A stretch of 64,000 nt of DNA. It comes from Streptomyces europaeiscabiei. Its GTDB lineage: Bacteria; Actinomycetota; Actinomycetes; Streptomycetales; Streptomycetaceae. Position numbers and translations under genes: made by a program. The DNA lies in the NCBI RefSeq assembly GCF_036346855.1, contig NZ_CP107841.1:1984001-2048000 (forward strand), read 5' to 3'. Under the pieces are notes generated by a model that made no database searches, was not told the DNA's origin, and was given only the letters and a program-made list of their open reading frames with translations. Below, in pieces: positions 1 through 64,000 of this stretch. Within the stretch, counting starts at the first letter, position 1; the number at the start of each line of letters is the position of its first letter.

Positions 1-3000
1 GCATGCCGAGCGCGCCCGCCGGCTTGGTCATCCGCTTCTGACGCTCCCACGCCTCGCCGAGCGCCTTGGCGTCCAGCGGGCGGATACCGGCGACGGTCTC
101 GGCGAGCAGGTCGTGCGGCTCGGCGCCGGGCAGGGCACGGCGGCCGTACGTCTCCTCGTGGACGACCCAGGACAGTGGGCGGCGCTTGGCCCAGCCCGCC
201 TGCATCAGCTCGGGCTCCTCCGGGAACTCGTCGACGTATCCGACACACAGATACGCCACGACCTCCAGGTGGTCGGGCAGGCCGAGGGCGCGGACCATCT
301 CTCTCTCGTCGAAGAAGCTGACCCAGCCGACGCCGAGGCCTTCGGCTCGGGCCGCGAGCCACAGGTTCTCGACCGCGAGGGCGGAGGAGTACGGGGCCAT
401 CTGCGGCTGGGTGTGCCGACCCAGGGTGTGGCGGCCGCCACGGGTCGGGTCGGCGGTGACGACGATGTTCACCGGGGTGTCGAGGATCGCCTCGATCTTC
501 AGTTCCTTGAACTGCTTCGCCCGGCCCTTCGGCAGCGACTTCGCGTACGCCTCGCGCTGGCGCTGGGCGAGTTCGTGCATCGTGCGGCGCGTCTCGGCCG
601 AGCGGATGACGACGAAGTCCCAGGGCTGCGAGTGGCCGACGGACGGCGCCGTGTGGGCGGCCTCCAGGACGCGGAGCAGCACGTCGTGCGGGATCGGGTC
701 GTCGCGGAAGCCGTTGCGGATGTCCCGGCGCTCACGCATGACCTTGAGGACGGCCTCGCGTTCGGCGTCGTCGTAGGGGGGCGCGGCCGGGCCCGCGGGC
801 TGGCGTACGTCTTCCCGTACTTCGTCCCGTGAGTCTTCGGGTGCTTCTTCCACCGGTGCCGTGCTCTCTTCGGCTGCTGCTTCCACTGCTTCTGCCTCCG
901 GCGCCGCCGCTTCGCTGTCCTCCTGGTCGGCGGCCCTGGTGTCCAGGTCCTCGGCGTTCTGGACGACGTCCGGGTGCGCGTCGGCCGCTGCGAGCGGCTG
1001 CGGTACGACGATCGTCTCGGCCTCGGAGTCCCGGGGGGCGGGGACCGCGGCCGGGGCCTGCGGGCCGGGTGCGGACTCGGCTGCCTGCGTCTGTCCCTCG
1101 GCCGCCGGGAACTCGGTGACGACCGGCGTCGCCAGGTCGTCCGCGGGCAGCGGCGGGACCACCGTTCCGTGGGGCGCGGCCGGGGCCGGGTGCGGGGCGG
1201 TCGGCACCGAGCCGTCGACGGGCACGAACCGGCCGAGCGGCAGGTCGGCGTCGGCCTGCGGTGCGGGCTCCTGGAGGGTTCCCGCGAGAGGGGCGTCGGG
1301 GGCGAGCTCGGTCGGGGGCTGGACCACGGCGCCCTGGGGTGCGTCGATCCGGGAGGCCACGAGGAGCGGCGCCTCGACGGCGGGGGGCTCAGCGGCTGAG
1401 GGGTCACCGGTCGCCAGGTCCTCGGTCGCAGGGTCCTCGGTCGCAGGGTCCTCGGTCGCCGGGTCGGCTGCGGGCTCGGAGGGGTCGGCCGGAACCTCGC
1501 CGGTCGGCTGATCGGTGGCGGCGGTCTCCTGGGTCTCCGCGCTGTCGGCCGGCTGGTCCGCTGCGTTCACATCCGTGGCCTCGGGCTCGACGACGGCTTC
1601 GGGGACCAGCGGCTGAGCGGGCTCCGGCGCCGGAGCGGTCTCGGCGGGCTGGGCCACCACGGCCTCGTCGCGGTCCCCGTTGTTGTGGGCCTGGTCCTGG
1701 TGCTGGTCCTGGTCCGCGACGACGGCGACCGGCTCGGTGGACTGCGGGCCCTGCACGGCGGGCGGTTCCGGCTGCGCCGGCGACGGCGGCTGGGGCTCCT
1801 CAGTCACGGCCTCGGGCTGTGCGGCCTCGGGCTGTGCGGCTTCCGCCGGGGCTTCCGATGTCTCGACCTCGGCTTCCCCGGCCTCTGTGTGCTGCGGCTC
1901 CTCGGCGACCGGCGTCTCCGCCGGCTGCTGGAGGTCCTGCGTGAGGGCGGCCTCCTGTGCGGTGTCCGATACGGCGTCGGCGGGCGGCTGCTCCTCCGGG
2001 GCAGGGAGGGCGCTCTCCTCGTCCGGCGCGGCGGTCGCGAGCTGCGCGTCCGGCACGCCGGGGTCCGCATGCTCATCGGCCACGGCAGGCGCCGCCTGCT
2101 GTTCGGGGGTGACGGCGTGCTCGGCGTCCTCCGCCACGGCCTCGTCGGCCTGCGCGGGCACTGCGGCCGCGCCGTCGGCCTGGGGCAGCCCGTCGGCCTC
2201 GGCGAGCCGGTCCGGGACGAGGGTGTCGACGGCCTCGGGGACCTCCTCGGGCTCCTGTGAAAGCGCGGGAGCGTCCTGGGCCTCGGCGACGGTCTGGGCC
2301 GGGACCGGCTCGGGGTCCTGGGCCGCCGGGGGGAAGGGCGTCGTGTCCGGCGCCTGGGCGACCGGGGTAACGGGCGCGGCTTCCTCGAAGGTCTGCGCCT
2401 CGGGTGCCGTCGCCACCGGCTCGGGAGCCTGCGGTACCTCCGTCCCGGCGGTTTCCACGACGGCCGCGATGTCGGCGGCCTCGGGCGCCGACGGCTCCGC
2501 GGCTTCCTCCGGGGCCGGCGTACGACCGACGAGCGTGGCTTCGACGGCCTCCGCGACCTGGGCCTGGACCACAGCCGGTGTTTCGGCGGGCTCCGGCAGC
2601 CGCGCCTCGACGGCAGCCTGCTCTTCCACGACCACCGGGGCGTGGGCCTGGGCTTCGACCGCCTCCGGAACCTCCGTCCGCACGGCGGTCGGCGCTTCCG
2701 CCTCCTCCGGGACGTCCGGTGCCTGGAACTGCGCGGCGACCGGTGTCCCCACGGCCTCCGGCGTCCGGAACTGCGCGACCGCGGCCTCCTGGGCCAGGGC
2801 GTAGGCGGCGTCCTGGGCCTGGTGGAGGGCCTCGGCGTCCTGGATCTCCTCCGCCGCGTCCGCGGCCTGCGGCGTCTCCACGGCGGGCGAGGTCTCCGCC
2901 ACGACCACGGAAAGCCGCGCCTCCTGCGGAACGACCGTTTCTGCGGCCGCTCCCCCGACAGCCACTGCCGGAGCGGCCGTGGCGGGGGCGCCGACCCACT

Positions 3001-3508
3001 GCGACACGGGCTGCTGGGGCACGTCGAGGTACTCGGGGCCGATGGTGGCCGGGCCGGGCTGGCGTACGGCGCCGGGCGGAACGGGGGCGCCCGCCGGGCC
3101 TCGGTCGGCGAGGGAGCGGACCGGGCTGGCGGAGGCGTCGGGGGTGGGCGGGCCGAGATGCAGCGGTCGGCGGGCCACCGGCGGCTGCGGGACGGGGGTC
3201 GCGACGGGGGTACGGACGGCGCCGAGGTCGAGCGAGCCGCTGTCCCGGCCGGACATCTCGTGCGGGCCCGGTTCGTGGACGACGGGCTCGTGGACGACCT
3301 GGACGACGGGCTCGGGGGCGGGCGGCGGCATCTCGTTGCCCCACGCGCCCTGGGCACCCGGCAGCAGGAGGTCTTCGTCCTCGGTGGTGGTCTCGGTGGT
3401 GGTCTCGGAGAGGTAGGTGTACGCACCCGGCGCAGGGACGCCCGGCTGCTCCACCATGCCTGCGCTCTCCGGCAGTCCCTCGCCCGGGACCTGGCCGGTG
3501 TCGGTCAT
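1..3508 (-). CDS. cobT: BluB-CobT fusion with very long low-complexity N-terminus (3' end off window)
   Basis: The frame opens at an ATG (complement 3506-3508) and stays open to the window edge, giving 1169 codons without a stop. Residues 1 to about 900 are low-complexity, rich in Ala, Pro, Glu, Val and Thr, with no recognisable fold. Residues about 905-1110 match the BluB/nitroreductase family (ERRDIRNGF, APSVGHSQPWDFVVIRS, GRHTLGRHTQPQMAPYS, GWVSFFDER), which makes 5,6-dimethylbenzimidazole from FMNH2. The last visible residues (IRPLDAKALGEAWERQ, TKPAGALG) match the start of CobT, which attaches dimethylbenzimidazole to nicotinate mononucleotide for the lower ligand of cobalamin. The CobT call rests on those few residues plus the known BluB-CobT fusion in Streptomyces. 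The gene lies downstream of cobL on the same strand. Its disordered extension is unusual for a cytosolic enzyme. Confidence 0.85.
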   Translation of the reverse strand, partial: MTDTGQVPGEGLPESAGMVEQPGVPAPGAYTYLSETTTETTTEDEDLLLPGAQGAWGNEMPPPAPEPVVQVVHEPVVHEPGPHEMSGRDSGSLDLGAVRTPVATPVPQPPVARRPLHLGPPTPDASASPVRSLADRGPAGAPVPPGAVRQPGPATIGPEYLDVPQQPVSQWVGAPATAAPAVAVGGAAAETVVPQEARLSVVVAETSPAVETPQAADAAEEIQDAEALHQAQDAAYALAQEAAVAQFRTPEAVGTPVAAQFQAPDVPEEAEAPTAVRTEVPEAVEAQAHAPVVVEEQAAVEARLPEPAETPAVVQAQVAEAVEATLVGRTPAPEEAAEPSAPEAADIAAVVETAGTEVPQAPEPVATAPEAQTFEEAAPVTPVAQAPDTTPFPPAAQDPEPVPAQTVAEAQDAPALSQEPEEVPEAVDTLVPDRLAEADGLPQADGAAAVPAQADEAVAEDAEHAVTPEQQAAPAVADEHADPGVPDAQLATAAPDEESALPAPEEQPPADAVSDTAQEAALTQDLQQPAETPVAEEPQHTEAGEAEVETSEAPAEAAQPEAAQPEAVTEEPQPPSPAQPEPPAVQGPQSTEPVAVVADQDQHQDQAHNNGDRDEAVVAQPAETAPAPEPAQPLVPEAVVEPEATDVNAADQPADSAETQETAATDQPTGEVPADPSEPAADPATEDPATEDPATEDLATGDPSAAEPPAVEAPLLVASRIDAPQGAVVQPPTELAPDAPLAGTLQEPAPQADADLPLGRFVPVDGSVPTAPHPAPAAPHGTVVPPLPADDLATPVVTEFPAAEGQTQAAESAPGPQAPAAVPAPRDSEAETIVVPQPLAAADAHPDVVQNAEDLDTRAADQEDSEAAAPEAEAVEAAAEESTAPVEEAPEDSRDEVREDVRQPAGPAAPPYDDAEREAVLKVMRERRDIRNGFRDDPIPHDVLLRVLEAAHTAPSVGHSQPWDFVVIRSAETRRTMHELAQRQREAYAKSLPKGRAKQFKELKIEAILDTPVNIVVTADPTRGGRHTLGRHTQPQMAPYSSALAVENLWLAARAEGLGVGWVSFFDEREMVRALGLPDHLEVVAYLCVGYVDEFPEEPELMQAGWAKRRPLSWVVHEETYGRRALPGAEPHDLLAETVAGIRPLDAKALGEAWERQKRMTKPAGALGM

Positions 3509-3855
3509 GCGTACCCCTCGCCCATCGGTTAGTGCCTCCATGCCAGCTGGCCCGGGAACGGCGCACCTACCGCCCCACTGTGAAGAACGAGCGTGCGTGC
3601 CCAGCGGCACGTGACGACCCGGCTGCTTGTCGACAAAGCCATTGAAAGGCCATTGTCCCGGTCGTCCCCCCGTCGCGACAGCTTGATCCGCGACAGTCCG
3701 CTGTGGACTGCGCCACGTTGCGCGTCCTCCCCGTTTCGCCGTACCACACACGCCCCCAAAACGGGCGCGTTTTTAGGACATTGACCGACGAAGTGCCGGG
3801 TGTCGAAGTGCGGTACAACAGTCGGCCAGCCTACCGCGCCGGTACGACAACCGGA
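3509..3855. other. Intergenic region between cobL and cobT, no gene seen
   Basis: There is no reading frame here with convincing codon bias or a ribosome site. I looked for a cobalamin riboswitch B12 box on the minus strand, because the flanking genes are corrinoid genes, and did not find one. A short inverted repeat (CGCCC/GGGCG, about 3753-3769) followed on the plus strand by a run of T (about 3770-3776) resembles a weak terminator, but no plus-strand gene precedes it. Confidence 0.5.
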
Positions 3856-5067
3856 TCACAGGGAACGATCGGGCAACGTCCCGCTGAGCAGGAACGCGAC
3901 GCTCCGTTCGCGCTCCGTCCAAGCCCTTGTATCGAGTTCCACGGACTGGACGAAGTCGCAGCGGACCTCGTACCCGTGCTCGGTCAGGTCTCGTCCGATG
4001 CGCTCGGCGGCGGGACGGGTCAGGGCGTGGGTGACGATGCACTGCGGACGGCGGTCGGCGACGGCGGAGACCACCGCCGCTCCCCCGCCGCCGACACGTA
4101 CGACGTCGGGTTCGGGGAGGTTCTCCAGGACGTGCGGGGCGGCACCGTGGACCACCTGGAGTTGTACGCCGAAGCGACGGGCGGCGAGGGTCGTACGGCC
4201 GCAGGCCTCGGGGTCGCGGTCGACGGCGATGACGGCGGCACCGCAGCGGGCGGCGTCGGTGGCGAAGGCGCCGCTGCCGGAGCCGATGTCCCACACGAGG
4301 TCGCCCACGCGCGGCCCCAGGCGGGCCAGTTGGGAGGAGCGCAGCAGTTCGGCCTCGCCCTCGCCCATGGCGCCGCCGTAGACGCCGGAGGGCAGGGCCC
4401 AGCCGCGTGGTCCGGTGCCGGGATCGCGGCCTGCGAGCCAGCCGCCGCCCTCGGCCGCGGCGGCGTGGCCGCCGATGACGATGACGAGGTTGGGGTCGCG
4501 CCAGGTGCGGTCGACGGCCTTGTCGGAGGTGACGACGGTGACCCGCTCGCGTGCCGTGCCGAGTTCCTCGCCGACCACGAAGGTGCGGTGCACTCCGTCG
4601 AGGAGCAGGCCGAGTTCGGCGGGTCCGGCGCCGGGTGAGGTGAGGACGGCGACCTTGGTGTGGGCACGGCACACGTTCACCGCGCGGCGCAGCGTACGGC
4701 GGTGGGCGACGACCACCTGTGCGTCGTCCCAGGGCATGCCCGCACGGGCGAAGGCGGCGGCCACGGAGGAGACTCCGGGGACGACCTCGACCTCCAGGCC
4801 GAACTCGGGGGACCTGAGGGTGCGGACGACGCCGAAGAAGCCCGGGTCGCCGTCGGCGAGGACCACGGCGGTGCCCCGGTGGCCGGCTATGCGGCGGGCG
4901 GCGAGGGCGACGCTGCCGAGGCGGATGCGTTCGGCGGCCGGGGGCACTTCGGGCAGGGCGAGGTGGTGGGCCGCGCCGGCCACCAGCGTGGCGGCGGCGA
5001 GGGCGGAGCGCGCCGCCGCGGTCAGGGGGGAGCCGTCCCAGCCGATCACCGTGACCCGGTCGGCCAT
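3856..5067 (-). CDS. cobL: Precorrin-6Y C5,15-methyltransferase (decarboxylating), CbiE-CbiT fusion
   Basis: A 403-residue bifunctional corrin methyltransferase of cobalamin synthesis, which methylates C5 and C15 and decarboxylates the C12 acetate. The N-terminal half (about 1-200) is a CbiE-type tetrapyrrole methylase (VLADGDPGFFGVVRTL, VVPGVSSVAAAFARAGMPW). The C-terminal half (about 215-403) is a CbiT-type Rossmann methyltransferase with the SAM loop VWDIGSGSGAFATDAA. The length fits the fused CobL family. I start at the ATG at 5067 (MADRVTVIGW), which fits the family N-terminus; the same frame continues upstream for 16 implausible residues. It lies 347 nt upstream of the BluB-CobT gene on the same strand, so the two form a corrinoid neighbourhood. 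Confidence 0.93.
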   Translation of the reverse strand: MADRVTVIGWDGSPLTAAARSALAAATLVAGAAHHLALPEVPPAAERIRLGSVALAARRIAGHRGTAVVLADGDPGFFGVVRTLRSPEFGLEVEVVPGVSSVAAAFARAGMPWDDAQVVVAHRRTLRRAVNVCRAHTKVAVLTSPGAGPAELGLLLDGVHRTFVVGEELGTARERVTVVTSDKAVDRTWRDPNLVIVIGGHAAAAEGGGWLAGRDPGTGPRGWALPSGVYGGAMGEGEAELLRSSQLARLGPRVGDLVWDIGSGSGAFATDAARCGAAVIAVDRDPEACGRTTLAARRFGVQLQVVHGAAPHVLENLPEPDVVRVGGGGAAVVSAVADRRPQCIVTHALTRPAAERIGRDLTEHGYEVRCDFVQSVELDTRAWTERERSVAFLLSGTLPDRSL

Positions 5068-5193
5068 CTTCGTCAGTCTCCAGAGGGTCTTCGCAGGTCG
5101 TCGGGGCGCCCGCACGAGGTCCCGTGAGGGTACCTGGTGACGCGGTGGGACCCGGTGTCCGGGCTCACGGCCTCACCTGTACCCGTGGGTGGT

Positions 5194-5832
5194 TCAGTTC
5201 CAGTCCGAGTACGAGCCGAACCCGCCGCCGTCGGCGAGTTCCTCGCTGACGCCCTCGATGTCCTCCGGGAGGAGGCTCCAGACGATGAAGTCCGTGCGGA
5301 CCTCGGTCCAGCCGTCCTCGGCGGTGCGGGTGCGCGCTATGCAGGCGTTGCGCAGCACGCCCTCGCTGATACAGCCGATCTTCTGCGCGACCTGCTGGGA
5401 AGCGGTGTTGTCGGCGGCGGTGCGCAGCTCGATCCGTTCGAACTTCTGCTCGCGGAACAGCCATTGGGCGGTCGCGAGGGCGGCCTCGGAGGCGTAGCCC
5501 TCGCCGCGCGCCCAGGGGGCGACGACGTACGACAGTTCCGTGGCCCGCACGTGCCAGTCGGTTCTGGTCAGCTGGATGACACCGACCAGGCGCTGGGTGA
5601 GGAACTCGGTGACCGCCAGGTCGAGGCCGCGTCCGGAGGTGCGTTCGGTGGGCGCGTACTCCGTGATCCAGGTACGCGCCTCGCGTTCGGTGAAGGGCTG
5701 CGGGACATCGGTCCAGGCCATCACCTGTTCGTCGTTCATCATCTCGATGAACGCCGGGATGTCGTCGTCGTCGAACGGGCGCAGAACCAACCGATCCGTG
5801 CTGATGGAGATGTCGGGAAAGGTCCTCATCAT
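5194..5832 (-). CDS. GNAT family N-acetyltransferase (RimJ/RimL type)
   Basis: A 212-residue protein of the Acetyltransf_3 (RimJ/RimL) group. The N-terminus has the usual ISTDRLVLRPFDDDDIPAF strand-helix. The acetyl-CoA binding motif A lies around residues 110-135 (VVAPWARGEGYASEAA), followed by a RIELRTAADNTASQQVAQKIG helix typical of this family. The target is unknown: these enzymes acetylate ribosomal proteins, peptides or small molecules. Two ATGs are adjacent at the start. I took the upstream one because a GGAG sits 6 nt before it. It stands alone, with 126 nt to cobL and 200 nt to metQ, on the same strand as both. The roughly 15 C-terminal residues are acidic and glycine-rich and look like a tail. 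Confidence 0.85.
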   Translation of the reverse strand: MMRTFPDISISTDRLVLRPFDDDDIPAFIEMMNDEQVMAWTDVPQPFTEREARTWITEYAPTERTSGRGLDLAVTEFLTQRLVGVIQLTRTDWHVRATELSYVVAPWARGEGYASEAALATAQWLFREQKFERIELRTAADNTASQQVAQKIGCISEGVLRNACIARTRTAEDGWTEVRTDFIVWSLLPEDIEGVSEELADGGGFGSYSDWN

Positions 5833-6032
5833 GCGCCGCTCCGTAACCTTCGAAAACTTTGAGAGCCTGCTGAACTGCCCAGCATGCAGCATGAAAGCAC
5901 TCAATCGCACCACGGAGTCCACTCCCAGTGAGGGAGCGGACCCCATGCGTGGCGATACGCCGTATACGTGCCGTCGGCTCGGAAGGACACGTTCGAAAAA
6001 CACGTTCGAAGGACGCGGCCGAAGGACGGGAA

Positions 6033-6863
6033 TCAGAAGGACGGGACGACGGAGCCGTTGCTCCACTTGTCCTCGATGAACTTCCTGACCTCGTCGGAGG
6101 TGAGGAGCTCGGCGAGCTTCTTGACGCGCGGGTCGTCCTCGTTGCCCTTCTTGACGGCGAGGAAGTTGCCGTTCGGGTTGTTCTCGGCGGGCTCGACGGC
6201 GAGGGCGTCGTCGGCGGGCGAGAGGTCGGCTTCGAGGGCGTAGTTGCCGTTGATCACCGCGGCGTCGACGTCGTCCAGGGAGCGCGGGGTCTGGGCCGCC
6301 TCCAACTCCTTGAACTGGAGCTTCTTCGGGTTCTCGGTGATGTCGGTGGGGGTCGCGTCGGTACCCACCCCGTCCTTGAGCGTGATGATCCCGCTCGCGT
6401 CGAGGAGCCTCAGGGCACGCGCCTCGTTGACGGTGTCGTTGGGGACGGCGACGGTCGCGCCGCTCTTGAGGGCGTCGGCGCTCTTGACCTTGTTCGAGTA
6501 GAGGCCGAGGGGTTCCAGGTGGACCGTGACGACGGGCACGATGTCGGTGCCGTTCTTCTTGTTGTAGTCGTCGAGGTACGGCTGGTTCTGGAAGTAGTTG
6601 GCGTCCACGGAGCCGTCCTCCGTGGCCGGGTTCTGCAGGACGTAGTCGCTGAATTCCTTGACCTCCAGCTCCAGGCCCGCGTCCTTCGCCAGCTTGTCCT
6701 TCACGAAGTTGAGGATGTCGGCGTGCGGGGTCGGGCTGGCGGCGACGACCAGCGGGCCGCTGGTGTCGGAGGCGGAGTCGTCGCCCGCGCCGCATGCGGT
6801 GAGTCCGAGGGTGAGGGCTCCGGCGGCGAGTACGGAGGTGGCGATTTTTGCGGTGTTACGCAC
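6033..6863 (-). CDS. metQ: Methionine ABC transporter substrate-binding lipoprotein MetQ
   Basis: A 276-residue NlpA/MetQ-family lipoprotein that captures methionine outside the membrane and delivers it to MetNI. A signal peptide ends in the lipobox L21-T-A-C24, so Cys24 should be lipidated. The mature part has the family features: ASPTPHADILNF, DYVLQNPATEDGSVDANYFQ (a Tyr/Phe-rich ligand region) and LYSNKVKSADALKSGATVAV. The start is a GTG preceded by AAGGAAAGG at 8 nt. It is the last gene of metN-metI-metQ, with 83 nt after metI. Related lipoproteins can bind other amino acids, but complete synteny with a NIL-domain MetN favours methionine. Confidence 0.93.
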   Translation of the reverse strand: MRNTAKIATSVLAAGALTLGLTACGAGDDSASDTSGPLVVAASPTPHADILNFVKDKLAKDAGLELEVKEFSDYVLQNPATEDGSVDANYFQNQPYLDDYNKKNGTDIVPVVTVHLEPLGLYSNKVKSADALKSGATVAVPNDTVNEARALRLLDASGIITLKDGVGTDATPTDITENPKKLQFKELEAAQTPRSLDDVDAAVINGNYALEADLSPADDALAVEPAENNPNGNFLAVKKGNEDDPRVKKLAELLTSDEVRKFIEDKWSNGSVVPSF

Positions 6864-6946
6864 GAAAAGTGCCTTTCCTTTTGGGTGGAGCGATCCCGTC
6901 GTGGGTGGGACGGGACATCTGCGGGTGCCTGAAGTCGACGTACGGC

Positions 6947-7678
6947 CTAGGCCTTGGTGACCTCGGGCGCGGTGGACTCGGCCTTCAGGAGGCGGAGCCT
7001 GGGCGTGGAGCCGGAGTGGCCGCCGCGCCGGTGCAGGGCGCGGGCCGCGTGGTCGCCGGCGAACTGGATGACGGAGATGACGACCGCGAGGACCGCCACG
7101 GTGATCCACATCAGTTCGGTCTCGAAGCGCTGGTAGCCGTACCGGATGGCGATGTCGCCGAGGCCGCCCGCGCCGACGGTGCCGGCCATGGCCGAGTAGC
7201 CGATGAGGGCGACGACGGTCGTGGTGGCCGAGGAGATCAGCGAGGGCAGCGACTCGGGGACGAGGACCCTGCGGACGACGGTCCAGGTGTTGCCGCCCAT
7301 GGCCTGCACGGCCTCGACGAGCCCGTGGTCCACCTCGCGGACGGCCGTCTCGACGAGGCGCGCGAAGAACGGGATCGCGCCGACGGCGAGCGGCACGATG
7401 GCGGCCTCGCGGCCGATCGTCGAGCCGGTGACCCAGCGGGTGAAGCCCATCAGCGCGACCATCAGGATGATGAAGGGCATCGAGCGGGCGATGTTCACGA
7501 TCTGCCCGATCATTTTGTTGGCGAGGACGTGTCGCAGCAGGCCGCCCCGGTCCGTGAGGACGAGCAGGATGCCGAGCGGGAGGCCGCCGACGATCGCGAT
7601 GAGGGTGGACCAGCCGACCATGTAGAGGGTGTCCCAACACGCCTGCTCCAGCAGGGGCCACATCTCGTTCCAGGTCAC
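6947..7678 (-). CDS. metI: Methionine ABC transporter permease MetI
   Basis: A 243-residue inner-membrane permease of the MetI family with about five hydrophobic helices. The cytoplasmic EAA loop that docks on the ATPase is clear (EAVQAMGGNTWTVVRRVLVP). LGILLVLTDRGGLL and MPFIILMVALMGFTRW are characteristic of MetI. The GTG start overlaps the metN stop in a GTGA, so translation is probably coupled to metN. The roughly 25 C-terminal residues are basic and variable. It forms the membrane channel for methionine uptake, paired with metN and metQ. Confidence 0.94.
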   Translation of the reverse strand: MTWNEMWPLLEQACWDTLYMVGWSTLIAIVGGLPLGILLVLTDRGGLLRHVLANKMIGQIVNIARSMPFIILMVALMGFTRWVTGSTIGREAAIVPLAVGAIPFFARLVETAVREVDHGLVEAVQAMGGNTWTVVRRVLVPESLPSLISSATTTVVALIGYSAMAGTVGAGGLGDIAIRYGYQRFETELMWITVAVLAVVISVIQFAGDHAARALHRRGGHSGSTPRLRLLKAESTAPEVTKA

Positions 7679-8718
7679 CTGGCACCTTCCTTCACGAGCG
7701 TGGACGCCTGGACGTCCCGGCCGACCACGTCGATGTGCAGGCCCTGTTCGCGCAGGAAGCCGACGGGGACGACGTTGTCCTCGTAGCGGCCGGGCAGCTC
7801 GAGGCGCATCCGGCCGACCTGGAGGCCGCCGACGGTGTCGAGGGCGGCTCCGATGATCGAGATGTCGATGTTGTACGTGCGGGACAGCTGCGAGATGACC
7901 GGCCGGGTCGCCGCCTCGCCCTGGAAGGTGACGTCGAGGACCGTGCGGTCGTCGCCGGTGGCCTCGCCGCCCACCGGGAAGAGGGCGGAGGCCAGTTGGG
8001 AGCCGGGGGTGGCGAGCAGTTCGCCGACCGTGCCGGACTCGACGATCCGCCCCTTCTCCATGAGGGCGGCCGAGTCGCAGATCGTCTTGACGACGTCCAT
8101 CTCGTGCGTGATGAGCAGCACGGTCAGGCCCAGCTGCCGGTTGAGGTCGCGCAGCAGCGTCAGGATCGAGCGGGTGGTCTCCGGGTCGAGGGCGCTGGTG
8201 GCCTCGTCGGAGAGGAGCACCTTCGGGTCGCCTGCCAGCGCGCGGGCGATTCCGACGCGCTGCTTCTGGCCGCCGGAGAGCTGGGCCGGGTAGGCCTTCG
8301 CCTTGTCGGCGAGGCCGACGAGGTCGAGCAGTTCCGCGGCCCTGCGGGAGCGGTCGCTGCCGGACCTGCCGAGGATTTCGAGCGGCAGCTCGACGTTGTC
8401 CTGGACGGTGCGGGTGGACAGCAGGTTGAAGTGCTGGAAGACCATGCCGATACGGCTGCGCGCCCGGCGGAGTTCCCGGCCGGCGCGGGGGCCGCGGCCG
8501 GCCAGGGCGGTGAGGTCCTGGCCCGCCACGGTCACGGTTCCGGAGGTGGGGCGTTCGAGGAGGTTGACGCAGCGGATCAGCGAGGACTTGCCGGCGCCGG
8601 ACTGGCCGATCACGCCGTACACCTCACCCTCGCGTACATGCAGATCGACGCCGTCGAGGGCGGTCGTCTCGCGGCCGCGACCTCGGTAGACCTTGGTCAG
8701 GCCCGATGTGGTGATCAC
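7675..8718 (-). CDS. metN: Methionine ABC transporter ATP-binding protein MetN
   Basis: A 347-residue ATPase that powers MetNIQ. Walker A is GQSGAGKSS, the signature is LSGGQKQRVGIARAL, Walker B is KVLLSDEATSALDP, and the switch His is in LITHEMDV. A C-terminal NIL domain (about 265-340, VLDVTFQGEAATRPVISQL) is the regulatory domain that binds methionine and inhibits transport in the characterised family members. I chose the GTG at 8718 (VITTSGLTKVYRGRG), which matches the usual N-terminus. An in-frame GTG at 8766 would add 16 residues that look unlike the family. Neither start has a strong ribosome site. It is the first gene of the operon, with a long leader upstream. Confidence 0.93.
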   Translation of the reverse strand: MITTSGLTKVYRGRGRETTALDGVDLHVREGEVYGVIGQSGAGKSSLIRCVNLLERPTSGTVTVAGQDLTALAGRGPRAGRELRRARSRIGMVFQHFNLLSTRTVQDNVELPLEILGRSGSDRSRRAAELLDLVGLADKAKAYPAQLSGGQKQRVGIARALAGDPKVLLSDEATSALDPETTRSILTLLRDLNRQLGLTVLLITHEMDVVKTICDSAALMEKGRIVESGTVGELLATPGSQLASALFPVGGEATGDDRTVLDVTFQGEAATRPVISQLSRTYNIDISIIGAALDTVGGLQVGRMRLELPGRYEDNVVPVGFLREQGLHIDVVGRDVQASTLVKEGAR

Positions 8719-9002
8719 TGGATTTCCGTCACTGTCGAGTGCGCGGGCGTGGGTGTGCCCGGGCACGGGTGCAGGCTGTCAGGGACGCGACACGGTTCTC
8801 GCTGTGGCGATGGAACCGGGGGAGAACATGCGCGCGCGGGGAGGCTCGGTCCGTCACGCGCAGCGGCGTGCGGGGCCTTCTAGAAGGCGCACATTCGACA
8901 CATACAACGAGCACCGGGCGTCATCGTCGCCTCGGTCGCAGGGGTGCGGTAGCTCGTCGTGGTCATGAGATCAGTAAAGCAGATGTATGAAGCATGTGAG
9001 AG
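8719..9002 (-). promoter_or_regulatory. Long structured leader upstream of metN with a possible Met/Cys leader peptide
   Basis: Read on the minus strand, this leader contains an imperfect stem at about 8904-8952 (CGAGC..CCG pairing with CGG..GCTCG). Immediately after it is a 7-codon ORF at complement 8880-8903, Met-Cys-Arg-Met-Cys-Ala-Phe, whose stop lies in the palindrome GCCTTCTAGAAGGC. Such an arrangement could act as an attenuator sensing sulfur amino acids. I see no good ribosome site for the mini-ORF. I also found no SAM-I/SAM-IV core (GGCAACC) here. The function is inferred. Confidence 0.35.
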
Positions 9003-9029
9003 AGGGCTGTCCGTATAGCGGACAGCCCT
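9003..9029. terminator. Perfect 11-bp hairpin in the divergent metN / membrane-protein intergenic region
   Basis: The arms AGGGCTGTCCG and CGGACAGCCCT flank a 5-nt loop. It looks like a factor-independent terminator without a T run, which is common in this group. It lies between two divergent genes where no terminator is expected, so it may end an unseen short transcript or be a regulatory structure. Confidence 0.4.
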
Positions 9030-9172
9030 GAGGGACGTATCCGCAGGTACGGGGTGGTGCCGTCCACCCTGTGGGCATCTGCCGTTGTGGCCAAGGCCAC
9101 GATGTGCGACCTGCGGGTTTCGACGCCCGGGGCCGGGCGCGGCGGGGTTTTGGGCCGTAATAGGGTCGCGGC

Positions 9173-9532
9173 ATGCTTGTTGCCCTGACGGTGACGACCG
9201 CCGTCGCCGCGCTTCTGCTCGCCGCCTGGTGCGGCTGGGCCGCGTATCGCGATCAGCCGACCAAGGACTGGCACTTCATCGGCATGGCCGTGGTGTCGGC
9301 GCTGGCCCTGATTCAACTGGTCATCGGGATCGTGCAGTTGGCGCGCGGGGAGAGGCCGGAGCAGGGGACCACGATCTTCGTCTCCTACCTCCTCGGGGCG
9401 TTCGCCTGTGTCCCGGTGACCGGATTCATGTCACTGGCGGAGCGCACGCGCTGGGGCAGCGTGACCGTCGCGGCCGGCGGTGTGGTGCTCGCCGTGCTGC
9501 AGGTACGTCTCTACGACATCTGGGGAGGCTGA
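9173..9532 (+). CDS. Small four-helix integral membrane protein
   Basis: A 119-residue hydrophobic protein with about four predicted transmembrane segments: residues 1-21 (LVALTVTTAVAALLLAAW), 38-60, 70-88 and 96-114. I recognise no catalytic motif. The start ATG is followed by good codon bias; the ribosome site is weak. It is followed after 1 nt by another small membrane protein, so the two are probably cotranscribed and may form a complex. Homologues are usually annotated simply as integral membrane proteins. No function can be assigned. Confidence 0.8.
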   Translation: MLVALTVTTAVAALLLAAWCGWAAYRDQPTKDWHFIGMAVVSALALIQLVIGIVQLARGERPEQGTTIFVSYLLGAFACVPVTGFMSLAERTRWGSVTVAAGGVVLAVLQVRLYDIWGG

Positions 9533-9533
9533 C

Positions 9534-9971
9534 ATGACCGCCACGGACCGCGAGCCGCGGGAGAACGGGCGGGCACGGCTGATCAGTGGGCCGGGGATGC
9601 TGCTGGTGTGGCTGTACGGCGTGATGGTCGTCGGGGCGGTGTCACGGTCCGTCGTGCAGATCTCGACCGAGTTCGAGCACGCACCGCTCGCGTACTCGCT
9701 GTCCGCGGCGGCCGGTGTCGTGTACGGGTTCATCACGTACTCGCTGGTGCGGGGCGGGGAGTTCGCCCGCAGGGCCGCGCGGATCTGCTGTGCGGTGGAA
9801 CTGGCCGGTGTGCTGATCGTGGGCACCTGGACGCTGGTCGAGCCGTCGGCGTTTCCGGACAGGACGGTGTGGTCGGACTACGGGATCGGGTACCTGTTCA
9901 TTCCCGTACTCCTTCCGGTCACCGCGATGTACTGGCTGCGGAAGAGTGCGCGACAGGAGGAGGCCGCCTGA
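9534..9971 (+). CDS. Small integral membrane protein, partner of the upstream gene
   Basis: A 145-residue protein with a polar N-terminus (about 20 residues, TATDREPRENGRARL) and about four hydrophobic segments: GMLLVWLYGVMVVGAVS, SLSAAAGVVYGFITYSLV, ICCAVELAGVLIVGTW and IGYLFIPVLLPVTAMYWL. The ATG at 9534 lies 1 nt after the preceding stop (TGAcATG), which implies translational coupling; AGGCTG just upstream is a weak ribosome site. The topology is close to that of its neighbour, so the pair may be an ancient duplication or a heteromer. The function is unknown. Confidence 0.8.
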   Translation: MTATDREPRENGRARLISGPGMLLVWLYGVMVVGAVSRSVVQISTEFEHAPLAYSLSAAAGVVYGFITYSLVRGGEFARRAARICCAVELAGVLIVGTWTLVEPSAFPDRTVWSDYGIGYLFIPVLLPVTAMYWLRKSARQEEAA

Positions 9972-9986
9972 GGGACGTCAGGCGGC
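9963..9986. terminator. Hairpin overlapping the stop codon of the second small membrane protein
   Basis: The arms GCCGCCTGA and TCAGGCGGC (9 bp, 6-nt loop) include the TGA stop. It sits between convergent genes, so it can serve both directions. Confidence 0.55.
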
Positions 9987-10000
9987 TACGGGTCCGCCGT

Positions 10001-10029
10001 GGCCGGTCGCGCGGTTCTCCGCGCCCCTC
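10001..10029. repeat. Dispersed intergenic repeat, copy 1
   Basis: One copy of the GGTCGCGCNGTTCYCCGCGCCCCT element, downstream of a stop codon. It appears at seven places in this window and is diverged at its edges. Confidence 0.6.
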
Positions 10030-10047
10030 GCGGACGCGCTCCCCTCG

Positions 10048-10545
10048 TTAGGCCGTCGCCGCGTACGCCTGCGCCGGCTTCTCCAGGATCACCATCGGTA
10101 CGCCGTCCCGCCCCTGGCTGGTGCCCACGGTCTCGTAGCCGACTCGGCGGTACAACCGGAGGTTTCCCTCGCTGCGATGGCCCGCACTGAGGCGGAACCT
10201 GGTGGCACCGCGCTCCTCGGCGAGGGCCGACTCGGCGGCACGGAGAAGCCTCGCGCCGATGCCGTGGCCCTGGAGGCGCGGATGGACGCAGAGTTTGCCG
10301 ATGGCCGCGGTGCCGTCGGCGTCGAGTGCGCCGCGCACCGAACCGACCACCTCGTCACCCAGCCGGGCCACGAACACGCAGTCCGAGGCGACCTCCTCAC
10401 GGACCGAGTCGAGGCTCTGGACGAGCGGATCGATGCGGTAGTTGCCGTACAGTGCCGCCTCGCTCTGGAAGCACAGGTACTGCAGCCTGAAGATCTGCTC
10501 GGCGTCCTGATCGGTCGCCACCGAGATGGTCACGCTCATGCCCAT
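10048..10545 (-). CDS. GNAT family N-acetyltransferase
   Basis: A 165-residue single-domain GNAT. Motif A is LCVHPRLQGHGIGARLLRA (around residue 95), followed by the usual helix and the RSEGNLRLYRRVGYETVG motif B that closes the acetyl-CoA pocket. N-terminal variation (ISVATDQDAEQIFRLQYLCF) suggests a small-molecule or protein substrate; none can be named. The start chosen is the ATG at 10545, with GGGAGG 9 nt upstream. A second ATG two codons later is also possible. It is convergent with the membrane-protein pair and lies 45 nt downstream of the sigma-like gene's stop-codon-bearing neighbour region only by position, so no operon is implied. Confidence 0.85.
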   Translation of the reverse strand: MGMSVTISVATDQDAEQIFRLQYLCFQSEAALYGNYRIDPLVQSLDSVREEVASDCVFVARLGDEVVGSVRGALDADGTAAIGKLCVHPRLQGHGIGARLLRAAESALAEERGATRFRLSAGHRSEGNLRLYRRVGYETVGTSQGRDGVPMVILEKPAQAYAATA

Positions 10546-10590
10546 GTGTGCACGCCTCCCGCTCACCTGCTCACCCGATGTCCTTCACTC

Positions 10591-11097
10591 CTATCCCCGT
10601 GGTTCGCGTGCCGCAACCTCCGCGGCCAGCAATCGTCGAAGACATCCCAGGCATCTGGAACGTTCCGGACCCAGGCTGCCCTGTGAGATACCCAACGCGC
10701 CCGCGATCTCCCGATAGGTGAGGTCCTTCGGGGACAGCAGGGCCGCGAGCAGCCGGGGGCAGCGGCCGGGGAGCCGGCGTACGGCCGCGTACAGCGCGCG
10801 GCGGCGGGCGGCCGTCAACGCCAACTGTTCGGGGCCGGGTGCGTGCTCGTCGGCGGGCTCGTCGGCGTAGGGCTGTTCGACCCGGGCCGCGCGACGGCTG
10901 AGGCGGGCCTCGAAGCGGACGGCGCTGCGCAGCCAGCCCTCGGGGTCCGCGGGTGGGCCGTCGGCGTCGAGCCGTTCCAGCAGACGCAGCCAGACCGCCT
11001 GTTCCAGGTCCCCCGCCTCGGCGCCGGCCGCGTAGGCCTCGGCCGACACCTCCGCGACCAGCAGGGGGCGGAGGGTGGTGAGCATGTCGTGTGTCAT
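10591..11097 (-). CDS. Small sigma-70 family (ECF-like) RNA polymerase sigma factor
   Basis: A 168-residue protein. The N-terminal half (about 15-75) has the region-2-like helices of small sigma factors (GDLEQAVWLRLLERL, PEGWLRSAVRFEARL). The C-terminal half (about 110-160) has a region-4 helix-turn-helix (DLTYREIAGALGISQGSLG, followed by ERSRCLGCLRRLL) that would contact the -35 element. The linker is acidic and proline-rich. No anti-sigma gene is adjacent, so its control is unclear. The start is an ATG (MTHDML) with only a weak ribosome site; a second ATG four codons later is possible. The call comes from domain pattern alone. Confidence 0.72.
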   Translation of the reverse strand: MTHDMLTTLRPLLVAEVSAEAYAAGAEAGDLEQAVWLRLLERLDADGPPADPEGWLRSAVRFEARLSRRAARVEQPYADEPADEHAPGPEQLALTAARRRALYAAVRRLPGRCPRLLAALLSPKDLTYREIAGALGISQGSLGPERSRCLGCLRRLLAAEVAAREPRG

Positions 11098-11237
11098 ATG
11101 CCCCGGGACGCCGCCGCCCCGGCAGGGGTTGCCGGGGCGGACGGGAGTCACCCCAATCGGGGCACGGTGCTCAAATGTTGACGGTCGGTCCACCGGTCGG
11201 GCGTCGGTCGTGGACGGCCAGGTCCACCGGTCGGACC

Positions 11238-12440
11238 TCAGCCGTCCACGAAGTCCGCGTGGGCCAACAGGCCCGTGTCCGGGTTGTCGGTGAAGATGCC
11301 GTCGATGCCGGTCTCGAAGTACACCTTGAACGCACCGAAGGCGTCGCCGTAGGCGTTGGCGTCCGTGCCCCTGCGGAAGTTCGCGGGCAGGAAGGTGTTC
11401 TCGTTGCGCATGGTGTAGGGGTGCAGGATCAGGCCCTCGGCGTGCGCGTCGGCGACGAGCGTGGTCGGCGTGGTGAGGTTGCCTGCCGAGTCGCGCGGGA
11501 TGACCAGGTCGAGCGTGGGGCCGATGCCGCCTGCGTACGAGGCGATCCAGGCGAGCCCGGCCGGCTTGACCAGGTCGGCGACGGTACGCGGGTCGCCGGC
11601 CTCGACGAAGTCCCAGGGGCGGGTGGCGGCACCGGAGAGCAGCACGACGAGGGGGCTGCCGACCAGGCGGTTCAGGCGCTGGATGCTGCTCGGCTCGAAC
11701 GACTGGAGGAAGACCGGCGAGTTCTTCTTGTGCCGGTCGTACTTGCGCAGCAGCTTGGCGAGGGGCTCCTCAAGGCCCAGGCCCAGCTTGCGGAAGTAGG
11801 TGGGATGCTTCGTCTCGACGTGCAGCCAGACACGCTTGCCCCGCTTCTTCCCCTCCCTGTCGGCCCATCGCAGCACCTCCTCGAAGGTGGGGATCTCCCA
11901 GCGGCCGTCGTAGAGGGTGTTCTCCTGGCGGTTGCCGGGGATGCGCTCCTTGGCGCGCAGGGTCTTCAGCTCGGCGAGGGTGAAGTCCTCGGTGAACCAG
12001 CCGGTGTAGGTGACGCCGTCGACGATTTTCGTGGTCTTCCGGCCGGCGAACTCGGGGTGCGCCGCGACATCGGTCGTGCCGGTGATGTCGTTCTCGTGAC
12101 GGCATACGAGATGGCCGTCCTTGGTGGGCACGAGGTCCTGCTCGATGACGTGCGCGCCCAGGTCGAGGGCGAGTTGGTACGAGCCGAGCGTGTGCTCCGG
12201 GCGGTAACCGCTGGCGCCGCGGTGCGCGATGATCGTCGGCACCGGCAGGCCCCGGTGGCCGCCGCCCGACTTCCCGCCCGACTTCCCGCCCGACTCGGCC
12301 TCGTCGGCTCTCGCCGCGGCCGGCAGTCCGAGGACCGCTCCGCCCGCGCCGAGCACCGCGGCGCCGAGCAGCGCCCGTCGGCCCGCTCCGCGTCCCTGCT
12401 CGTTCGAGTCCTGCGCCTGCCGCGACTCCTGCGTCCCCAT
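11238..12440 (-). CDS. glpQ: Tat-exported glycerophosphodiester phosphodiesterase
   Basis: A 400-residue secreted enzyme that splits glycerophosphodiesters into glycerol-3-phosphate and an alcohol, for phosphate and glycerol scavenging. The N-terminus has a twin-arginine signal (GRRALLGAAVLGAGGAV, cleavage near AARA-DE). The GDPD catalytic core is clear: IIAHRGASGYRPEHTLGSY (His-Arg and Glu), EQDLVPTKDGHLVCRHEND (metal ligands and second His), and a C-terminal GIDGIFTDNPDTG. A lysine/glycine linker (SGGKSGGKSGGG) precedes the barrel. The ATG at 12440 has GGAGGAG at 6 nt. It stands alone; homologues are often phosphate-regulated, but I did not identify a PHO box. Confidence 0.92.
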   Translation of the reverse strand: MGTQESRQAQDSNEQGRGAGRRALLGAAVLGAGGAVLGLPAAARADEAESGGKSGGKSGGGHRGLPVPTIIAHRGASGYRPEHTLGSYQLALDLGAHVIEQDLVPTKDGHLVCRHENDITGTTDVAAHPEFAGRKTTKIVDGVTYTGWFTEDFTLAELKTLRAKERIPGNRQENTLYDGRWEIPTFEEVLRWADREGKKRGKRVWLHVETKHPTYFRKLGLGLEEPLAKLLRKYDRHKKNSPVFLQSFEPSSIQRLNRLVGSPLVVLLSGAATRPWDFVEAGDPRTVADLVKPAGLAWIASYAGGIGPTLDLVIPRDSAGNLTTPTTLVADAHAEGLILHPYTMRNENTFLPANFRRGTDANAYGDAFGAFKVYFETGIDGIFTDNPDTGLLAHADFVDG

Positions 12441-12771
12441 GAACGGCTCCTCCACCGTGATGCCCTGCACCTGTCAAAGCGGGACGATCGTAGGTGTCCC
12501 GAGGTGACCGTTGGGAGACCTGGGACCGAACACGCGGAAGACGCCTTGTGTCGCACGAGAGGCGGATTCTGACAGAGTGTCGGTTCGGTGGCGCGATGTC
12601 CGTCACATGTTTCGTGTCCGTGACAGGCCGCCACCTGTGCGTCACCGCAGGTAAAACAGCGTCAACACTTGGTATCCACTCGGTGAACCCGGTGTGCGCC
12701 GGCCCGTGAGCCGGGAGTATCGTCCTCACCTGCACAGACTTGTACCGGAACGCTTGACATGGGAGGGCCTG
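12441..12771. other. Divergent intergenic region, no gene seen
   Basis: The promoter region between the glycerophosphodiesterase gene (minus) and the acyltransferase gene (plus). No credible small gene, tRNA or hairpin stands out. The GTAAAAC-N7-ACACTTGG stretch at about 12652-12673 is locally AT-rich and may hold the plus-strand promoter. Confidence 0.4.
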
Positions 12772-13446
12772 TTGTCCCGCTTCGTGCTCATCAAGGCAGT
12801 GCTCGGACCGATCATGCGCCTGATGTTCCGCCCCCGGGTGGAGGGCGTGGAGCACATCCCGGGGGACGGGCCGGTGATCCTCGCCGGTAACCATGTGACC
12901 TTCATCGACTCGATGATCCTGCCCCTGGTCTGCGACCGGCAGGTCTTCTTCATCGGCAAGGACGAGTACGTCACCGGCAAGGGGATCAAGGGCCGTCTGA
13001 TGGCCTGGTTCTTCACCGGCGTCGGCATGATCCCCGTCGACCGCGACGGCGGCCGGGGCGGGGTCGCCGCGCTGATGACCGGGCGGCGGGTGCTGGACGA
13101 AGGCAGGGTGTTCGGCATCTACCCCGAGGGAACGCGGTCGCCCGACGGCCGCCTGTACCGGGGGCGTACGGGGATCGCCCGGCTGACCTTGATGACCGGG
13201 GCGCCGGTCGTCCCCTTCGCGATGATCGGGACGGACAGGATTCAGCCGGGAGGTGCGGGGGTGCCCCGGCCGCATCGGGTGACCGTGCGGTTCGGTGAGG
13301 CGATGGAGTTCTCCCGGTACGAGGGGATGGACCGGGACCGGTATGTGCTGCGGGCGGTGACCGATTCCGTGATGACCGAGGTCATGCGGCTGTCCGGGCA
13401 GGAGTACGTGGACATGTATGCGTCGAAGGCGAAAGAGGCGGCGTAG
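12772..13446 (+). CDS. 1-acyl-sn-glycerol-3-phosphate acyltransferase (PlsC family)
   Basis: A 224-residue membrane-associated acyltransferase of phospholipid synthesis, which acylates lysophosphatidate or a related acceptor. Motif I is GNHVTFIDSMI (HX4D catalytic pair), motif III is YPEGTRSPDGRLYRG, and motif IV is GAPVVPFAMIG. A hydrophobic segment around residues 5-20 may anchor it. I chose the TTG at 12772 because GGGAGGG lies 4 nt upstream and the protein then begins SRFVLIKAVLGP as in relatives; in-frame GTG codons further upstream lack a ribosome site. It is convergent with the MFS gene. Streptomyces usually has several PlsC paralogues, so the exact acceptor is uncertain. Confidence 0.88.
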   Translation: MSRFVLIKAVLGPIMRLMFRPRVEGVEHIPGDGPVILAGNHVTFIDSMILPLVCDRQVFFIGKDEYVTGKGIKGRLMAWFFTGVGMIPVDRDGGRGGVAALMTGRRVLDEGRVFGIYPEGTRSPDGRLYRGRTGIARLTLMTGAPVVPFAMIGTDRIQPGGAGVPRPHRVTVRFGEAMEFSRYEGMDRDRYVLRAVTDSVMTEVMRLSGQEYVDMYASKAKEAA

Positions 13447-13510
13447 CCCCACGCCGCCGCTCCGCCGGGGGTGCCGGGGACTTCGGCCGTTCGTTGGCTG
13501 CGGGTCGGTG

Positions 13511-13540
13511 GGGCCGGTCGCGCAGCCCCCCGCGCCCCTA
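13511..13540. repeat. Dispersed intergenic repeat, copy 2
   Basis: A GGCCGGTCGCGCAG..CCCCGCGCCCCT copy between convergent genes, directly after the acyltransferase. The preceding GGCTGCGGGTCGG belongs to the longer form of the element. Confidence 0.6.
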
Positions 13541-15061
13541 AGCCTTGCTGTCCAACCGTTGGCCGCGAAGCAGGAACCAAGCTGCCGCCGCTGTTGCCAG
13601 GAGAACCGCCGCGCCTGCGCCGGAGGCGATGGCCAGGCCGTCGACGAAGGCCGCTTGAGCCGATGCCAGCATTTCCCGCCCCGCGTTCGGCGGCATGCCC
13701 GCCGCCACCTCCATCGCTCCGCCCAGTGACTCGCGGGCCTCGGCCGGAGTGCCCGCGGGTGCGGCGAAGTCGCGGTAGACGCCCGTGACGATCGAGCCCA
13801 GGACCGCGATGCCCAGGGCGGCCCCCAACTCGTACGCCGTCTCGGACACCGCCGAAGCCGACCCCGCCTGTTCCTTCGGGACGCTGGAGAGGATGACGTC
13901 GGCGGTGACGGTGAAGGAGAAGCCCGCGCCGATGCCGACGATCAGCAGCGCGGCGCCGATCAGGGGGTAGCCGGTGGACCGGTCGACCAGGGTGAGCAGG
14001 GCGAGGGCCACGCCGATGGCAGCCAGGCCGCCCGCGACCACGGAACGGACCGAGAAGCGGCGGGCTGCGGCTCCGGCGATCAGACCCGCGGCCACCGCGC
14101 CGATGGCCGCCGGCAGTTCGGCGAGGCCGGCCTCCAACGGGCGTCGACCCTGGACGAGTTGCAGGAACTGCGAGAGGAAGAAGACCAGGCCTGACAGGCC
14201 GAGTATGGTCAGCAGGTCGGCGAGGACGGCACCGGAGAAACCCCGGTTGCGGAACAGTCGCATGTCCAGCAGCGGGTGCGGCAGGGTGAGCTGACGGCGT
14301 ACGAAGAGGAACAGTCCGGCGACGCCGAGGAAGCCTGCGGCGAGCGCGTTGCCCTCGAGGCCGTGGGTGGCGGTCTCCTTCACCGCGTACACGACACCGA
14401 TCATGCCGACGAGCGACAGACCGACGCTGAGCGCGTCCCACGGGCCCGGGTTCGGGTGGCGGGACTCGGGCAGCAGCTTGATGCCGACGAGGACGAGGAC
14501 CGCCATCACCGGCAGGTTGATCAGGAAGACCGACCCCCACCAGAAGTGTTCCAGCAGGAAACCGCCGACGACCGGACCGACCGCCGTGCCGGCGGAGGCC
14601 GTGGCGCCCCAGATACCGACGGCGAGGCTGCGCTCGCGCGGGTCGTGGAAGAGGTTGCGGATCAGGGCGAGGGTGGCGGGCATCAGGGTCGCGCCCGCGA
14701 CACCGAGCAGCGCCCGCGCGAAGATCATCATCTCGGGCGTCGTGGCGTAGGCGTTGAGCACGGATATCGCGCCGAACGCCGCGGCACCTATGAGCAGCAG
14801 CTTCTTGCGGCCGATGCGGTCGCCGAGGCTGCCCGCCGAGACGAGCAGGCCCGCGATGACGAACGAGTAGACGTCACCGATCCACAGGAGCTGAGTGCCC
14901 GAGGGCCTGAGGTCCTCGCTGATGTAGGGGGTCGCGAGACCGAGGACGGTCGCGTCGACGGCCACCAGCAGCACGGCGAGCACGAGGACGGAGAGCGCGA
15001 GCCAGCGGCCCGGCCTCTTCTCCGCCTCCGTCGTGCGGGCCGGCTGCAGGGTGCTGGTCAT
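13538..15061 (-). CDS. MFS drug-efflux transporter, DHA2 (14-TMS) family
   Basis: A 507-residue multidrug/H+ antiporter resembling SmvA/QacA. About 14 hydrophobic helices can be counted. Motif A is GSLGDRIGRKKLLLIG between TM2 and TM3, and motif C-like GATASAGTAVGPVVGG lies in TM5. VDATVLGLATPYISEDL in TM1 is the DHA2 motif D1. The start ATG follows GAGAGGA and overlaps the stop of the TetR gene (ATGA), so the two are translationally coupled and regulator and pump form one operon. The pump probably exports a toxic organic compound that is also the TetR ligand. The C-terminus reaches the dispersed repeat downstream. Confidence 0.93.
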   Translation of the reverse strand: MTSTLQPARTTEAEKRPGRWLALSVLVLAVLLVAVDATVLGLATPYISEDLRPSGTQLLWIGDVYSFVIAGLLVSAGSLGDRIGRKKLLLIGAAAFGAISVLNAYATTPEMMIFARALLGVAGATLMPATLALIRNLFHDPRERSLAVGIWGATASAGTAVGPVVGGFLLEHFWWGSVFLINLPVMAVLVLVGIKLLPESRHPNPGPWDALSVGLSLVGMIGVVYAVKETATHGLEGNALAAGFLGVAGLFLFVRRQLTLPHPLLDMRLFRNRGFSGAVLADLLTILGLSGLVFFLSQFLQLVQGRRPLEAGLAELPAAIGAVAAGLIAGAAARRFSVRSVVAGGLAAIGVALALLTLVDRSTGYPLIGAALLIVGIGAGFSFTVTADVILSSVPKEQAGSASAVSETAYELGAALGIAVLGSIVTGVYRDFAAPAGTPAEARESLGGAMEVAAGMPPNAGREMLASAQAAFVDGLAIASGAGAAVLLATAAAAWFLLRGQRLDSKA

Positions 15062-15624
15062 GATTCCTCTCTCGGTTGTTCGGGGTGACGCAGTGCGCCG
15101 CCGAGCAGCAGCTCGGCGATCATGAAGGTGAAGTCCTTGGAGGCCACGCGGCCTTCCGAGACCGCCCAGGCCCCGGAGGCCAGCAGGCCGTACAGCGCCT
15201 CGGTGAGCCAGGCCGGGGTGAGGTCGATACGGAACTCGCCGGCCGCCTGGCCGCGTTTGAAGAGGGCCGCGATGCGGTCGTCGATGCGGGACCAGCCCTC
15301 GTGCTGCTCCTCCCCCTCGAACAACTGGCTCTCGGTGTAGAGGAAGGCGAGGAGGCCCGCGGCCGGTTCGATCTCCCGCACGAGCCGTCGTACGGCCTCG
15401 CGTGCCGGACCCTCGGTCGGGCGTGCGGCGTCGAGCGCGGCCTCGCACTCCGCGATGCCGAGCGCCTCCAGCGCCCGTACGAGCGCGTCGCGCCCGGCGA
15501 AGTGGCGGTGCAGCGTGGCCCGGCTGATCCCGGCGGTCTTCGCGACCTCGTCCATCGTCGCGGTGGACTTACGGGCCAACAGGGCGGCTGCGCTGCGCAG
15601 CACATGCTCACGATCGACGGCCAT
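15058..15624 (-). CDS. TetR/AcrR family transcriptional repressor of the adjacent MFS pump
   Basis: A 188-residue regulator. The N-terminal helix-turn-helix is MDEVAKTAGISRATLHRHFAG (residues about 24-44) and the rest is an all-helical ligand domain (WLTEALYGLLASGAWAV). I chose the ATG at 15624 (MAVDREHVL). An ATG at 15642 would add six residues and sits only 3 nt from the operator. It overlaps the MFS gene by 4 nt, so it should autoregulate and repress the pump until an effector binds. Codon use is like its neighbours. Confidence 0.9.
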   Translation of the reverse strand: MAVDREHVLRSAAALLARKSTATMDEVAKTAGISRATLHRHFAGRDALVRALEALGIAECEAALDAARPTEGPAREAVRRLVREIEPAAGLLAFLYTESQLFEGEEQHEGWSRIDDRIAALFKRGQAAGEFRIDLTPAWLTEALYGLLASGAWAVSEGRVASKDFTFMIAELLLGGALRHPEQPREES

Positions 15625-15644
15625 GAGACGACCATATCCCATAC

Positions 15645-15660
15645 GAGACAGTTTTGTCTC
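15645..15660. promoter_or_regulatory. Probable TetR operator
   Basis: The perfect inverted repeat GAGACA-GTTT-TGTCTC sits 20 nt upstream of the TetR start codon. Position and symmetry fit an autoregulatory operator of the tetR-MFS operon. Confidence 0.65.
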
Positions 15661-15728
15661 AGCGCGGGCATGGGCGTCTCACGGTGAACGGCTCAGCAGG
15701 GTTCTTTCCGTGCCCGGGGCAGCCGTTC

Positions 15729-16700
15729 TCAGTTCCAGGGCAGCTGTCCGCGCTTCTCCCAGTACGTCCGCGGGTCCTCGACCAGGTCCGCGAGACCGGT
15801 GAGCTGCTCGTCGTCGAGGTCCACGACCGCCGCGTGCAGGTTGGAGGCGAGTTGGGCGGTGGTGGCCGCGCCGGAGAGGACGACGCCGGCCCACGGCTGC
15901 CGCAGTACCACCGCCAGGGCCACCGCGTCGCAGCCGAGGCCCGTCTGCTCGGCGACGGTCCTGAGCACGTCCGGGGCGTGCGGCCCGGCCAGGCGGCCGT
16001 TGGCCATGCCCTCCTTGACGATCACGGTGAGCCCGGCGTCATGCGCCTCGGCGAGGGCGGGCGCCGCGGAGGTCTCCAGCGCGTTGTACGTCGACTGGAC
16101 GGTACGGAAGAGGGGTTCGCCGTCGACGGTCACGGCGAGGGCGGTGCGGATGGCCTCCGCCTGGGCCGGGCCACTGGTGGAGAAGCCGATGGTGACGCCC
16201 TGGGCGGCGGCCTCGGCCAGCCTGGCGTGGAGTTCCTTGTCGGTGAGGGCCGGGCTGTCCGGGGTCACCGAATGGATCTGGTAGAGGTCGAGGCGGTCGC
16301 CGAGCAGGTCACGCGTTTCGGCACGCTGTCGCTCGAACGTCTGGAGGCTGTGGTCCTTGACCTCGTGCCTCTCGGCGTCGGTGGTCCAGTCGGCGGTGTA
16401 GGTGTAGCCCCACTTGCTGCCGACGACGATGTCGTCGATGCCGGGGCGGGCCTTCAGCCAGTCGGCGAGGAACTCCTCCGAGAGGCCGTACGAGCGGGCC
16501 GCGTCGAAGTAGCGGACACCCTGGGCGTGGGCGGCGTCGAGGAGTTCGTGGGTGCGCGTGCGGAGCGCTTCGACGGTGCGGTGCTCTCCGAGGTCGGCGT
16601 CGCGGCCGAGGTTGATGTAGCCGGGGCGGGCGACTGCGGCGAGGCCGAGTCCGATGTGGCAGGTGGGGGTTGTCGCTGCGGCCAGTCGGGCGAAGGGCAT
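15729..16700 (-). CDS. Aldo/keto reductase
   Basis: A 323-residue NADPH-dependent oxidoreductase of the AKR barrel. The catalytic tetrad is visible: Asp and Tyr in FDAARSYGLSEEFL, Lys in VVGSKWGYTYT, His in LYQIHSVTPD. The cofactor pocket near the C-terminus has VVLSGAATTAQLASNL. The N-terminus (LGLAAVARPGYINLGRD) groups it with the L-fucose dehydrogenase/pyridoxal-reductase-like AKRs. The substrate is unknown. The ATG has GGAG 6 nt upstream. It stands between the TetR gene and argH with its own presumed promoter. Confidence 0.88.
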   Translation of the reverse strand: MPFARLAAATTPTCHIGLGLAAVARPGYINLGRDADLGEHRTVEALRTRTHELLDAAHAQGVRYFDAARSYGLSEEFLADWLKARPGIDDIVVGSKWGYTYTADWTTDAERHEVKDHSLQTFERQRAETRDLLGDRLDLYQIHSVTPDSPALTDKELHARLAEAAAQGVTIGFSTSGPAQAEAIRTALAVTVDGEPLFRTVQSTYNALETSAAPALAEAHDAGLTVIVKEGMANGRLAGPHAPDVLRTVAEQTGLGCDAVALAVVLRQPWAGVVLSGAATTAQLASNLHAAVVDLDDEQLTGLADLVEDPRTYWEKRGQLPWN

Positions 16701-16865
16701 CGCGGGCTCCGTTCGGTCGGCTCCTTGCGGTTCCCGACCAACGTAACTCGCGATGACCTTCGTGGTGTGGAGTGGGGGCTTCCGGGGAGTTTTCGCCCCC
16801 GCCGCCCCTACCCGTCCCATCCTTGAGGGGCTGCGCCCCTTCGACCCCCAGGGCGCGAGTCCGTG

Positions 16866-16905
16866 GGGGCTTGTCGCGCAGTTCCCCGCGCCCCTTTCAG
16901 GGCGC
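16866..16905. repeat. Dispersed intergenic repeat, copy 3
   Basis: The best-preserved copy: CTTGTCGCGCAGTTCCCCGC followed by GCCCCTTTCAGGGCGC, 3' of argH. Its AGGGGC../GCCCCT ends can form a stem, so it may double as the argH terminator. Confidence 0.6.
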
Positions 16906-16911
16906 TTGCCC

Positions 16912-18384
<1,473 letters not shown>

Positions 18385-18444
18385 TTATACGCCTCGGGCG
18401 AGGTCGCAGCCGGTCACGGTCTCTCCGCACACTGCGTTCACCGT

Positions 18445-18478
18445 CATGCATGAGTATGCAGAAGTCTGCATGAATCGT
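18445..18478. promoter_or_regulatory. ARG boxes (ArgR operator) upstream of argH
   Basis: Two adjacent imperfect palindromes, CATGCATGAGTATGCAG and TCTGCATGAATCGTC, match the ATGCAT-like ARG box. They sit about 100 nt upstream of the argH GTG and 130 nt before the divergent gene at 18609. Confidence 0.75.
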
Positions 18479-18608
18479 CAATCTGACGGAACTTTGAGAG
18501 ATGCAGAGAAACGTTTGAACAAACGAAACCGCTTACCCGTAACTCTCACCGAACGCAGGCGCCGCGTTTGTACACACAGACCACACCCGACTCGAGTGAG
18601 GCATCCGC

Positions 18609-19877
18609 ATGTCCAGGGCTCTTCCGAAGTACAACAAGCGTCGCGTAGGGATCATCGGCGGCGCCGCCGCGGTCGTGCTCTCCGGAGCGGTCATCGCGGG
18701 TTCCGCCCTCGCCGGTGAGGGTGCCAACAACAACGGGCAGGACGCCGCGGGGAACGCGTCCCCCGGCACCATCTCCTGCCCCGCCGTCGAGGGAAGCCTC
18801 CCGGCGATCCCCGCCTCCGCGCAGGCCGAGGTCGACCGCAACCTCGCACAGTTGCAGACCCAGATCCAGGAAGCCAACCAGCGCCTCATCGACACCGTCG
18901 GCCAGGGCGGCGCCAACTTCGTCCAGAACGCCATCCTCGGCCCGCTGGAGGACAAGCGCGTCGCCGCCCTGAACCGCATCGAAACGGCCATCGGCCGCGC
19001 CGCCGCCAAGCCCGAGGGCCTGGAGGCGCTCGCCCCCTGCCAGCTCAACCAGGGTGGCGCCGCAGGCGCCGGTGAAGAGGCGGACGCCGAGGCCGGAGCG
19101 GGTGCGGAGGCGGGCGCGGGTGCGGAGGCGGGCGCGGGTGCGGAGGACGCGGGCAACGCGGGTGCCGCGGGCACCATCACCTGCCCCGAGGTCGAGGGAA
19201 GCCTCCCGGCCATCCCCGCCTCCGCGCAGGCCGAGGTCGACCGCAACCTGGCCCTCCTCGACACCCAGATCCAGGAAGCCAACCAGCGCCTGATCGACAC
19301 CGTCGGCCAGGGCGGCGCCAACTTCGTCGACAACGCCATCCTCGGCCCGCTGGAGGACAAGCGCGTCGCCGCGCTGAACCGCATCGAGACCGCCATCGGC
19401 CGCGCCGCCGCCAAGCCCGAGGGCCTGGAGGCGCTCGCCCCCTGCCAGCTCAACGAGGGTGGCGCCGCGGGCGCCGGTGAAGAGGCGGACGCCGGTGCCG
19501 AGGCCGGTGCCGGCGAGGAAGCGGGCGCGGGCGAGGCCGCCGAGGACGCGGGCAACGCCGGCGCCGCGGACAACGCGGGTGCCGCGGGCACCATCACCTG
19601 CCCCGAGGTCGAGGGAAGCCTCCCGGCCATCCCCGCCTCCGCGCAGGCCGAGGTCGACCGCAACCTGGCCCTCCTCGACACCCAGATCCAGGAAGCCAAC
19701 CAGCGCCTGACCGACACCGTCGGCCAGGGCGGCGCCAACTTCGTCGACAACGCCATCCTCGGCCCGCTGGAGGACAAGCGCGTCGCCGCGCTGAACCGCA
19801 TCGAGACCGCCATCGGCCGCGCCGCCGCCAAGCCCGAGGGCCTGGAGGCGCTCGCCCCCTGCCAGCTCAACCAGTAG
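18609..19877 (+). CDS. Secreted protein of three near-identical cysteine-bounded modules
   Basis: A 422-residue protein I cannot assign to a named family. A signal peptide spans residues about 1-35 (KRRVGIIGGAAAVVL, cleaved near SALA-GE). Then come three modules of about 88 residues, each starting at a Cys (SCPAVEGSLPAIP or TCPEVEGSLPAIP) and ending ALAPCQLN; in the first module the cysteines are C57 and C144. Each module looks helical (AEVDRNLALLDTQIQEANQR, IGRAAAKPEGLEALAP). Linkers are Ala/Gly/Glu-rich (EAGAGAEAGAGAED) and grow between modules. Modules 2 and 3 differ by a single codon in their core, implying very recent duplication or gene conversion. It is probably a disulfide-bonded extracellular helical repeat protein. 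The ATG follows GTGAGG at 7 nt. Confidence 0.8.
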   Translation: MSRALPKYNKRRVGIIGGAAAVVLSGAVIAGSALAGEGANNNGQDAAGNASPGTISCPAVEGSLPAIPASAQAEVDRNLAQLQTQIQEANQRLIDTVGQGGANFVQNAILGPLEDKRVAALNRIETAIGRAAAKPEGLEALAPCQLNQGGAAGAGEEADAEAGAGAEAGAGAEAGAGAEDAGNAGAAGTITCPEVEGSLPAIPASAQAEVDRNLALLDTQIQEANQRLIDTVGQGGANFVDNAILGPLEDKRVAALNRIETAIGRAAAKPEGLEALAPCQLNEGGAAGAGEEADAGAEAGAGEEAGAGEAAEDAGNAGAADNAGAAGTITCPEVEGSLPAIPASAQAEVDRNLALLDTQIQEANQRLTDTVGQGGANFVDNAILGPLEDKRVAALNRIETAIGRAAAKPEGLEALAPCQLNQ

Positions 19878-19997
19878 TCAGTCGACTCAACCGGTAGGCA
19901 CCTGCACGATCGATGGTCGACCGGCTCGATCAGCGGTCCGGCGGTCACGGTGACAGCCCACGCACGACGACCGCACGGTGATCCGCTCACGTGGATC

Positions 19998-20025
19998 CGT
20001 TCACGGTGATTCGTTCACGGTGATT
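19998..20025. repeat. 14-bp tandem direct repeat
   Basis: Two perfect copies of CGTTCACGGTGATT, preceded by degenerate copies (GGTGATCCGCTCACGTGGATC from about 19977). It lies in the 358-nt gap downstream of the secreted repeat protein, which holds no gene. Confidence 0.6.
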
Positions 20026-20118
20026 CGTTCGTTCGGCGAGTGACCTCCTGCGCTCCTCGGGAGCGACAGGGGCCGTGGCCGCCCCGCGCGCCGGCCGGGA
20101 CGGCCATGGAAGACCTGG

Positions 20119-20154
20119 TTCCGGGTGGACCCCAGCAATGGGGTCCACCCGGAA
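20119..20154. terminator. Strong 15-bp perfect hairpin
   Basis: The arms TTCCGGGTGGACCCC and GGGGTCCACCCGGAA flank a 6-nt loop. It separates the secreted-protein gene from the next plus-strand gene and is the clearest terminator in this part of the window. Confidence 0.75.
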
Positions 20155-20235
20155 TTCGCGTTTCCGGGCGCAGTTCCTCGGATCGGGGCCCAATTCCTTA
20201 GACAGGCGAAGCGTTTCCGTCGATAATCGTTAGAC

Positions 20236-20823
20236 ATGGGAAAGACTTACGACCGCATCGACGGCCGCCTGCGTACCTTCATCGAGGCCCAGCCTCTCTT
20301 CTTCACCGCGACCGCGCCCCTGTCCGCCGACGGCACGGTCAACCTCTCCCCCAAGGGGCTGCGGGGTTCGTTCGTGATCCTCGACGAACTGACCGTCGCC
20401 TACCTGGACTTCGCCGGATCCAACGCGGAGACGGTCGCGCACCTGCGGGAGAACGGCCGGATCACCCTCATGTGGTGCGCCTTCCAGGGCCCGCCCAACA
20501 TCGTGCGGGTGCACGGCACGGGCGAGGCCGTCTTCCGCGACGACCCGCGCTTCACGGACCTCCTCGCCCGCTTCCCCGACATCGACCCCACCCCGCACGG
20601 CCTGCGCGCCGTCATCGTGGTCCGCGCCGAACGCATCCGCGACAGCTGCGGCTACGCCGTGCCGTTCATGGCGTACGAGGAGGACCGCGACCTGCACGGC
20701 AGGCGCTTCGCGCGCGAGGACGACGACTCGCTCAGCGCCTACTTCGGCTCCAAGGAGCACATCGCGACCAGTCTGGACGGACTGCCGGGACTGCCTCTGC
20801 CGCTGCCGCCCTCGAACCTGTGA
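20236..20823 (+). CDS. Pyridoxamine 5'-phosphate oxidase-fold flavoprotein
   Basis: A 195-residue split-barrel protein of the PNPOx-like flavin-binding family. Its core is FFTATAPLSADGTVNLSPKG, VAYLDFAGSNAETVAHLREN and GRITLMWCAFQGPPNIVRVHG, typical of F420- or FMN-binding oxidoreductases annotated as pyridoxamine oxidase family. The substrate cannot be named. No clear ribosome site precedes the ATG, and TAATCGTTAGAC lies just upstream, so it may be translated from a leaderless or near-leaderless mRNA. It precedes the ferric-reductase-like gene by 126 nt; a functional link to the flavin module is possible but unproven. Confidence 0.82.
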   Translation: MGKTYDRIDGRLRTFIEAQPLFFTATAPLSADGTVNLSPKGLRGSFVILDELTVAYLDFAGSNAETVAHLRENGRITLMWCAFQGPPNIVRVHGTGEAVFRDDPRFTDLLARFPDIDPTPHGLRAVIVVRAERIRDSCGYAVPFMAYEEDRDLHGRRFAREDDDSLSAYFGSKEHIATSLDGLPGLPLPLPPSNL

Positions 20824-20949
20824 CGGCGTGGGGCCCACGCCCGTCGTTCGGGACCGCGCGTTCCGCGAGACAGTTGTTCACGCGGTTGAACACACGGCAC
20901 TCCCTGCACGTACGTGTGGGCCAAGGGTCCAGCCCACCACGGAGGAACC

Positions 20950-22329
20950 GTGTCCACGATCGCCGGAGGTCGCGCAGCGCGCCGCCAGACGATGCGCCGC
21001 ATCCGACCTCGTCGTTCTCCCGCCGTCCCGTTGCTCATCGCCTTCTGGGCGGGCGCGGCCGCGGTGGTGTGGCTGTGGTGGGACAACACGCCGTCCATCG
21101 CCGACCAGGGCAGCAAGATGGTCAACGCCGGGCGGATCACGGGTCTGCTCGGCGGGTACCTGATGGCTCTGGTGGTGCTCCAGATGGCCCGGGTGCCCGC
21201 GCTGGAACGCCGGGTCGGCTCCGACCGGGTGGCCCGCTGGCACGCGATGACCGGCCGCTACACGCTCTGCCTGGTCGTCGCGCACGTCGTCCTCACGATG
21301 TACGGGTACGCGCTGCAGGCCGGCCTCACCCACACCGCGATCCTCCAGCAGACGATCGACTCGATCAACCAGCTGCCGGACATGGGCAAGGCCGCCATCG
21401 GCACCGGTCTGCTGGTGTTCATCGGGCTCATCTCCATCGGCCCGGTGCGCAAGCGGATCCCGTACGACCTCTGGTACCACACGCACCTGCTGACGTACGC
21501 GGCCACGTTCCTGACGTTCTGGCACCAGATCACCACCGGCAACGAGTTCGCCGCCACCCCCGCCGCGAAGACCGGCTGGTACGCGCTGTACGGATCGGTG
21601 ACCGCGCTGGTGGTCTGGTACCGGATCATCAGCCCGATCAAGCTGAACATGAAGCACCGGCTGCGGGTCGAGGCGGTCATCGAGGAGTCGCCCGGCATCG
21701 TCTCGGTGCTGATGAGCGGGCGCAAGCTGCACCGGATGGGCGCGGAGGCGGGGCAGTTCTTCCGCTGGCGGTTCCTCGCACCGGGCATGCGCTTCAGCTC
21801 GCACCCGTACTCGCTGTCGGCGGCCCCCCGCCCCAACATGCTGCGCATCACCGTCAAGGCGATCGGCGACCACAGCTCGGCCCTGCGCGACCTGGAGCCC
21901 GGCACCCGGGTGTGGGCCGAGGGCCCGTACGGGGCGCTCACGGCCGGCAAGCGCAGCCGGGGCAAGGTGCTGCTGGTGGCCGGCGGTGTGGGCATCACGC
22001 CGATGCGGGCCCTGTTCGAGACGCTGCCCGGCGCGGCCGGTGACCTGACCCTGCTCTACCGGGCCAACACCACCCAGGACCTGGCCCTGTGGGACGAGCT
22101 GGCGCAGATCGCGGAGGAGCGCGGGGCTCGGCTGATGTACGCGGTGAACAGCCCGGAGGGCGAACGCCCCGACATCTCGCCGGACTCCCTGCGTCGCAAG
22201 ATCCCGGACATCGAGAGCCACGACGTCTTCCTGTGCGGGCCGCCCGGCTTCGCCCAGGGCGTGTACGAGGCGCTGCGCGGCGCGGGTGTCCCGACCCGCC
22301 GTATCCACCACGAGTCGTTCGAGATGTGA
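20950..22329 (+). CDS. Membrane ferric-reductase-like flavoprotein (ferredoxin-NADP reductase domain)
   Basis: A 459-residue protein. Residues about 25-235 form a six-helix ferric-reductase-like heme membrane domain with paired His candidates in WHAMTGRYTLCLVVAHVV and YHTHLLTYAATFLTFWHQIT. Residues about 240-459 form an FNR-type cytoplasmic domain: FAD site HPYSLSAAPRP, NAD(P) site VAGGVGITPMRALFE, and C-terminal DVFLCGPPGFAQGVYEALR. It should move electrons from NAD(P)H through FAD and heme to the outer face. The GTG start has GGAGGA immediately upstream. The next two genes encode a secreted FMN-bearing protein and the flavin transferase, which makes it the likely electron entry point of an extracytosolic flavin chain. 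Confidence 0.87.
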   Translation: MSTIAGGRAARRQTMRRIRPRRSPAVPLLIAFWAGAAAVVWLWWDNTPSIADQGSKMVNAGRITGLLGGYLMALVVLQMARVPALERRVGSDRVARWHAMTGRYTLCLVVAHVVLTMYGYALQAGLTHTAILQQTIDSINQLPDMGKAAIGTGLLVFIGLISIGPVRKRIPYDLWYHTHLLTYAATFLTFWHQITTGNEFAATPAAKTGWYALYGSVTALVVWYRIISPIKLNMKHRLRVEAVIEESPGIVSVLMSGRKLHRMGAEAGQFFRWRFLAPGMRFSSHPYSLSAAPRPNMLRITVKAIGDHSSALRDLEPGTRVWAEGPYGALTAGKRSRGKVLLVAGGVGITPMRALFETLPGAAGDLTLLYRANTTQDLALWDELAQIAEERGARLMYAVNSPEGERPDISPDSLRRKIPDIESHDVFLCGPPGFAQGVYEALRGAGVPTRRIHHESFEM

Positions 22330-22485
22330 GCGACGGGACCGCTCGCCGCCGGTCCCACCCGCCCGACCGTCCCAGCCGTAGGTCTCCACGACCGTCCCAC
22401 CCCGACTTCTGGCCATGGGTTTCCCCACGGGTTCGCCCCTCGGGTCTCCCCCGCGAGACTTCACACTTCAGGAGCTGAAGGAGCG

Positions 22486-23571
22486 ATGAAGAAGAGCCAC
22501 CCCATCCGGCGGACCCTGCTCGCCACCGCCGCCACCGTGTCCGGCATCGTGCTGCTGCTGTCGCTGAAGCCGGCCTCGGACGCCGGATCGGTACAGGCCG
22601 GAGCGGCCGGGGGCGCACCTTCTGCACAGGGCGGGGTGGCGGCCGGCGCGCAGACCCTGACGGGTAGCGCCGTCACGACCGAGTACGGCCCGGTCCAGGT
22701 CCGGATCACCGTCAACGGCGGCAAGATCACAGGCGCCGAGGCCGTGCAGCAGCCGAGCGGCGGGCGCTCCACCCAGATCAGCGGCGACGCCATCCCCAAG
22801 CTCAACCAGGCGGCCGTGGCGGCGGGCAGCGCCGACATCGACGCCGTCTCCGGCGCCACCTACACCAGCGCCGGCTACAAGGAGTCCCTCCAGTCCGCCC
22901 TGGACCAGGCCGGCAAGGCACAGGACTCGGGCGCCCAGGTCCTCACGGGCACCACCGTGCAGACCGACTACGGGCCGGTCCAGGTCCGGATCACGGTCAG
23001 CGGCGGCAAGATCACAGGCGCCGAGGCCGTGCAGCAGCCGAGCGGCGGGCGCTCCACCCAGATCAGCGGCGACGCCATCCCCAAGCTCAACCAGGCGGCC
23101 GTGGCGGCGGGCAGCGCCGACATCGACGCCGTCTCCGGCGCCACCTACACCAGCGCCGGCTACAAGGAGTCCCTCCAGTCCGCCCTGGACCAGGCCGGCA
23201 AGGCACAGGACTCGGGCACCGAGGTCGAGGCGGGCGGCTCGCAGGACGCGGGTGGCGACGCCGAAGGCACCGAGGACTCCGGGGCCGGGCAGTCGACGGG
23301 CACCCAGGTGCTCACGGGCTCCGCCATCAAGACGGACTACGGCCCGGTCCAGGTCCGCGTCACGGTCACCGACGGCAAGATCACAGGCGCCGAGGCGCTG
23401 CAGCAGCCCACCGGCGGCCGCTCCACCCAGATCAGCGGTACCGCCATCCCCCAGCTCAACAAGAACGCCGTCTCGGCAGGGAGCGCTGACATCGATGCTG
23501 TCTCGGGCGCCACATACACCAGCGGTGGTTACAAGCAGTCCCTCCAGTCCGCGCTGGACCAGGCCGGCTGA
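22486..23571 (+). CDS. Exported protein with three FMN-binding (flavinylation) domains
   Basis: A 361-residue protein with an N-terminal signal/anchor (RRTLLATAATVSGIVLLLSL) and three FMN_bind domains at about 55-140, 150-235 and 273-360. Each carries the flavinylation motif DAVSGATYTS, with the acceptor Thr at T125, T220 and T343, to which ApbE-type enzymes attach FMN by a phosphoester bond. Domains 1 and 2 share about 217 bp of identical DNA at a 285-bp offset. Domain 3 is more divergent and follows an acidic Gly-rich linker (GGSQDAGGDAEGTEDSGAG). It probably carries electrons outside the membrane between the upstream reductase and an unknown acceptor. The ATG follows GAAGGAGCG. Confidence 0.9.
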   Translation: MKKSHPIRRTLLATAATVSGIVLLLSLKPASDAGSVQAGAAGGAPSAQGGVAAGAQTLTGSAVTTEYGPVQVRITVNGGKITGAEAVQQPSGGRSTQISGDAIPKLNQAAVAAGSADIDAVSGATYTSAGYKESLQSALDQAGKAQDSGAQVLTGTTVQTDYGPVQVRITVSGGKITGAEAVQQPSGGRSTQISGDAIPKLNQAAVAAGSADIDAVSGATYTSAGYKESLQSALDQAGKAQDSGTEVEAGGSQDAGGDAEGTEDSGAGQSTGTQVLTGSAIKTDYGPVQVRVTVTDGKITGAEALQQPTGGRSTQISGTAIPQLNKNAVSAGSADIDAVSGATYTSGGYKQSLQSALDQAG

Positions 23572-23575
23572 TCCG

Positions 23576-24370
23576 GTGGCCGAACCCGCCGGGGCCGCGG
23601 CACCCTCCCAGTTGCGCCACGCCGAGGAGGTCATGGGCACCGTCTTCTCCTTCGACGTCAGAGGAGGCGAGTCCACGGCGGTCAGGGCCGCGCTCGACGA
23701 GGCAGTGGCCGGGCTCCACGCCGTGGACGAGGTGTTCAGCACCTATCGCGAGCACAGCCAGATCTCCCGGCTGGCCCGGGGCGAGGTGACGATCGAGGAG
23801 TGTGCTCCCGAGGTCGGCGAGGTGCTCGAACTGTGCGCCGAGGCCGAGCGGTTGAGCGGCGGCTGGTTCAGCGCCACGTACGAGGGCCGCTTCGACCCGA
23901 CGGGGCTCGTGAAGGGGTGGGCCACCGAACGGGCGGCCCGGTGTCTGGTCGAGGCCGGGGCGAGCGGGGTGAGCGTGAACGGGGGCGGTGACGTCCAGTT
24001 GTGCGGTGTCCCCGGGACCGAGCGGCCGTGGCGCGTCGGTGTGGCCGATCCCCTCCGCCCCGGGGGCCTCGCGGCCGTCGTCACCGCCGCCGGTGCCGAC
24101 CGCCTCGCCGTCGCCACCTCCGGAACGGCCGAGCGGGGCGCCCACATCGTCGACCCCCGCACCGGCAGGTCCGCCGTGACGGACCTGGTCTCGGTGACGG
24201 TCGTCGCCCCCCGCCTGACCTGGGCGGACTGCTGGGCGACCGCGGCCTTCGCCATGGGTTCCCGCGAGGGCCTGGCGTGGCTGGAGGCCCTTGAGGACAC
24301 CGAAGCCCTGCTCATCACGGCGGGCGACGAGGTCCGCTGCACGGGAGGGCTGGCCCGGCGGCTGGGCTGA
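23576..24370 (+). CDS. apbE: FAD:protein FMN transferase ApbE
   Basis: A 264-residue flavin transferase that moves FMN from FAD to Thr in the S/T-G-A-T motif of FMN-binding domains, such as those of the preceding gene. ApbE motifs are present: EEVMGTVFSFDV, HAVDEVFSTYREHSQIS, RFDPTGLVKGWATERAA, VNGGGDVQLCG, ATSGTAERGAHIVDPRTG (metal-binding region) and WATAAFAMG. No signal peptide or lipobox is visible, so the enzyme may act in the cytoplasm or the true start may differ. The GTG start lies 4 nt after the previous stop, so translation is coupled; an in-frame ATG at 23632 is an alternative. Confidence 0.9.
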   Translation: MAEPAGAAAPSQLRHAEEVMGTVFSFDVRGGESTAVRAALDEAVAGLHAVDEVFSTYREHSQISRLARGEVTIEECAPEVGEVLELCAEAERLSGGWFSATYEGRFDPTGLVKGWATERAARCLVEAGASGVSVNGGGDVQLCGVPGTERPWRVGVADPLRPGGLAAVVTAAGADRLAVATSGTAERGAHIVDPRTGRSAVTDLVSVTVVAPRLTWADCWATAAFAMGSREGLAWLEALEDTEALLITAGDEVRCTGGLARRLG

Positions 24371-24496
24371 GCGGGGGCGTCTCACTCACCGGCGTCGGCC
24401 GGGTGCCGCTGCGCCCGCCCTCATCGCCCCAGCAGCACGACTGCCCGCAGCCGGGTCGGAGCGGGCGGGGAAAGGCGGCCGGGGCCCGGCTCTTCA

Positions 24497-24527
24497 GGGG
24501 CGCGGGGAACCGCGCGACCAGCCGCGA
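24497..24527. repeat. Dispersed intergenic repeat, copy 4
   Basis: AGGGGCGCGGGGAACCGCGC followed by GACCAGCCGCG, opposite orientation to copies 1-3, between apbE and argR. Confidence 0.6.
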
Positions 24528-24565
24528 CGCACCCGCAGCCGGCCTCCCCGCGAAACGCGCCCCTT

Positions 24566-24653
24566 CAGTGACCGCTCGCCGACCGCTCGCCGACCGCTCA
24601 GTGACCGCTCGCCGACCGCTCAGTGGCCACTCGCCGACCGCTCAGTGACCGTT
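24566..24653. repeat. 11-bp tandem minisatellite overlapping the argR stop codon
   Basis: Eight head-to-tail 11-bp units, CAGTGACCGCT and CGCCGACCGCT in mixed order with a few substitutions. The last unit covers the argR stop codon (24642-24644), so part of the array is the 3' end of argR. Confidence 0.85.
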
Positions 24654-25178
24654 CTGAGCCAGCCGCAGCAAGTGATCGGCCAGGGCCTGCCCACCCACCG
24701 GGTCCCGGCTGATCAGCATCAGCGTGTCGTCGCCGGCGATCGTCCCCAGGATGTCGTGCAGCTCCGCCTGGTCGATGGCCGAGGCCAGGAACTGGGCCGC
24801 GCCCGGCGGGGTCCGGAGCACCACCAGGTTCGCCGAGGCCTCCGCGGAGATCAGCAGCTCCGCGGAGAGCCGCCGCATCCGCTCCTCCTTCGCCGACTCC
24901 CCCAGCGGAGCCCGAGGGGTGCGGAAGCCCCCCTCGCTCGGCACCGCGTAGATGAGGTCGCCGTCGTTGTTGCGGATCTTCACCGCGTTCAGCTCGTCCA
25001 GGTCCCGGCTGAGCGTCGCCTGCGTGACGCTCAGCCCGTCGTCGGACAGCAGCTTCGCCAACTGGCTCTGCGACCGCACAGGTTGCCGGTTGAGGATGTC
25101 CACGATCCGCCGGTGGCGTGCGGTGCGGGTCTGCGGCACCGCGGGCCCCGCCTGGTCGTGCTCCTGCGCCTGGCTCAT
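24642..25178 (-). CDS. argR: Arginine repressor ArgR
   Basis: A 178-residue regulator that, with arginine, binds ARG boxes as a hexamer and represses arginine synthesis. The N-terminal winged helix has [20 protein letters not shown] followed by [12 protein letters not shown]. The C-terminal arginine-binding and oligomerisation domain has [17 protein letters not shown] and [16 protein letters not shown] start at the ATG at 25178 (MSQAQEHDQ), 7 nt after the argD stop; upstream frame extension would run through argD. It is the last gene of argC-argJ-argB-argD-argR. Its targets in this window are the boxes before argC and argH. Its 3' end is built from the 11-bp repeat. Confidence 0.95.
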
Positions 25179-25185
25179 CGTCGTC

Positions 25186-26412
25186 TCATTCCCCGGCTCG
25201 TCCGTCCCCACTGGCTTCGTGTGCCGCCCGCGCCGCTTCGAGAATGCCGGGCAGCGCCTGGAGGAGGGCATCCACCTCCGCGTCACCGATATTGAGCGCG
25301 GGCATCAGCCGTACGACATCGGGGGCGGGCGCGTTCACCAGGAAACCGGCGTCCTGCGCGGCCTGTTGCGCCAGCGGCGCGAGCGGCTCGGTGAGCACGA
25401 TACCCAGCAGGAGGCCCGCGCCACGGACATGGCCGATCATCGGGTCGCCGAGGGACTCGATTCCGTTCCGCAGCTTCTCGCTCTGCCGCTTGACGTTCTC
25501 CAGCAGGCCCTCCGCCCGGATGGTCTCCAGGACGGCGAGTCCGGCGGCGCAGGCGACCGGGTTGCCGCCGAACGTGGTGCCGTGCTGGCCGGGCTGGAGC
25601 AGGTCGGCGGCCCGGCCGAAGGCGACGGTCGCGCCGAGCGGCAGTCCGCCTCCGAGCCCCTTGGCGAGGGTGACGACGTCCGGCAGGACGCCCTCGTGCG
25701 CCTGGTACTCGAACCAGTGCCCGGTCCGGCCGACGCCGGTCTGCACCTCGTCGAGGACCAGCAGCGAGCCGGTGGCGGCCGTGATGGCCCGCGCGGCCTT
25801 CAGATAGCCGGGCGGCGGGACCACGACCCCCTTCTCGCCCTGGACGGGCTCGATGATGACGAGGGCCGTCTCCTCGGTGACCGCGGCGGCCAGGGCCTGC
25901 GCGTCGCCGTACGGGACGTGCGTGACGTCGCCGGGCAGCGGGTGGAAGCCGGTCTGCTTGCCGGGCTGACCGGTGAGGGCGAGGGCGCCCATGGTCCGGC
26001 CGTGGAAGCCGCCCTCGGTGGCGACCATGTGGGTCCGCCCGGTCAGCCGGCCGATCTTGAACGCGCCTTCGTTGGCCTCGGCACCCGAGTTGCAGAAGAA
26101 GACCTTGCCGTCGCGGCCGAAGTGCTCCAGGAGCCGTTCGGCGAGGGCGACGGGGGGTTCGGCGATGAACAGGTTGGAGACATGGCCGAGGGAGGCGATC
26201 TGGGTGCTGACGGCCTCGACGATCGCCGGGTGGGCGTGGCCGAGCGCGTTGACGGCGATACCGCCGACGTAGTCGACGTACTCCTTGCCGTCGGCGTCCC
26301 ACACCCGGGTGCCCTCGCCGCGGACGAGCGAGAGCTTCGGCGTGCCGTAGTTGTTCATGAGCGAGCCCTGCCAGCGCTGGGTCAGCTCCGCGTTCTTCGC
26401 GGTCTCGGTCAT
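25186..26412 (-). CDS. argD: Acetylornithine aminotransferase
   Basis: A 408-residue class-III PLP aminotransferase that converts N-acetylglutamate semialdehyde to N-acetylornithine. The PLP Lys is in [16 protein letters not shown]. Other markers are [33 protein letters not shown] and [15 protein letters not shown]. The ATG overlaps the argB stop (ATGA), so translation is coupled. The length and N-terminus ([20 protein letters not shown]) match actinobacterial ArgD. Members of this family often also act in lysine synthesis as succinyl-diaminopimelate aminotransferase; that is not visible here. Confidence 0.95.
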
Positions 26413-27320
26413 ACGGCATCCCCCTCTTGCTCTGCGTCGGGCACGACCATCGTGCCGATGCCCTCGTCGGTGAAGATCTCCAGCAGGATCGAGTGCTGGA
26501 CCCGGCCGTCGATGACACGGGCGGTCTGGACGCCGTTGCGCACGGCGTGCAGGCACCCCTGCATCTTCGGCACCATGCCGGAGGACAACTCCGGCAGCAG
26601 CTTCTCCAGTTGGGAAGCGGTGAGGCGGCTGATCACCTCGTCGCTGTTGGGCCAGTCCTCGTAGAGGCCCTCGACGTCCGTGAGGACCATGAGGGTTTCG
26701 GCGTCCAGAGCAGCAGCGAGTGCCGCAGCCGCCGTATCAGCATTGACGTTGTAGACATGTCCGTCGTCCTGGCTACGGGCGATCGACGAGACGACCGGGA
26801 TACGGCCGTCGGCGAGCAGTGCCTCGATCGCGCCCGTGTCGATCGCGGTGATCTCGCCCACCCGCCCGATGTCGACCAGTTCGCCGTCGATCTCGGGCTG
26901 GTGCTTGATGGCGGTGATGGTGTGCGCGTCCTCGCCGGTGATGCCGACGGCCAGCGGTCCGTGCTGGTTGAGCAGTCCGACCAGTTCGCGCTGCACCTGT
27001 CCGGCGAGCACCATGCGTACGACGTCCATGGCGTCCTCGGTGGTGACGCGCAGGCCGGCCTTGAACTCGCTGACGATGCCGTGCCTGTCGAGGGCGGCGC
27101 TGATCTGCGGGCCGCCGCCGTGCACGACGACGACGTTGAGCCCGGCGTGGCGCAGGAAGACGACGTCCTGGGCGAAGGCGGCCTTCAGGTCCTCGTCGAT
27201 CATGGCGTTGCCGCCGAACTTGATGACGACCGTCCTGCCGTTGTGGCGGGTCAGCCACGGGAGCGCTTCGATGAGGATCTGGGCCTTGGGCAGGGCGGTG
27301 TGCTTCCGTGTGGTGCTCAT
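26409..27320 (-). CDS. argB: Acetylglutamate kinase
   Basis: A 303-residue amino-acid kinase that phosphorylates N-acetylglutamate, the step usually inhibited by arginine. Motifs: [12 protein letters not shown] (phosphate loop), [19 protein letters not shown] (substrate), [19 protein letters not shown] and [12 protein letters not shown]. The N-terminal helix typical of arginine-sensitive hexameric enzymes ([17 protein letters not shown]) is present, so feedback inhibition is expected. The ATG overlaps the argJ stop by 4 nt, and the gene overlaps argD downstream in the same way. Confidence 0.95.
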
Positions 27321-28467
27321 GAGGAGTACGCGCTGTTCTCGTGGACGTAGTCGGCGGTGAGGTCGTTGGTCCAGATCGTGGCCGTCTCGGACCCGGCGGC
27401 GAGGTCGGCGACGATGTGCACCTCGCGGTAGCGCATGTCGACGTTGTCGCGGTCCTCGCCGACGCCGCCGTTCTTGCAGACCCAGACGCCGTTGATGGCG
27501 ACGTTGAGCCGGTCGGCCTCGAAGGCGGCCTGCGTGGTGCCGATGGCGGACAGCACCCGTCCCCAGTTGGGGTCCTCGCCGTGGATGGCGCACTTGAGGA
27601 GGTTGTTGCGGGCGATGGAGCGGCCCACCTCCACGGCGTCGTCCTCGGTCGCGGCGTTGACGACCTCGACCTTGATGTCCTTGCCGGCGCCCTCGGCGTC
27701 CCGGATCAGCTGCTGTCCGAGGTCGTCGCACACCTCGCGCACGGCCTGCGCGAACCCATCGTATTCCGGGGTGATTTGGGAGGCACCGGAGGCGAGCAGC
27801 AGCACGGTGTCGTTGGTGGACATGCAGCCGTCGGAGTCGACACGGTCGAAGGTGACCCTGGTCGCGGCACGCAGGGCCCTGTCCAGGGTCTCGCTGTCGA
27901 GGTCGGCGTCGGTGGTGAGGACGACGAGCATGGTGGCGAGGCCTGGGGCGAGCATTCCCGCGCCCTTGGCCATGCCGCCGACGGTCCAGCCGTCCTTGGA
28001 GACGACGGACGTCTTGTGCACGGTGTCGGTGGTCTTGATGGCGATGGCGGCCTTCTCACCGCCGTGCTCGGAGAGCTGCGCGGCGGCCGTCCCGACACCC
28101 GGGAGCAGCTTGTCCATCGGCAGCAGTACGCCGATCAGGCCGGTGGAGGCGACGGCGATCTCGCCCGCGCTGTGCCCGTCGAGGACCTCCGCGACCTTCT
28201 CGGCCGTCGCGTGGGTGTCCTGGAAGCCCTTCGGTCCCGTACAGGCGTTGGCGCCACCGGAGTTGAGGATGACGGCGGAGACCCGGCCGCCCTTCAGCAC
28301 CTGCTCGGACCAGAGAACCGGGGCGGCCTTCACACGGTTGGAGGTGAAGACGCCCGCGGCGGCGAGGCGGGGCCCGTTGTTGACCACGAGGGCCAGGTCC
28401 GGGTTGCCGTTCTCCTTGATTCCGGCGGCGATGCCCGCCGCCGTGAATCCCTTGGCTGCCGTCACGC

Positions 28468-28471
<4 letters not shown>
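27317..28471 (-). CDS. argJ: Bifunctional ornithine acetyltransferase / N-acetylglutamate synthase
   Basis: A 384-residue autoprocessing enzyme that recycles the acetyl group from N-acetylornithine to glutamate. The self-cleavage site is intact: [19 protein letters not shown], with the nucleophile Thr at residue 180, which becomes the N-terminus of the beta chain. [20 protein letters not shown] and a C-terminal [18 protein letters not shown] complete the family pattern. The GTG start overlaps the stop of the 38-codon ORF upstream (GTGA), so translation should be coupled to it. It then overlaps argB. Confidence 0.95.
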
Positions 28472-29663
<1,192 letters not shown>

Positions 29664-29741
29664 CTGTGCGGGGAGGGGGCGGCACGGCCGCATACGGGCC
29701 GGCGGGCGGCTCGGCACCGGTGACGACGGTCCAGGGAATGG

Positions 29742-31265
29742 CTAGGGCAGCAGTTCTCTCGTCAGCCTCTCCATCACGGCGGGCGGGAGCGACGGGTTGG
29801 CGGCCGCGGCTTCCGCCACCTGCGGGCCGGGGTCGGTGAGCAGGTCCGTGATGACCTCGGGCGGGAGCGCCGGGTGGCCGGCGGCGAAAGGTTTCGCCCG
29901 TTCGTCCGCCAGGCAGGCGAGAAGCGCCGCGGCCGTGGCGCGGCGGTGCCGGGCGATCTCGCGGAACGCCTTCCGCGCCGGGGGCGCGTGCCGGGACAGG
30001 TGCTCCAGCAGTGCGGGGGTGGCGTCCGGATTGGCCGCCACCCCGGCGGTGACCTGGACCCCGTGCCGATCGACCATGGCCCGCAACCGCGCTTCGGAGA
30101 GGCCGGGGTGCGGAGCCACGGACTTGGCCACTTTCGCGTCGGGGTCGTCGGCCAGCGCGTCACGCATCGCGGCCGGCAGATCACGCCGTCGCGCCAGAAG
30201 CATGCGTACGACCGCGTGCGGCGACCGCGCCAGCTCCTCGGCCTCGGCGGCCGTGGCGGAGGCGATCCGCGGCAGGAGGGTGCTGCCGATCCTGGTGGTG
30301 GCGGCCACGTGGGTGAGCACGTCGAGCGGCACACGTGGGTTGTGCGCGAGCCTGCGCCGTACGTCGGGGGACGTGTCGTCGGCCAGCGCGCGGATCAGGG
30401 TGTCGTCGATCGCGGGGTTCTCGGCGAGGTCGGCGCGGGCGCCGGGCGTGGGATCCGCGGCGAGCCGCGCGTATGCCTCCGGGGGCAGACCGGGGCGGGC
30501 GGCGAGCGCCCATCGCAGCACCGTCGACGGGTGGTCGGCGAAGCCCGCGACCGCCTGAGCCGGTGTGGCCGGGTTGTTCAGGGCCGCCCACAGCATGTCG
30601 TGCGCGGTGGATTCGTGGGAGCCGTCGCAGGAGGCGCCCGGCCGCAGATCGCAGTCGAGCCGCGGGCAGTCCGGGCGGTGCGTGAACGGCGGCTCCTCCC
30701 GGTCGCAGACCAGACAGCGGCGCGCGGGCGGCAGCCCCTCGCCGCTGACGAGCGCCGCCAGCACGTCCGGCGGCGTCGCCTCGTTGACCGCCACCGCCCG
30801 GCGGACCTCGGCGTGCGGATGCCCCGCGAGCCGGGCGGCCACGTCCGGCGCGGCCCACAGGCCGAGCTCCACGACGACCCGTACGTCCGTGTCCGCGGCG
30901 AGCGTCTCCACCACGTCCGGCGGCAGGCCGGGGCAGGCGGCCAGCTTCTCCCGGTGTTCGACGTCCGGATCCACCGCGAGGAGGCGGGCCCACTCCGGGG
31001 CGCCGGCACCCTCGTCGAGCAGCGCCAGGGCGACGCGCGGCTGTGCCGTGGGGTCGACGTCGGCAGCGGTCAGCCTGCCCTCGTACGCCAGCAGCACACC
31101 GTTCCCCTCGTCCCGCGTGGCCAGCGTGGCCGCCTGCGCCCGACCGAGGTCGGCACGGCCGGCGAGAGCGTGGTCGACGTCGGCGTCCGCCACCGCGATC
31201 AGCCGGTCGACCAGCTCGGACGGCAGGGCCGGATTGGCGGCGAGTCCGCACAGGAGATGGTTCAC
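29742..31265 (-). CDS. Leucine-rich repeat variant (LRV) protein with a central Cys cluster
   Basis: A 507-residue protein built of about 20 helical LRV-type repeats, seen as NPALPSELVDRLIAVADADV, CPGLPPDVVETLAADTDVRV, HPALPPEVITDLLTDPGPQV and similar. In the middle (residues about 184-213) is a cysteine cluster with spacing C-x2-C-x12-C-x4-C-x7-C (RRCLVCDREEPPF, HRPDCPRLDCDL). The Azotobacter LRV protein carries a 4Fe-4S cluster, so a metal site is plausible here. I start at GTG 31265, which has GCAGGA 8 nt upstream; ATG 31274 would add three residues. The role is unknown; such solenoids usually bind proteins. Confidence 0.8.
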   Translation of the reverse strand: MNHLLCGLAANPALPSELVDRLIAVADADVDHALAGRADLGRAQAATLATRDEGNGVLLAYEGRLTAADVDPTAQPRVALALLDEGAGAPEWARLLAVDPDVEHREKLAACPGLPPDVVETLAADTDVRVVVELGLWAAPDVAARLAGHPHAEVRRAVAVNEATPPDVLAALVSGEGLPPARRCLVCDREEPPFTHRPDCPRLDCDLRPGASCDGSHESTAHDMLWAALNNPATPAQAVAGFADHPSTVLRWALAARPGLPPEAYARLAADPTPGARADLAENPAIDDTLIRALADDTSPDVRRRLAHNPRVPLDVLTHVAATTRIGSTLLPRIASATAAEAEELARSPHAVVRMLLARRRDLPAAMRDALADDPDAKVAKSVAPHPGLSEARLRAMVDRHGVQVTAGVAANPDATPALLEHLSRHAPPARKAFREIARHRRATAAALLACLADERAKPFAAGHPALPPEVITDLLTDPGPQVAEAAAANPSLPPAVMERLTRELLP

Positions 31266-31485
31266 GGAGGGCATCCTGCCCCGGGGCCCTGCTGCACGGC
31301 TCATGGATTTTCGCCGGACGGCGGCCGTGGTGGGCGGGTACGGGCGTGATGGGCGGGTACGGGTGTCCGGTTCGGCTGATGCGGGCTTCGGTTCGCCGGG
31401 CGCGGGCACGGACGTCCGGTTCACCGGGCGCGGCGTCGGGCTCGTCCGGTGCCGCCGAGCGCCCGGCGGCACCCGGCGAACCGGG

Positions 31486-31890
31486 TCAGGAACGGCGGTC
31501 GTCCGACTGGGCCGCCCGCTCCGCGTTGCGCTTCTTGATGCGGGCGCCTTCCTTGCGGACCTCGGCCTGGGTGGCGCGCTCCTTCTGCAGCCACTCGGGG
31601 CTGTCCTGCCGCAGGGCCTCGATCTGCTCGGTGGTGAGGGCCTCGGTGACTCCGCCGCGCGCGAGCCCCGCGATGGAGATACCCAGCCTCTCGGCGACCA
31701 CCGGGCGGGGGTGCGGGCCGCTGCGGCGCAGTTCCGCCAGCCAGGCGGGCGGGTCCGTCTGGAGCGCGGTCAGCTCGGCGCGCGTGACGACGCCCTCCTG
31801 GAACTCGGCGGGGGTGGCCTGGAGGTACACACCCAGCTTCTTCGCCGCGGTGGCGGGCTTCATGGTCTGGGTGGTCTGGTGCGACGTCAT
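31486..31890 (-). CDS. DUF5997 family protein
   Basis: A 134-residue protein. It is recognised by the pattern TMKPATAAKKLGVYLQATPA, FQEGVVTRAELTAL, PPAWLAELRRSGPHPRPVVA and RLGISIAGLARGGVTEALTT. The ERLGISIAGLARGGV segment resembles a helix-turn-helix, so it may bind DNA. It ends in a charged Lys/Arg/Glu helix. It is transcribed divergently from a LysR effector-domain protein that lacks its own helix-turn-helix; the two may work together as a split regulator. The ATG start has AAGG about 13 nt upstream (too far to be convincing). No experimental function is known to me. Confidence 0.78.
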   Translation of the reverse strand: MTSHQTTQTMKPATAAKKLGVYLQATPAEFQEGVVTRAELTALQTDPPAWLAELRRSGPHPRPVVAERLGISIAGLARGGVTEALTTEQIEALRQDSPEWLQKERATQAEVRKEGARIKKRNAERAAQSDDRRS

Positions 31891-31944
31891 GAGGTCAAGG
31901 GTATCGACCATGCGCGCGACCGCCGACCACGACCGCCGACCGGG

Positions 31945-32155
31945 CCCGTGACCGCCCGCCGTGCCCGTGACCGTCGGCCCGTACCCGTGACCCCGCCGTA
32001 CCCGTGACCGTCGGCCCGTACCCGTGACCGCCCGCCGTGCCCGTGACCGCCGTACCCGTACCCGGGCCCGTGCCCCCGCCGTGCCCGTGACCGTCGACCC
32101 GTACCCGTGACCCCCGCCGTACCCGTACCCCCCGCCGTACCCGTGACCGCCGGCC
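31945..32155. repeat. Degenerate CCCGTGACC / CCGTACCCGTGAC repeat array
   Basis: About 200 nt made almost wholly of short interspersed units such as CCCGTGACCGTCGGCCCGTA and CCGCCGTACCCGTGACC. It fills the divergent promoter region between the DUF5997 and LysR-effector genes. No coding frame is convincing. Confidence 0.75.
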
Positions 32156-32211
32156 GGGCACCTGGCCGCCCGCGGTGCCGGACCCGTGCCCCCGCCCGTT
32201 AGCCTGGTCCC

Positions 32212-32976
32212 GTGACAGGCTCGGAAGCATCCCCTTCGTTCCGGCTCGCGTACGTCCCGGGAGTGACGCCCACCAAGTGGGTGCGGATCTGGAACGAGCG
32301 GTTGCCCGACGTCCCCCTGACCCTCCTCCAGGTCTCCTCCACCGAGGCGTTCGGTGTGCTGCGGGACGGCGGCGCCGACGCCGGTTTCGTGCGGCTGCCG
32401 GTGGACGACACCGACCTCAGCGCGATCCCCCTCTACACCGAGACGACGGTGGTCGTGGTCCCCAAGGACCACGTCGTCGCGGCGGTCGACGAGGTGACGA
32501 CCGAGGACCTGGCGGACGAGGTCGTGCTGCATCCGCTCGACGACACCCTCGGCTGGGAGCGTCCGCCGGGTGAGCCGGCGTTCGAGCGCCCCGTCACCAC
32601 GGAGGACGCGATCGAACTGGTGGCGGCCGGGATCGGGCTGCTCGTCGTCCCCCAGTCGCTCGCCCGGCTCCACCACCGCAAGGACCTCACCTACCGTCCG
32701 GTCACGGACGCCCCCGAGTCCCGCGTCGCCCTGTCCTGGCCGCAGGACGCGACCACCGACCTGGTCGAGGACTTCATCGGTATCGTCCGGGGCCGAACGG
32801 TCAACAGCTCACGCGGTCGCACCCAGGCTCCGGCGGAGAAGCAGCCCCCGAAGGCCAAGCGCCCACGCCAGCCCACGACGGGCAGGCCGACCGCCCGAAA
32901 CCCCCGAGGCGGCTCGTCCGGCGGCAGGAACGCCAAGAGCGGCGGCAAGACCGGAAAGCCCCGCCGCCGCTCGTGA
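32212..32976 (+). CDS. Orphan LysR substrate-binding-domain protein (no HTH)
   Basis: A 254-residue protein that begins directly in a LysR-type periplasmic-binding fold (FRLAYVPGVTPTKWVRIWNE, LTLLQVSSTEAFGVLRDGGA, PLYTETTVVVVPKDHVVAA, AGIGLLVVPQSLARLHH). The roughly 60-residue N-terminal helix-turn-helix of LysR regulators is absent. The last 65 residues form a basic, Lys/Arg/Pro/Gly-rich tail (QPPKAKRPRQPTTGRPTAR) that could bind nucleic acid. The GTG start lies close to the repeat array, with no strong ribosome site. The pairing with the divergent DUF5997 gene suggests effector and DNA-binding functions on separate proteins; this is inference. Confidence 0.83.
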   Translation: MTGSEASPSFRLAYVPGVTPTKWVRIWNERLPDVPLTLLQVSSTEAFGVLRDGGADAGFVRLPVDDTDLSAIPLYTETTVVVVPKDHVVAAVDEVTTEDLADEVVLHPLDDTLGWERPPGEPAFERPVTTEDAIELVAAGIGLLVVPQSLARLHHRKDLTYRPVTDAPESRVALSWPQDATTDLVEDFIGIVRGRTVNSSRGRTQAPAEKQPPKAKRPRQPTTGRPTARNPRGGSSGGRNAKSGGKTGKPRRRS

Positions 32977-33010
32977 GAAGCGCCCCCTAGAGGGGCCGAA
33001 GGCCCCACAA

Positions 33011-33040
33011 GGTACGCGGGGAACCGCGCGAGCAGCCCCC
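33011..33040. repeat. Dispersed intergenic repeat, copy 5
   Basis: GGTACGCGGGGAACCGCGCG followed by AGCAGCCCCC, between convergent genes. Confidence 0.55.
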
Positions 33041-33083
33041 ACACACCCGCACCCGGCTCATGAACCCCGGGCCACCCTCACCA

Positions 33084-35567
33084 TCACCGCTCCCTGATCC
33101 GCAAGAACGTCACGGAGTTGGCCGGAAACGTGTAGCTGAACTCCTCAGCCACCCCACTGAACGTGGACGTCACCGGCGCGACCGGCGTGGCCGTCTCCGT
33201 GTTCACCGCGTCCGGCGCCGCCGAAAGCGTGGTCACCCGGGCCTTGGAGCGCACCTTCGCACCCCCGAGGTCGATCGCCGTACGCGCCGCCGCGGCCTGT
33301 GCGTTGACGACCTTGACGATGAGGTCACCGGTCCCGGCGTCACGCGTCACGACCTGCCGGAACGGTTCCGCCGGCTTGTCGTCGGTGAAGCTGCCCCACT
33401 CCTTGCCGTCGAGGAGGAGGGTCACCTGCCGCCCGCGCACCTTGACCTCGACGTCGTACGCGCGGCCCGTCTCGATCGTGCCCGGCTTGGAGATCAGGGA
33501 CGACTTGCCGCCGTCCACGGCCTGCTCGACCGCGCTGGTGGTGTTGTTCCAGCCGCCGAGGTTCCACCAGTAGTAGTTGCCCGTGTCCTTGACACCGAAG
33601 GCGACGAGGAAGCCCTCCTTGCCGGACTTCTTGGTGGCCTTCACCTTCAGGTCGTAGTCGTGCCAGGCGGTGTCACCGGCCGAGACCATGGTGTTCTCGG
33701 CGGCCACGTCGCTCTGCACGTACTGCCCGTCCTGGATGCTCCAGCTGCCCCTGCCGGTGTGGGTCCACTTCGAGGCGTCGCCGCCGAAGTCGTCGGTGAG
33801 CAGGCTCGCGCCGTCCGCCGAGGTCACCGACACGTCGTCGTACGCCGCTGTCGTCGCCCAGGTGGAGAGGCCCACGGCGCCGGTGATCGGGCCGGAGAGG
33901 GCCGGCGTACCCGTGGCCTTCGACGGCACCACACGGTCCCCGACGTTGGTCATGAAGAGCTTCTGGGTCTCGTAGTTGGCGGAGTTCCAGGACGCCCGGT
34001 TGTTGAACCAGATCATGTCGGGGCTCCACTGCACGTAGTCCTCGTTGGCGAGGAGCGGTGCGTAGGAGGCGAGCTTCACGATGTCGGCGTTGCGTTCCAG
34101 GCCGGTCATGAACGCGGCTTCGGAGAGGGCGTTCTTGAAGGCGTTGCCCTGGGAGGCGTACTCGCCGAGGAAGACCTTCGGACCGCCGCGGTCGTAGGAG
34201 TCGTAGCGGTCGTTGTTCTGGAGGAACCACTGGGGGCTGTTGTAGTAGTGCTCGTCGACCATGTCGACGCCCGCCTCGCGGTTCAGCTTCCACGCGGTGT
34301 CGAAGGTGGTGCCCGTGTCGTCGGGGCCGGAGTTCGAGACCACCGTGATGTCGGGGTACTTCGCCTCGATGGCGGCCCGGAACTTCTGGAAGCGGGCGAA
34401 GAACTCGTTCGGCAGGTTCTCCTCGTTGCCGACGCCGAGGTGGGTGAGGTGGAAGGGCTTCGGGTGGCCCATCTCCGCCCGCTTCTTGCCCCACTCGCTG
34501 GTCACCGGCCCGTTGGCGAACTCGATGAGGTCGAGCGTGTCCTGGATGTGCCGCTGGAGCAGGGCGTCGTCGTCGGTGGCCCTGTTCTGGCCGCAGCCGG
34601 TGACGAGGGCGGGCACCACGGGCAGCGGCATCGCGCCGATGTCCTCGGAGAACTGGAAGTACTCGTAGTAGCCGAGGCCGTAACTCTGGTTGTAGCCCCA
34701 GAAGTTGGCGTTGGTGGCGCGCTCCTCGACCGGGCCTATGGTGTCCTTCCACTGGTACGAGCGCTTGCGCTCCCAGTTCGAGGCCTCGCTGTAGTCCTGC
34801 ATGGAGCCGGTGTTGACGAGGCAGCCGCCGGGGAAGCGGACGAAGCCCGGCTCCAGCGCGGCGATCTTCTCGGCGAGGTCCTCGCGCAGACCGTTCTTGT
34901 GGCCCTTGTAGGTGTCGCGCGGGAAGAGGGACACCTCGTCGACGGCTGCGGCGCCGGCAGCTCCGACGGTCAGACGGCCGTCGGAACTGGTCCGCGTCGC
35001 CTTGAAACGGACCTTGTACTTGGCCCAGCCGCCCTTGACCGCGACCTGGTGGGCCTCGGCCAGCGTTCCGTCGGCGTCCTGGAGGGTGACGGTCAGCGTC
35101 GTACGACTCTCGGCGCGTGCCCACACCGAGAAGTTGTACCTCTTGCCCTCCTCGACGCGGACCCCGGTGTTGTAACCGGCGTTGGTGACGGACGAACCGG
35201 CGCCCAGGGAAAGGTAGTTGCGGTTGCGCTCGTTGAGGCGGCCGGAGTCGTTCACGACCCGCGCGGTGCCGTCGACGGCCCAGGAGGTGAGGGGGGTGTA
35301 GGCGCGGTTGTCGGCGGTCGAGTACTCGAAGGACCGGTTCTGCACGAGTTCGGCGTACAGACCGCCGTCGGCGGCCCGGTTGATGTCCTCGAAGAAGACG
35401 CCGTACATCGTGTCGTCGATCTTCGCGCCGGAGGCGGACGGGTCGACGGTGATCGCGTAGTCGGTGACGTCCTCGGCGTGCGCGGGGGCCGGGACGGAGG
35501 CGGCCGCCACGAGGAGGGCGGTGGCGGTGAGGCCGAGTCTCCAACGGGTGCGGGTGCTGCGTGACAT
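33084..35567 (-). CDS. Secreted GH51 alpha-L-arabinofuranosidase with extra carbohydrate-binding-like domain
   Basis: An 827-residue extracellular glycosidase that removes arabinofuranosyl side chains from plant polysaccharides. A signal peptide ends near AHA-ED (residue 30). Residues about 30-130 start the GH51 fold (DTMYGVFFEDINRAADGGLY, NRSFEY), and a CBM4-like segment lies at about 130-220. The catalytic barrel follows: VRFPGGCLVNTG, the acid/base Glu in LGVGNEENLPNEF (about 381), and the nucleophile Glu in FLGEYASQGNAF (about 468). An extra beta-sandwich (about 570-695, LLTDDFGGDASKWTHTGRGS, YYWWNLGGWNNTT) sits before the C-terminal sandwich. The ATG is preceded by GCGGAG. It stands alone; an inverted repeat GTTCGA..TCGAAC (35602-35636) upstream may bind a regulator. 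Confidence 0.9.
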   Translation of the reverse strand: MSRSTRTRWRLGLTATALLVAAASVPAPAHAEDVTDYAITVDPSASGAKIDDTMYGVFFEDINRAADGGLYAELVQNRSFEYSTADNRAYTPLTSWAVDGTARVVNDSGRLNERNRNYLSLGAGSSVTNAGYNTGVRVEEGKRYNFSVWARAESRTTLTVTLQDADGTLAEAHQVAVKGGWAKYKVRFKATRTSSDGRLTVGAAGAAAVDEVSLFPRDTYKGHKNGLREDLAEKIAALEPGFVRFPGGCLVNTGSMQDYSEASNWERKRSYQWKDTIGPVEERATNANFWGYNQSYGLGYYEYFQFSEDIGAMPLPVVPALVTGCGQNRATDDDALLQRHIQDTLDLIEFANGPVTSEWGKKRAEMGHPKPFHLTHLGVGNEENLPNEFFARFQKFRAAIEAKYPDITVVSNSGPDDTGTTFDTAWKLNREAGVDMVDEHYYNSPQWFLQNNDRYDSYDRGGPKVFLGEYASQGNAFKNALSEAAFMTGLERNADIVKLASYAPLLANEDYVQWSPDMIWFNNRASWNSANYETQKLFMTNVGDRVVPSKATGTPALSGPITGAVGLSTWATTAAYDDVSVTSADGASLLTDDFGGDASKWTHTGRGSWSIQDGQYVQSDVAAENTMVSAGDTAWHDYDLKVKATKKSGKEGFLVAFGVKDTGNYYWWNLGGWNNTTSAVEQAVDGGKSSLISKPGTIETGRAYDVEVKVRGRQVTLLLDGKEWGSFTDDKPAEPFRQVVTRDAGTGDLIVKVVNAQAAAARTAIDLGGAKVRSKARVTTLSAAPDAVNTETATPVAPVTSTFSGVAEEFSYTFPANSVTFLRIRER

Positions 35568-36161
35568 GGATACTCCGCGGCTCGGGGTGGGGTCTGGAGT
35601 TGTTCGAAATATCAGACAATGATCAACACATCGAACGGCAACATAGGGAGGTGACCAGACCGGCGTCAACGGGCCACACGGCACCGAAAGTGTCGGAAGT
35701 GAAGGACGGACGGGCGATTTCCTGCCAGTTCCCGATGTACAGGCACATCGCTGCGGGAGGTGGCGGGTCCCGCGGCCCGTGCGGGACCTCGCGAGCGGGC
35801 GGAAGGGGCACTTGACGGGGACGACCGATTTCGGCCCGCCGCAGGACGGCTGCCCCCTCCACCGGGAGGTCGGAGCTTTCGTCCGGCGGGGCGTCCCGCG
35901 CCCCGCCGGACGCACTCCGCGTTTCCCGCCGGGCGCCCCGGCCCCCGCACGGCGGACGTCCGCTTCGGCGCCGACCGCCTTTCCCACGACCTGGACCTGA
36001 CCACCGGCTGCCGGCGCACGGACCACCCCTGCCCGCCGGTCTCCACCGGGCGGGTTCGAGGTGTACGACGAAGGCCGCCGACGGACGGTCTGGCGGGTCG
36101 GTGGCCCTGCGGAGAACCAGCTCCCGGTCACCGACCACACCCGTCGGAGCGCGGACCTCGC
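35568..36161. other. 594-nt gap: arabinofuranosidase promoter region and possible decayed ORF
   Basis: The part next to the GH51 gene (35568-35660) is AT-richer and contains the inverted repeat GTTCGA (35602-35607)/TCGAAC (35631-35636). The remainder is coding-like in composition. On the plus strand two short pieces in different frames, near 35945-36060 (TADVRFGADRLSHDLDLTTG) and 36054-36200 (FEVYDEGRRRTVWRVGGPAE), look protein-like, but neither has a start or a known family. This could be the remnant of a lost gene. Confidence 0.4.
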
Positions 36162-36737
36162 CTACTGCGCGGCGCCCAGCCGCAGGTTCCAGCGGCCCGC
36201 GTGACCCGCGATGGTGACCGTCGACAGGGGCGGGATGTCCATGTTCCAGTAGGACGACGGCGGGGCCTTCAGCGCGTAGACGAGGGCGGCGCGCAGCACG
36301 GACGGCTCGGCCACGGCGACGATACGGCCGCCCTCGCCCACCGGACGGGTTTCGAGCCAGCCGCCTATGCGGGAGATGAAGGCGATCAGCGACTCGCCGC
36401 CGTGCGGCGTGGAGTGCGGGTCGGCGAGCCAGGCGTCCACGGCCGAGGGCTCCCGGGCCATGGCCTCCCCGAGCGTGAAGCCGCGCCAGCGGCCCATGTC
36501 GCAGTCCCGCAGCGCGGGCTGGCCCAGCGGCGCGTAGCCGAGGGCGTCGCCGGTGGCCCGGCTGCGGGGTGTGGGTGAGCAGTAGCGCAGCTCGGCCGCG
36601 GCCAGCGGCACCAGCTCATGGGCGGCGCGCTGCACTTCGTCCCAGCCGGCCTGGTCCAGCGGCCGGTCGTCCTCGAAACGCTCCGCGAGCAGCGAGGAGC
36701 AGCGCGCGGCGGCGACGAACGTGACCCGAAATGGCAT
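36162..36737 (-). CDS. Histidine-phosphatase-fold protein with degenerate active site
   Basis: A 191-residue member of the phosphoglycerate mutase-like superfamily. The fold markers are clear: RYCSPTPRSRATGDALGY, RDCDMGRWRGFTLGEAM (the catalytic acid region) and PHGGESLIAFISRIGGWL. However, the N-terminal RHG is replaced by AAARCS, and the second catalytic His (normally in a VSHGG-like block) is replaced in VAVAEPSVLRAALVY. Both phosphate-handling His residues are therefore missing, and it is probably not an active phosphatase; it may bind or regulate a partner. It is the last of three minus-strand genes (MocR, GNAT, this one). Confidence 0.8.
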   Translation of the reverse strand: MPFRVTFVAAARCSSLLAERFEDDRPLDQAGWDEVQRAAHELVPLAAAELRYCSPTPRSRATGDALGYAPLGQPALRDCDMGRWRGFTLGEAMAREPSAVDAWLADPHSTPHGGESLIAFISRIGGWLETRPVGEGGRIVAVAEPSVLRAALVYALKAPPSSYWNMDIPPLSTVTIAGHAGRWNLRLGAAQ

Positions 36738-36842
36738 GCGGCGATGGTGGAACGGAGGACTGCGCAGGTCAAGAGGCGTTACTCAGGAGTTACCCGGGGT
36801 ATTCGCCGCTCACCCCGGGTACTCGTCGTCGCGACCGGCGCC

Positions 36843-37289
36843 TCATTCGAACACGAGCGCCATCCACTGGTCCGGCTTTGCGAGCGGCTCGAACCCGAGC
36901 TTCGCGTAGACGCCGTGCGCGTCGTGCGTGGCGAGCAGAACGCGCCGCAGCCCGTACGGCCGCAGGTGCTCGCGCACGGCCGCGACCAGGGCGGTGCCCA
37001 GCCCCTTCCCACGCGCCGACGGGTCGACGTACACATCGCAGAGCCACGCGAAGGTGGTCCGGTCGGTCACCACCCTCGCGTACGCCACCTGCTCCCCCGA
37101 ACCCGTCTCGTACACCCCGAAGTTGAGGGATCCACGGATCGCGCTCTCCTGCTTCTCGCGGGGCCGGCCGAGGGCCCAGTACGCGTCGGTGGACAGCCAG
37201 TGGTGGACCCGACCGACGTCGACGCGGTCGGGGTCGTCGGACATCTCGTAGCCCTCGGGCAGAGGGGGCAGGGTCGACTCGTCGCTCAT
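36843..37289 (-). CDS. GNAT family N-acetyltransferase
   Basis: A 148-residue GNAT. The N-terminus PLPEGYEMSDDPDRVDVGRV and HHWLSTDAYWALGRPREKQE is typical of a widespread bacterial subgroup. Motif A is VYVDPSARGKGLGTALVAAV (around residue 90), and the C-terminal THDAHGVYAKLGFEPL helps form the acceptor site. The substrate is unknown. It lies 18 nt downstream of the MocR gene on the same strand, so cotranscription is likely, and 105 nt upstream of the degenerate phosphatase gene. Confidence 0.87.
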   Translation of the reverse strand: MSDESTLPPLPEGYEMSDDPDRVDVGRVHHWLSTDAYWALGRPREKQESAIRGSLNFGVYETGSGEQVAYARVVTDRTTFAWLCDVYVDPSARGKGLGTALVAAVREHLRPYGLRRVLLATHDAHGVYAKLGFEPLAKPDQWMALVFE

Positions 37290-37307
37290 GGCTTGGACGT
37301 TCGCAGG

Positions 37308-38750
37308 TCACAGGCCCGCTGTCGAACCGTTTACCGCCGTCCTCAGCCGCCGTACCCCTTCCGCGATCTCCCCCGTGCCCGCGACCCCGGCGAAGCTCAA
37401 CCGCAGGTGCCCGGCCGGGGGTTCGGCGCTGAAGTAGGGGCGGCCGGGGGTGACGGCCACACCCGCGCGGAGGGCCGCGGCGACCAGGGCGGGCTCGTCG
37501 GTGCCGTCCGGGAGGCGCAGCCACAGGTGGTAGCCGCCGGAGGGGATGTGGGGCAGGGCGAGTTCGGGCAGGCACATGCGCAGCTCGGAGGTCAGCGTGT
37601 CCCGGCGGTTCCTCAACTCCCTGGAGACCGCGCGGAGATGGCGGGGCCAGGCGGGTGAGCCGACGAGTTCGAGGGCTGCCTCCTGGAGGGGGCGCGGTAC
37701 GAAGAAGGTGTCGACGACCTGGATGGCGCGCAGCCGTTCCAGGACCGGGCCCCGGGCGGCCAGGGCGCCCACCCGGAAGCTGGGCGAGGTGGCCTTGGTC
37801 AGCGAGGAGACGTGCACGACCACTCCGTCGGGATCGTCGGCCGCCAGCGGCCCGGGCAGCGGTCCGGCGTCCTCGTGCACGAGACGGCGTACGAAGTCGT
37901 CCTCCACCACGAAGGCCCCCGCCTCGCGGGCGATCCGCAGCACCTCACCCCTGCGGTCGACGGACAGGACGGCACCGGTGGGGTTCTGGAAGAGCGGCTG
38001 GCAGACGAAGACCCGGGCGCCGGACGCCCTGAACGCGTCGGCGAGCAGGGCGGGTCTGACGCCGTCCGCGTCCACCGGTACCGGAACGGGCCGGAGCCCG
38101 GCCGCCCGCGCGATCGCCAGCATGCCCGGATAGGTGGGCGACTCGACCAGCACGGGCGCCCCGGGCGGCGCGAGGGCGCGCAGGGCGGTGGTCAGGGCGG
38201 ACTGACCGCCCGCCGCGACGATCACCTCGGCCGCGGTGATCGCCCCGCCGATGCTCCGCGCGAACCACTCGCGCAGCTCCGGCACCCCCTCGACCGGCGG
38301 TCGCGCCCACACCCCGGGCCGCCGTCCTGCTCTCGACAGGGCCGCGCCCATGGCCTGTTCCGGCTGCAGCGACGGGTGCAGATAGCCGCTGTTGAACTCG
38401 ATCACGCCCGGGGGCGGGGAGGCGAGCGAGACCAGCACTCCGGAGGCGTCCACCGTGCGGGGCGACGGTTCGGCGCTGCCGTCCGCGCTGAGGGCGACCT
38501 CCTGCCAGGACGTGTCCCCCACGGCCGCCCCGCTCTCACGTGGCCGCGCCCGGAAGGCGCCCGCCCCCGGCCGGGTCACCACGAGCCCCTCGGCGGCCAG
38601 CTGCGCAAGAGCCCGCGAGACGGTCACCGGGCTCACCCGGAAGCGTTCGACGAGCGCCCGACTCGACGGCAGCTTTCCACCAGGTGAGTAGCGGTCCAGC
38701 TCTTTTCGCAGCTGTTCCGCCAGTTCCACACCACTGCTACGCTCATGCAT
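37308..38750 (-). CDS. MocR/GntR-type regulator with PLP aminotransferase domain
   Basis: A 480-residue fusion of a GntR winged helix (about 5-75: LAEQLRKELDRYSPGGKLPS, FRVSPVTVSRALAQL) and a fold-type I aminotransferase domain (about 110-480). The PLP Lys is in HVSSLTKATSPSFRVGAL (about residue 319), and other aminotransferase blocks are VESPTYPGMLAIARAAGL and FVCQPLFQNPTGAVLS. MocR proteins sense amino acids or vitamin B6 through PLP and control adjacent genes. Its ATG overlaps the start codon of the divergent EamA exporter inside a 22-bp palindrome, which is probably its operator. A GTG at 38729 is an alternative start. Confidence 0.9.
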   Translation of the reverse strand: MHERSSGVELAEQLRKELDRYSPGGKLPSSRALVERFRVSPVTVSRALAQLAAEGLVVTRPGAGAFRARPRESGAAVGDTSWQEVALSADGSAEPSPRTVDASGVLVSLASPPPGVIEFNSGYLHPSLQPEQAMGAALSRAGRRPGVWARPPVEGVPELREWFARSIGGAITAAEVIVAAGGQSALTTALRALAPPGAPVLVESPTYPGMLAIARAAGLRPVPVPVDADGVRPALLADAFRASGARVFVCQPLFQNPTGAVLSVDRRGEVLRIAREAGAFVVEDDFVRRLVHEDAGPLPGPLAADDPDGVVVHVSSLTKATSPSFRVGALAARGPVLERLRAIQVVDTFFVPRPLQEAALELVGSPAWPRHLRAVSRELRNRRDTLTSELRMCLPELALPHIPSGGYHLWLRLPDGTDEPALVAAALRAGVAVTPGRPYFSAEPPAGHLRLSFAGVAGTGEIAEGVRRLRTAVNGSTAGL

Positions 38751-38758
38751 GAGAGTAG
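38737..38758. promoter_or_regulatory. 22-bp palindrome covering both divergent start codons
   Basis: CTAC-n-CTCATG and CATGAG-n-GTAG form a perfect palindrome apart from two opposed single bases. The start codons of the MocR gene and the EamA gene both fall in its centre. It is the likely MocR operator. Both genes would then be leaderless or start further downstream. Confidence 0.65.
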
Positions 38759-39747
38759 AGAGTAGCGCTATCGCCTGCGATTCAGTAGCGGTGGACAGTG
38801 GCACGGAAGGCACCGAGCCGCGCGCGGCCACCTCCGGAACCCGTCCGGCCGCGGGCACCGGCCCGGTCGCGCCGGAGACCGACCACCGCCCCCGTACCGG
38901 CGGCACGCTCCAGGCCGCGCTCGGCGTCACCGCCTTCTCCCTCACCTTCCCGGCCACCGCCTGGGGCCTGGAGGGTTTCGGCCCCTGGTCCCTCGTCGCC
39001 GTGCGCAGCGTCCTCGCCGCCGTCATCGCGGGCTGCTGTCTGTCGGCCCTGCGGGTGCGGCCGCCGGCCCGCCGGCACTGGGCGGGGCTCGCGGTCGTGG
39101 CCGCCGGAGTGGTCGTCGGTTTCCCCCTGCTCACCACTCTGGCTCTGCGGACCTCGACCACCGCGCACGCCGCCGTCGTCGTCGGCCTGCTCCCGCTGAC
39201 GACCGCCCTGTTCTCGGCGCTGCGCATGGGCACGCGCCCCTCGCGCACCTTCTGGACCGCCGCCCTCGCCGGGGCCGCCGCCGTCCTCGCGTTCACCGTG
39301 ACCCAGAGCGGCGGCGCCCTCACCACGGCCGACCTCTACCTCTTCGGCGCCCTGCTGGTCTGCGCGGCCGGCTACACCGAGGGTGGCCGACTGGCCCGGG
39401 TGATGCCCGGCTGGCAGGTCATCGCCTGGGCACTGGTGCTGTGTCTGCCGCTGAGCGTGCCGGGCGCACTGCTGGCCCTGTCGTACGAGCCGGTGCGGCT
39501 GACCGCGCACAGTGTGGCGGGGCTGCTGTGGGTGGCGGCCGGGTCCCAGTTCCTGGGGCTGGTCGTCTGGTACCGGGGCATGGCGGCGATCGGCATACCG
39601 AAGGCCAGCCAGTTGCAGCTGGCGCAGCCGCTGCTCACACTGGTGTGGTCGGTGCTGCTCCTCGGTGAGCAGCTCACCCCGGCCGCGCCCCTGACGGCCG
39701 CCGCCGTGCTGGTCTGCATCGCGGTCACCCAGCGCTCCTCAGCCTGA
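38749..39747 (+). CDS. EamA/DMT-family transporter
   Basis: A 332-residue membrane protein. A polar N-terminus of about 50 residues precedes ten hydrophobic helices in two five-helix EamA repeats (TLQAALGVTAFSLTFPATAW, TTADLYLFGALLVCAAGYTE, GSQFLGLVVWYRGMAAIGIP). The end of each repeat has the AxPLxT-like pattern (LLPLTTALFSA, QPLLTLVWSVLLLGE). DMT proteins export amino acids or other metabolites; the divergent MocR regulator suggests an amino acid. The ATG at 38749 lies in the shared palindrome; a GTG at about 38785 is an alternative start that would shorten the atypical N-terminus. Confidence 0.88.
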   Translation: MRVESSAIACDSVAVDSGTEGTEPRAATSGTRPAAGTGPVAPETDHRPRTGGTLQAALGVTAFSLTFPATAWGLEGFGPWSLVAVRSVLAAVIAGCCLSALRVRPPARRHWAGLAVVAAGVVVGFPLLTTLALRTSTTAHAAVVVGLLPLTTALFSALRMGTRPSRTFWTAALAGAAAVLAFTVTQSGGALTTADLYLFGALLVCAAGYTEGGRLARVMPGWQVIAWALVLCLPLSVPGALLALSYEPVRLTAHSVAGLLWVAAGSQFLGLVVWYRGMAAIGIPKASQLQLAQPLLTLVWSVLLLGEQLTPAAPLTAAAVLVCIAVTQRSSA

Positions 39748-39771
39748 GAGCGCCAGGGAGCCCGTTACGCA

Positions 39772-39788
39772 CACCGGTCCGACCGGTG
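39772..39788. terminator. Short GC-rich hairpin after the EamA gene
   Basis: CACCGGT-CCG-ACCGGTG, with 7-bp arms, 25 nt after the stop codon. The tight loop makes it a weak candidate. Confidence 0.35.
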
Positions 39789-39849
39789 CCGCCCGCAATG
39801 GACTGCGGTCACGGACCGCCACTCCCGTGCGAGACGAGGAGGCCCCCCG

Positions 39850-40047
39850 ATGCAGGCAGCTGTAGGCGACACCCTGCTGGTGCACGGCAGGACCGTCGGG
39901 CACCACGACCGGACCGCGGAGGTCCTGGAGGTGCTCGGCCATGACGGGAACCCGCCCTACCGGGTCAGGTTCGAGGACGACGGGCACGAGGCGTTGATGT
40001 CCCCGGGCCCGGACACGGTCGTCCGTCACCCCGGTGACCCGAGGTAG
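39850..40047 (+). CDS. DUF1918 domain protein
   Basis: A 65-residue protein matching DUF1918: QAAVGDTLLVHGRTVGHHDR, AEVLEVLGHDGNPPYRVRFE and GHEALMSPGPDTVVRH. It has a small beta-barrel (KOW/SH3-like) look. The function is unknown; such proteins are common and often multicopy in actinobacteria. ACGAGGAGG lies 8 nt before the ATG. It is the last intact core gene before the accessory island. Confidence 0.85.
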   Translation: MQAAVGDTLLVHGRTVGHHDRTAEVLEVLGHDGNPPYRVRFEDDGHEALMSPGPDTVVRHPGDPR

Positions 40048-40074
40048 CCGTCCCGCGTCCGTCCACCGGTCCCG

Positions 40075-40447
40075 TCAGCGCGGTGGTTCCGCCGGCCGCT
40101 GGTAGTGGTCGGCGACCACCCGCGCCGTCGCGTGGTCGGCGACCACCCGAGCCGTCGCGCCGATCCGGTCGTCCTCGACATCCTCGGCCGAGAAGAGGAC
40201 GTGTCCGCGTGCCTCCGGGACGTCGCGGGCGAGGGTGAGGTGCTCCGACAGTTCGGCCGATTCCTGCCAGGTCGCGCCGGCTGCGCCGGGTCGCCCGCCT
40301 TGTACAGGGCCCCGATGTACATCCGGGTCCCGCTGCCCCGGGCGGTCTCGGCCACCAGGGCAGCAGTTCGGCGTAGTCGGCGGCGGCGAAGCCGATGCTC
40401 CGGTACAGCTGCGGGCAGAAGTCCTGACTCTCAAGAGCGCACAACAC
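40075..40447 (-). pseudogene. Frameshifted 3' fragment of a GHL10 glycosidase-like gene
   Basis: Three frames together give pieces matching the C-terminal 110-120 residues of the intact gene at 53509-54780: CPQLYRS and YAELLPWW, then VAETARGSGTRMYIGALYKA with GDPAQPA, then EHLTLARDVPEARGHVLFSA and RVVADHYQRPAEPPR. At least two frameshifts and a short duplication (ARVVADHATARVVADHY) are visible, and no start is present. It marks the left edge of the island; the intact paralogue on the same strand marks the right edge. Confidence 0.75.
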
Positions 40448-40842
40448 GGTGATGGCGTGCCTGAAGACGGCTCTGTCCGCAGTTCCGTAAATGCTCAGGT
40501 CAGGGCCGGGAACGCAGGATCGCCTCGGCAGATTGTGTCCCGCCGAGGCAAGCGTGACGGGTCACGGAGCAGCGCGCTGCAGCCCGTATCGGCGCACAAG
40601 TCAAGGCTGCCTGCGGCGCGGAGATACGCACGGCGAGGCTCGCCCCCATGATGAGCCCGGCCGTCGAACTCGCCCGCCAGGGGCTCCTTGAGCATCGTCC
40701 TGCTCGTCGGCGCACTGCAGTGGGCGGCGACGCAGGCTCCCTCGGCAACCTCGCCGCTTCCTCACCGAACGGCGTCCGGCCCCAAAAGGTCGGCCGAGCT
40801 GCTTCGAGGGCGGCCTCGACGGCCCCGCGAAACCATCGACAC
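40448..40842. other. Island left margin, no gene seen
   Basis: About 395 nt with short frames in several registers, none with a start signal or recognisable domain. It probably consists of gene debris from the insertion events that formed the island. Confidence 0.4.
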
Positions 40843-40876
40843 GAAGTCCCGCCGGGTCAACATCCGGCGGGACTTC
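40843..40876 (-). terminator. 13-bp perfect hairpin ending the island operon
   Basis: The arms GAAGTCCCGCCGG and CCGGCGGGACTTC flank an 8-nt loop 10 nt after the stop codon of the last operon gene. There is no T run, as is common in Streptomyces. Confidence 0.75.
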
Positions 40877-40885
40877 TCGCTCACG

Positions 40886-42034
40886 CTACACGGCCCTCAA
40901 GACACCGTTTTTCACCAGGAACCGGGCGAGAGCCAAGGTCTCCCGGTCGTCAGGTATGTCTTGTTCGGCACCGATCGGGAGGTCGGCGAAGCCGATGTAC
41001 CACGGGAGCACAGTCGAGGAGACCGTGCTGCTCTTCCCGTGCGCGGCAACCAGTATCGCGCCCTGCCACTCGCACCAAAGGCGAGGCGCATGGCTGTCGA
41101 CCGCCACCCGGCGCAGGTTGATGATCTCTCCGTCCTCCGGTTCGGCACCTGCAAGTCCGTAGGCGGAGGCGCCGGCCAGCGCCGAGGCCGGGTCGACGCC
41201 GTCGCCGAGGAAGTCCTGATAACCGGCCAGCCATGCCGCGCTCACCCGACCATCCGGTTCCGCCACGATGGGGTAGGTACCTTCGCCTGGAACGAAGGAC
41301 CTGGTGTATCGCGCAATATTGAACGCGAATGCCGGGCCAACCGTCTCGGCCACGTGCCAGGTGCCCGTGTCCCAGGTGAAGAACTCACCGCTGGAGGCGA
41401 TCAGCGATGTGCCGCGGTCGACCACCGAAGGCACGGAAAGGGACGGCAGGTATTCCTCGGGGTCTATGGCGTTCATACCTTCTGCCGCACGCCACTCGAC
41501 GGAATCCGGTATCCAGTCCTCACCGTGCCAGAAGTGCATGTACTTGCGTCCCTGGAGGACAAAATGACTGTTGGCGCACTGCTCTCGATGGATACCGCCA
41601 GGTGTCGCACTATATTCGCCGAGGAACACCTCAATGTCTATGTTTCCGCGCACCAGCCCATAATCCTCGAACACCGAACGGCCGAAAGCCGACAGCAGCA
41701 GCTCGAACAGATCACGATCGTGCGAGGCCAACTCACGCGCGTAGAGCAGAATAGGGGTTCCCGCGCCGAACTCTTGCTGCAACCTGCTCAGCCATTGATC
41801 CGGCGACTCGGTGCCATCAGGAGCCGGCATCAGGGCACGGTCGGAGAGCACTTCGTCGCCCACGGTGATCTTTATCAGCTCGCGTTTGTCGTCACCTCCC
41901 AACACGGCGCGCACCGCGCCGATCACTCCCTTCCAGACCGCCTCGGGAGTGATCGCAGGGCAATCCCACGCCTCGACCCGCGTGCTCCTGGCCGAGTCGG
42001 GAGACTTCGCGATCGTCAATTGGGTTGCCACCAT
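40886..42034 (-). CDS. Cupin/JmjC-like 2-oxoglutarate-Fe(II) oxygenase (putative)
   Basis: A 382-residue protein, the last gene of the island operon. The middle part looks like a cupin-4/JmjC core: EVFLGEYSATPGGIHREQ (H149-x-E151, a possible Fe-binding HxE), NSHFVLQGRKYMHFWHGEDW and FTWDTGTWHVAETVG (H227, the distal His). The LQGRK block resembles the one that follows the HxD motif in ribosomal-oxygenase-type proteins. It would hydroxylate or desaturate the pathway intermediate. The remaining about 130 C-terminal residues are unassigned. The ATG has GAGGAA upstream, and the gene lies 90 nt after the amidohydrolase. Glu in place of Asp in the triad is less usual, so activity needs testing. Confidence 0.65.
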   Translation of the reverse strand: MVATQLTIAKSPDSARSTRVEAWDCPAITPEAVWKGVIGAVRAVLGGDDKRELIKITVGDEVLSDRALMPAPDGTESPDQWLSRLQQEFGAGTPILLYARELASHDRDLFELLLSAFGRSVFEDYGLVRGNIDIEVFLGEYSATPGGIHREQCANSHFVLQGRKYMHFWHGEDWIPDSVEWRAAEGMNAIDPEEYLPSLSVPSVVDRGTSLIASSGEFFTWDTGTWHVAETVGPAFAFNIARYTRSFVPGEGTYPIVAEPDGRVSAAWLAGYQDFLGDGVDPASALAGASAYGLAGAEPEDGEIINLRRVAVDSHAPRLWCEWQGAILVAAHGKSSTVSSTVLPWYIGFADLPIGAEQDIPDDRETLALARFLVKNGVLRAV

Positions 42035-42124
42035 GGCTGTCTTCCTCTCTGAAAAATGCCTCTGCTGTCGCTCTGACGGTTGCAGCGAGCGCCTGGAGGT
42101 CCGCTGTGGAGCGTCGTTGACCGG

Positions 42125-43825
42125 TCATTCAGTGGGGCCGCCGGATGAGAGCGCCGCGGCGTGCGTCCGCGAGCCACCCAGGCCGGCCACAGGTTCCGCT
42201 TCGAACACCTGGAGCCGGTCATACACGCACTGGCCGGCTGCGATGGTGAGGTCCACCTGCGCCTCGCACAAAGCGTCCGGTCCCTCCCGCAGGACGTCGA
42301 GGTCGAGTACCACGACATCGGCAGGGGCTCCGGGAGTCAGGGTTGCCGGGTGCTGATGCAGGTGGCCTGTGCCGGTCGTGAATGCCCGGAGAATGTCAGG
42401 CATGCCGATCCGCTCGTCGGGGTTGAGCGGATCGGGGCTGTATCCCGGGCCAAGCCAGGGCGCACTGGCCAGAGCAGGTAGCCGGGTGACCGCGACGTAG
42501 GCGCCCCAGAGCGGGTTCGGGCTGCTCACGGGCCAGTCGCTGCCGGCTGCCAGCCGGGTGCCCGCTCGGGCGAGGCTGGCGAACTGATACTGACTGTCCA
42601 CGCGGTGTGTGCCGAGCATCGGCTCGTACGTCTCTCGCATGTGCGGGATCTCCGCCGCCCAGAGCGGCTGCACGTTCGCTGTCACGTCGAGCTCGGCGAA
42701 CCTGGGCAGGTCGGCGTCGGCTACGAGCTGCACGTGGGCGATGTGGTGCCGTCGCTCGAAGGAGCGCCCGGCCGCCTGGACCGCGTCCAGGCACTCACGC
42801 ACCGCCCTGTCTCCGACGGCATGGAAGTGCACGGAGAAGTCCGCGCGAACCAGCGCGCTCACAGCCTCCCTCAGCTGTGCGGGGTGGAGTTTGCCGGGCG
42901 GCGTGACGGACCTGTCGAGGTAGGGCGAGAGCAGAGCGGCCCAGCCGTTCTCACATATGCCGTCCTGCATGATTTTCACGTGGTCCGCGGGCAGGCCAAC
43001 AGCTCGGGCCTGTTCACGTCGCGCGCACAGTTCGTCCACCTGCTCGAGCCCGCGGCCGGGATCCCACCACAGTGCCAGTGACACGGCGCCAGTCAGCTCT
43101 CCGCGGCCGGCCAGCGCGACGTAGGCAGGCAGCGGGTCGGGTAAGCCGAGGTAGGGGCCGACGAGAGCGTCCTGCCAGGCCGTGAGACCGTGCCGGTGCA
43201 GGATGCTTTGTGCCGTGAGCAGAGCGTTCTCCAGCGCTGCTCGATCCGGTACGGGTATGTGCCGACCCACCAGAGCAGCCGCTGCCTCATGGAGCAGACC
43301 CGTCGGTCGGCCGCGATGGTCCCTGACGATCGTCCCGAACGGCGGATCGGGAGTGTGCGTGCCGATGCCGGCGCGAGTGAGGGCAGTGCTGTTCACCCAG
43401 GCGTCGTGCAGGTCCGAGCCCAGAAGATAGACGGGACGGTCGCGTACGACTTTGTCGAGGAGGTCGACGGCCGGCGTACTGCCTGAAAAGAACGCCGAGT
43501 TGGCGCCTCCTCCGACGATCCAGCCAAGGTCCGTGTGCTGCCGCGCGTATGCCTGGATCCGCTCCAGAGCATCAACGGCGTCGACCGCGTCGCGCAGGTC
43601 GCACCACGATTCGAGCAGCCCGGCCGCCAGTGGATGGACATGCGCATCCTGAAAGCCAGGCATGACCAGGCGGCCGTGCGTGCCGATCACCTCGGCGTCG
43701 TGGCCCACGTCTGCCCACACCTCCCGGGCAGAGCCGACCGCGAGCACACGGTCCCCCCGCAAGGCGATCGTGTCCGCGGCATCCGATCCGAACACTCGGC
43801 CGCCAGTGAGAATGATGTCTGCCAT
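42125..43825 (-). CDS. Amidohydrolase family protein (Amidohydro_3 / YtcJ-like)
   Basis: A 566-residue metal-dependent hydrolase. Conserved elements are ILTGGRVFGSDAADTIALRG, the HxH motif in MPGFQDAHVHPLAAGLL, the carbamylated-Lys candidate in HVKIMQDGICENGW, His in SVHFHAVGDRAV and HHIAHVQLV, and Asp in AAGSDWPVSSPNP. Relatives include N-substituted formamide deformylases. It could remove an acyl or formyl group from a precursor or perform self-protection. A TTA codon (residue 228, 43142-43144) makes its translation likely bldA-dependent. The ATG at 43825 has AAGGA 8 nt upstream. The flanking genes are on the same strand. Confidence 0.85.
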   Translation of the reverse strand: MADIILTGGRVFGSDAADTIALRGDRVLAVGSAREVWADVGHDAEVIGTHGRLVMPGFQDAHVHPLAAGLLESWCDLRDAVDAVDALERIQAYARQHTDLGWIVGGGANSAFFSGSTPAVDLLDKVVRDRPVYLLGSDLHDAWVNSTALTRAGIGTHTPDPPFGTIVRDHRGRPTGLLHEAAAALVGRHIPVPDRAALENALLTAQSILHRHGLTAWQDALVGPYLGLPDPLPAYVALAGRGELTGAVSLALWWDPGRGLEQVDELCARREQARAVGLPADHVKIMQDGICENGWAALLSPYLDRSVTPPGKLHPAQLREAVSALVRADFSVHFHAVGDRAVRECLDAVQAAGRSFERRHHIAHVQLVADADLPRFAELDVTANVQPLWAAEIPHMRETYEPMLGTHRVDSQYQFASLARAGTRLAAGSDWPVSSPNPLWGAYVAVTRLPALASAPWLGPGYSPDPLNPDERIGMPDILRAFTTGTGHLHQHPATLTPGAPADVVVLDLDVLREGPDALCEAQVDLTIAAGQCVYDRLQVFEAEPVAGLGGSRTHAAALSSGGPTE

Positions 43826-43891
43826 ACCCTCGGTCCTTAAAGCGACGATATGTCCACTTGTTTGCAAAAAGGGGGAGAGCGGAAGACAGCA

Positions 43892-44677
43892 TCAGCGATC
43901 CGGGAATCGGTAGCGGCCATCGGCATCGACCGTGGCAAGACCACGTCGATCCAAGTCGCCGAGTACCGAAGCGGCTTCCTTTGCTGTCCAGCGGAACGCG
44001 CGAAACAACTCTCGCGTCGTTCCCCGCACCATGGTGTCGAGGAAGGCCGAGGCTGCTTCATGTCGGCTGGGGCCTCGTCTGACGGCAGGATCGGGAAAGA
44101 ACGCCCGACTCGTCAGTTCGATCACGCAACTGGGCCAGCCCGGACCGTCCTGCCGAGTTCCGAAATTCGTGATGAGGAGCGACCGGCCGAGTTCCGTAAG
44201 GATCCGCTGTGCCACCTTCCCGTCCAAGCCGAATGCCTCACGGATGAGGCGCATGGAGGTGGGACCTTCGAGCAGCAGGTGCTGTGCAATTTGCTTCGCC
44301 GTGGGAGACAGGGCCACCATGCGGAAGTCCTCGGGATCTCCGGCATGTGGATAGAGCATGTCGAGCATGTACGGTGAGAGAAGTGATTGTCGGCCGGCGA
44401 CGAACCGGCCGCACCAGGCACGTTGCTCCGTGGGCAGCATGTCCTTCCACGTCCAGACCAGCTCCAGATCCTCCCCCCACCCTGCGGGGAGGAGTTGCGC
44501 TTCGCTGTCTCTCCCCGCCTCTCGCAACGAGGGATAGCTGGCCGCTTTGTCGCCGAAGAGGACGACAAACCCCAAGTCCGCAATGTATGAGGCGGCTTCG
44601 TCTGCAGTTCGCAGCGGAGGTTGATCCATGCGCCAGCGGCTGATTCTCTGCGCATGCAAGATCGAATCGACGGACAT
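43892..44677 (-). CDS. AlkZ-related winged-helix protein
   Basis: A 261-residue protein that resembles the AlkZ-related (YcaQ/HTH_42-like) group by TADEAASYIADLGFVVLFGD, YPSLREAGRDSEAQLLPAGW and DLELVWTWKDMLPTEQRAWC, followed by winged-helix segments MRLIREAFGLDGKVAQRIL and TAKEAASVLGDLDRRGLATV. AlkZ itself is a DNA glycosylase that gives self-resistance in the azinomycin cluster. The Gln-x-Gln catalytic motif of AlkZ is not visible here, so glycosylase activity is doubtful and DNA binding or regulation is possible. The ATG at 44677 is chosen; ATG 44629 lacks a ribosome site. Confidence 0.6.
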   Translation of the reverse strand: MSVDSILHAQRISRWRMDQPPLRTADEAASYIADLGFVVLFGDKAASYPSLREAGRDSEAQLLPAGWGEDLELVWTWKDMLPTEQRAWCGRFVAGRQSLLSPYMLDMLYPHAGDPEDFRMVALSPTAKQIAQHLLLEGPTSMRLIREAFGLDGKVAQRILTELGRSLLITNFGTRQDGPGWPSCVIELTSRAFFPDPAVRRGPSRHEAASAFLDTMVRGTTRELFRAFRWTAKEAASVLGDLDRRGLATVDADGRYRFPDR

Positions 44678-44725
44678 CTGATGTACCTGGATTCTGGGAA
44701 CGGTTGGGCGTCGAGAGTCGATCTG

Positions 44726-45763
44726 TCAGCTATCGGGGCGGGTAGGCTGTGGGACGGCCTCGATAACGACGACTTGTCCGGGGCTCCGGCTGACGGCCGA
44801 GCATGCGAATCCGGCCGCGGACAGGAGTCGCTCGAAGTCGCCGAGGGTGCGCTCCTCTCCACGGAGGACCGACATCATGTACAGGTCCATGAGGGCAGTC
44901 ATCCTGGACTCCGCGTCACGGAGATCCTGATCCGTCGCAACACGTTCAATGATCACGAGCCGCGCGTCGGGCGTCATCGCGTGACGGCAGGCGCGGAGTA
45001 TGGCAATGCACTGCGGATCGTCCCAGTCGTGAAGGATCTCGCGCAGCAGGTAGAGATCACCGCCGCCGGGAACGTCCACGAAGAAGTCTCCGGCAACGAC
45101 CTCAGTTCGCTCCTCCAGCCCGGCTTCGGCCAGAACGTCCTTAGCCCGAGCAGCAGTCGCTTCTGTGTCCAGAAGAACGCCTCGCGCTCCAGGCGACCCG
45201 GTGAGCAAGTAGGCAAGGAGGGTTCCGTCACCGCCGCCCACGTCCACGATCGTGCGGCCGACGGGGGCGACCGCGGACTTGATGTGTTCCAGGGACAATT
45301 GGAGATCGCAAGCCTGGGATTGGTCGAACGTCTCGCGGAGCGTGGGGTGGAGGTCCAGATAGTCGAACAACGGCATGCCATGCACGGCCTCGAATCCCGG
45401 TCGGCCAGTGCGCACCGTGCCGAGCAGAGCCGCCCAGGCCGCCCCCATCTCACCATTGACGAGAAGCGCTGTCGGCCGTGCGGACCCGGGTGCATCAGCG
45501 CGAAGGGTGGCACCAAGAGGGGTCAGGGCGTACTTGCCATCGGGCAGTCGATCGAACACATCGAACGCCGTGAGAGTGCGGAGCAGTTGATTCAGAAGGT
45601 CGGGAACGGCATCGACCTCTTCAGCCAGCTCTTCGGCACTTCGCGGACCGGTGGCGAGGGCATCGGGGATACCCATGACCGCTGCCGCACATAGAGCTCG
45701 GGACAGCAATGCACCGTAGAGCATCTCGCGCATCTGCATGGGTGCTCGAAGGTCTTGAGTCAT
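44726..45763 (-). CDS. SAM-dependent O-methyltransferase
   Basis: A 345-residue class-I methyltransferase of the plant/antibiotic O-methyltransferase family (Methyltransf_2). The N-terminal winged-helix dimerisation domain is visible (MLYGALLSRALCAAAVMGIP, YALTPLGATLRADAP). SAM motif I is IVDVGGGDGTLLAYLL, and the catalytic His lies in LYLLREILHDWDDPQC. Late motifs are RLVIIERVA and RTLGDFERLLSAAGF. It should methylate a hydroxyl of the pathway product. Its start overlaps the stop of the DUF6875-like gene (ATGA). Homologues are common in aromatic polyketide and peptide clusters, so the substrate cannot be read from the sequence. Confidence 0.9.
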   Translation of the reverse strand: MTQDLRAPMQMREMLYGALLSRALCAAAVMGIPDALATGPRSAEELAEEVDAVPDLLNQLLRTLTAFDVFDRLPDGKYALTPLGATLRADAPGSARPTALLVNGEMGAAWAALLGTVRTGRPGFEAVHGMPLFDYLDLHPTLRETFDQSQACDLQLSLEHIKSAVAPVGRTIVDVGGGDGTLLAYLLTGSPGARGVLLDTEATAARAKDVLAEAGLEERTEVVAGDFFVDVPGGGDLYLLREILHDWDDPQCIAILRACRHAMTPDARLVIIERVATDQDLRDAESRMTALMDLYMMSVLRGEERTLGDFERLLSAAGFACSAVSRSPGQVVVIEAVPQPTRPDS

Positions 45764-46476
45764 CCACGATCACCTCCTCGGTCGACCAATGCGAACCCTT
45801 CGGTCGCCTTCGTATAGAGCCGACGCAGAAGACCATCTCGTACGCGATCGTCCGCGTAGTGCTGCCTGAAACGGGATTGATAGGCATCGAACTCGCTCCG
45901 CGTTCGATGCAGAAACAGAATATCGTGGACCGCCATGTGTCGAATCGCGATGACACAGGTCGGGGACTTGGAGACGGCGAAGAATTCGTTCCTGATTGCC
46001 CGCTCATCGCAATCGGGATGGAACTGACCAATCATCAAACCCTTGCTCACGGCAGACGATTTCAGCTCACTGTACAGGGCATCGATGACCTTCCAGCCTT
46101 CCGGGCCGGCGTCCGGAAGGACGACAAGAAGACTCGAGAGAGAACTGCCGGAACGCCCGGTCGATGTGCTGGTGGCGGCAAAACCGCTCAGTTCGTCAAG
46201 GATCAGGGAGCGTATGTGCTCATCATCCTCGCAGCTCACACCGTAGTGAAAACGCAGGCGCATGGCTCCGCTCTGGAGAGCGGGCATAACGAATGGGCAG
46301 ACAGGGCCACCTCTGCCCAGATCCGGTGATGGCTGACCGACGTAATCGCGCAACCATTGGAGTACAAGTGAGAGGTCGTCGCTGATCCTGTCGTGGTGCC
46401 GGCCGACAGGAGTGACTTCGATGGCTCCAGGGGGCAGTGCGGATGCCGACTGGGCCGGCAGCAGGTCTGTATTCAT
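45760..46476 (-). CDS. DUF6875-like protein
   Basis: A 238-residue protein. From memory of the family pattern I place it with DUF6875: LQWLRDYVGQPSPDLGRGGP, VCPFVMPAL, KGLMIGQFHPDCDERAIRN, FFAVSKSPTCVIAIRHMAVH and DILFLH. The paired Cys/His-rich blocks suggest a cofactor or metal site, but no catalytic function is established to my knowledge. The ATG follows AGGAGGAG at 4 nt, a strong site. The stop overlaps the methyltransferase start, so the two proteins are produced together. It lies 21 nt downstream of the SAM decarboxylase gene. Confidence 0.6.
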   Translation of the reverse strand: MNTDLLPAQSASALPPGAIEVTPVGRHHDRISDDLSLVLQWLRDYVGQPSPDLGRGGPVCPFVMPALQSGAMRLRFHYGVSCEDDEHIRSLILDELSGFAATSTSTGRSGSSLSSLLVVLPDAGPEGWKVIDALYSELKSSAVSKGLMIGQFHPDCDERAIRNEFFAVSKSPTCVIAIRHMAVHDILFLHRTRSEFDAYQSRFRQHYADDRVRDGLLRRLYTKATEGFALVDRGGDRG

Positions 46477-46497
46477 CGTCTCCTCCTCTGACGTTGA

Positions 46498-46959
46498 TCA
46501 GATCCCGGCCAAGGCGCGACCTGTGCCATTGTCAAGGCTCTTCCCCTTTTGAACTCCGCTCGCTGGAGGGGCCGCGGCAGGCAGTGAGGACGAGGGCACG
46601 CCGCGCTGAATGACGCTCATGCGGTGATTCCCTGCCTCCAGGCTTTCGACCAGCGCTTCCACGACCTTCTCCGGCCTGCAGTTGGTGCCGCAGGTGAAAG
46701 TGTCTATGAAGAGAGAGTGAGTGTCGGGATACGTGTGCACAGCGACGTGGGACTCGGAGAGGAGGAAGACAGCGGTAAAACCACTGGGCTCGAAGTTCTT
46801 GGTCTGAACGCTACAGATGCTGGCCCCGGACCTCGATATCCCCACGCGAAGCGCCTGCAGTATCAAGTCATTGTTCGTGATCTTATCGGTCGGCACATCG
46901 TAGACGTCTGCGAAGACATGGGTTCCGACGAAGTCATAGGTCACCGGCATTACATCCAT
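46498..46959 (-). CDS. speH: S-adenosylmethionine decarboxylase proenzyme
   Basis: A 153-residue proenzyme of the prokaryotic AdoMetDC family, which self-cleaves to form a pyruvoyl group and makes decarboxylated SAM, the aminopropyl donor. The cleavage site is intact: FLLSESHVAVHTYPDTHSLF, with Ser70 as pyruvoyl precursor and His71/His75 nearby. The catalytic Cys is in FIDTFTCGTNC. The N-terminus (YDFVGTHVFADVYDV) is typical. About 35 C-terminal residues are Ala/Pro-rich and not conserved. The chosen ATG overlaps the ATP-grasp stop by 10 nt; ATG 46950 (MPVTYDF) is an equally good alternative with TAATG overlap. No spermidine synthase gene is in the operon, so the aminopropyl group may go to the product. 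Confidence 0.88.
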   Translation of the reverse strand: MDVMPVTYDFVGTHVFADVYDVPTDKITNNDLILQALRVGISRSGASICSVQTKNFEPSGFTAVFLLSESHVAVHTYPDTHSLFIDTFTCGTNCRPEKVVEALVESLEAGNHRMSVIQRGVPSSSLPAAAPPASGVQKGKSLDNGTGRALAGI

Positions 46960-48146
46960 TTCATGAAGCCTTGAGCCACCAGAGTGAACTCACCGAGGCG
47001 CCGTTCGAGAAGCTCTGACGTTTCACCTTTCGCAACAAAACTCAGTACCGCGTCCGTGCTCGCTGAGGCACCAGTGAAATCTTGCGGGGCGGCAGCTCGC
47101 ACATTGAATTCTTGAATGTGAGTCGGTAGGTCCGGGACGTCGATCGCCAGCAGGGTGCCCCTTTTCGGAGGGATGAGGACCCACCCGTAGAGCTCCTTGG
47201 AAAGTTCGATCGAGCCGTTTCCGGGAACCGCCAGGCCGGCTTGGTAGCGAATCCAGGACTCAGCCGGATTCACACCGGTTCGATAGGTCAGGGCCTGTGG
47301 AACGTGCGCACCACCGAGCCGGGATGCGATCTCGCAAAAGTAGAGCTGCCCGTCGGCCTCATGGAGCATGACCTCAAGATGAAAGGGAGACCGGTCACCG
47401 GGCGGCATCGCTGCCAGCACTTCACGCGTGTACGCATTCAGGCGTGCAGCTACCGGGTTGCTCGGCTCCAGCTGCACACTGCCCAGCGGCGCGCTGTCAT
47501 GGAAGGACAGGCAATCGTTGATGTACTGCGAGGGACAGGAGTACCTGAGCTCGCCGAACTCCGCCTCGCCGTCGACATGGTAGACCAGGCCCGGAATATA
47601 CTCCTCCATCAAGATGTCGGAGAACTCCCGCTGTGCGATCTCATCCGTGAGTTGTTTTTCCGACCGAATGAGCTGCACTCCGGACGAGGCATACCCGAGC
47701 CGCGGCTTGACGACAACGGGCCAACCGAATTCGGCCGCAAAAGCATGAGCCTCGTCGAGGTCCCGCGGCGCGCAGAACCCAGGCGTGCGCAGACCCGCCG
47801 CTGCCACACGCTGCTTCATCACCAGTTTGTCTCGAAACGGCAAGGCCTCTGCAAGCGACTGACCCGGGATGCCGAACAGATCTCTGGCCTGAGCGGCTCT
47901 GAGAACGTCTTCCTCGGTCACGTGCACGATTTGTGTAACATCGTTCGCTTGGCACAACAGTTCGAGTGCCTCCTGCGTGCCGGCACCGGTCGAGTAGTCC
48001 TCGATCTCCACCATCGTGGGGAAGGTGCCGCGGTACCCGACGGCGGCCTCGGCGCTCGTGATGAGAGCCACGTCTTCTGCGACTTCTGCGAGCCAGTCAC
48101 CCAGCGGGGTCAGGATGGCCGGCACACGATTGAGCACGACGATCAC
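46950..48146 (-). CDS. ATP-grasp ligase (second)
   Basis: A 398-residue ATP-grasp enzyme of the carboxylate-amine ligase type. Features: LPFRDKLVMKQRVAAAGLRT (pre-ATP helix), PVVVKPRLGYASSGVQLI (ATP-binding Lys and Gly loop), ILMEEYIPGLVYHVDGEAEF and LYFCEIASRLGGAHVPQAL (Mg-binding Glu/Arg). It should form an amide or peptide bond through an acyl-phosphate. It overlaps the MFS gene upstream (ATGA) and the SAM decarboxylase gene downstream. With the other ATP-grasp gene in the operon it could build a dipeptide or tripeptide scaffold without an NRPS. Confidence 0.88.
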   Translation of the reverse strand: MIVVLNRVPAILTPLGDWLAEVAEDVALITSAEAAVGYRGTFPTMVEIEDYSTGAGTQEALELLCQANDVTQIVHVTEEDVLRAAQARDLFGIPGQSLAEALPFRDKLVMKQRVAAAGLRTPGFCAPRDLDEAHAFAAEFGWPVVVKPRLGYASSGVQLIRSEKQLTDEIAQREFSDILMEEYIPGLVYHVDGEAEFGELRYSCPSQYINDCLSFHDSAPLGSVQLEPSNPVAARLNAYTREVLAAMPPGDRSPFHLEVMLHEADGQLYFCEIASRLGGAHVPQALTYRTGVNPAESWIRYQAGLAVPGNGSIELSKELYGWVLIPPKRGTLLAIDVPDLPTHIQEFNVRAAAPQDFTGASASTDAVLSFVAKGETSELLERRLGEFTLVAQGFMKWM

Positions 48147-49378
48147 GGCAAGGCCTCCACTGCCGATTCAGAGCGGTTTGCAGATTTCGCGAGCAACGGG
48201 ACGCATCCGAAGATGGCCACCGCCATCACAACGAAATAGATCGTGGCGCCGACTGCGAGCAGACCACCACCGATGACCGGGCCCACGAAGAAGCCGACAT
48301 AGCGCAACTCTGCCAGGCCGAAGTAGGTACCCTTCTGTCCGTCTTCCGCCATCTTGTGAATGGCGATGTCCGGCATGGGCAGCAGGATGGCCTCGCCCAG
48401 TGTCCAGAACACGATTCCTACGTAGAGGAAAACGAAGCTCACCTGCATGGCCGAGAAGAGCAGGAGCCCTGCAGCGAACGCACCGCAACCCAGCACGATG
48501 AGCAGCCGTTCTGAAACCTTCTTCCCGAGCCATGCGATAGGCACCTGCAAGACGATGCCGAGTACCGCATTGACCATGAGGAGGGAGGCAATCAAGGCAA
48601 CCGCCTTGCCGGCGTTCTGCTCCTTGATGAACAGCGGGATGATCGAGTCGATCTGTGAGAAAACCAGGAAGATCATCCCGCCGGCACCGATGGCCGCCAT
48701 CAGCCGCCGGTCGCGGACGAGCCCCCGGAAGAGTTCGGCGTACGACTGCCGGCCCTCTTCCGCGTCTCCACCTCCTCGACCCGGATCCAATGCGACAAGA
48801 GTCGTGCCCCGGACCACCAGGAGAAGGAGGTATCCGGCAAAAAGTGCCGCAGGACATACGAACAGGTAGACCGAGCCGCCCAGGTAGAGAAGGCCGCCAA
48901 TGGCCGGCCCGACGATGGCGCCGATGCACAGAGTCATGTACCGGAAGCGGAAGATGCTGCCGTCGTCGCCCCCGGCCAGTGACATGAGTTTCTTCATGGC
49001 CGGCTCGACGAGGAGACGCCCGACACCGAGCAACATGATCAAAGCCACGATCGCTGCCGTACCTTGCACCATGGCGAGCAGGAGGTATGTAGCGATGTAA
49101 ACAGCAAGACCCAATCGGATACAGAGCACAGCACCGAGGCGATCCACCATAACGCCGCCGGCGATGCCGCCGATGGCGCTGATCAGTGCGATGCTTCCGA
49201 CAACAGCCCCAATTATCGCCAGACTGAGTTGACTGTGGTCCTTGAGATAGAGGGTCAGGAAGGGCGACGCCGAAAAGAAGGCGATCGAGTTGAGCAGACT
49301 GCCCGCGATGAGTAACCTGTTCGCTTCCCGCTGTTTACCACCGTGGGCTTCGGGAGCGGATTCATTGGTTCGTGCCAC
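48143..49378 (-). CDS. MFS transporter (12 TMS), probable product exporter
   Basis: A 411-residue major facilitator protein with about 12 hydrophobic helices. Motif A-like loop GGVMVDRLGAVLCIRLG follows TM2, and TM5 has GAIVGPAIGGLLYLGG. It belongs to the DHA1-like group often found as exporters in antibiotic clusters. Codon 22 is TTA (49313-49315), so translation should depend on the bldA tRNA, which ties export to development. The GTG start follows AGAGGA at 5 nt. Its stop overlaps the ATP-grasp start. The gene lies 44 nt after the radical SAM gene. Confidence 0.88.
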   Translation of the reverse strand: MARTNESAPEAHGGKQREANRLLIAGSLLNSIAFFSASPFLTLYLKDHSQLSLAIIGAVVGSIALISAIGGIAGGVMVDRLGAVLCIRLGLAVYIATYLLLAMVQGTAAIVALIMLLGVGRLLVEPAMKKLMSLAGGDDGSIFRFRYMTLCIGAIVGPAIGGLLYLGGSVYLFVCPAALFAGYLLLLVVRGTTLVALDPGRGGGDAEEGRQSYAELFRGLVRDRRLMAAIGAGGMIFLVFSQIDSIIPLFIKEQNAGKAVALIASLLMVNAVLGIVLQVPIAWLGKKVSERLLIVLGCGAFAAGLLLFSAMQVSFVFLYVGIVFWTLGEAILLPMPDIAIHKMAEDGQKGTYFGLAELRYVGFFVGPVIGGGLLAVGATIYFVVMAVAIFGCVPLLAKSANRSESAVEALP

Positions 49379-49422
49379 AAGGGTCCTCTGGTTTCACATG
49401 TGCAGGCGATGAGCCGGTCGTA

Positions 49423-50847
49423 TCAGGCGCTGATGACCGGGAGAGTCATCCGTCGTTCGCCGTCCGTTATGCCCTTGACGCGGCTCTTCAGCGCAACGAA
49501 GTCGTCGAGGATCTTCTGATCCGACGCCGGGGACATGTAGTACATCATGTTCACGTACCAGTACCACCCGAGTTCGGTGATGCGAAATTCTTCGGCATCC
49601 TCCACGACCAACCCCTCGGCGATGAGGTTCCCCAGTTTGTCCTTGAATTCCTGGGGGATTCGTTCCCATTCGAGCCGGCTCTTCGGCACCCATCCGAAGA
49701 AGGGGAGCCTGAAGACCAAGGATTTCTCATAGGGGATGCCGTCCGCTTGCGTCACGTTGATCTTGAAGTCGCTCTTGTCCAGCAGGTTCCTGGTGTAGGT
49801 GGCCCGGTTCTCGTCATTCATGATGGTGTAGGCGCCGGTCTGCGATATGGATGAATTACCGAAGCCGATGAGGTCGTCGTCGCTGTGGGACCAGAAGAAG
49901 CTGTTGTACAGATTGGTGTAGTCGCGAGAGATGAAGTTCGGATCAGGCTGCTCGCCGTCGGGGATCCGGTAGAATCCGTTGCCGTTGTGCTGTTGGAATC
50001 CGGAGGCGCGGATGTACTGGTTCAGGTAGATCGACATGGCCATCTTGTTCATGAAGCTGAGGGGTGCAAGGCTATTTCGCACGTAGCCATGGTGCAGAGA
50101 TGCCTGGGTCACCACGTTGGTGATCGGATAGAACTCGATGGTCTCGGTGCCGAGATCGACAGCGGACTGGATCTCTCTTGAGAACTGCTCGATGGTCTGG
50201 CCATGCATGCCATAAATGATGTCGAAACTGGTGTAGTCAAAGTAGCGGCGAAGCAGCGCAGCCGCTTCATATGTCTGGTCCAGGGTTGCGGTGATGTTGA
50301 AAAGTTCCCTGTAGACGGGATCGAATGTCTGGAGTCCGAATCGAGCCTTATTCACTCCGATATCCCGCATCGCCACGATCTTCTCTTCATCGATGCTCTT
50401 GACTTCCATCTCGAACGTGAACTCTTCGAGAACGGACATGTCAAAATGATCGTGAATGGCCTTTCCTATGCGGCGGATCTGTCCAGCTGTCAGCGTGGTC
50501 GGTGTGCCTCCGCCGAAGAATATGGCCTTGATCGGGCGGCAAGTAACCGACTCATACTTTGCTTTGATCTGAATTTCGCGGATCAATGCTTGGACATAAA
50601 GCTCGATCGCCTCATCGCCCGGCTTCCCGAGACCTCGGTTCAGCGTGCAGAAGGAGCATATGGTTTCACAGAACGGGATGTGAAAGTAGAGAGCCCTGTC
50701 ACGGATTCGGTCCACATCCAGGCTCGGAAAGAGCTTGTCATGCGACGTGACGTCCAGCTCCTGCCCCTTCATCGGGTAGAGCCAATTGTAGACGGGGAAC
50801 TGCTCATCGAATTTCATCAGGGTTTTCCCTGGCAGCAATTTCACCAT
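49423..50847 (-). CDS. HemN-like radical SAM enzyme
   Basis: A 474-residue protein with the radical SAM cluster motif C60-x3-C64-x2-C67 in YFHIPFCETICSFCTL, the GGGTPTTL block, and the HemN/HemW-like KARFGLQTFDPVYRELFN. This group includes coproporphyrinogen dehydrogenase, the heme chaperone HemW and the class-C radical SAM methyltransferases and cyclopropanases of natural-product clusters. The C-terminal region (about 380-474) does not look like HemN, and no heme genes are nearby, so a class-C tailoring role is favoured. The ATG overlaps the first ATP-grasp stop (TAATG). Base composition is clearly less GC-rich than in the flanking core genes. Confidence 0.85.
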   Translation of the reverse strand: MVKLLPGKTLMKFDEQFPVYNWLYPMKGQELDVTSHDKLFPSLDVDRIRDRALYFHIPFCETICSFCTLNRGLGKPGDEAIELYVQALIREIQIKAKYESVTCRPIKAIFFGGGTPTTLTAGQIRRIGKAIHDHFDMSVLEEFTFEMEVKSIDEEKIVAMRDIGVNKARFGLQTFDPVYRELFNITATLDQTYEAAALLRRYFDYTSFDIIYGMHGQTIEQFSREIQSAVDLGTETIEFYPITNVVTQASLHHGYVRNSLAPLSFMNKMAMSIYLNQYIRASGFQQHNGNGFYRIPDGEQPDPNFISRDYTNLYNSFFWSHSDDDLIGFGNSSISQTGAYTIMNDENRATYTRNLLDKSDFKINVTQADGIPYEKSLVFRLPFFGWVPKSRLEWERIPQEFKDKLGNLIAEGLVVEDAEEFRITELGWYWYVNMMYYMSPASDQKILDDFVALKSRVKGITDGERRMTLPVISA

Positions 50848-52172
50848 TACGTTATCTCCACACTGATAGTCGAACGAACGGCTCGAAGAGTTTCCAGGAC
50901 GTCTGCTCTCGCGGATCCTGACACCAGCAGCTTCGCTACCACGGTATTGAGATCGCGGGTCATCGGAATGAAATCGCCCGGTTGATGCGGTGAATGAACC
51001 ACTTGCACGCCCGGTATCTCGGCGGCCTGAACGAGGCCATGAATTGCTTTGAGCTCCCCTGAGTGAGCGTCATTCCTGATACAGCAGATTGCCAACAGAG
51101 CATCGAAGGCGACGCGCCCGTCCACTACAAAAGACTTACCGGGTGCATCTGTATCGCCGAGCAGGACCGACAGGGTGTCTTCGTAGGGCCTGAACGAACT
51201 GTTCAATTCCCAGTGCTCGGCGATCGAGGCTCCGGGCAGGCGGCTTCCGATTTCGATGAGGTAGATTCCGTCATCCGTGCACTTGATTTCGATGTGGCTG
51301 GGACCGAATCTGACCCCGAAGCATTCCAGCACTTCTCCGGCGAACCGGGCTGCATTCGAAAAATCCGGATCTTCATCTGTGATCTGTATGAGGTCCCAGT
51401 AGGGCTGATCATAATCTGCCGTGCCCGGTTGCCGGTACTCCCAAATGTCGATGACCCGATGTTCGCCGTCCATTGAGAACATGTTGACGGCCAATTCCCG
51501 GCCCCGTGCATAGCGCTCGACCAACCACTGGTCGATATCGGCACCGAACAGATCATGGTGGCTCAGTTCGCGAACAGTTGCCTGGAGCAGTGCGGGCTCT
51601 GCGACGAGACGAACATCCCTTGAAGCCGCCCCGGTCGAGGGCTTGATAATCAGCGGATAGCCGATCCTTCCCGCCGCGGCCGGCACCTCGGCGAAATCGC
51701 GCACGATCTCGTACTCCGGAACCCTCACGCCGCCGGCTGCGGCGAGGTCTCGCATCTCCGCCTTGTTTCGCCTGGCTCCGGCACGCGCAGGGTCATTGCC
51801 CGGCAAATTGAGGATGCCCGCAAGCGTATCGGCAAGGAAAACGCCGGGTTCCGTGGCCGGCACGACTGCCTTGATGGGCCAGCCGAAGTCATCCGGGAGA
51901 TCATCAGGCGTTCGAGCGTACAGGCTCAAATCGTCTTTTTCCCGGTGCTGCGCGGCAACTTCCGCCAGGACATCCAACGAGATCGTGTAGATGGAGACAA
52001 CGGCGAATCCGAGTGAACGACATGCGTCCTTGAACGCTTCGCCGGTCATTACGGGGTCGACGAGGACTACTGCTTCACGTCGGTCCGACCCCGCCCGGAT
52101 GCGGTTCCTTGGATTCGGCTGTCCGTTGTAAGTGTCAGGTGCAGACCTATTGCCCGCACCTGGCAGGTTCAC
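50847..52172 (-). CDS. ATP-grasp ligase (first)
   Basis: A 441-residue ATP-grasp enzyme resembling L-amino-acid ligases. Features: RRNKAEMRDLAAAGGVRVPE (pre-ATP helix), YPLIIKPSTGAASRDVRLV (ATP Lys and loop), DIDQWLVERYARGRELAVNM and GIYLIEIGSRLPGASIAEHW (metal ligands). It should couple a carboxylate to an amine as the first or second bond-forming step. The GTG start has no ribosome site of its own but overlaps the stop of a 15-codon ORF, which suggests translational coupling. Alternative starts lie further in, because the first 30 residues look unconserved. It is the first long gene of the operon. Confidence 0.87.
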   Translation of the reverse strand: MNLPGAGNRSAPDTYNGQPNPRNRIRAGSDRREAVVLVDPVMTGEAFKDACRSLGFAVVSIYTISLDVLAEVAAQHREKDDLSLYARTPDDLPDDFGWPIKAVVPATEPGVFLADTLAGILNLPGNDPARAGARRNKAEMRDLAAAGGVRVPEYEIVRDFAEVPAAAGRIGYPLIIKPSTGAASRDVRLVAEPALLQATVRELSHHDLFGADIDQWLVERYARGRELAVNMFSMDGEHRVIDIWEYRQPGTADYDQPYWDLIQITDEDPDFSNAARFAGEVLECFGVRFGPSHIEIKCTDDGIYLIEIGSRLPGASIAEHWELNSSFRPYEDTLSVLLGDTDAPGKSFVVDGRVAFDALLAICCIRNDAHSGELKAIHGLVQAAEIPGVQVVHSPHQPGDFIPMTRDLNTVVAKLLVSGSARADVLETLRAVRSTISVEIT

Positions 52173-52216
52173 GCGCGCCGCCGGCAGGTACTCTCTCTTG
52201 TCAGTGCTCGTCCCAT
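52169..52216 (-). CDS. 15-aa micro-ORF coupled to the first ATP-grasp gene
   Basis: ATG with GGGGGA 4 nt upstream, encoding MGRALTRESTCRRRA and ending in a TGA that overlaps the GTG of the next gene (GTGA). It starts 1 nt after the preceding small ORF. It most likely works by delivering ribosomes to the GTG, which lacks its own site. It is too short to assign any other role. Confidence 0.35.
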   Translation of the reverse strand: MGRALTRESTCRRRA

Positions 52217-52217
52217 T

Positions 52218-52358
52218 TTATCCCCCGTTGATAGATGGCACGCCACGAAGTGCAGTGCGAACCCGCGAGGATATGCCAGTCTGCTCGGATAGTTCGGAGT
52301 CAGTCATTCTCCGAGTGAGGAGCAAGGCGACACATTTAAGGACGGGACGGTCCTGCAT
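52218..52358 (-). CDS. 46-aa helix-turn-helix-like small ORF at the head of the island operon
   Basis: Encodes a 46-residue peptide starting MQDRPVLKCVALLLTRRMTD, with a segment SELSEQTGISSRVRTAL that fits a helix-turn-helix. The ATG lacks a clear ribosome site, and a TTG further upstream is possible. The inverted repeat TGAC-TTTT-GTCA lies 5 nt before the start. It is followed by a 15-aa ORF after 1 nt and then by the ATP-grasp gene, so it could be a small regulator of the cluster or the truncated 3' end of a longer regulator cut by the adjacent insertion remnants. Confidence 0.4.
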   Translation of the reverse strand: MQDRPVLKCVALLLTRRMTDSELSEQTGISSRVRTALRGVPSINGG

Positions 52359-52362
52359 CCGC

Positions 52363-52374
52363 TGACTTTTGTCA
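52363..52374. promoter_or_regulatory. Inverted repeat upstream of the small HTH-like ORF
   Basis: TGAC-TTTT-GTCA, 4-bp arms only, just upstream of the start codon. TTGACG (complement 52386-52391) is a possible -35 element. It is a weak candidate for the operon promoter/operator. Confidence 0.3.
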
Positions 52375-52559
52375 TGCTGCCAGAGCGTCAAGGTTCGATG
52401 CAAGCCTTTGTTCGAATGCCTTGGCCTCGGCAGCGAGGGTTCAGAGGGGCCGCCAGATTCCCGAAAGCCCCTTTGTACTGAGAGTTTGTAAGGATTCTCG
52501 GTGTCCGGTGGCTCCGTTGGGGCGGTGCTGCTCGTAGGGCTGGAAAGGTACTTGTCAAT

Positions 52560-53120
52560 CGGGGGTTCGAGGGGCTCTGGAGCCGGTCCAGGGCGTCGGT
52601 GATCAGTTCGGACCAGGGCCAGTGCCTGGCGAGTCGGAGGATGCGGTGGTGACCAGGTGAGCGGGGGTGGAGAACCGTCGCAACGGCAAACGGCGGGGCG
52701 CCCGGAGCCGGGCACAGCCGGTCGGTGCGGGTATCGGCACCCAGGTGAGCAGGAGGGGGGCGGTCTGGGCGTTTTCGAGCCAGGTTTGATTCGGCCTGTC
52801 GTCGTGGAGGGGATGGTTGCGCACGCTGGTGGCGCGGATGCGGTCCTCGGCCGGACCTCCTGCCGGTGGCGCACTTGCACGGCGGCGATCGGCGTGCGTG
52901 CCAACGGTGTTGGTGGCGAAGCGGTTCGGCCGCATGCCGTCGGCGTCGGTGAGACGGAGCGGGGCACCCGGGTACGGCCGCTCCTCGCGGACGACCAGCC
53001 ACAGCTCTTCCGGCCGACCGGCACATCGTCGGCGAGTTCGGTGACCCAGGTGCCGGTACGGAACGCGCAACCGCCGATCTTCCAGCGTCGTGGGGATCCG
53101 CGGCAGCAGCCCCTGGCCAC
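52560..53120 (-). mobile_element. IS1380-family transposase remnant (frameshifted)
   Basis: Pieces of the C-terminal part of an IS1380-type transposase occur in three minus-strand frames: FRTGTWVTELADDVPVG, then WLVVREERPYPGAPLRL with EDRIRATSVRNHPLHDD and PNQTWLENAQTAPLLLTW, then RILRLARHWPWSELITDALD. The N-terminal half is missing, and at least two frameshifts make it inactive. Terminal inverted repeats were not identified. It lies between the head of the island operon and the intact GHL10 gene, so it records past insertion at the island's right edge. Confidence 0.7.
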
Positions 53121-53372
53121 CCCCCGCAGGTCATCGCCCGCCCGCCGGGACCCATGGGCGGAGCCGCGGTGTTCAGTGGTGGAAGGAGGTCACCCGCACG
53201 ACCCTTCTCCCACGCGGCGGGCCTTCGCGGGGGCGCCCGGCTGCATGCCGTCGTCGGCCGCATTCATACGGCGCGTGGCGCTCCGGCCGTGTCCGCGCCG
53301 GCGCTGATGTTGTGCCCTTGATCGCGGTCACCTGGAGCCTGGGAGGTGTGAGCCCAGAGGAAGCAGTGCCGG

Positions 53373-53488
53373 GTGGGAATCACGTGCACGCAGCCGTACT
53401 CGGAGGATCTCAGGCGGGACGTGATCGCGCTCGTGGCGTCTTCGGGCCGGACCTTGACCGAGGTCGCCCGAGATCTACGTGAGCACCC
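53373..53488 (+). mobile_element. IS3-family OrfA transposase N-terminal fragment
   Basis: GTG-initiated frame encoding QPYSEDLRRDVIALVASSGR followed by TLTEVARDLREHPAG. This matches the N-terminal helix-turn-helix of IS3-group OrfA proteins and is cut off after about 38 residues, 20 nt before the 3' end of the GHL10 gene on the opposite strand. It is inactive. Confidence 0.65.
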
Positions 53489-53508
53489 TGCAGGGGCCCG
53501 TCCCTCAA

Positions 53509-54780
53509 TCATCGGGGCGTGCGGGCCGGCTGCCGGTAGTGGTCAGCAACCACCCGGGCCATGGCCCCGATCTTGTCCTCCTTGACCTCCTTGGCCGAGA
53601 AGAACACGTGCCCCCGCAGTTCTGGGTGCTTCTTGGCGAGGGTGAGGTGGCGGGACAGTTCGGCCGGGTCCTGCCAGGCCGCGGGCTGTGCCGGGTCGCC
53701 CGCCTTGTAGAGGGCCTCCCCGACGTAGAGCCGTGTCCCAGACCCCCTCGCGACCTCTGCCCACCAAGGCAGAAGGACTGCATAGTTGGCAGGAACCTGC
53801 TGGTCAAGCGGGTGTGCCGACCAATACAGCTGCGGCACGATGTAGTCGATCCAGTTCTCCCTGACCCATTTCCGTGTGTCCGCGTGCAGGTCGTCATACG
53901 TCTGCACACCCGCCCGTGTGGCAGAGCCTCGCTCGTCGGTCTCGGCGTTGCGCCACACCCCGAAGGGGCTGATCCCGAACTGCGTGCCGGGCCGGATCAC
54001 TTTGATCTCCGCCGCGGTCTCCCGCACGAGCCTGTCGACGTTGTCACGCCGCCAGGCCGCCCGGTTCGGGAAACTCCCGCCGTAGCGGTCGTACGCCGCG
54101 TCGTCGTCGAAGACCTGGCCCGCCACCGGGTACGGGTAGAAGTAGTCGTCGAAGTGCACGGCGTCGACCGGGTACTTCCGTACGGCGTCGAGCATGGCCT
54201 TCCGTACGTAGGCGCGGACGGCGGGGACACCGGGGTTGTAGTAGAGCTTGCCGCCGTAGGGGACGGCCCAGCCGGGGTTCTTCCGGGCCGGGTGCGAGGC
54301 GACGAGACGGCTCGGGTCGGTGTGGAGGGCGATCCGGTACGGGTTGAACCAGGCGTGGAGTTCGAGGCCCCGGGCGTGGGCCTCCTCGACCGCCGTGCCC
54401 AGCGGGTCCCAGCCGGGGTCCTTGCCCTGGGTGCCGGTGAGGTACTGCGACCAGGGCTCGTGCGGGGACGGCCAGAGCGCGTCGGCGGTGGGGCGGACCT
54501 GGAAGATCACGGCGTTGAGGCGGCGGGCCACGGCGGTGTCGAGGTGGGTGAGGAGTTCGGCGCGCTGCTGGTCGGCGGTCAGACCGGGCGCGGAGGGCCA
54601 GTCCCGGTTGGAGACGGTCGCCAGCCACATGCCCCGCAGTTCGCCCTCGTCCGCCCTGCGGCGGGGGCTCGGCTCCCCTCCGGCGATGGCGGTGCCGGCC
54701 GCCGCACCACCGGCCGCCAGGAGCGTCGTCACCGCGGTCGCCCAGAACGCCCGTCGTGACATCCGTGACTTCCGATGCAT
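53509..54780 (-). CDS. Tat-exported glycosyl hydrolase-like 10 (GHL10) protein
   Basis: A 423-residue exported protein of the GHL10/DUF187 family, which has a TIM-barrel fold and is thought to act on glycans. A twin-arginine signal is present (SRRAFWATAVTTLLAAGGAA). Family blocks are GELRGMWLATVSNRDWPSAP, LNAVIFQVRPTADALWPSPH, HAWFNPYRIALHTDPSRLVA, DAVHFDDYFYPYPVAGQ (acidic residues in the catalytic position) and QFGISPFGVWRN. The ATG at 54780 has GGAGGT 6 nt upstream. A frameshifted copy of its last 120 residues lies at 40075-40447. Base composition matches the core genome over the 5' part. Confidence 0.87.
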   Translation of the reverse strand: MHRKSRMSRRAFWATAVTTLLAAGGAAAGTAIAGGEPSPRRRADEGELRGMWLATVSNRDWPSAPGLTADQQRAELLTHLDTAVARRLNAVIFQVRPTADALWPSPHEPWSQYLTGTQGKDPGWDPLGTAVEEAHARGLELHAWFNPYRIALHTDPSRLVASHPARKNPGWAVPYGGKLYYNPGVPAVRAYVRKAMLDAVRKYPVDAVHFDDYFYPYPVAGQVFDDDAAYDRYGGSFPNRAAWRRDNVDRLVRETAAEIKVIRPGTQFGISPFGVWRNAETDERGSATRAGVQTYDDLHADTRKWVRENWIDYIVPQLYWSAHPLDQQVPANYAVLLPWWAEVARGSGTRLYVGEALYKAGDPAQPAAWQDPAELSRHLTLAKKHPELRGHVFFSAKEVKEDKIGAMARVVADHYRQPARTPR

Positions 54781-54956
54781 CGCCGTACCTCCGCGTACCG
54801 CTTCCCGCGCGTCCGCCCCGTCGCGGACCGGTCCTGGCCAGCCTTCCATGTGACACCCGGAATACTGATCAGTAGGCGTCGCGGGTAACGTGCAGGTTTG
54901 GCGCAGTCCCACACCAGGGGTATCTGCCAGGCACGTAGACCAGTGAAAGGGACGAT

Positions 54957-55832
54957 GTGACGGACTTCCCAACGGGAGATCTCGCACGAGTCGGAGTCGT
55001 GGGCTGCGGCCAGATGGGAGCGGGCATCGCCGAGGTGTGCGCCCGCGCCGGACTGGACGTGAAGGTCGCCGAGACCAGCGGCGAGGCTCTGGAGATCGGC
55101 CGTACCCGGCTGTTCAACTCCCTGTCCAAGGCAGCCGAGCGCGGCAAGATCACCGAGGCGGAGCGGGACGGGACGCAGGCGCGCCTCAGCTTCACCACCG
55201 ACCTCGGCGAGTTCGCCGACCGTGACCTCGTCATCGAGGCGGTCGTGGAGAACGAGCAGGTGAAGACCCAGATCTTCCAGGTTCTCGACCAGGTGGTGAC
55301 CCGCCCGGACGCGATCCTCGCCTCGAACACCTCCTCCATCCCGCTCGTGAAGCTCGCGGTCGCCACCTCGCGGCCCGACCACGTCATCGGCATCCATTTC
55401 TTCAACCCGGCCCCGGTGCAGAAGCTCGTCGAGCTGATCCCGGCGCTCACCACCTCCGAGGGCACCCTCAGCCGGGCGCAGCTGTTCGCCGAGAAGGTGC
55501 TCGGCAAGCACGCCGTGCGCGCCCAGGACCGCTCGGGCTTCGTGGTCAACGCGCTGCTCGTGCCGTATCTGCTCTCCGCGATCCGGATGTTCGAGTCGGG
55601 CATCGCCAGCCGTGAGGACATCGACAACGGCATGGAGATGGGCTGCGCCCACCCGATGGGCCCGCTGAGGCTCTCCGACCTGATCGGCCTGGACACCATC
55701 GTCTCCATCGCCAACTCGATGTACGAGGAGTACAAGGAGCCGCTGTACGCCGCTCCCCCGCTGCTCCAGCGCATGGTGGACGCAGGCAGGCTCGGCCGGA
55801 AGACGGGGTCGGGCTTCTACTCGTACGCCTGA
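54957..55832 (+). CDS. 3-hydroxybutyryl-CoA dehydrogenase
   Basis: A 291-residue NAD(P)-dependent dehydrogenase that interconverts acetoacetyl-CoA and 3-hydroxybutyryl-CoA. The Rossmann motif is VGVVGCGQMGAGIAEVCARA. Catalytic and substrate residues are in SNTSSIPLVKLA, GIHFFNPAPVQKLVELI (His) and GFVVNALLVPYLLSAIRMFE (Asn). The length matches monofunctional HbdA/FadB2-type enzymes. In Streptomyces such enzymes feed the ethylmalonyl-CoA pathway or polyhydroxybutyrate turnover; neither partner pathway is adjacent. The GTG start has AAAGGGA at 5 nt. A strong hairpin follows. Confidence 0.92.
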   Translation: MTDFPTGDLARVGVVGCGQMGAGIAEVCARAGLDVKVAETSGEALEIGRTRLFNSLSKAAERGKITEAERDGTQARLSFTTDLGEFADRDLVIEAVVENEQVKTQIFQVLDQVVTRPDAILASNTSSIPLVKLAVATSRPDHVIGIHFFNPAPVQKLVELIPALTTSEGTLSRAQLFAEKVLGKHAVRAQDRSGFVVNALLVPYLLSAIRMFESGIASREDIDNGMEMGCAHPMGPLRLSDLIGLDTIVSIANSMYEEYKEPLYAAPPLLQRMVDAGRLGRKTGSGFYSYA

Positions 55833-55873
55833 TTCCCTCCGGACCGCTACGGACGGTCAGTTGTCCTCCCGAA

Positions 55874-55906
55874 CGGGCCCGGCACCGGGTGACGGTGCCG
55901 GGCCCG
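55874..55906 (+). terminator. 13-bp perfect hairpin after the 3-hydroxybutyryl-CoA dehydrogenase gene
   Basis: The arms CGGGCCCGGCACC and GGTGCCGGGCCCG flank a 7-nt loop 42 nt after the stop codon. Confidence 0.75.
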
Positions 55907-56036
55907 CCGCATTCACACACCGTGTGCGCGACGGACACGCATATGCCGTTCGCACACTCTCCCCATGCGCCCACCAGGCGAGTTGACTTCACGTGCGCAC
56001 GCAAGGGACTGGACAACTACAGAAAGGAGCGGACTC

Positions 56037-56294
56037 GTGGCCATCGACCCCGAGCATCCGGTGCACCACGGCGAACTCGCAGAGTTACGACGCCGCCTGG
56101 ATGTGGCGCACACACGCGTCGAAGGAGGGCTGACCCTGCTGAGCCACCGCGCCGAACAGAGCGCCAAGGAACTGGACGACCTGAGCACCCGGGTCGTCAC
56201 CCTGGAGCACGCCCGCTGGCCCCTGCCCGCGGTGGCGGCCCTCACGGCCCTGGGCGCCCTGATGGTGTCCATCTGGCAGGCGATCGGCCGCTAG
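56037..56294 (+). CDS. Small coiled-coil membrane protein
   Basis: An 85-residue protein. Residues about 12-58 form an amphipathic helix suited to a coiled coil (ELAELRRRLDVAHTRVEGGL, SAKELDDLSTRVVTLEHA). Residues about 62-82 are a single hydrophobic segment (WPLPAVAALTALGALMVSIW), giving a C-tail anchor with the coiled coil in the cytoplasm. The GTG start has AAAGGAG 8 nt upstream. The gene lies convergent with the NUDIX gene. It resembles small tail-anchored phage-like or stress proteins, but no family is certain. Confidence 0.65.
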   Translation: MAIDPEHPVHHGELAELRRRLDVAHTRVEGGLTLLSHRAEQSAKELDDLSTRVVTLEHARWPLPAVAALTALGALMVSIWQAIGR

Positions 56295-56322
56295 GCCCTC
56301 CGGGCGGGACGCGAGGGGGATT

Positions 56323-56868
56323 TCAGGGCTTGGCGTCCTGCCCGAGACGCAGGTGGTGCAGCAGGAGCAGGGCGGCCGCCATGTTGGCGGCCGGGACCTC
56401 GCCGCGGGCGACCATGTCGGGAACGAGCTTGAGGGGAACCCATTCCCTGCGGTCCGACTCGAAGTCGTCCACCGGGTGACCGACGTACGCGCCCTCGTCG
56501 GCCCAGTAGATGTGGTGCCGGGCGTCGGTGAGCCCGTTGGAGGGCTCGACGCTCATCAGGTGGTGCAGGGGTCCCGGCCGCCATCCGGTCTCCTCCTCCA
56601 GTTCGCGGGCGGCCGCCTCGGCGATGGCTTCGCCGTCCTCGACGACGCCCGCCGCGAGCTCCCACCCCCAGCTGTCGGTGATGAAGCGGTGCCGCCACAG
56701 CAACAGCACCTCGTTGGCCTCGTTGACCACGGTGGCCACGGCCACGGGCCGCAGCCGTATCAGGAAGTGATCGAGGCGCCGCCCGTCCGGCAACGCCACA
56801 TCTGCGAGATTGACGCTGAACCAGTGGTTCGAGTAAACAGTTTGTTCGCTCTGTTTCGTCCACTGCAT
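56323..56868 (-). CDS. NUDIX hydrolase
   Basis: A 181-residue pyrophosphohydrolase. The NUDIX box GVVEDGEAIAEAAARELEEE-TGW fits Gx5Ex7REUxEExGU exactly, so metal binding and catalysis should be intact. The flanks (VYSNHWFSVNLADVALPDGR, DHFLIRLRPVAVATVVNEAN) place it near ADP-ribose/nucleoside-diphosphate-sugar hydrolases. The substrate is not determined. The ATG at 56868 has GGTGG 7 nt upstream. It lies 98 nt downstream of the TPR regulator gene on the same strand and could share its transcript. Confidence 0.9.
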   Translation of the reverse strand: MQWTKQSEQTVYSNHWFSVNLADVALPDGRRLDHFLIRLRPVAVATVVNEANEVLLLWRHRFITDSWGWELAAGVVEDGEAIAEAAARELEEETGWRPGPLHHLMSVEPSNGLTDARHHIYWADEGAYVGHPVDDFESDRREWVPLKLVPDMVARGEVPAANMAAALLLLHHLRLGQDAKP

Positions 56869-56966
56869 GGTTCTGCCACCTTCCGCCGAGTAAGTGGCAA
56901 TATCGCAGCAGGAGCTTGGTGACAGCAGGCGCACAGCCGGTGCACGGCCGCGCCCCGGGCACTGCG

Positions 56967-58307
56967 TCAGAGCGGTACGCGCAGTGCTCCGTCGATGAGC
57001 TCGGCGGCTTCCGAGGTCCCCGCGCAGCCGCTGCGCACGAGGTGTTCGCGTACCGCCCGCAGTCTGTCACGCAGGCGCATGGACTCCATTCCCCGCGCCC
57101 ACTCGGCCATTTCCACGGCGGTGGCCACGGCCTTGTCCGCGTTGCCCTGCCGCAGCTCGATCTGGCTGAGCATCGCGAGCCGGTGCACACGCCCCCGGTC
57201 GTGCGCCGGGGTGTCGACCGCGGCCACGGCGTGCTCCGCCGCCGCCGTCAGGTCGCCGAGGCTGAGCAACGCCTCCGCCACCTGTACGTTCACCAGGCCC
57301 GGTTGGACATAGCCGGTCTCATCGGGTTCATGACCGCGCCGGATGTGCTCGGCGGCCTGCTCGGCCCGCCGGATGCAGGACAGGGCGCTCGTGCCGTCGC
57401 CCAGGTGCGCGTACGCCTTCGCCTGCATCGCGTAGAGGTCGGAGGCGAGCGCCGGGGTGATGTGCTTGCCCGCGGTGCGCAGCGCCGCCTCGGCGAAGGC
57501 GACGGCCTGCCGGTTCTCCCTCATGAACAGCGACTGGTTGACAAGGAGTGCGATGACATAGGCACCCAGCCCCCGGTCGCCGCTGGCCTTCGCCAGCCGC
57601 AGTGCCTGGTGGAAGTACCGCTGGGCCAGCCCATGGGCGTCGGAGTCGTACGCGCAGATCCCGGCGATCGCCACCAACCCCCCGGTGGCCCGGTGCAGTT
57701 GGCGCCCGGTGGCGTCGGTGTAGCTGCCCCGCAGCAGCGGCGCGGCCTCCGCGTTGAGGAATCCGACGATCCGGGTGCGCGTGGCGACGCCCCCGGCCTT
57801 CCGGTACATCTGCTCGTAGTGCGTACGGGCCGCGCGCAGCATCTCGATGTCGGCCAGGCTGACGCGATGCCGTCCGCCACGGGACACATCGACGTCCTCC
57901 GGCGGGTTCTCCCACTCCCAGACGGGCATCACGGCGGGCGTCCCGGTGACGGCGGGGGCACCGAGGACATGCGCGCGCTGCTGTTCGTCGGAGCGCCACA
58001 GGGCGGTGGCACGCTCCACGAAACCGGAGAGCCCGGCGCCGTGCTGCGAGATCGGCTCGCCGGGCACGCCGAGCCCGATGTCGTCGAGGGTGACCGTCCG
58101 GTGCAGCCGCCCGGCGAGCACCTCGCAGATCAGGTCGGGCACCTGGCCACGCGGGCGCTGCCCCTTCAACCACCGGGCCACCGCGGTGTGTTCGTACCTC
58201 AGCGCCAGCCCTCGGGACCGCCCCGCCTGGTTGACGTGCGCGGCCAGACCGGCGTGGGAGATACCGGCCTCGTCGAGGATCGCGTCGAGCAGGGTGTTGG
58301 GCTGCAT
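56967..58307 (-). CDS. TPR-containing transcriptional regulator
   Basis: A 446-residue protein of a Streptomyces-type regulator group. The N-terminus (about 1-70) has an XRE-like helix-turn-helix (LLDAILDEAGISHAGLAAHV, RYEHTAVARWLKGQRPRG). The rest is made of helical TPR-type repeats (YFHQALRLAKASGDRGLGAY, ATAVEMAEWARGMESMRLRD). Such proteins, of which NsdA is an example, control development or antibiotic production; I cannot say which orthologue this is. The ATG at 58307 has GGAGGG 5 nt upstream. The gene is followed by the NUDIX gene. Confidence 0.8.
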   Translation of the reverse strand: MQPNTLLDAILDEAGISHAGLAAHVNQAGRSRGLALRYEHTAVARWLKGQRPRGQVPDLICEVLAGRLHRTVTLDDIGLGVPGEPISQHGAGLSGFVERATALWRSDEQQRAHVLGAPAVTGTPAVMPVWEWENPPEDVDVSRGGRHRVSLADIEMLRAARTHYEQMYRKAGGVATRTRIVGFLNAEAAPLLRGSYTDATGRQLHRATGGLVAIAGICAYDSDAHGLAQRYFHQALRLAKASGDRGLGAYVIALLVNQSLFMRENRQAVAFAEAALRTAGKHITPALASDLYAMQAKAYAHLGDGTSALSCIRRAEQAAEHIRRGHEPDETGYVQPGLVNVQVAEALLSLGDLTAAAEHAVAAVDTPAHDRGRVHRLAMLSQIELRQGNADKAVATAVEMAEWARGMESMRLRDRLRAVREHLVRSGCAGTSEAAELIDGALRVPL

Positions 58308-58667
58308 GGAGGCCCTCCGGTGGCTCGGTGCCGGCGAGTGGCAGCGTAGCGCCTCCCCTTTCACACGGGGTGTGATGGGAATGCCCGAATTCGGGGCGTG
58401 CGCACGCTGTCACAGAGAGTTGCCGACAGGTTGACTGAAATGCCTCGCAAGAGGCCGGCCGGGCCGCCGGCTCCCCCTCGTACAGTGCGGTGGCCCTGCC
58501 GGGACGCTCCGCTGGAGACGCCGGGCGACTAGGCCGTTTCTGACGGCTCTTGAAGCCGTTCGTGAGCGGTCACGGACGAGTCCGGTGAGGCAGTCAGCGC
58601 CTCACGAGTCGCCTCGCGCGGCGCCGGTCGGCCGGATGATCTCCGGCCGAGAGCCATCAGAAGCGCA
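58308..58667. other. 360-nt intergenic region, no gene seen
   Basis: The upstream region of the TPR regulator and the 3' side of the phosphatase gene. CACACGGGGTGTG (58361-58373) is a short palindrome that may be a regulatory site. No tRNA or small gene with a ribosome site was found. Confidence 0.4.
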
Positions 58668-59708
58668 CTAAGGGGTGGGGGCAAAAGGCGGGTTGTCGGC
58701 TGCGGGTTGTCCGTGGCTGGTCGCGCCGTTCCTCGCGCCCCTGAGGGTGAGTGGACGTTCGTTGCGGAGTACCAGTATCGCGATGTCGTCCTTGGGCCTT
58801 CCCCCCGCGTGGCGGAGGAGTTGGGTGAACACCGCGCGGAGCACGGACCGAGGGGAGATCGGGCGGCCCCTCACGGCTTCCTCCAGCGCGCCCGCCAAGG
58901 GAAAGAAGCGGCCCTGTCCGTCTCTCGCGTCCTCCACCCCGTCCGTGTGGAGGAACAGGGCCTCGCCCGGAAGGAGTTGACCGCAGGCGGTGACCGGGAG
59001 TTCGGCGGGCAGCGGGAAGAGCCCGAGCGGGGGCATGGGGTCGGCGCAGGTGACCGGCGCCGCTCGGCCGACGCCGAGCAGGTAGGGCCAGGGGTGGCCG
59101 CAGTTGAGGGCATGGAGTTCGCCGTCGGGGGCGATCTCCAGGAGGAGGACGGTCACGAAGTCCTCGGTGTCCTCGGCTCGGGCGCGGTCGCGGAGGTGCC
59201 GGGCGAGGGCGCGGTCGCGGAGGTGCCGGGCGAGGGCGCGGTCGAGGCGGGCGAGTACCCCGGAGAGTTCGGCCTCGTCGTGGACGGCCTCGCGGAAGCT
59301 GCCCAGCACGGCGGCGACGGTGCCGACGGCGGCGTGGCCGTGACCGCGTACGTCGCCCATCACCACGCGTACGCCGTGCTCGGTGGCGATCACCTCGTAC
59401 AGGTCACCGCCGACGCTCGCGCCCCGTTCGGCGGAGAGCTGTGCGGCGGCGGTGGCCAGCCCGGCGATCCGGGTGGGCAGCGGCCGCAGCAGCACGCTCC
59501 GCGCGGCGCCCGCGGCCTCGCGCGCCTGGCGCACTTCGCGCAGTATCACCTGCCTGCCGTGCAGCAGCAGCCCGGCGCCGACCGTGAGGAACACGGCACT
59601 GCCGACGACCCGGGCACCGACCAGCGCCCGCCGCACGGACCGCCGACCGGAAAGACGACGCCCCCGGGACGAAGCCCGACGAGGAGCCCCAGCCCTGATT
59701 CGAATCAT
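58668..59708 (-). CDS. SpoIIE/PP2C-type membrane serine phosphatase
   Basis: A 346-residue protein: a basic N-terminus, one transmembrane segment (about 28-52, ALVGARVVGSAVFLTVGAGL), then a PPM/RsbU-type phosphatase domain with metal-binding motifs GASVGGDLYEVIATEHGVRV, VMGDVRGHGHAAVG, LFLHTDGVEDARDG and KDDIAILVLRN. These enzymes dephosphorylate anti-anti-sigma factors. A 9-residue unit (RALARHLRD) is exactly duplicated in tandem between residues about 154 and 172. The last about 20 residues (NGATSHGQPAADNPPFAPTP) are encoded by a copy of the dispersed repeat, so the reading frame runs into an intergenic element. The ATG has a GGGGG ribosome site. Confidence 0.88.
   Translation of the reverse strand: MIRIRAGAPRRASSRGRRLSGRRSVRRALVGARVVGSAVFLTVGAGLLLHGRQVILREVRQAREAAGAARSVLLRPLPTRIAGLATAAAQLSAERGASVGGDLYEVIATEHGVRVVMGDVRGHGHAAVGTVAAVLGSFREAVHDEAELSGVLARLDRALARHLRDRALARHLRDRARAEDTEDFVTVLLLEIAPDGELHALNCGHPWPYLLGVGRAAPVTCADPMPPLGLFPLPAELPVTACGQLLPGEALFLHTDGVEDARDGQGRFFPLAGALEEAVRGRPISPRSVLRAVFTQLLRHAGGRPKDDIAILVLRNERPLTLRGARNGATSHGQPAADNPPFAPTP
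58711..58744. repeat. Dispersed intergenic repeat, copy 6 (within the phosphatase 3' end)
   Basis: CCGTGGCTGGTCGCGCCGTT followed by CCTCGCGCCCCTGA, with the longer-form flank GGTTGTCGGCTGCGGGTTGT. Unlike the other copies, it is inside a reading frame. Confidence 0.6.
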
Positions 59709-59877
59709 GCCGTTGGCCCCCCATCAGGCCCGGACAGCGCGAACGGCCCCGAGAGGCCGGTCCGATTCTGTCGACTCGGATGCCTCATTGGGGGAGATCA
59801 CCTGAGATTGTCACTCAAATGGGTGAGGTGGCTGCGGGGGTGCATGGTGGGGTGTGTGGGGGCTTGCCCTCCACACA

Positions 59878-59925
59878 AGGGGCGCGGGGAACTGCGCGAG
59901 CAGCCGCGGACGAACCCGCAGCCGC
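59878..59925. repeat. Dispersed intergenic repeat, copy 7
   Basis: AGGGGCGCGGGGAACTGCGC followed by GAGCAGCCGCGGACGAACCCGC. It is well preserved and lies directly after the pheT stop codon, in the same relation as the argH copy. Confidence 0.65.
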
Positions 59926-59957
59926 CGAAGAATCGCAGCTCCCCGCCCTTGGGCGCC

Positions 59958-62459
59958 CTAGCTCCGCAGAACGGCCCCGGTGCGCTCGCCCGCGAGGGCG
60001 ACCGCCGCGTCCCGAGCCGCCGAAGCCTCATCCACGGTCAGCGTCCGATCCCCGGCCCTGAAGCGAAGCGCGTACGCCAACGACTTCCGCCCGTCACCGA
60101 GCTGCTCCGCGTTCTCGTAGACGTCGAACAGCCGGATGCCCTCCAGCAGGTCACCCGCACCCTCACGCAGCGCGGCCTCCACGTCGGCGTGCGGCACGAA
60201 CGCGTCGACGACGAGCGCGACGTCCTGCGTGGCCACCGGGAACGTGGAGATCTTCGGCCCCTTCGGCACACCGGCGCTCGTCTCCAGCGCGTCCAGGTCC
60301 ACCTCCATCGCACAAGTGCGCGCAGGCAGTCCCATGGTCTTCAGAACACCGGGGTGCAGCTCACCGGCATACCCGATGACCCGCTCCTCGCCGTCCACGA
60401 CGACCGCCAGCTCGGCGCAGCGGCCGGGATGCCACGGCCCGTACTGGCCCTTGCGGACGATCAGCTCGGTCCCGGCCTCACCGGCGAGCAGCCGCGCCGC
60501 CTCGATGGCGTCGGCCCAGTCGGCCGGACGACCCTTGCCCCACCAGCCGGCCTGCTCACGGGCGCCCGCGAGGACGACGGCGGCGTGCCGGGGTTGGACG
60601 GGGAGCGCGGCCGTGAGCGAGGCCAGCTCCTCGTCGGTGGGACGGCGGTCGACGGGCAGGCGGGCGGCGACGCCTCGCTCGTCCTGCGGGTGGAAGACCA
60701 GGCCGGTCTCGAAGAGGGCCAGGTCGTGGCTGCCCCGGCCGTCGTTCCGGCGCAGCGCGCCGAGGAGGCCCGGCAGCAGCGTCGTGCGGAGGGCGGGCTC
60801 CTCGTCGGAAAGCGGGTTGACCAGCTTGACGACCCGCCGCTTGGCGTCGTCGGCGGCCAGACCGAGCTGGTCGAAGAGGTGCTCGCCGATGAACGGGTAG
60901 TTCGGCGCCTCGACGTATCCGGCGCCGGCCAGCACCCGGCCGACCCGGCGGTGCAGTCGCTGCCGCTCGGTCAGACCGAGGCCCGCCGGGGGCTTCGGCA
61001 GCGTGGAGGGCAGGTTCTCGTAGCCCTCGAGCCGGATGACCTCTTCGGCCAGGTCGTTCGGGTCGGTGAGGTCGGGCCGCCAGGACGGGACGGTGACGAT
61101 CAGCTCGTCCTGCCCGTAGACATCGCAGCCGACCTCCTGGAGGCGGCGGACGACGGTCTCTCGGCCGTACTCCATGCCCGCGACCTTGTCCGGGTGGTCG
61201 GCCGGGATGATGATGGTGTGCGGCGCGGAGGGCGCGATGACCTCGGTGACACCCGCGTCGGCGGTGCCGCCGGCGAGGAGGACCAGCAGGTCGACCGTGC
61301 GCTGGGCGGCCGCGGCACCGGCCAGTGGGTCGACGCCACGCTCGAAGCGCTTGGACGCCTCGGAGGCCAATTTGTGCCGACGGGCCGTACGCGCGATGGC
61401 GATCTCGTCGAAGTGCGCGGCCTCGATGACGACCGCGGTGGTTGTGCCGTCGGTCTCGTCGACCTCGGTGTTGGCGCCGCCCATGACACCGGCGAGGCCG
61501 ATGGGCCCGCGGTCGTCGGTGATGACCAGGTCCTCGGCGTTCAGCGTGCGCACGGTGCCGTCGAGGGTGGTGAGCTTCTCGCCCGCCTCGGCGCGGCGTA
61601 CGCCGATGGCGCCCTGGACACGGGCGCGGTCGTACGCGTGCAGGGGCTGGCCCAGCTCCAGCATCACGTAGTTGGTGATGTCGACGGCCAGCGAGATCGG
61701 GCGCATGCCGGCCTTCTGCAGGCGGCGTTTGAGCCAGATCGGGGACTTGGCGTCGGGGTCGAGCCCGGTGACCGTGCGGGCGGTGAAGCGGTCGCAGCCG
61801 AGCGGGTCGGACACCTGCACCGGGTGGCCGAAGGCGTTCGGGCCCGGCACGTCGAGGAGCGCCGGGTCGCGCAGCGGCAGCCCGTACGCGGTGGCCGTCT
61901 CGCGGGCGATGCCGCGCAGCGAGAGGCAGTAGCCGCGGTCGGGGGTGACGGCGATGTCGAGGACCTCGTCGACCAGTTCGAGCAGCTCGATCGCGTCGGT
62001 GCCGACCTCGTACTCGGGCGGGAGCACGATGATGCCCTTGGTGCCGTCGTCTCCCATGCCCAGCTCGTCGCTGGAGCAGATCATGCCGTGCGAGTTGCGG
62101 CCGTACGTCTTGCGCGCGCTGATCGCGAAGCCGCCGGGCAGTTCGGCGCCGGGGAGGACGACCACGACCTTGTCGCCGACCGCGAAGTTACGGGCGCCGC
62201 AGACGATCTCCTGGGGCTCACCGGTGCCGTTGGCGGTGGAGACGTCGACGGTGCAGAAGCGGATCGGCTTCTTGAACTCCGTCAGCTCCTCGATGGTCAG
62301 CACCCGGCCGACGACGAGGGGGCCCTTGAGGCCGTCGCCGAGCTGCTCGACGGTCTCGACCTCCAGACCGGCCGAAATGAGCTTGGCCTGGACGTCACGG
62401 CCTGTCTCGGTGGCCGGCAGGTCGACGTACTCCCGCAGCCAGGAAAGCGGGACGCGCAT
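59958..62459 (-). CDS. pheT: Phenylalanine-tRNA ligase beta subunit
   Basis: An 833-residue subunit of the heterotetrameric PheRS, which charges tRNA-Phe. Domain order is normal: N-terminal [19 protein letters not shown], an EMAP/tRNA-binding domain ([40 protein letters not shown]), B3/B4 editing domain ([20 protein letters not shown] and following), B5 ([20 protein letters not shown]), a synthetase-like core, and the C-terminal anticodon-binding FDX-ACB domain ([20 protein letters not shown]). The ATG overlaps the pheS stop (TGATG), so the subunits are made in equal amounts. No leader attenuator was found in front of pheS. Confidence 0.97.
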
Positions 62460-63589
62460 CAGATCTCCATCCCGAACGGCCGGGTGAACCGGACGTCACC
62501 CTCGACCATGTCTCGCATGTCTTCGACGTTGTGGCGGAACATCAGCATCCGCTCGATGCCGAACCCGAAGGCGAATCCGCTGTACTTCTCGGGGTCGACA
62601 CCGCAGGCGGTGAGCACCCGCGGGTTGACCATGCCGCAGCCGCCCAGCTCGATCCAGCCCTCGGAGGAGCAGGTACGGCAGGGGCGGTCGGGGTTGCCGA
62701 CGGAGGCGCCCTTGCAGACATAGCAGAGCATGTCCATCTCGGCGGACGGCTCGGTGAAGGGGAAGAAGTTCGGCCGCAGCCGGGTCTTCATGTCCTCACC
62801 GAACAGCGACTGGACCATGTGGTCCATGGTGCCCTTGAGGTCGGCCATGGTCAGGCCCTCGTCCACCGCGATCAGCTCGATCTGGTGGAAGACCGGGGTG
62901 TGGGTGGCGTCCAGCTCGTCGGTGCGGAAGACCCGGCCGGGGCAGACGACGTAGACGGGCAGCTCGCGGGAGAGCAGCGAGCGGGCCTGCACGGGCGAGG
63001 TGTGCGTACGTAGTACGACACCGGACCCGCCGTCGCCGTCCGAACCCTTGGGGCCCTCGACGAAGAAGGTGTCCTGCATCTGGCGGGCCGGGTGGTCCGG
63101 GCCGAAGTTCAGGGCGTCGAAGTTGAACCACTCGGCCTCGACCTCGGGGCCCTCGGCGATCTCGTAGCCCATGGAGACGAAGACGTCGGCGACGCGCTCC
63201 ATCATCGTGGTGAGCGGGTGGCGGGCGCCGGCCGGTACGCGGTCGTAGGGCAGCGTGACGTCCACCGCCTCCTCGACCAGCACCCGCGCGTCGCGCTCGG
63301 CCTCCAGCTCGACCTGACGGCCGGCGAGCGCTTTGTTCACCGCGCCCCGTGCCTGGCCGACCAGCTTTCCGGCCGAGGCCTTGGCCTGCGGCGGCAGCGC
63401 GCCGATCTCGCGGTTGGCGAGGGCGAGCGGGGAGGTGCCGCCGGTGTGGGCGACCTTGGCCTCCTGGAGTGCGTCGAGGGAGTCCGCGGCGGCGAAGGCG
63501 GCGAGCGCCTCGTCCCGCATGCGCTCGATCTCTTCCGGTTTCAAGGCCTCGACCTCTACCGGGTCGTACGACTTATTCGGTGCCGACAT
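62459..63589 (-). CDS. pheS: Phenylalanine-tRNA ligase alpha subunit
   Basis: A 376-residue class-II aminoacyl-tRNA synthetase subunit. The N-terminal coiled coil is visible ([20 protein letters not shown]). Motif 1 region is [20 protein letters not shown], motif 2 is [20 protein letters not shown], and motif 3 is [21 protein letters not shown] Cys-rich patch ([20 protein letters not shown]) may bind zinc. It activates phenylalanine and works with pheT in the downstream overlap. The ATG is followed by good codon bias; GGAAGAG lies just upstream. Confidence 0.97.
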
Positions 63590-63724
63590 CTCTTCCCGTG
63601 CTTCCGATTGGCTGGCTGAAGGTCCCCGTACCGACTCGTGGACAGATCGTCACGGTTTTTGGGACACAAAGGTGCCAAAGGCCGAGTCTAACGGGGTGGA
63701 GGTGAACGAACGCGCCCGTGGTGC

Positions 63725-64000
63725 TCAGGCCAGGTAGGCCGGGGCCGCCACGGGCAACGTAAATCGGAACTCGGCGCCGCCGACAGGGGCGCGTCCGACC
63801 GTGATGGTGCCGCCGTGGGCCTCGACGATGCCCTTGACGATGTACAGCCCGAGGCCGGTGCCACCGCGCTTGCTGCCCCGCCAGAAGCGGGTGAAGACGC
63901 GGTTCATGGACTCCTCCGGGATGCCGCTGCCCTCGTCGCTCACCGTGACCGACGTACCGGTGTCCTCCCCCTCCCGGGGGGACGCCGTGGGCGTGACGTC
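63725..64000 (-). CDS. Sensor histidine kinase, C-terminal part (5' end off window)
   Basis: The frame is open to the right edge and ends at 63725, giving the last 91 residues. It holds the ATPase-domain boxes of two-component kinases: G1 VTVSDEGSGIPEE, F box FTRFWRGSKRGGTG and G2 TGLGLYIVKGIVEAHGG. The last strand (GGAEFRFTLPVAAPAYLA) is typical of the HATPase_c end. The sensor and dimerisation parts and the response regulator are outside the window. It lies 135 nt from pheS on the same strand. Confidence 0.88.
   Translation of the reverse strand, partial: DVTPTASPREGEDTGTSVTVSDEGSGIPEESMNRVFTRFWRGSKRGGTGLGLYIVKGIVEAHGGTITVGRAPVGGAEFRFTLPVAAPAYLA

Follow-up and report, generated by a model that had tools for sequence, protein, structure and literature searches.

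In dapdiamide-type dipeptide clusters, amide bonds are formed by stand-alone ATP-grasp ligases (L-amino acid ligases) without non-ribosomal peptide synthetases (NRPS). The locus studied here shares both the stand-alone ligases and the lack of NRPS; to our knowledge, however, its SpeD, HemN-like radical SAM enzyme, DUF6875 heme enzyme and AlkZ-fold protein are absent from dapdiamide-type clusters. Single elements of the locus have counterparts in other systems. Azinomycin/hedamycin-type clusters also encode an AlkZ-fold protein inside the biosynthetic operon, and, among 68 cases of AlkZ-like proteins in Streptomyces clusters, roughly half are linked to DNA-damaging products (PMC9040887); in contrast to those glycosylases, our protein belongs to the PF24741 branch, is shorter and lacks the catalytic motif, and there is no polyketide synthase (PKS) or NRPS gene among the ten genes of the locus. 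SpeD homologs have turned several times into arginine and ornithine decarboxylases, from which true SAM decarboxylases are distinguished by a proline (PMC10407285); like the SpeD of our locus they have no spermidine synthase partner, whereas the main text of that report contains no mention of 'radical SAM', unlike the SpeD–radical-SAM pair found here. The HemN-like cyclopropanase C10P (PMC6050322) is a HemN-like radical SAM enzyme in a pathway with a methyltransferase, but neither SpeD nor an ATP-grasp ligase is mentioned in the description considered. Finally, members of the DUF6875 family have been reported as heme-binding tryptophan oxidases, one paired with a methyltransferase: the zigralone cluster zig combines both proteins, to which hydroxylation and methoxylation at C-7 of a tryptophan-derived indole were assigned, although zig directs meroterpenoid formation and includes a terpene cyclase, a prenyltransferase and P450s, none of which is found among our ten genes (PMC13307353).

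The window, i.e., the whole stretch of DNA analysed, comprises 64,000 nucleotides of Streptomyces europaeiscabiei contig NZ_CP107841.1. According to the open reading frame list and the per-kb GC profile, ten genes form one operon of low GC from 52172 to 40886 on the minus strand (Table 1), in agreement with the original prediction of at least ten long genes in a minus-strand operon. The description of these genes as mostly overlapping was wrong, as overlaps occur at four of the nine junctions (1, 4, 10 and 4 nt) and gaps of 21-90 nt at the other five. The predicted drop in GC relative to the flanks was borne out, with GC3 values of 0.644-0.785 in the operon genes against 0.852-0.938 in nine flank genes selected blind to GC, and the per-kb profile is consistent with this drop. 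Pfam families were assigned to nine of the ten genes and are consistent with the names given earlier; for the tenth, which had been named a cupin oxygenase, no family passes the curated cut-off. No PKS, NRPS or aminopropyltransferase was found among the ten genes by Pfam, an Rfam scan of 38000-56000 gave 0 matches at the gathering threshold, and no tRNA was detected in the whole window.

Table 1. Features of the island and its margins, ordered by position in the window
Feature	Coordinates	Strand	Support
Decayed copy of the GHL10 gene 3' end, island left margin	40078..40440	-	75% identity over 254 nt to intact gene
Tenth protein (382 aa), possible Fe-dependent cupin/JmjC-like oxygenase	40886..42034	-	HxE...H pattern read by eye
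Amidohydrolase, Amidohydro_3 (580 aa)	42125..43867	-	PF07969 238 bits
AlkZ-related winged-helix protein (261 aa), PF24741 branch	43892..44677	-	
O-methyltransferase (345 aa)	44726..45763	-	PF00891 135.9, PF08100 57.2 bits; closest solved structure CalO6
DUF6875 protein (238 aa), predicted heme-dependent tryptophan oxygenase	45760..46476	-	PF21780 163.1 bits (cut-off 24.5)
SpeD-type pyruvoyl SAM decarboxylase (153 aa), core gene	46498..46959	-	PF02675 102.2 bits (cut-off 25); TIGR03330 101 bits (cut-off 75.65)
LAL2, divergent ATP-grasp ligase (398 aa)	46950..48146	-	PF02222 27.3, PF13535 27.0 bits, barely at cut-off 27
MFS exporter (411 aa), core gene	48143..49378	-	PF07690 128.6 bits
HemN/HutW-like radical SAM enzyme (474 aa), CX3CX2C, core gene	49423..50847	-	PF04055 68.1 bits
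LAL1, ATP-grasp L-amino acid ligase (441 aa), first operon gene	50847..52172	-	PF13535 62.5 bits (cut-off 27); LAL_C2 37.9 (29.4)
Transposase remnant, DDE_Tnp_1_4 type, right margin	52510..53068		Copies elsewhere ~70-75% identical, two of them typed by Pfam
Short multi-copy element, right margin	53315..53476		Copy in G025 adjoins IS3-type transposase gene
Intact GHL10 gene, right neighbour of island	53509..54987	-	PF02638 274.6 bits

The operon lies in an insertion, because the two genes flanking it are only ~0.3 kb apart in four of five relatives compared; with this empty site and its deviant composition, the stretch is a genomic island. At the locus of the fifth relative (L143) there is no EamA or MocR match beside GHL10, and the same empty site is not shown there. 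The decayed GHL10 copy at the left margin had a better local match to relatives than the 3' end of the intact gene itself in 12 of 12 genomes (16 loci, four genomes present twice), a comparison somewhat favouring the decayed copy, which aligned over ~292 of 363 nt, against ~357 of 369 nt for the intact end. The intact gene is 74.1% identical to relatives at its 3' end and ~81% in its middle and 5' parts, so that its 3' quarter looks replaced. Debris and transposase remnants had been claimed for both margins; the GHL10 debris lies on the left and the transposase remnants on the right, and parts of 40383-40900, also on the left, recur in relatives at 72-79% identity. No integrase gene was found in the island, nine of its genes belonging to other families, the tenth having none, and ten margin open reading frames giving no Pfam match. 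A foreign island carrying an ATP-grasp-based biosynthetic operon, as originally proposed, is well supported.

Scattering or a lack of co-conservation of the genes had been named beforehand as an argument against that proposal; instead, a near-complete, near-collinear set recurs in two other Streptomyces (G196 and G305) and in a third actinobacterium (G1133). G196 and G305 keep the gene order of the island apart from the AlkZ-related gene, which has changed both place and orientation; they also have an additional, third ligase and, in place of DUF6875, a gene like tryptophan dioxygenase (TDO); the G1133 cluster resembles this arrangement, and a TDO-like heme-family protein occupies the DUF6875 slot in all three. 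Prevalence at E <=1e-60 amounted to 3/392 genomes of the same genus, 1/396 of the phylum and 2/394 of the class, counts that include the island's own genome each time and come from overlapping draws. In a 21-kb Actinocrispum locus, the core described below and two ligases are present, with no profile match for DUF6875, TDO-like, O-methyltransferase, amidohydrolase, tenth or AlkZ-related genes; the core thus does not include the use of tryptophan. The earlier statement that no described cluster has this exact set held in literature searches conducted outside MIBiG and partly aimed at SpeD, DUF6875/AlkZ or P422 rather than at the whole set, in which no characterised cluster with these genes was found among the papers listed.

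The core of the island is the trio of SpeD, radical SAM and MFS genes, which recurs without the remaining genes in other phyla and occurs in Actinomycetota, Burkholderia relatives, Pseudomonas and plasmids. In 22 of 25 family loci (counted anywhere in the locus), SpeD is found at most 2467 nt from the radical-SAM gene and in the same orientation; such a neighbour occurs in none of 77 generic HemN-like controls (counted within 5 kb). These controls, L007-L083, come from a scan of genome contigs that gave at least 80 loci, mostly generic HemN ones, with L004-L006 as the only family members among the 80. The SpeD profile was built from seven SpeD sequences, whose loci match by construction, and the linkage was found in 13 of 13 loci outside this building set (L125-L137). 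In the three exceptions there is no working adjacent SpeD (none in L102 and L106, a degenerate one in L103). An MFS profile match is present in 24 of 25 family loci; because the MFS, SpeD and PolIV profiles are family-specific and the control contigs include short ones, the 0/77 leaves room for other MFS genes nearby. All ten Burkholderia-family loci (17-21 kb) contain the trio without matches to the other profiles (ligase, DUF6875, TDO, O-methyltransferase, etc.), and locus L133 is counted among the 25 family loci although its radical-SAM gene is interrupted by two stops. In the six Pseudomonas/Xenorhabdus loci the trio is accompanied by a decarboxylase and, in five of them, by a Pol IV-type polymerase gene, which is absent from L137. 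The pair of SpeD and radical SAM genes recurs in unrelated bacteria, and no description of its product was found in the literature searched. This core without ligases in other phyla escaped the original prediction, as did the reported assignment of DUF6875 to a family of heme tryptophan oxygenases, while its island and operon stand.

The catalytic features of both core enzymes are preserved. In an alignment with the solved enzyme 1tlu, the island SpeD retains the pyruvoyl-forming Ser and the catalytic His and Cys, as do nine of ten aligned sequences including itself. The presence of CX3CX2C and PF04055 places the HemN/HutW-like enzyme in the radical SAM superfamily, and its Cys60, Cys64 and Cys67 are invariant in an alignment of 39 of 350 matches, itself included, taken from the 120 listed. 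An identity as a HutW/ChuW heme-degrading methyltransferase was rejected, with 160.3 bits to TIGR04107 against a cut-off of 400. Spermidine synthesis is the usual role of SpeD, and the TIGR03330 match lies above its cut-off, in line with a polyamine housekeeping gene that was swept into the island beside a conventional ATP-grasp peptide cluster; we consider this highly improbable and reject it in view of the steady linkage to the radical-SAM gene, the lack of an aminopropyltransferase gene in the operon, and the position inside the insertion of what is the sole AdoMet_dc match of the genome. The core SpeD is likewise the only such match in six of seven genomes tested, the island's own included.

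From these sequences, SpeD and the radical SAM enzyme likely make a small amine. A rather unlikely alternative is that the radical enzyme belongs to the ordinary class C C-methylases and targets the indole or a different aromatic moiety, with SpeD decarboxylating an amino-acid intermediate instead of SAM, and a methylated tryptophan amide without a SAM-derived unit as the product. HemN-like enzymes are indeed known to methylate aromatic carbons in described pathways, and the repeated change of SpeD homologs into arginine or ornithine decarboxylases (PMC10407285) fits the same alternative. Against it stand the ten Burkholderia-family loci, one with an interrupted radical-SAM gene, in which the trio has no other profile match, and the HTYP proline that the core SpeDs retain in the alignment, assuming equivalence with the position that marks true SAM decarboxylases in PMC10407285.

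Regarding the other building block, an alignment of 39 of 119 DUF6875 matches, the island protein included, shows 11 invariant columns, among them R55, C60, P61 and K139. The best fold matches of the predicted model of the island protein are five entries of AglA, which we take to be a heme arginine hydroxylase, with nitric oxide synthase heme domains scoring lower, although the VIA Z of the model is below 8, a level that a common arrangement can produce. Because DUF6875 proteins are reported to form a family of heme tryptophan oxygenases and a TDO-like protein takes this position in relatives, one unit is probably an oxidised, O-methylated tryptophan. For amide formation, LAL1 reads as a clear L-amino acid ligase, the solved structures closest to it being L-amino acid ligases, and matches NCBIfam DdaF weakly (69.2 bits, cut-off 840). 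LAL2 is present in five of five actinobacterial loci, its own included; LAL_C2 was not reported for it, and its ATP-grasp_4 score of 27.0 bits equals the cut-off of 27. The amidohydrolase is 78-79% identical to its G196 and G305 counterparts, and the tenth protein 75%. The latter has no Pfam family above cut-off (one spurious sub-threshold line), no NCBIfam family and no PDB match in a profile search; its HxE (149-151) and H227, kept in 3/3 sequences by eye, make an Fe-dependent cupin/JmjC-like oxygenase possible.

On this basis, the operon would probably make and export a small tryptophan-based amide. SpeD would decarboxylate SAM, and the HemN/HutW-like enzyme would convert the resulting product, or use it, to yield a small amine unit; the DUF6875 enzyme would oxidise tryptophan, the O-methyltransferase then capping the new hydroxyl; LAL1 and LAL2 would join the amine and tryptophan units by amide bonds; the amidohydrolase and the tenth protein would tailor or unmask the product, and the MFS protein would export it. 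In the least certain step, the product or an intermediate may damage DNA, the AlkZ-related protein shielding the producer. We give a little under even chances to the reading that the island is a biosynthetic cluster gained by horizontal transfer, with an exported small amide made by this pathway, whose chemistry is inferred throughout; the modified dipeptide or amide proposed originally is still plausible at the same inferred level. More tentatively, SpeD and the HutW-like enzyme may constitute a mobile two-enzyme module, not described in the literature searched, that converts SAM itself to a small reactive amine, decarboxylated SAM being its substrate or the radical donor. This module would be bare in Burkholderia relatives, accompanied in Pseudomonas by polymerase IV and a decarboxylase, and, in the island, its product would be joined to oxidised tryptophan by ATP-grasp ligases, defining a family of DNA-reactive natural products. 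In the island, one would then see how a mobile core becomes elaborated to a tryptophan amide. Should decarboxylated SAM be used by the radical enzyme, SAM would serve as both reagent and carbon skeleton, new enzymology for which we know of no precedent, and the SpeD–radical-SAM–exporter trio is small enough for one-tube reconstitution.

DNA-repair-type neighbours (AlkZ-related and Pol IV-type genes) would flag possible DNA-reactive products. The AlkZ-related gene is present in four actinobacterial clusters, and its product has the overall fold of AlkZ/AlkX, the top two fold matches, over 220-225 residues, being DNA cross-link glycosylases; a PDB profile search gave nine matches, all with E >0.1. 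In place of the catalytic (Q/H)-aliphatic-(Q/D) motif, GFVV is found at the presumed site, an equivalence set by sequence and position without residue-level superposition. No Q or H occurs there in 20 of 22 aligned sequences (20 of 21 matches, the 149-aa fragment P0260 being excluded, plus two loci), and the two divergent ones read HFTQ and QFSQ. Because the fold is present but the catalytic motif is absent, DNA self-protection is only suggestive. We see evenly balanced chances that the protein instead uses the AlkZ fold for regulation or binding and that the product does not damage DNA: the residues at the presumed site, the length of 261 against 371 residues in AlkZ, and winged-helix domains resembling those of many regulators argue for this, whereas the cross-link glycosylases among the fold matches, the polymerase gene in most Pseudomonas/Xenorhabdus loci and the association of Streptomyces AlkZ-like proteins with DNA-damaging products (PMC9040887) argue for protection. 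Elsewhere in the AlkZ-related protein, residues 8-10 read HAQ, a stretch that is unconserved.

The island, an inserted biosynthetic cluster in a Streptomyces-like chromosome (10.95-Mb genome), is organized as ten genes in the order LAL1, radical SAM, MFS, LAL2, SpeD, DUF6875, O-methyltransferase, AlkZ-related, Amidohydro_3 and a tenth protein, LAL1 and LAL2 being ATP-grasp ligases, and Pfam matched nine of the ten names given in the original prediction. The genes had been described as mostly overlapping, which was overstated; the operon is nevertheless likely one transcript, since overlaps occur at 4 of the 9 junctions and the gaps at the other 5 are 21-90 nt. Regarding the tenth protein, proposed as a cupin oxygenase, an HxE...H pattern (residues 149-151 and 227; conserved in 3/3 sequences), read by eye, would fit an iron enzyme of cupin or JmjC-like type; the family assignment itself was not recovered, with no family over cut-off in Pfam or NCBIfam and no PDB match.

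The island is an insertion. GHL10 and EamA, the host genes on either side, are adjacent (~0.3 kb apart, gene order conserved) in 4 of the 5 relatives fetched (L144-L147), and are separated here by 13,761 nt, with the island between them; the fifth relative (L143) had no EamA or MocR match at the corresponding place. The predicted low GC was borne out by GC3, which ranged from 0.644 to 0.785 (mean 0.721) in the ten island genes, whereas nine flank genes gave 0.852-0.938 (mean 0.904); the per-kb GC profile was concordant. Both the transposase remnant and the gene debris expected at the margins were located (see table), together with a second repeated element at the right, and no integrase was found by Pfam among the island genes or margin ORFs. 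The debris is a decayed GHL10 3' end. In a comparison of 16 loci from 12 distinct genomes, this copy displayed a mean identity of 77.7% to relatives' GHL10 3' ends where aligned, compared with 74.1% for the 3' end of the intact gene; the middle and 5' portions of that gene were ~81% identical to those of relatives. The decayed copy was nearer to relatives than the intact 3' end in 12/12 genomes, but over a shorter aligned stretch. The simplest reading would be that the incoming DNA brought a new GHL10 3' end and displaced the native one, which seems to have been replaced upon island arrival.

Coordinates of features in the window and in related loci
Feature	Position	Location	Remarks
Ten-gene operon	52172 down to 40886	Window, minus strand	Gene calls
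Decayed GHL10 3' end	40078-40440	EamA side of island	75% over 254 nt to intact copy
Left-margin segment	40460-40765	Left margin	Parts recur in several relatives at 72-79% identity
DDE_Tnp_1_4 transposase remnant	52510-53068	Right margin
Intact GHL10	53509-54987	Window
SpeD–radical SAM–MFS–Orn/Lys/Arg decarboxylase, Pol IV-type gene adjoining	L006 9583-15767; L134-L136; L105 9841-16786	Pseudomonas and Xenorhabdus plasmid
Compact SpeD–radical SAM–P450–MFS operon	L104 1336-5406	Glaesserella parasuis pD74, 11.6-kb plasmid	MFS profile matches two consecutive frames
Radical SAM, P450 and MFS, without SpeD	L102 6141-11143	Klebsiella pneumoniae plasmid NZ_CP040995.1	Interrupted by ISL3 transposase gene
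Small gene between radical-SAM and MFS genes	L103 13519-13917	Alicyclobacillus plasmid
Radical SAM with annotated MFS and DinB-family protein	L106 9980-13113	Cytobacillus kochii plasmid
Weak proline-dehydrogenase-like protein (27.3 bits, cut-off 27)	L004 11427-12245	Actinocrispum	Flanked by radical-SAM gene and LAL1

SpeD, the radical-SAM enzyme and MFS constitute a core that recurs in unrelated bacteria. Among 25 loci of the radical-SAM family (one, from the Streptomyces genome G196, split over L098 and L099), 22 had a nearby SpeD in the same orientation and 24 contained an MFS profile match; neither occurred within 5 kb in 77 generic HemN-like control loci (0/77 each). The radical-SAM gene was present in 10/239 genomes of a Burkholderia-family set and 5/239 of a Pseudomonas set (query genomes counted). 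All ten Burkholderia-family loci carried radical-SAM–MFS–SpeD, with no match to the other profiles used (0/10), while the five Pseudomonas loci and the Xenorhabdus plasmid carried an additional Orn/Lys/Arg decarboxylase (6/6) and, in 5/6, a gene for a Pol IV-type polymerase, which in Xenorhabdus is encoded on the other strand. The Klebsiella host's own SpeD may serve the plasmid enzyme. When aligned with SpeD, the Alicyclobacillus small gene was without the catalytic serine, histidine and cysteine and may not be a SpeD; no SpeD was found at the Cytobacillus locus, which holds the most divergent member of the family (30% identity). In a 31-row tree combining 25 family sequences with 6 controls, the five actinobacterial sequences formed one group (99/100) and the ten Burkholderia-family sequences another (98/96), while L103 (Alicyclobacillus) and L106 (Cytobacillus) were placed with uncertainty.

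The island SpeD, aligned to 1tlu, retains the serine, histidine and cysteine named as catalytic for the T. maritima enzyme in PMC10407285, as do nine of ten aligned sequences, the island's counted. Because it is the sole AdoMet_dc match in its genome, SAM decarboxylation probably came into the host with the island; single matches also occur in G196, G305 (another Streptomyces), G1133 (a third actinobacterium), Trinickia and P. gingeri, and two in Actinocrispum. We infer each chemical step of a pathway in which SpeD would yield decarboxylated SAM, the radical-SAM enzyme would convert or use it to give a small amine, a methoxy-tryptophan would come from DUF6875 and the methyltransferase, both ligases would couple the pieces, the amidohydrolase and tenth protein would complete the molecule, and MFS would export it. 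What the analysis shows directly is gene content, linkage, insertion and predicted folds.

The gene set is genuine, and it is rare: at E up to 1e-60, and counting the own genome each time, the radical-SAM gene was present in 3/392 same-genus, 1/396 phylum and 2/394 class genomes. Among the papers listed from open-licence PMC literature, titles and abstract openings gave neither a SpeD–radical-SAM biosynthetic pair nor this gene set, which is not proof that either is undescribed. G196 and G305 share the order AlkZ-related (divergent), third ligase, LAL1, radical SAM, MFS, LAL2, SpeD, further gene, O-methyltransferase, amidohydrolase and tenth protein. The set recurs in G1133, a member of a different family, where the AlkZ-related and amidohydrolase genes lie on the other strand and the 19.9 kb fetched yielded no tenth gene. 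The further gene of all three, situated where the island has DUF6875, encodes a tryptophan-dioxygenase-like heme-family protein (PF03301, 50.8 bits; PDB tryptophan dioxygenases matched). Contigs of equal size recurred between protein lists, namely 91953 and 21769 nt (radical SAM and DUF6875), 124646 and 41173 nt (radical SAM and AlkZ-related) and 65733 nt (DUF6875 and AlkZ-related), and size alone suggests that these are shared contigs. Two divergent AlkZ-related proteins (P0257 and P0258 in alignment A5) have H/Q-F-T/S-Q at the position of the window protein's GFVV, possibly a trace of an ancestral glycosylase site.
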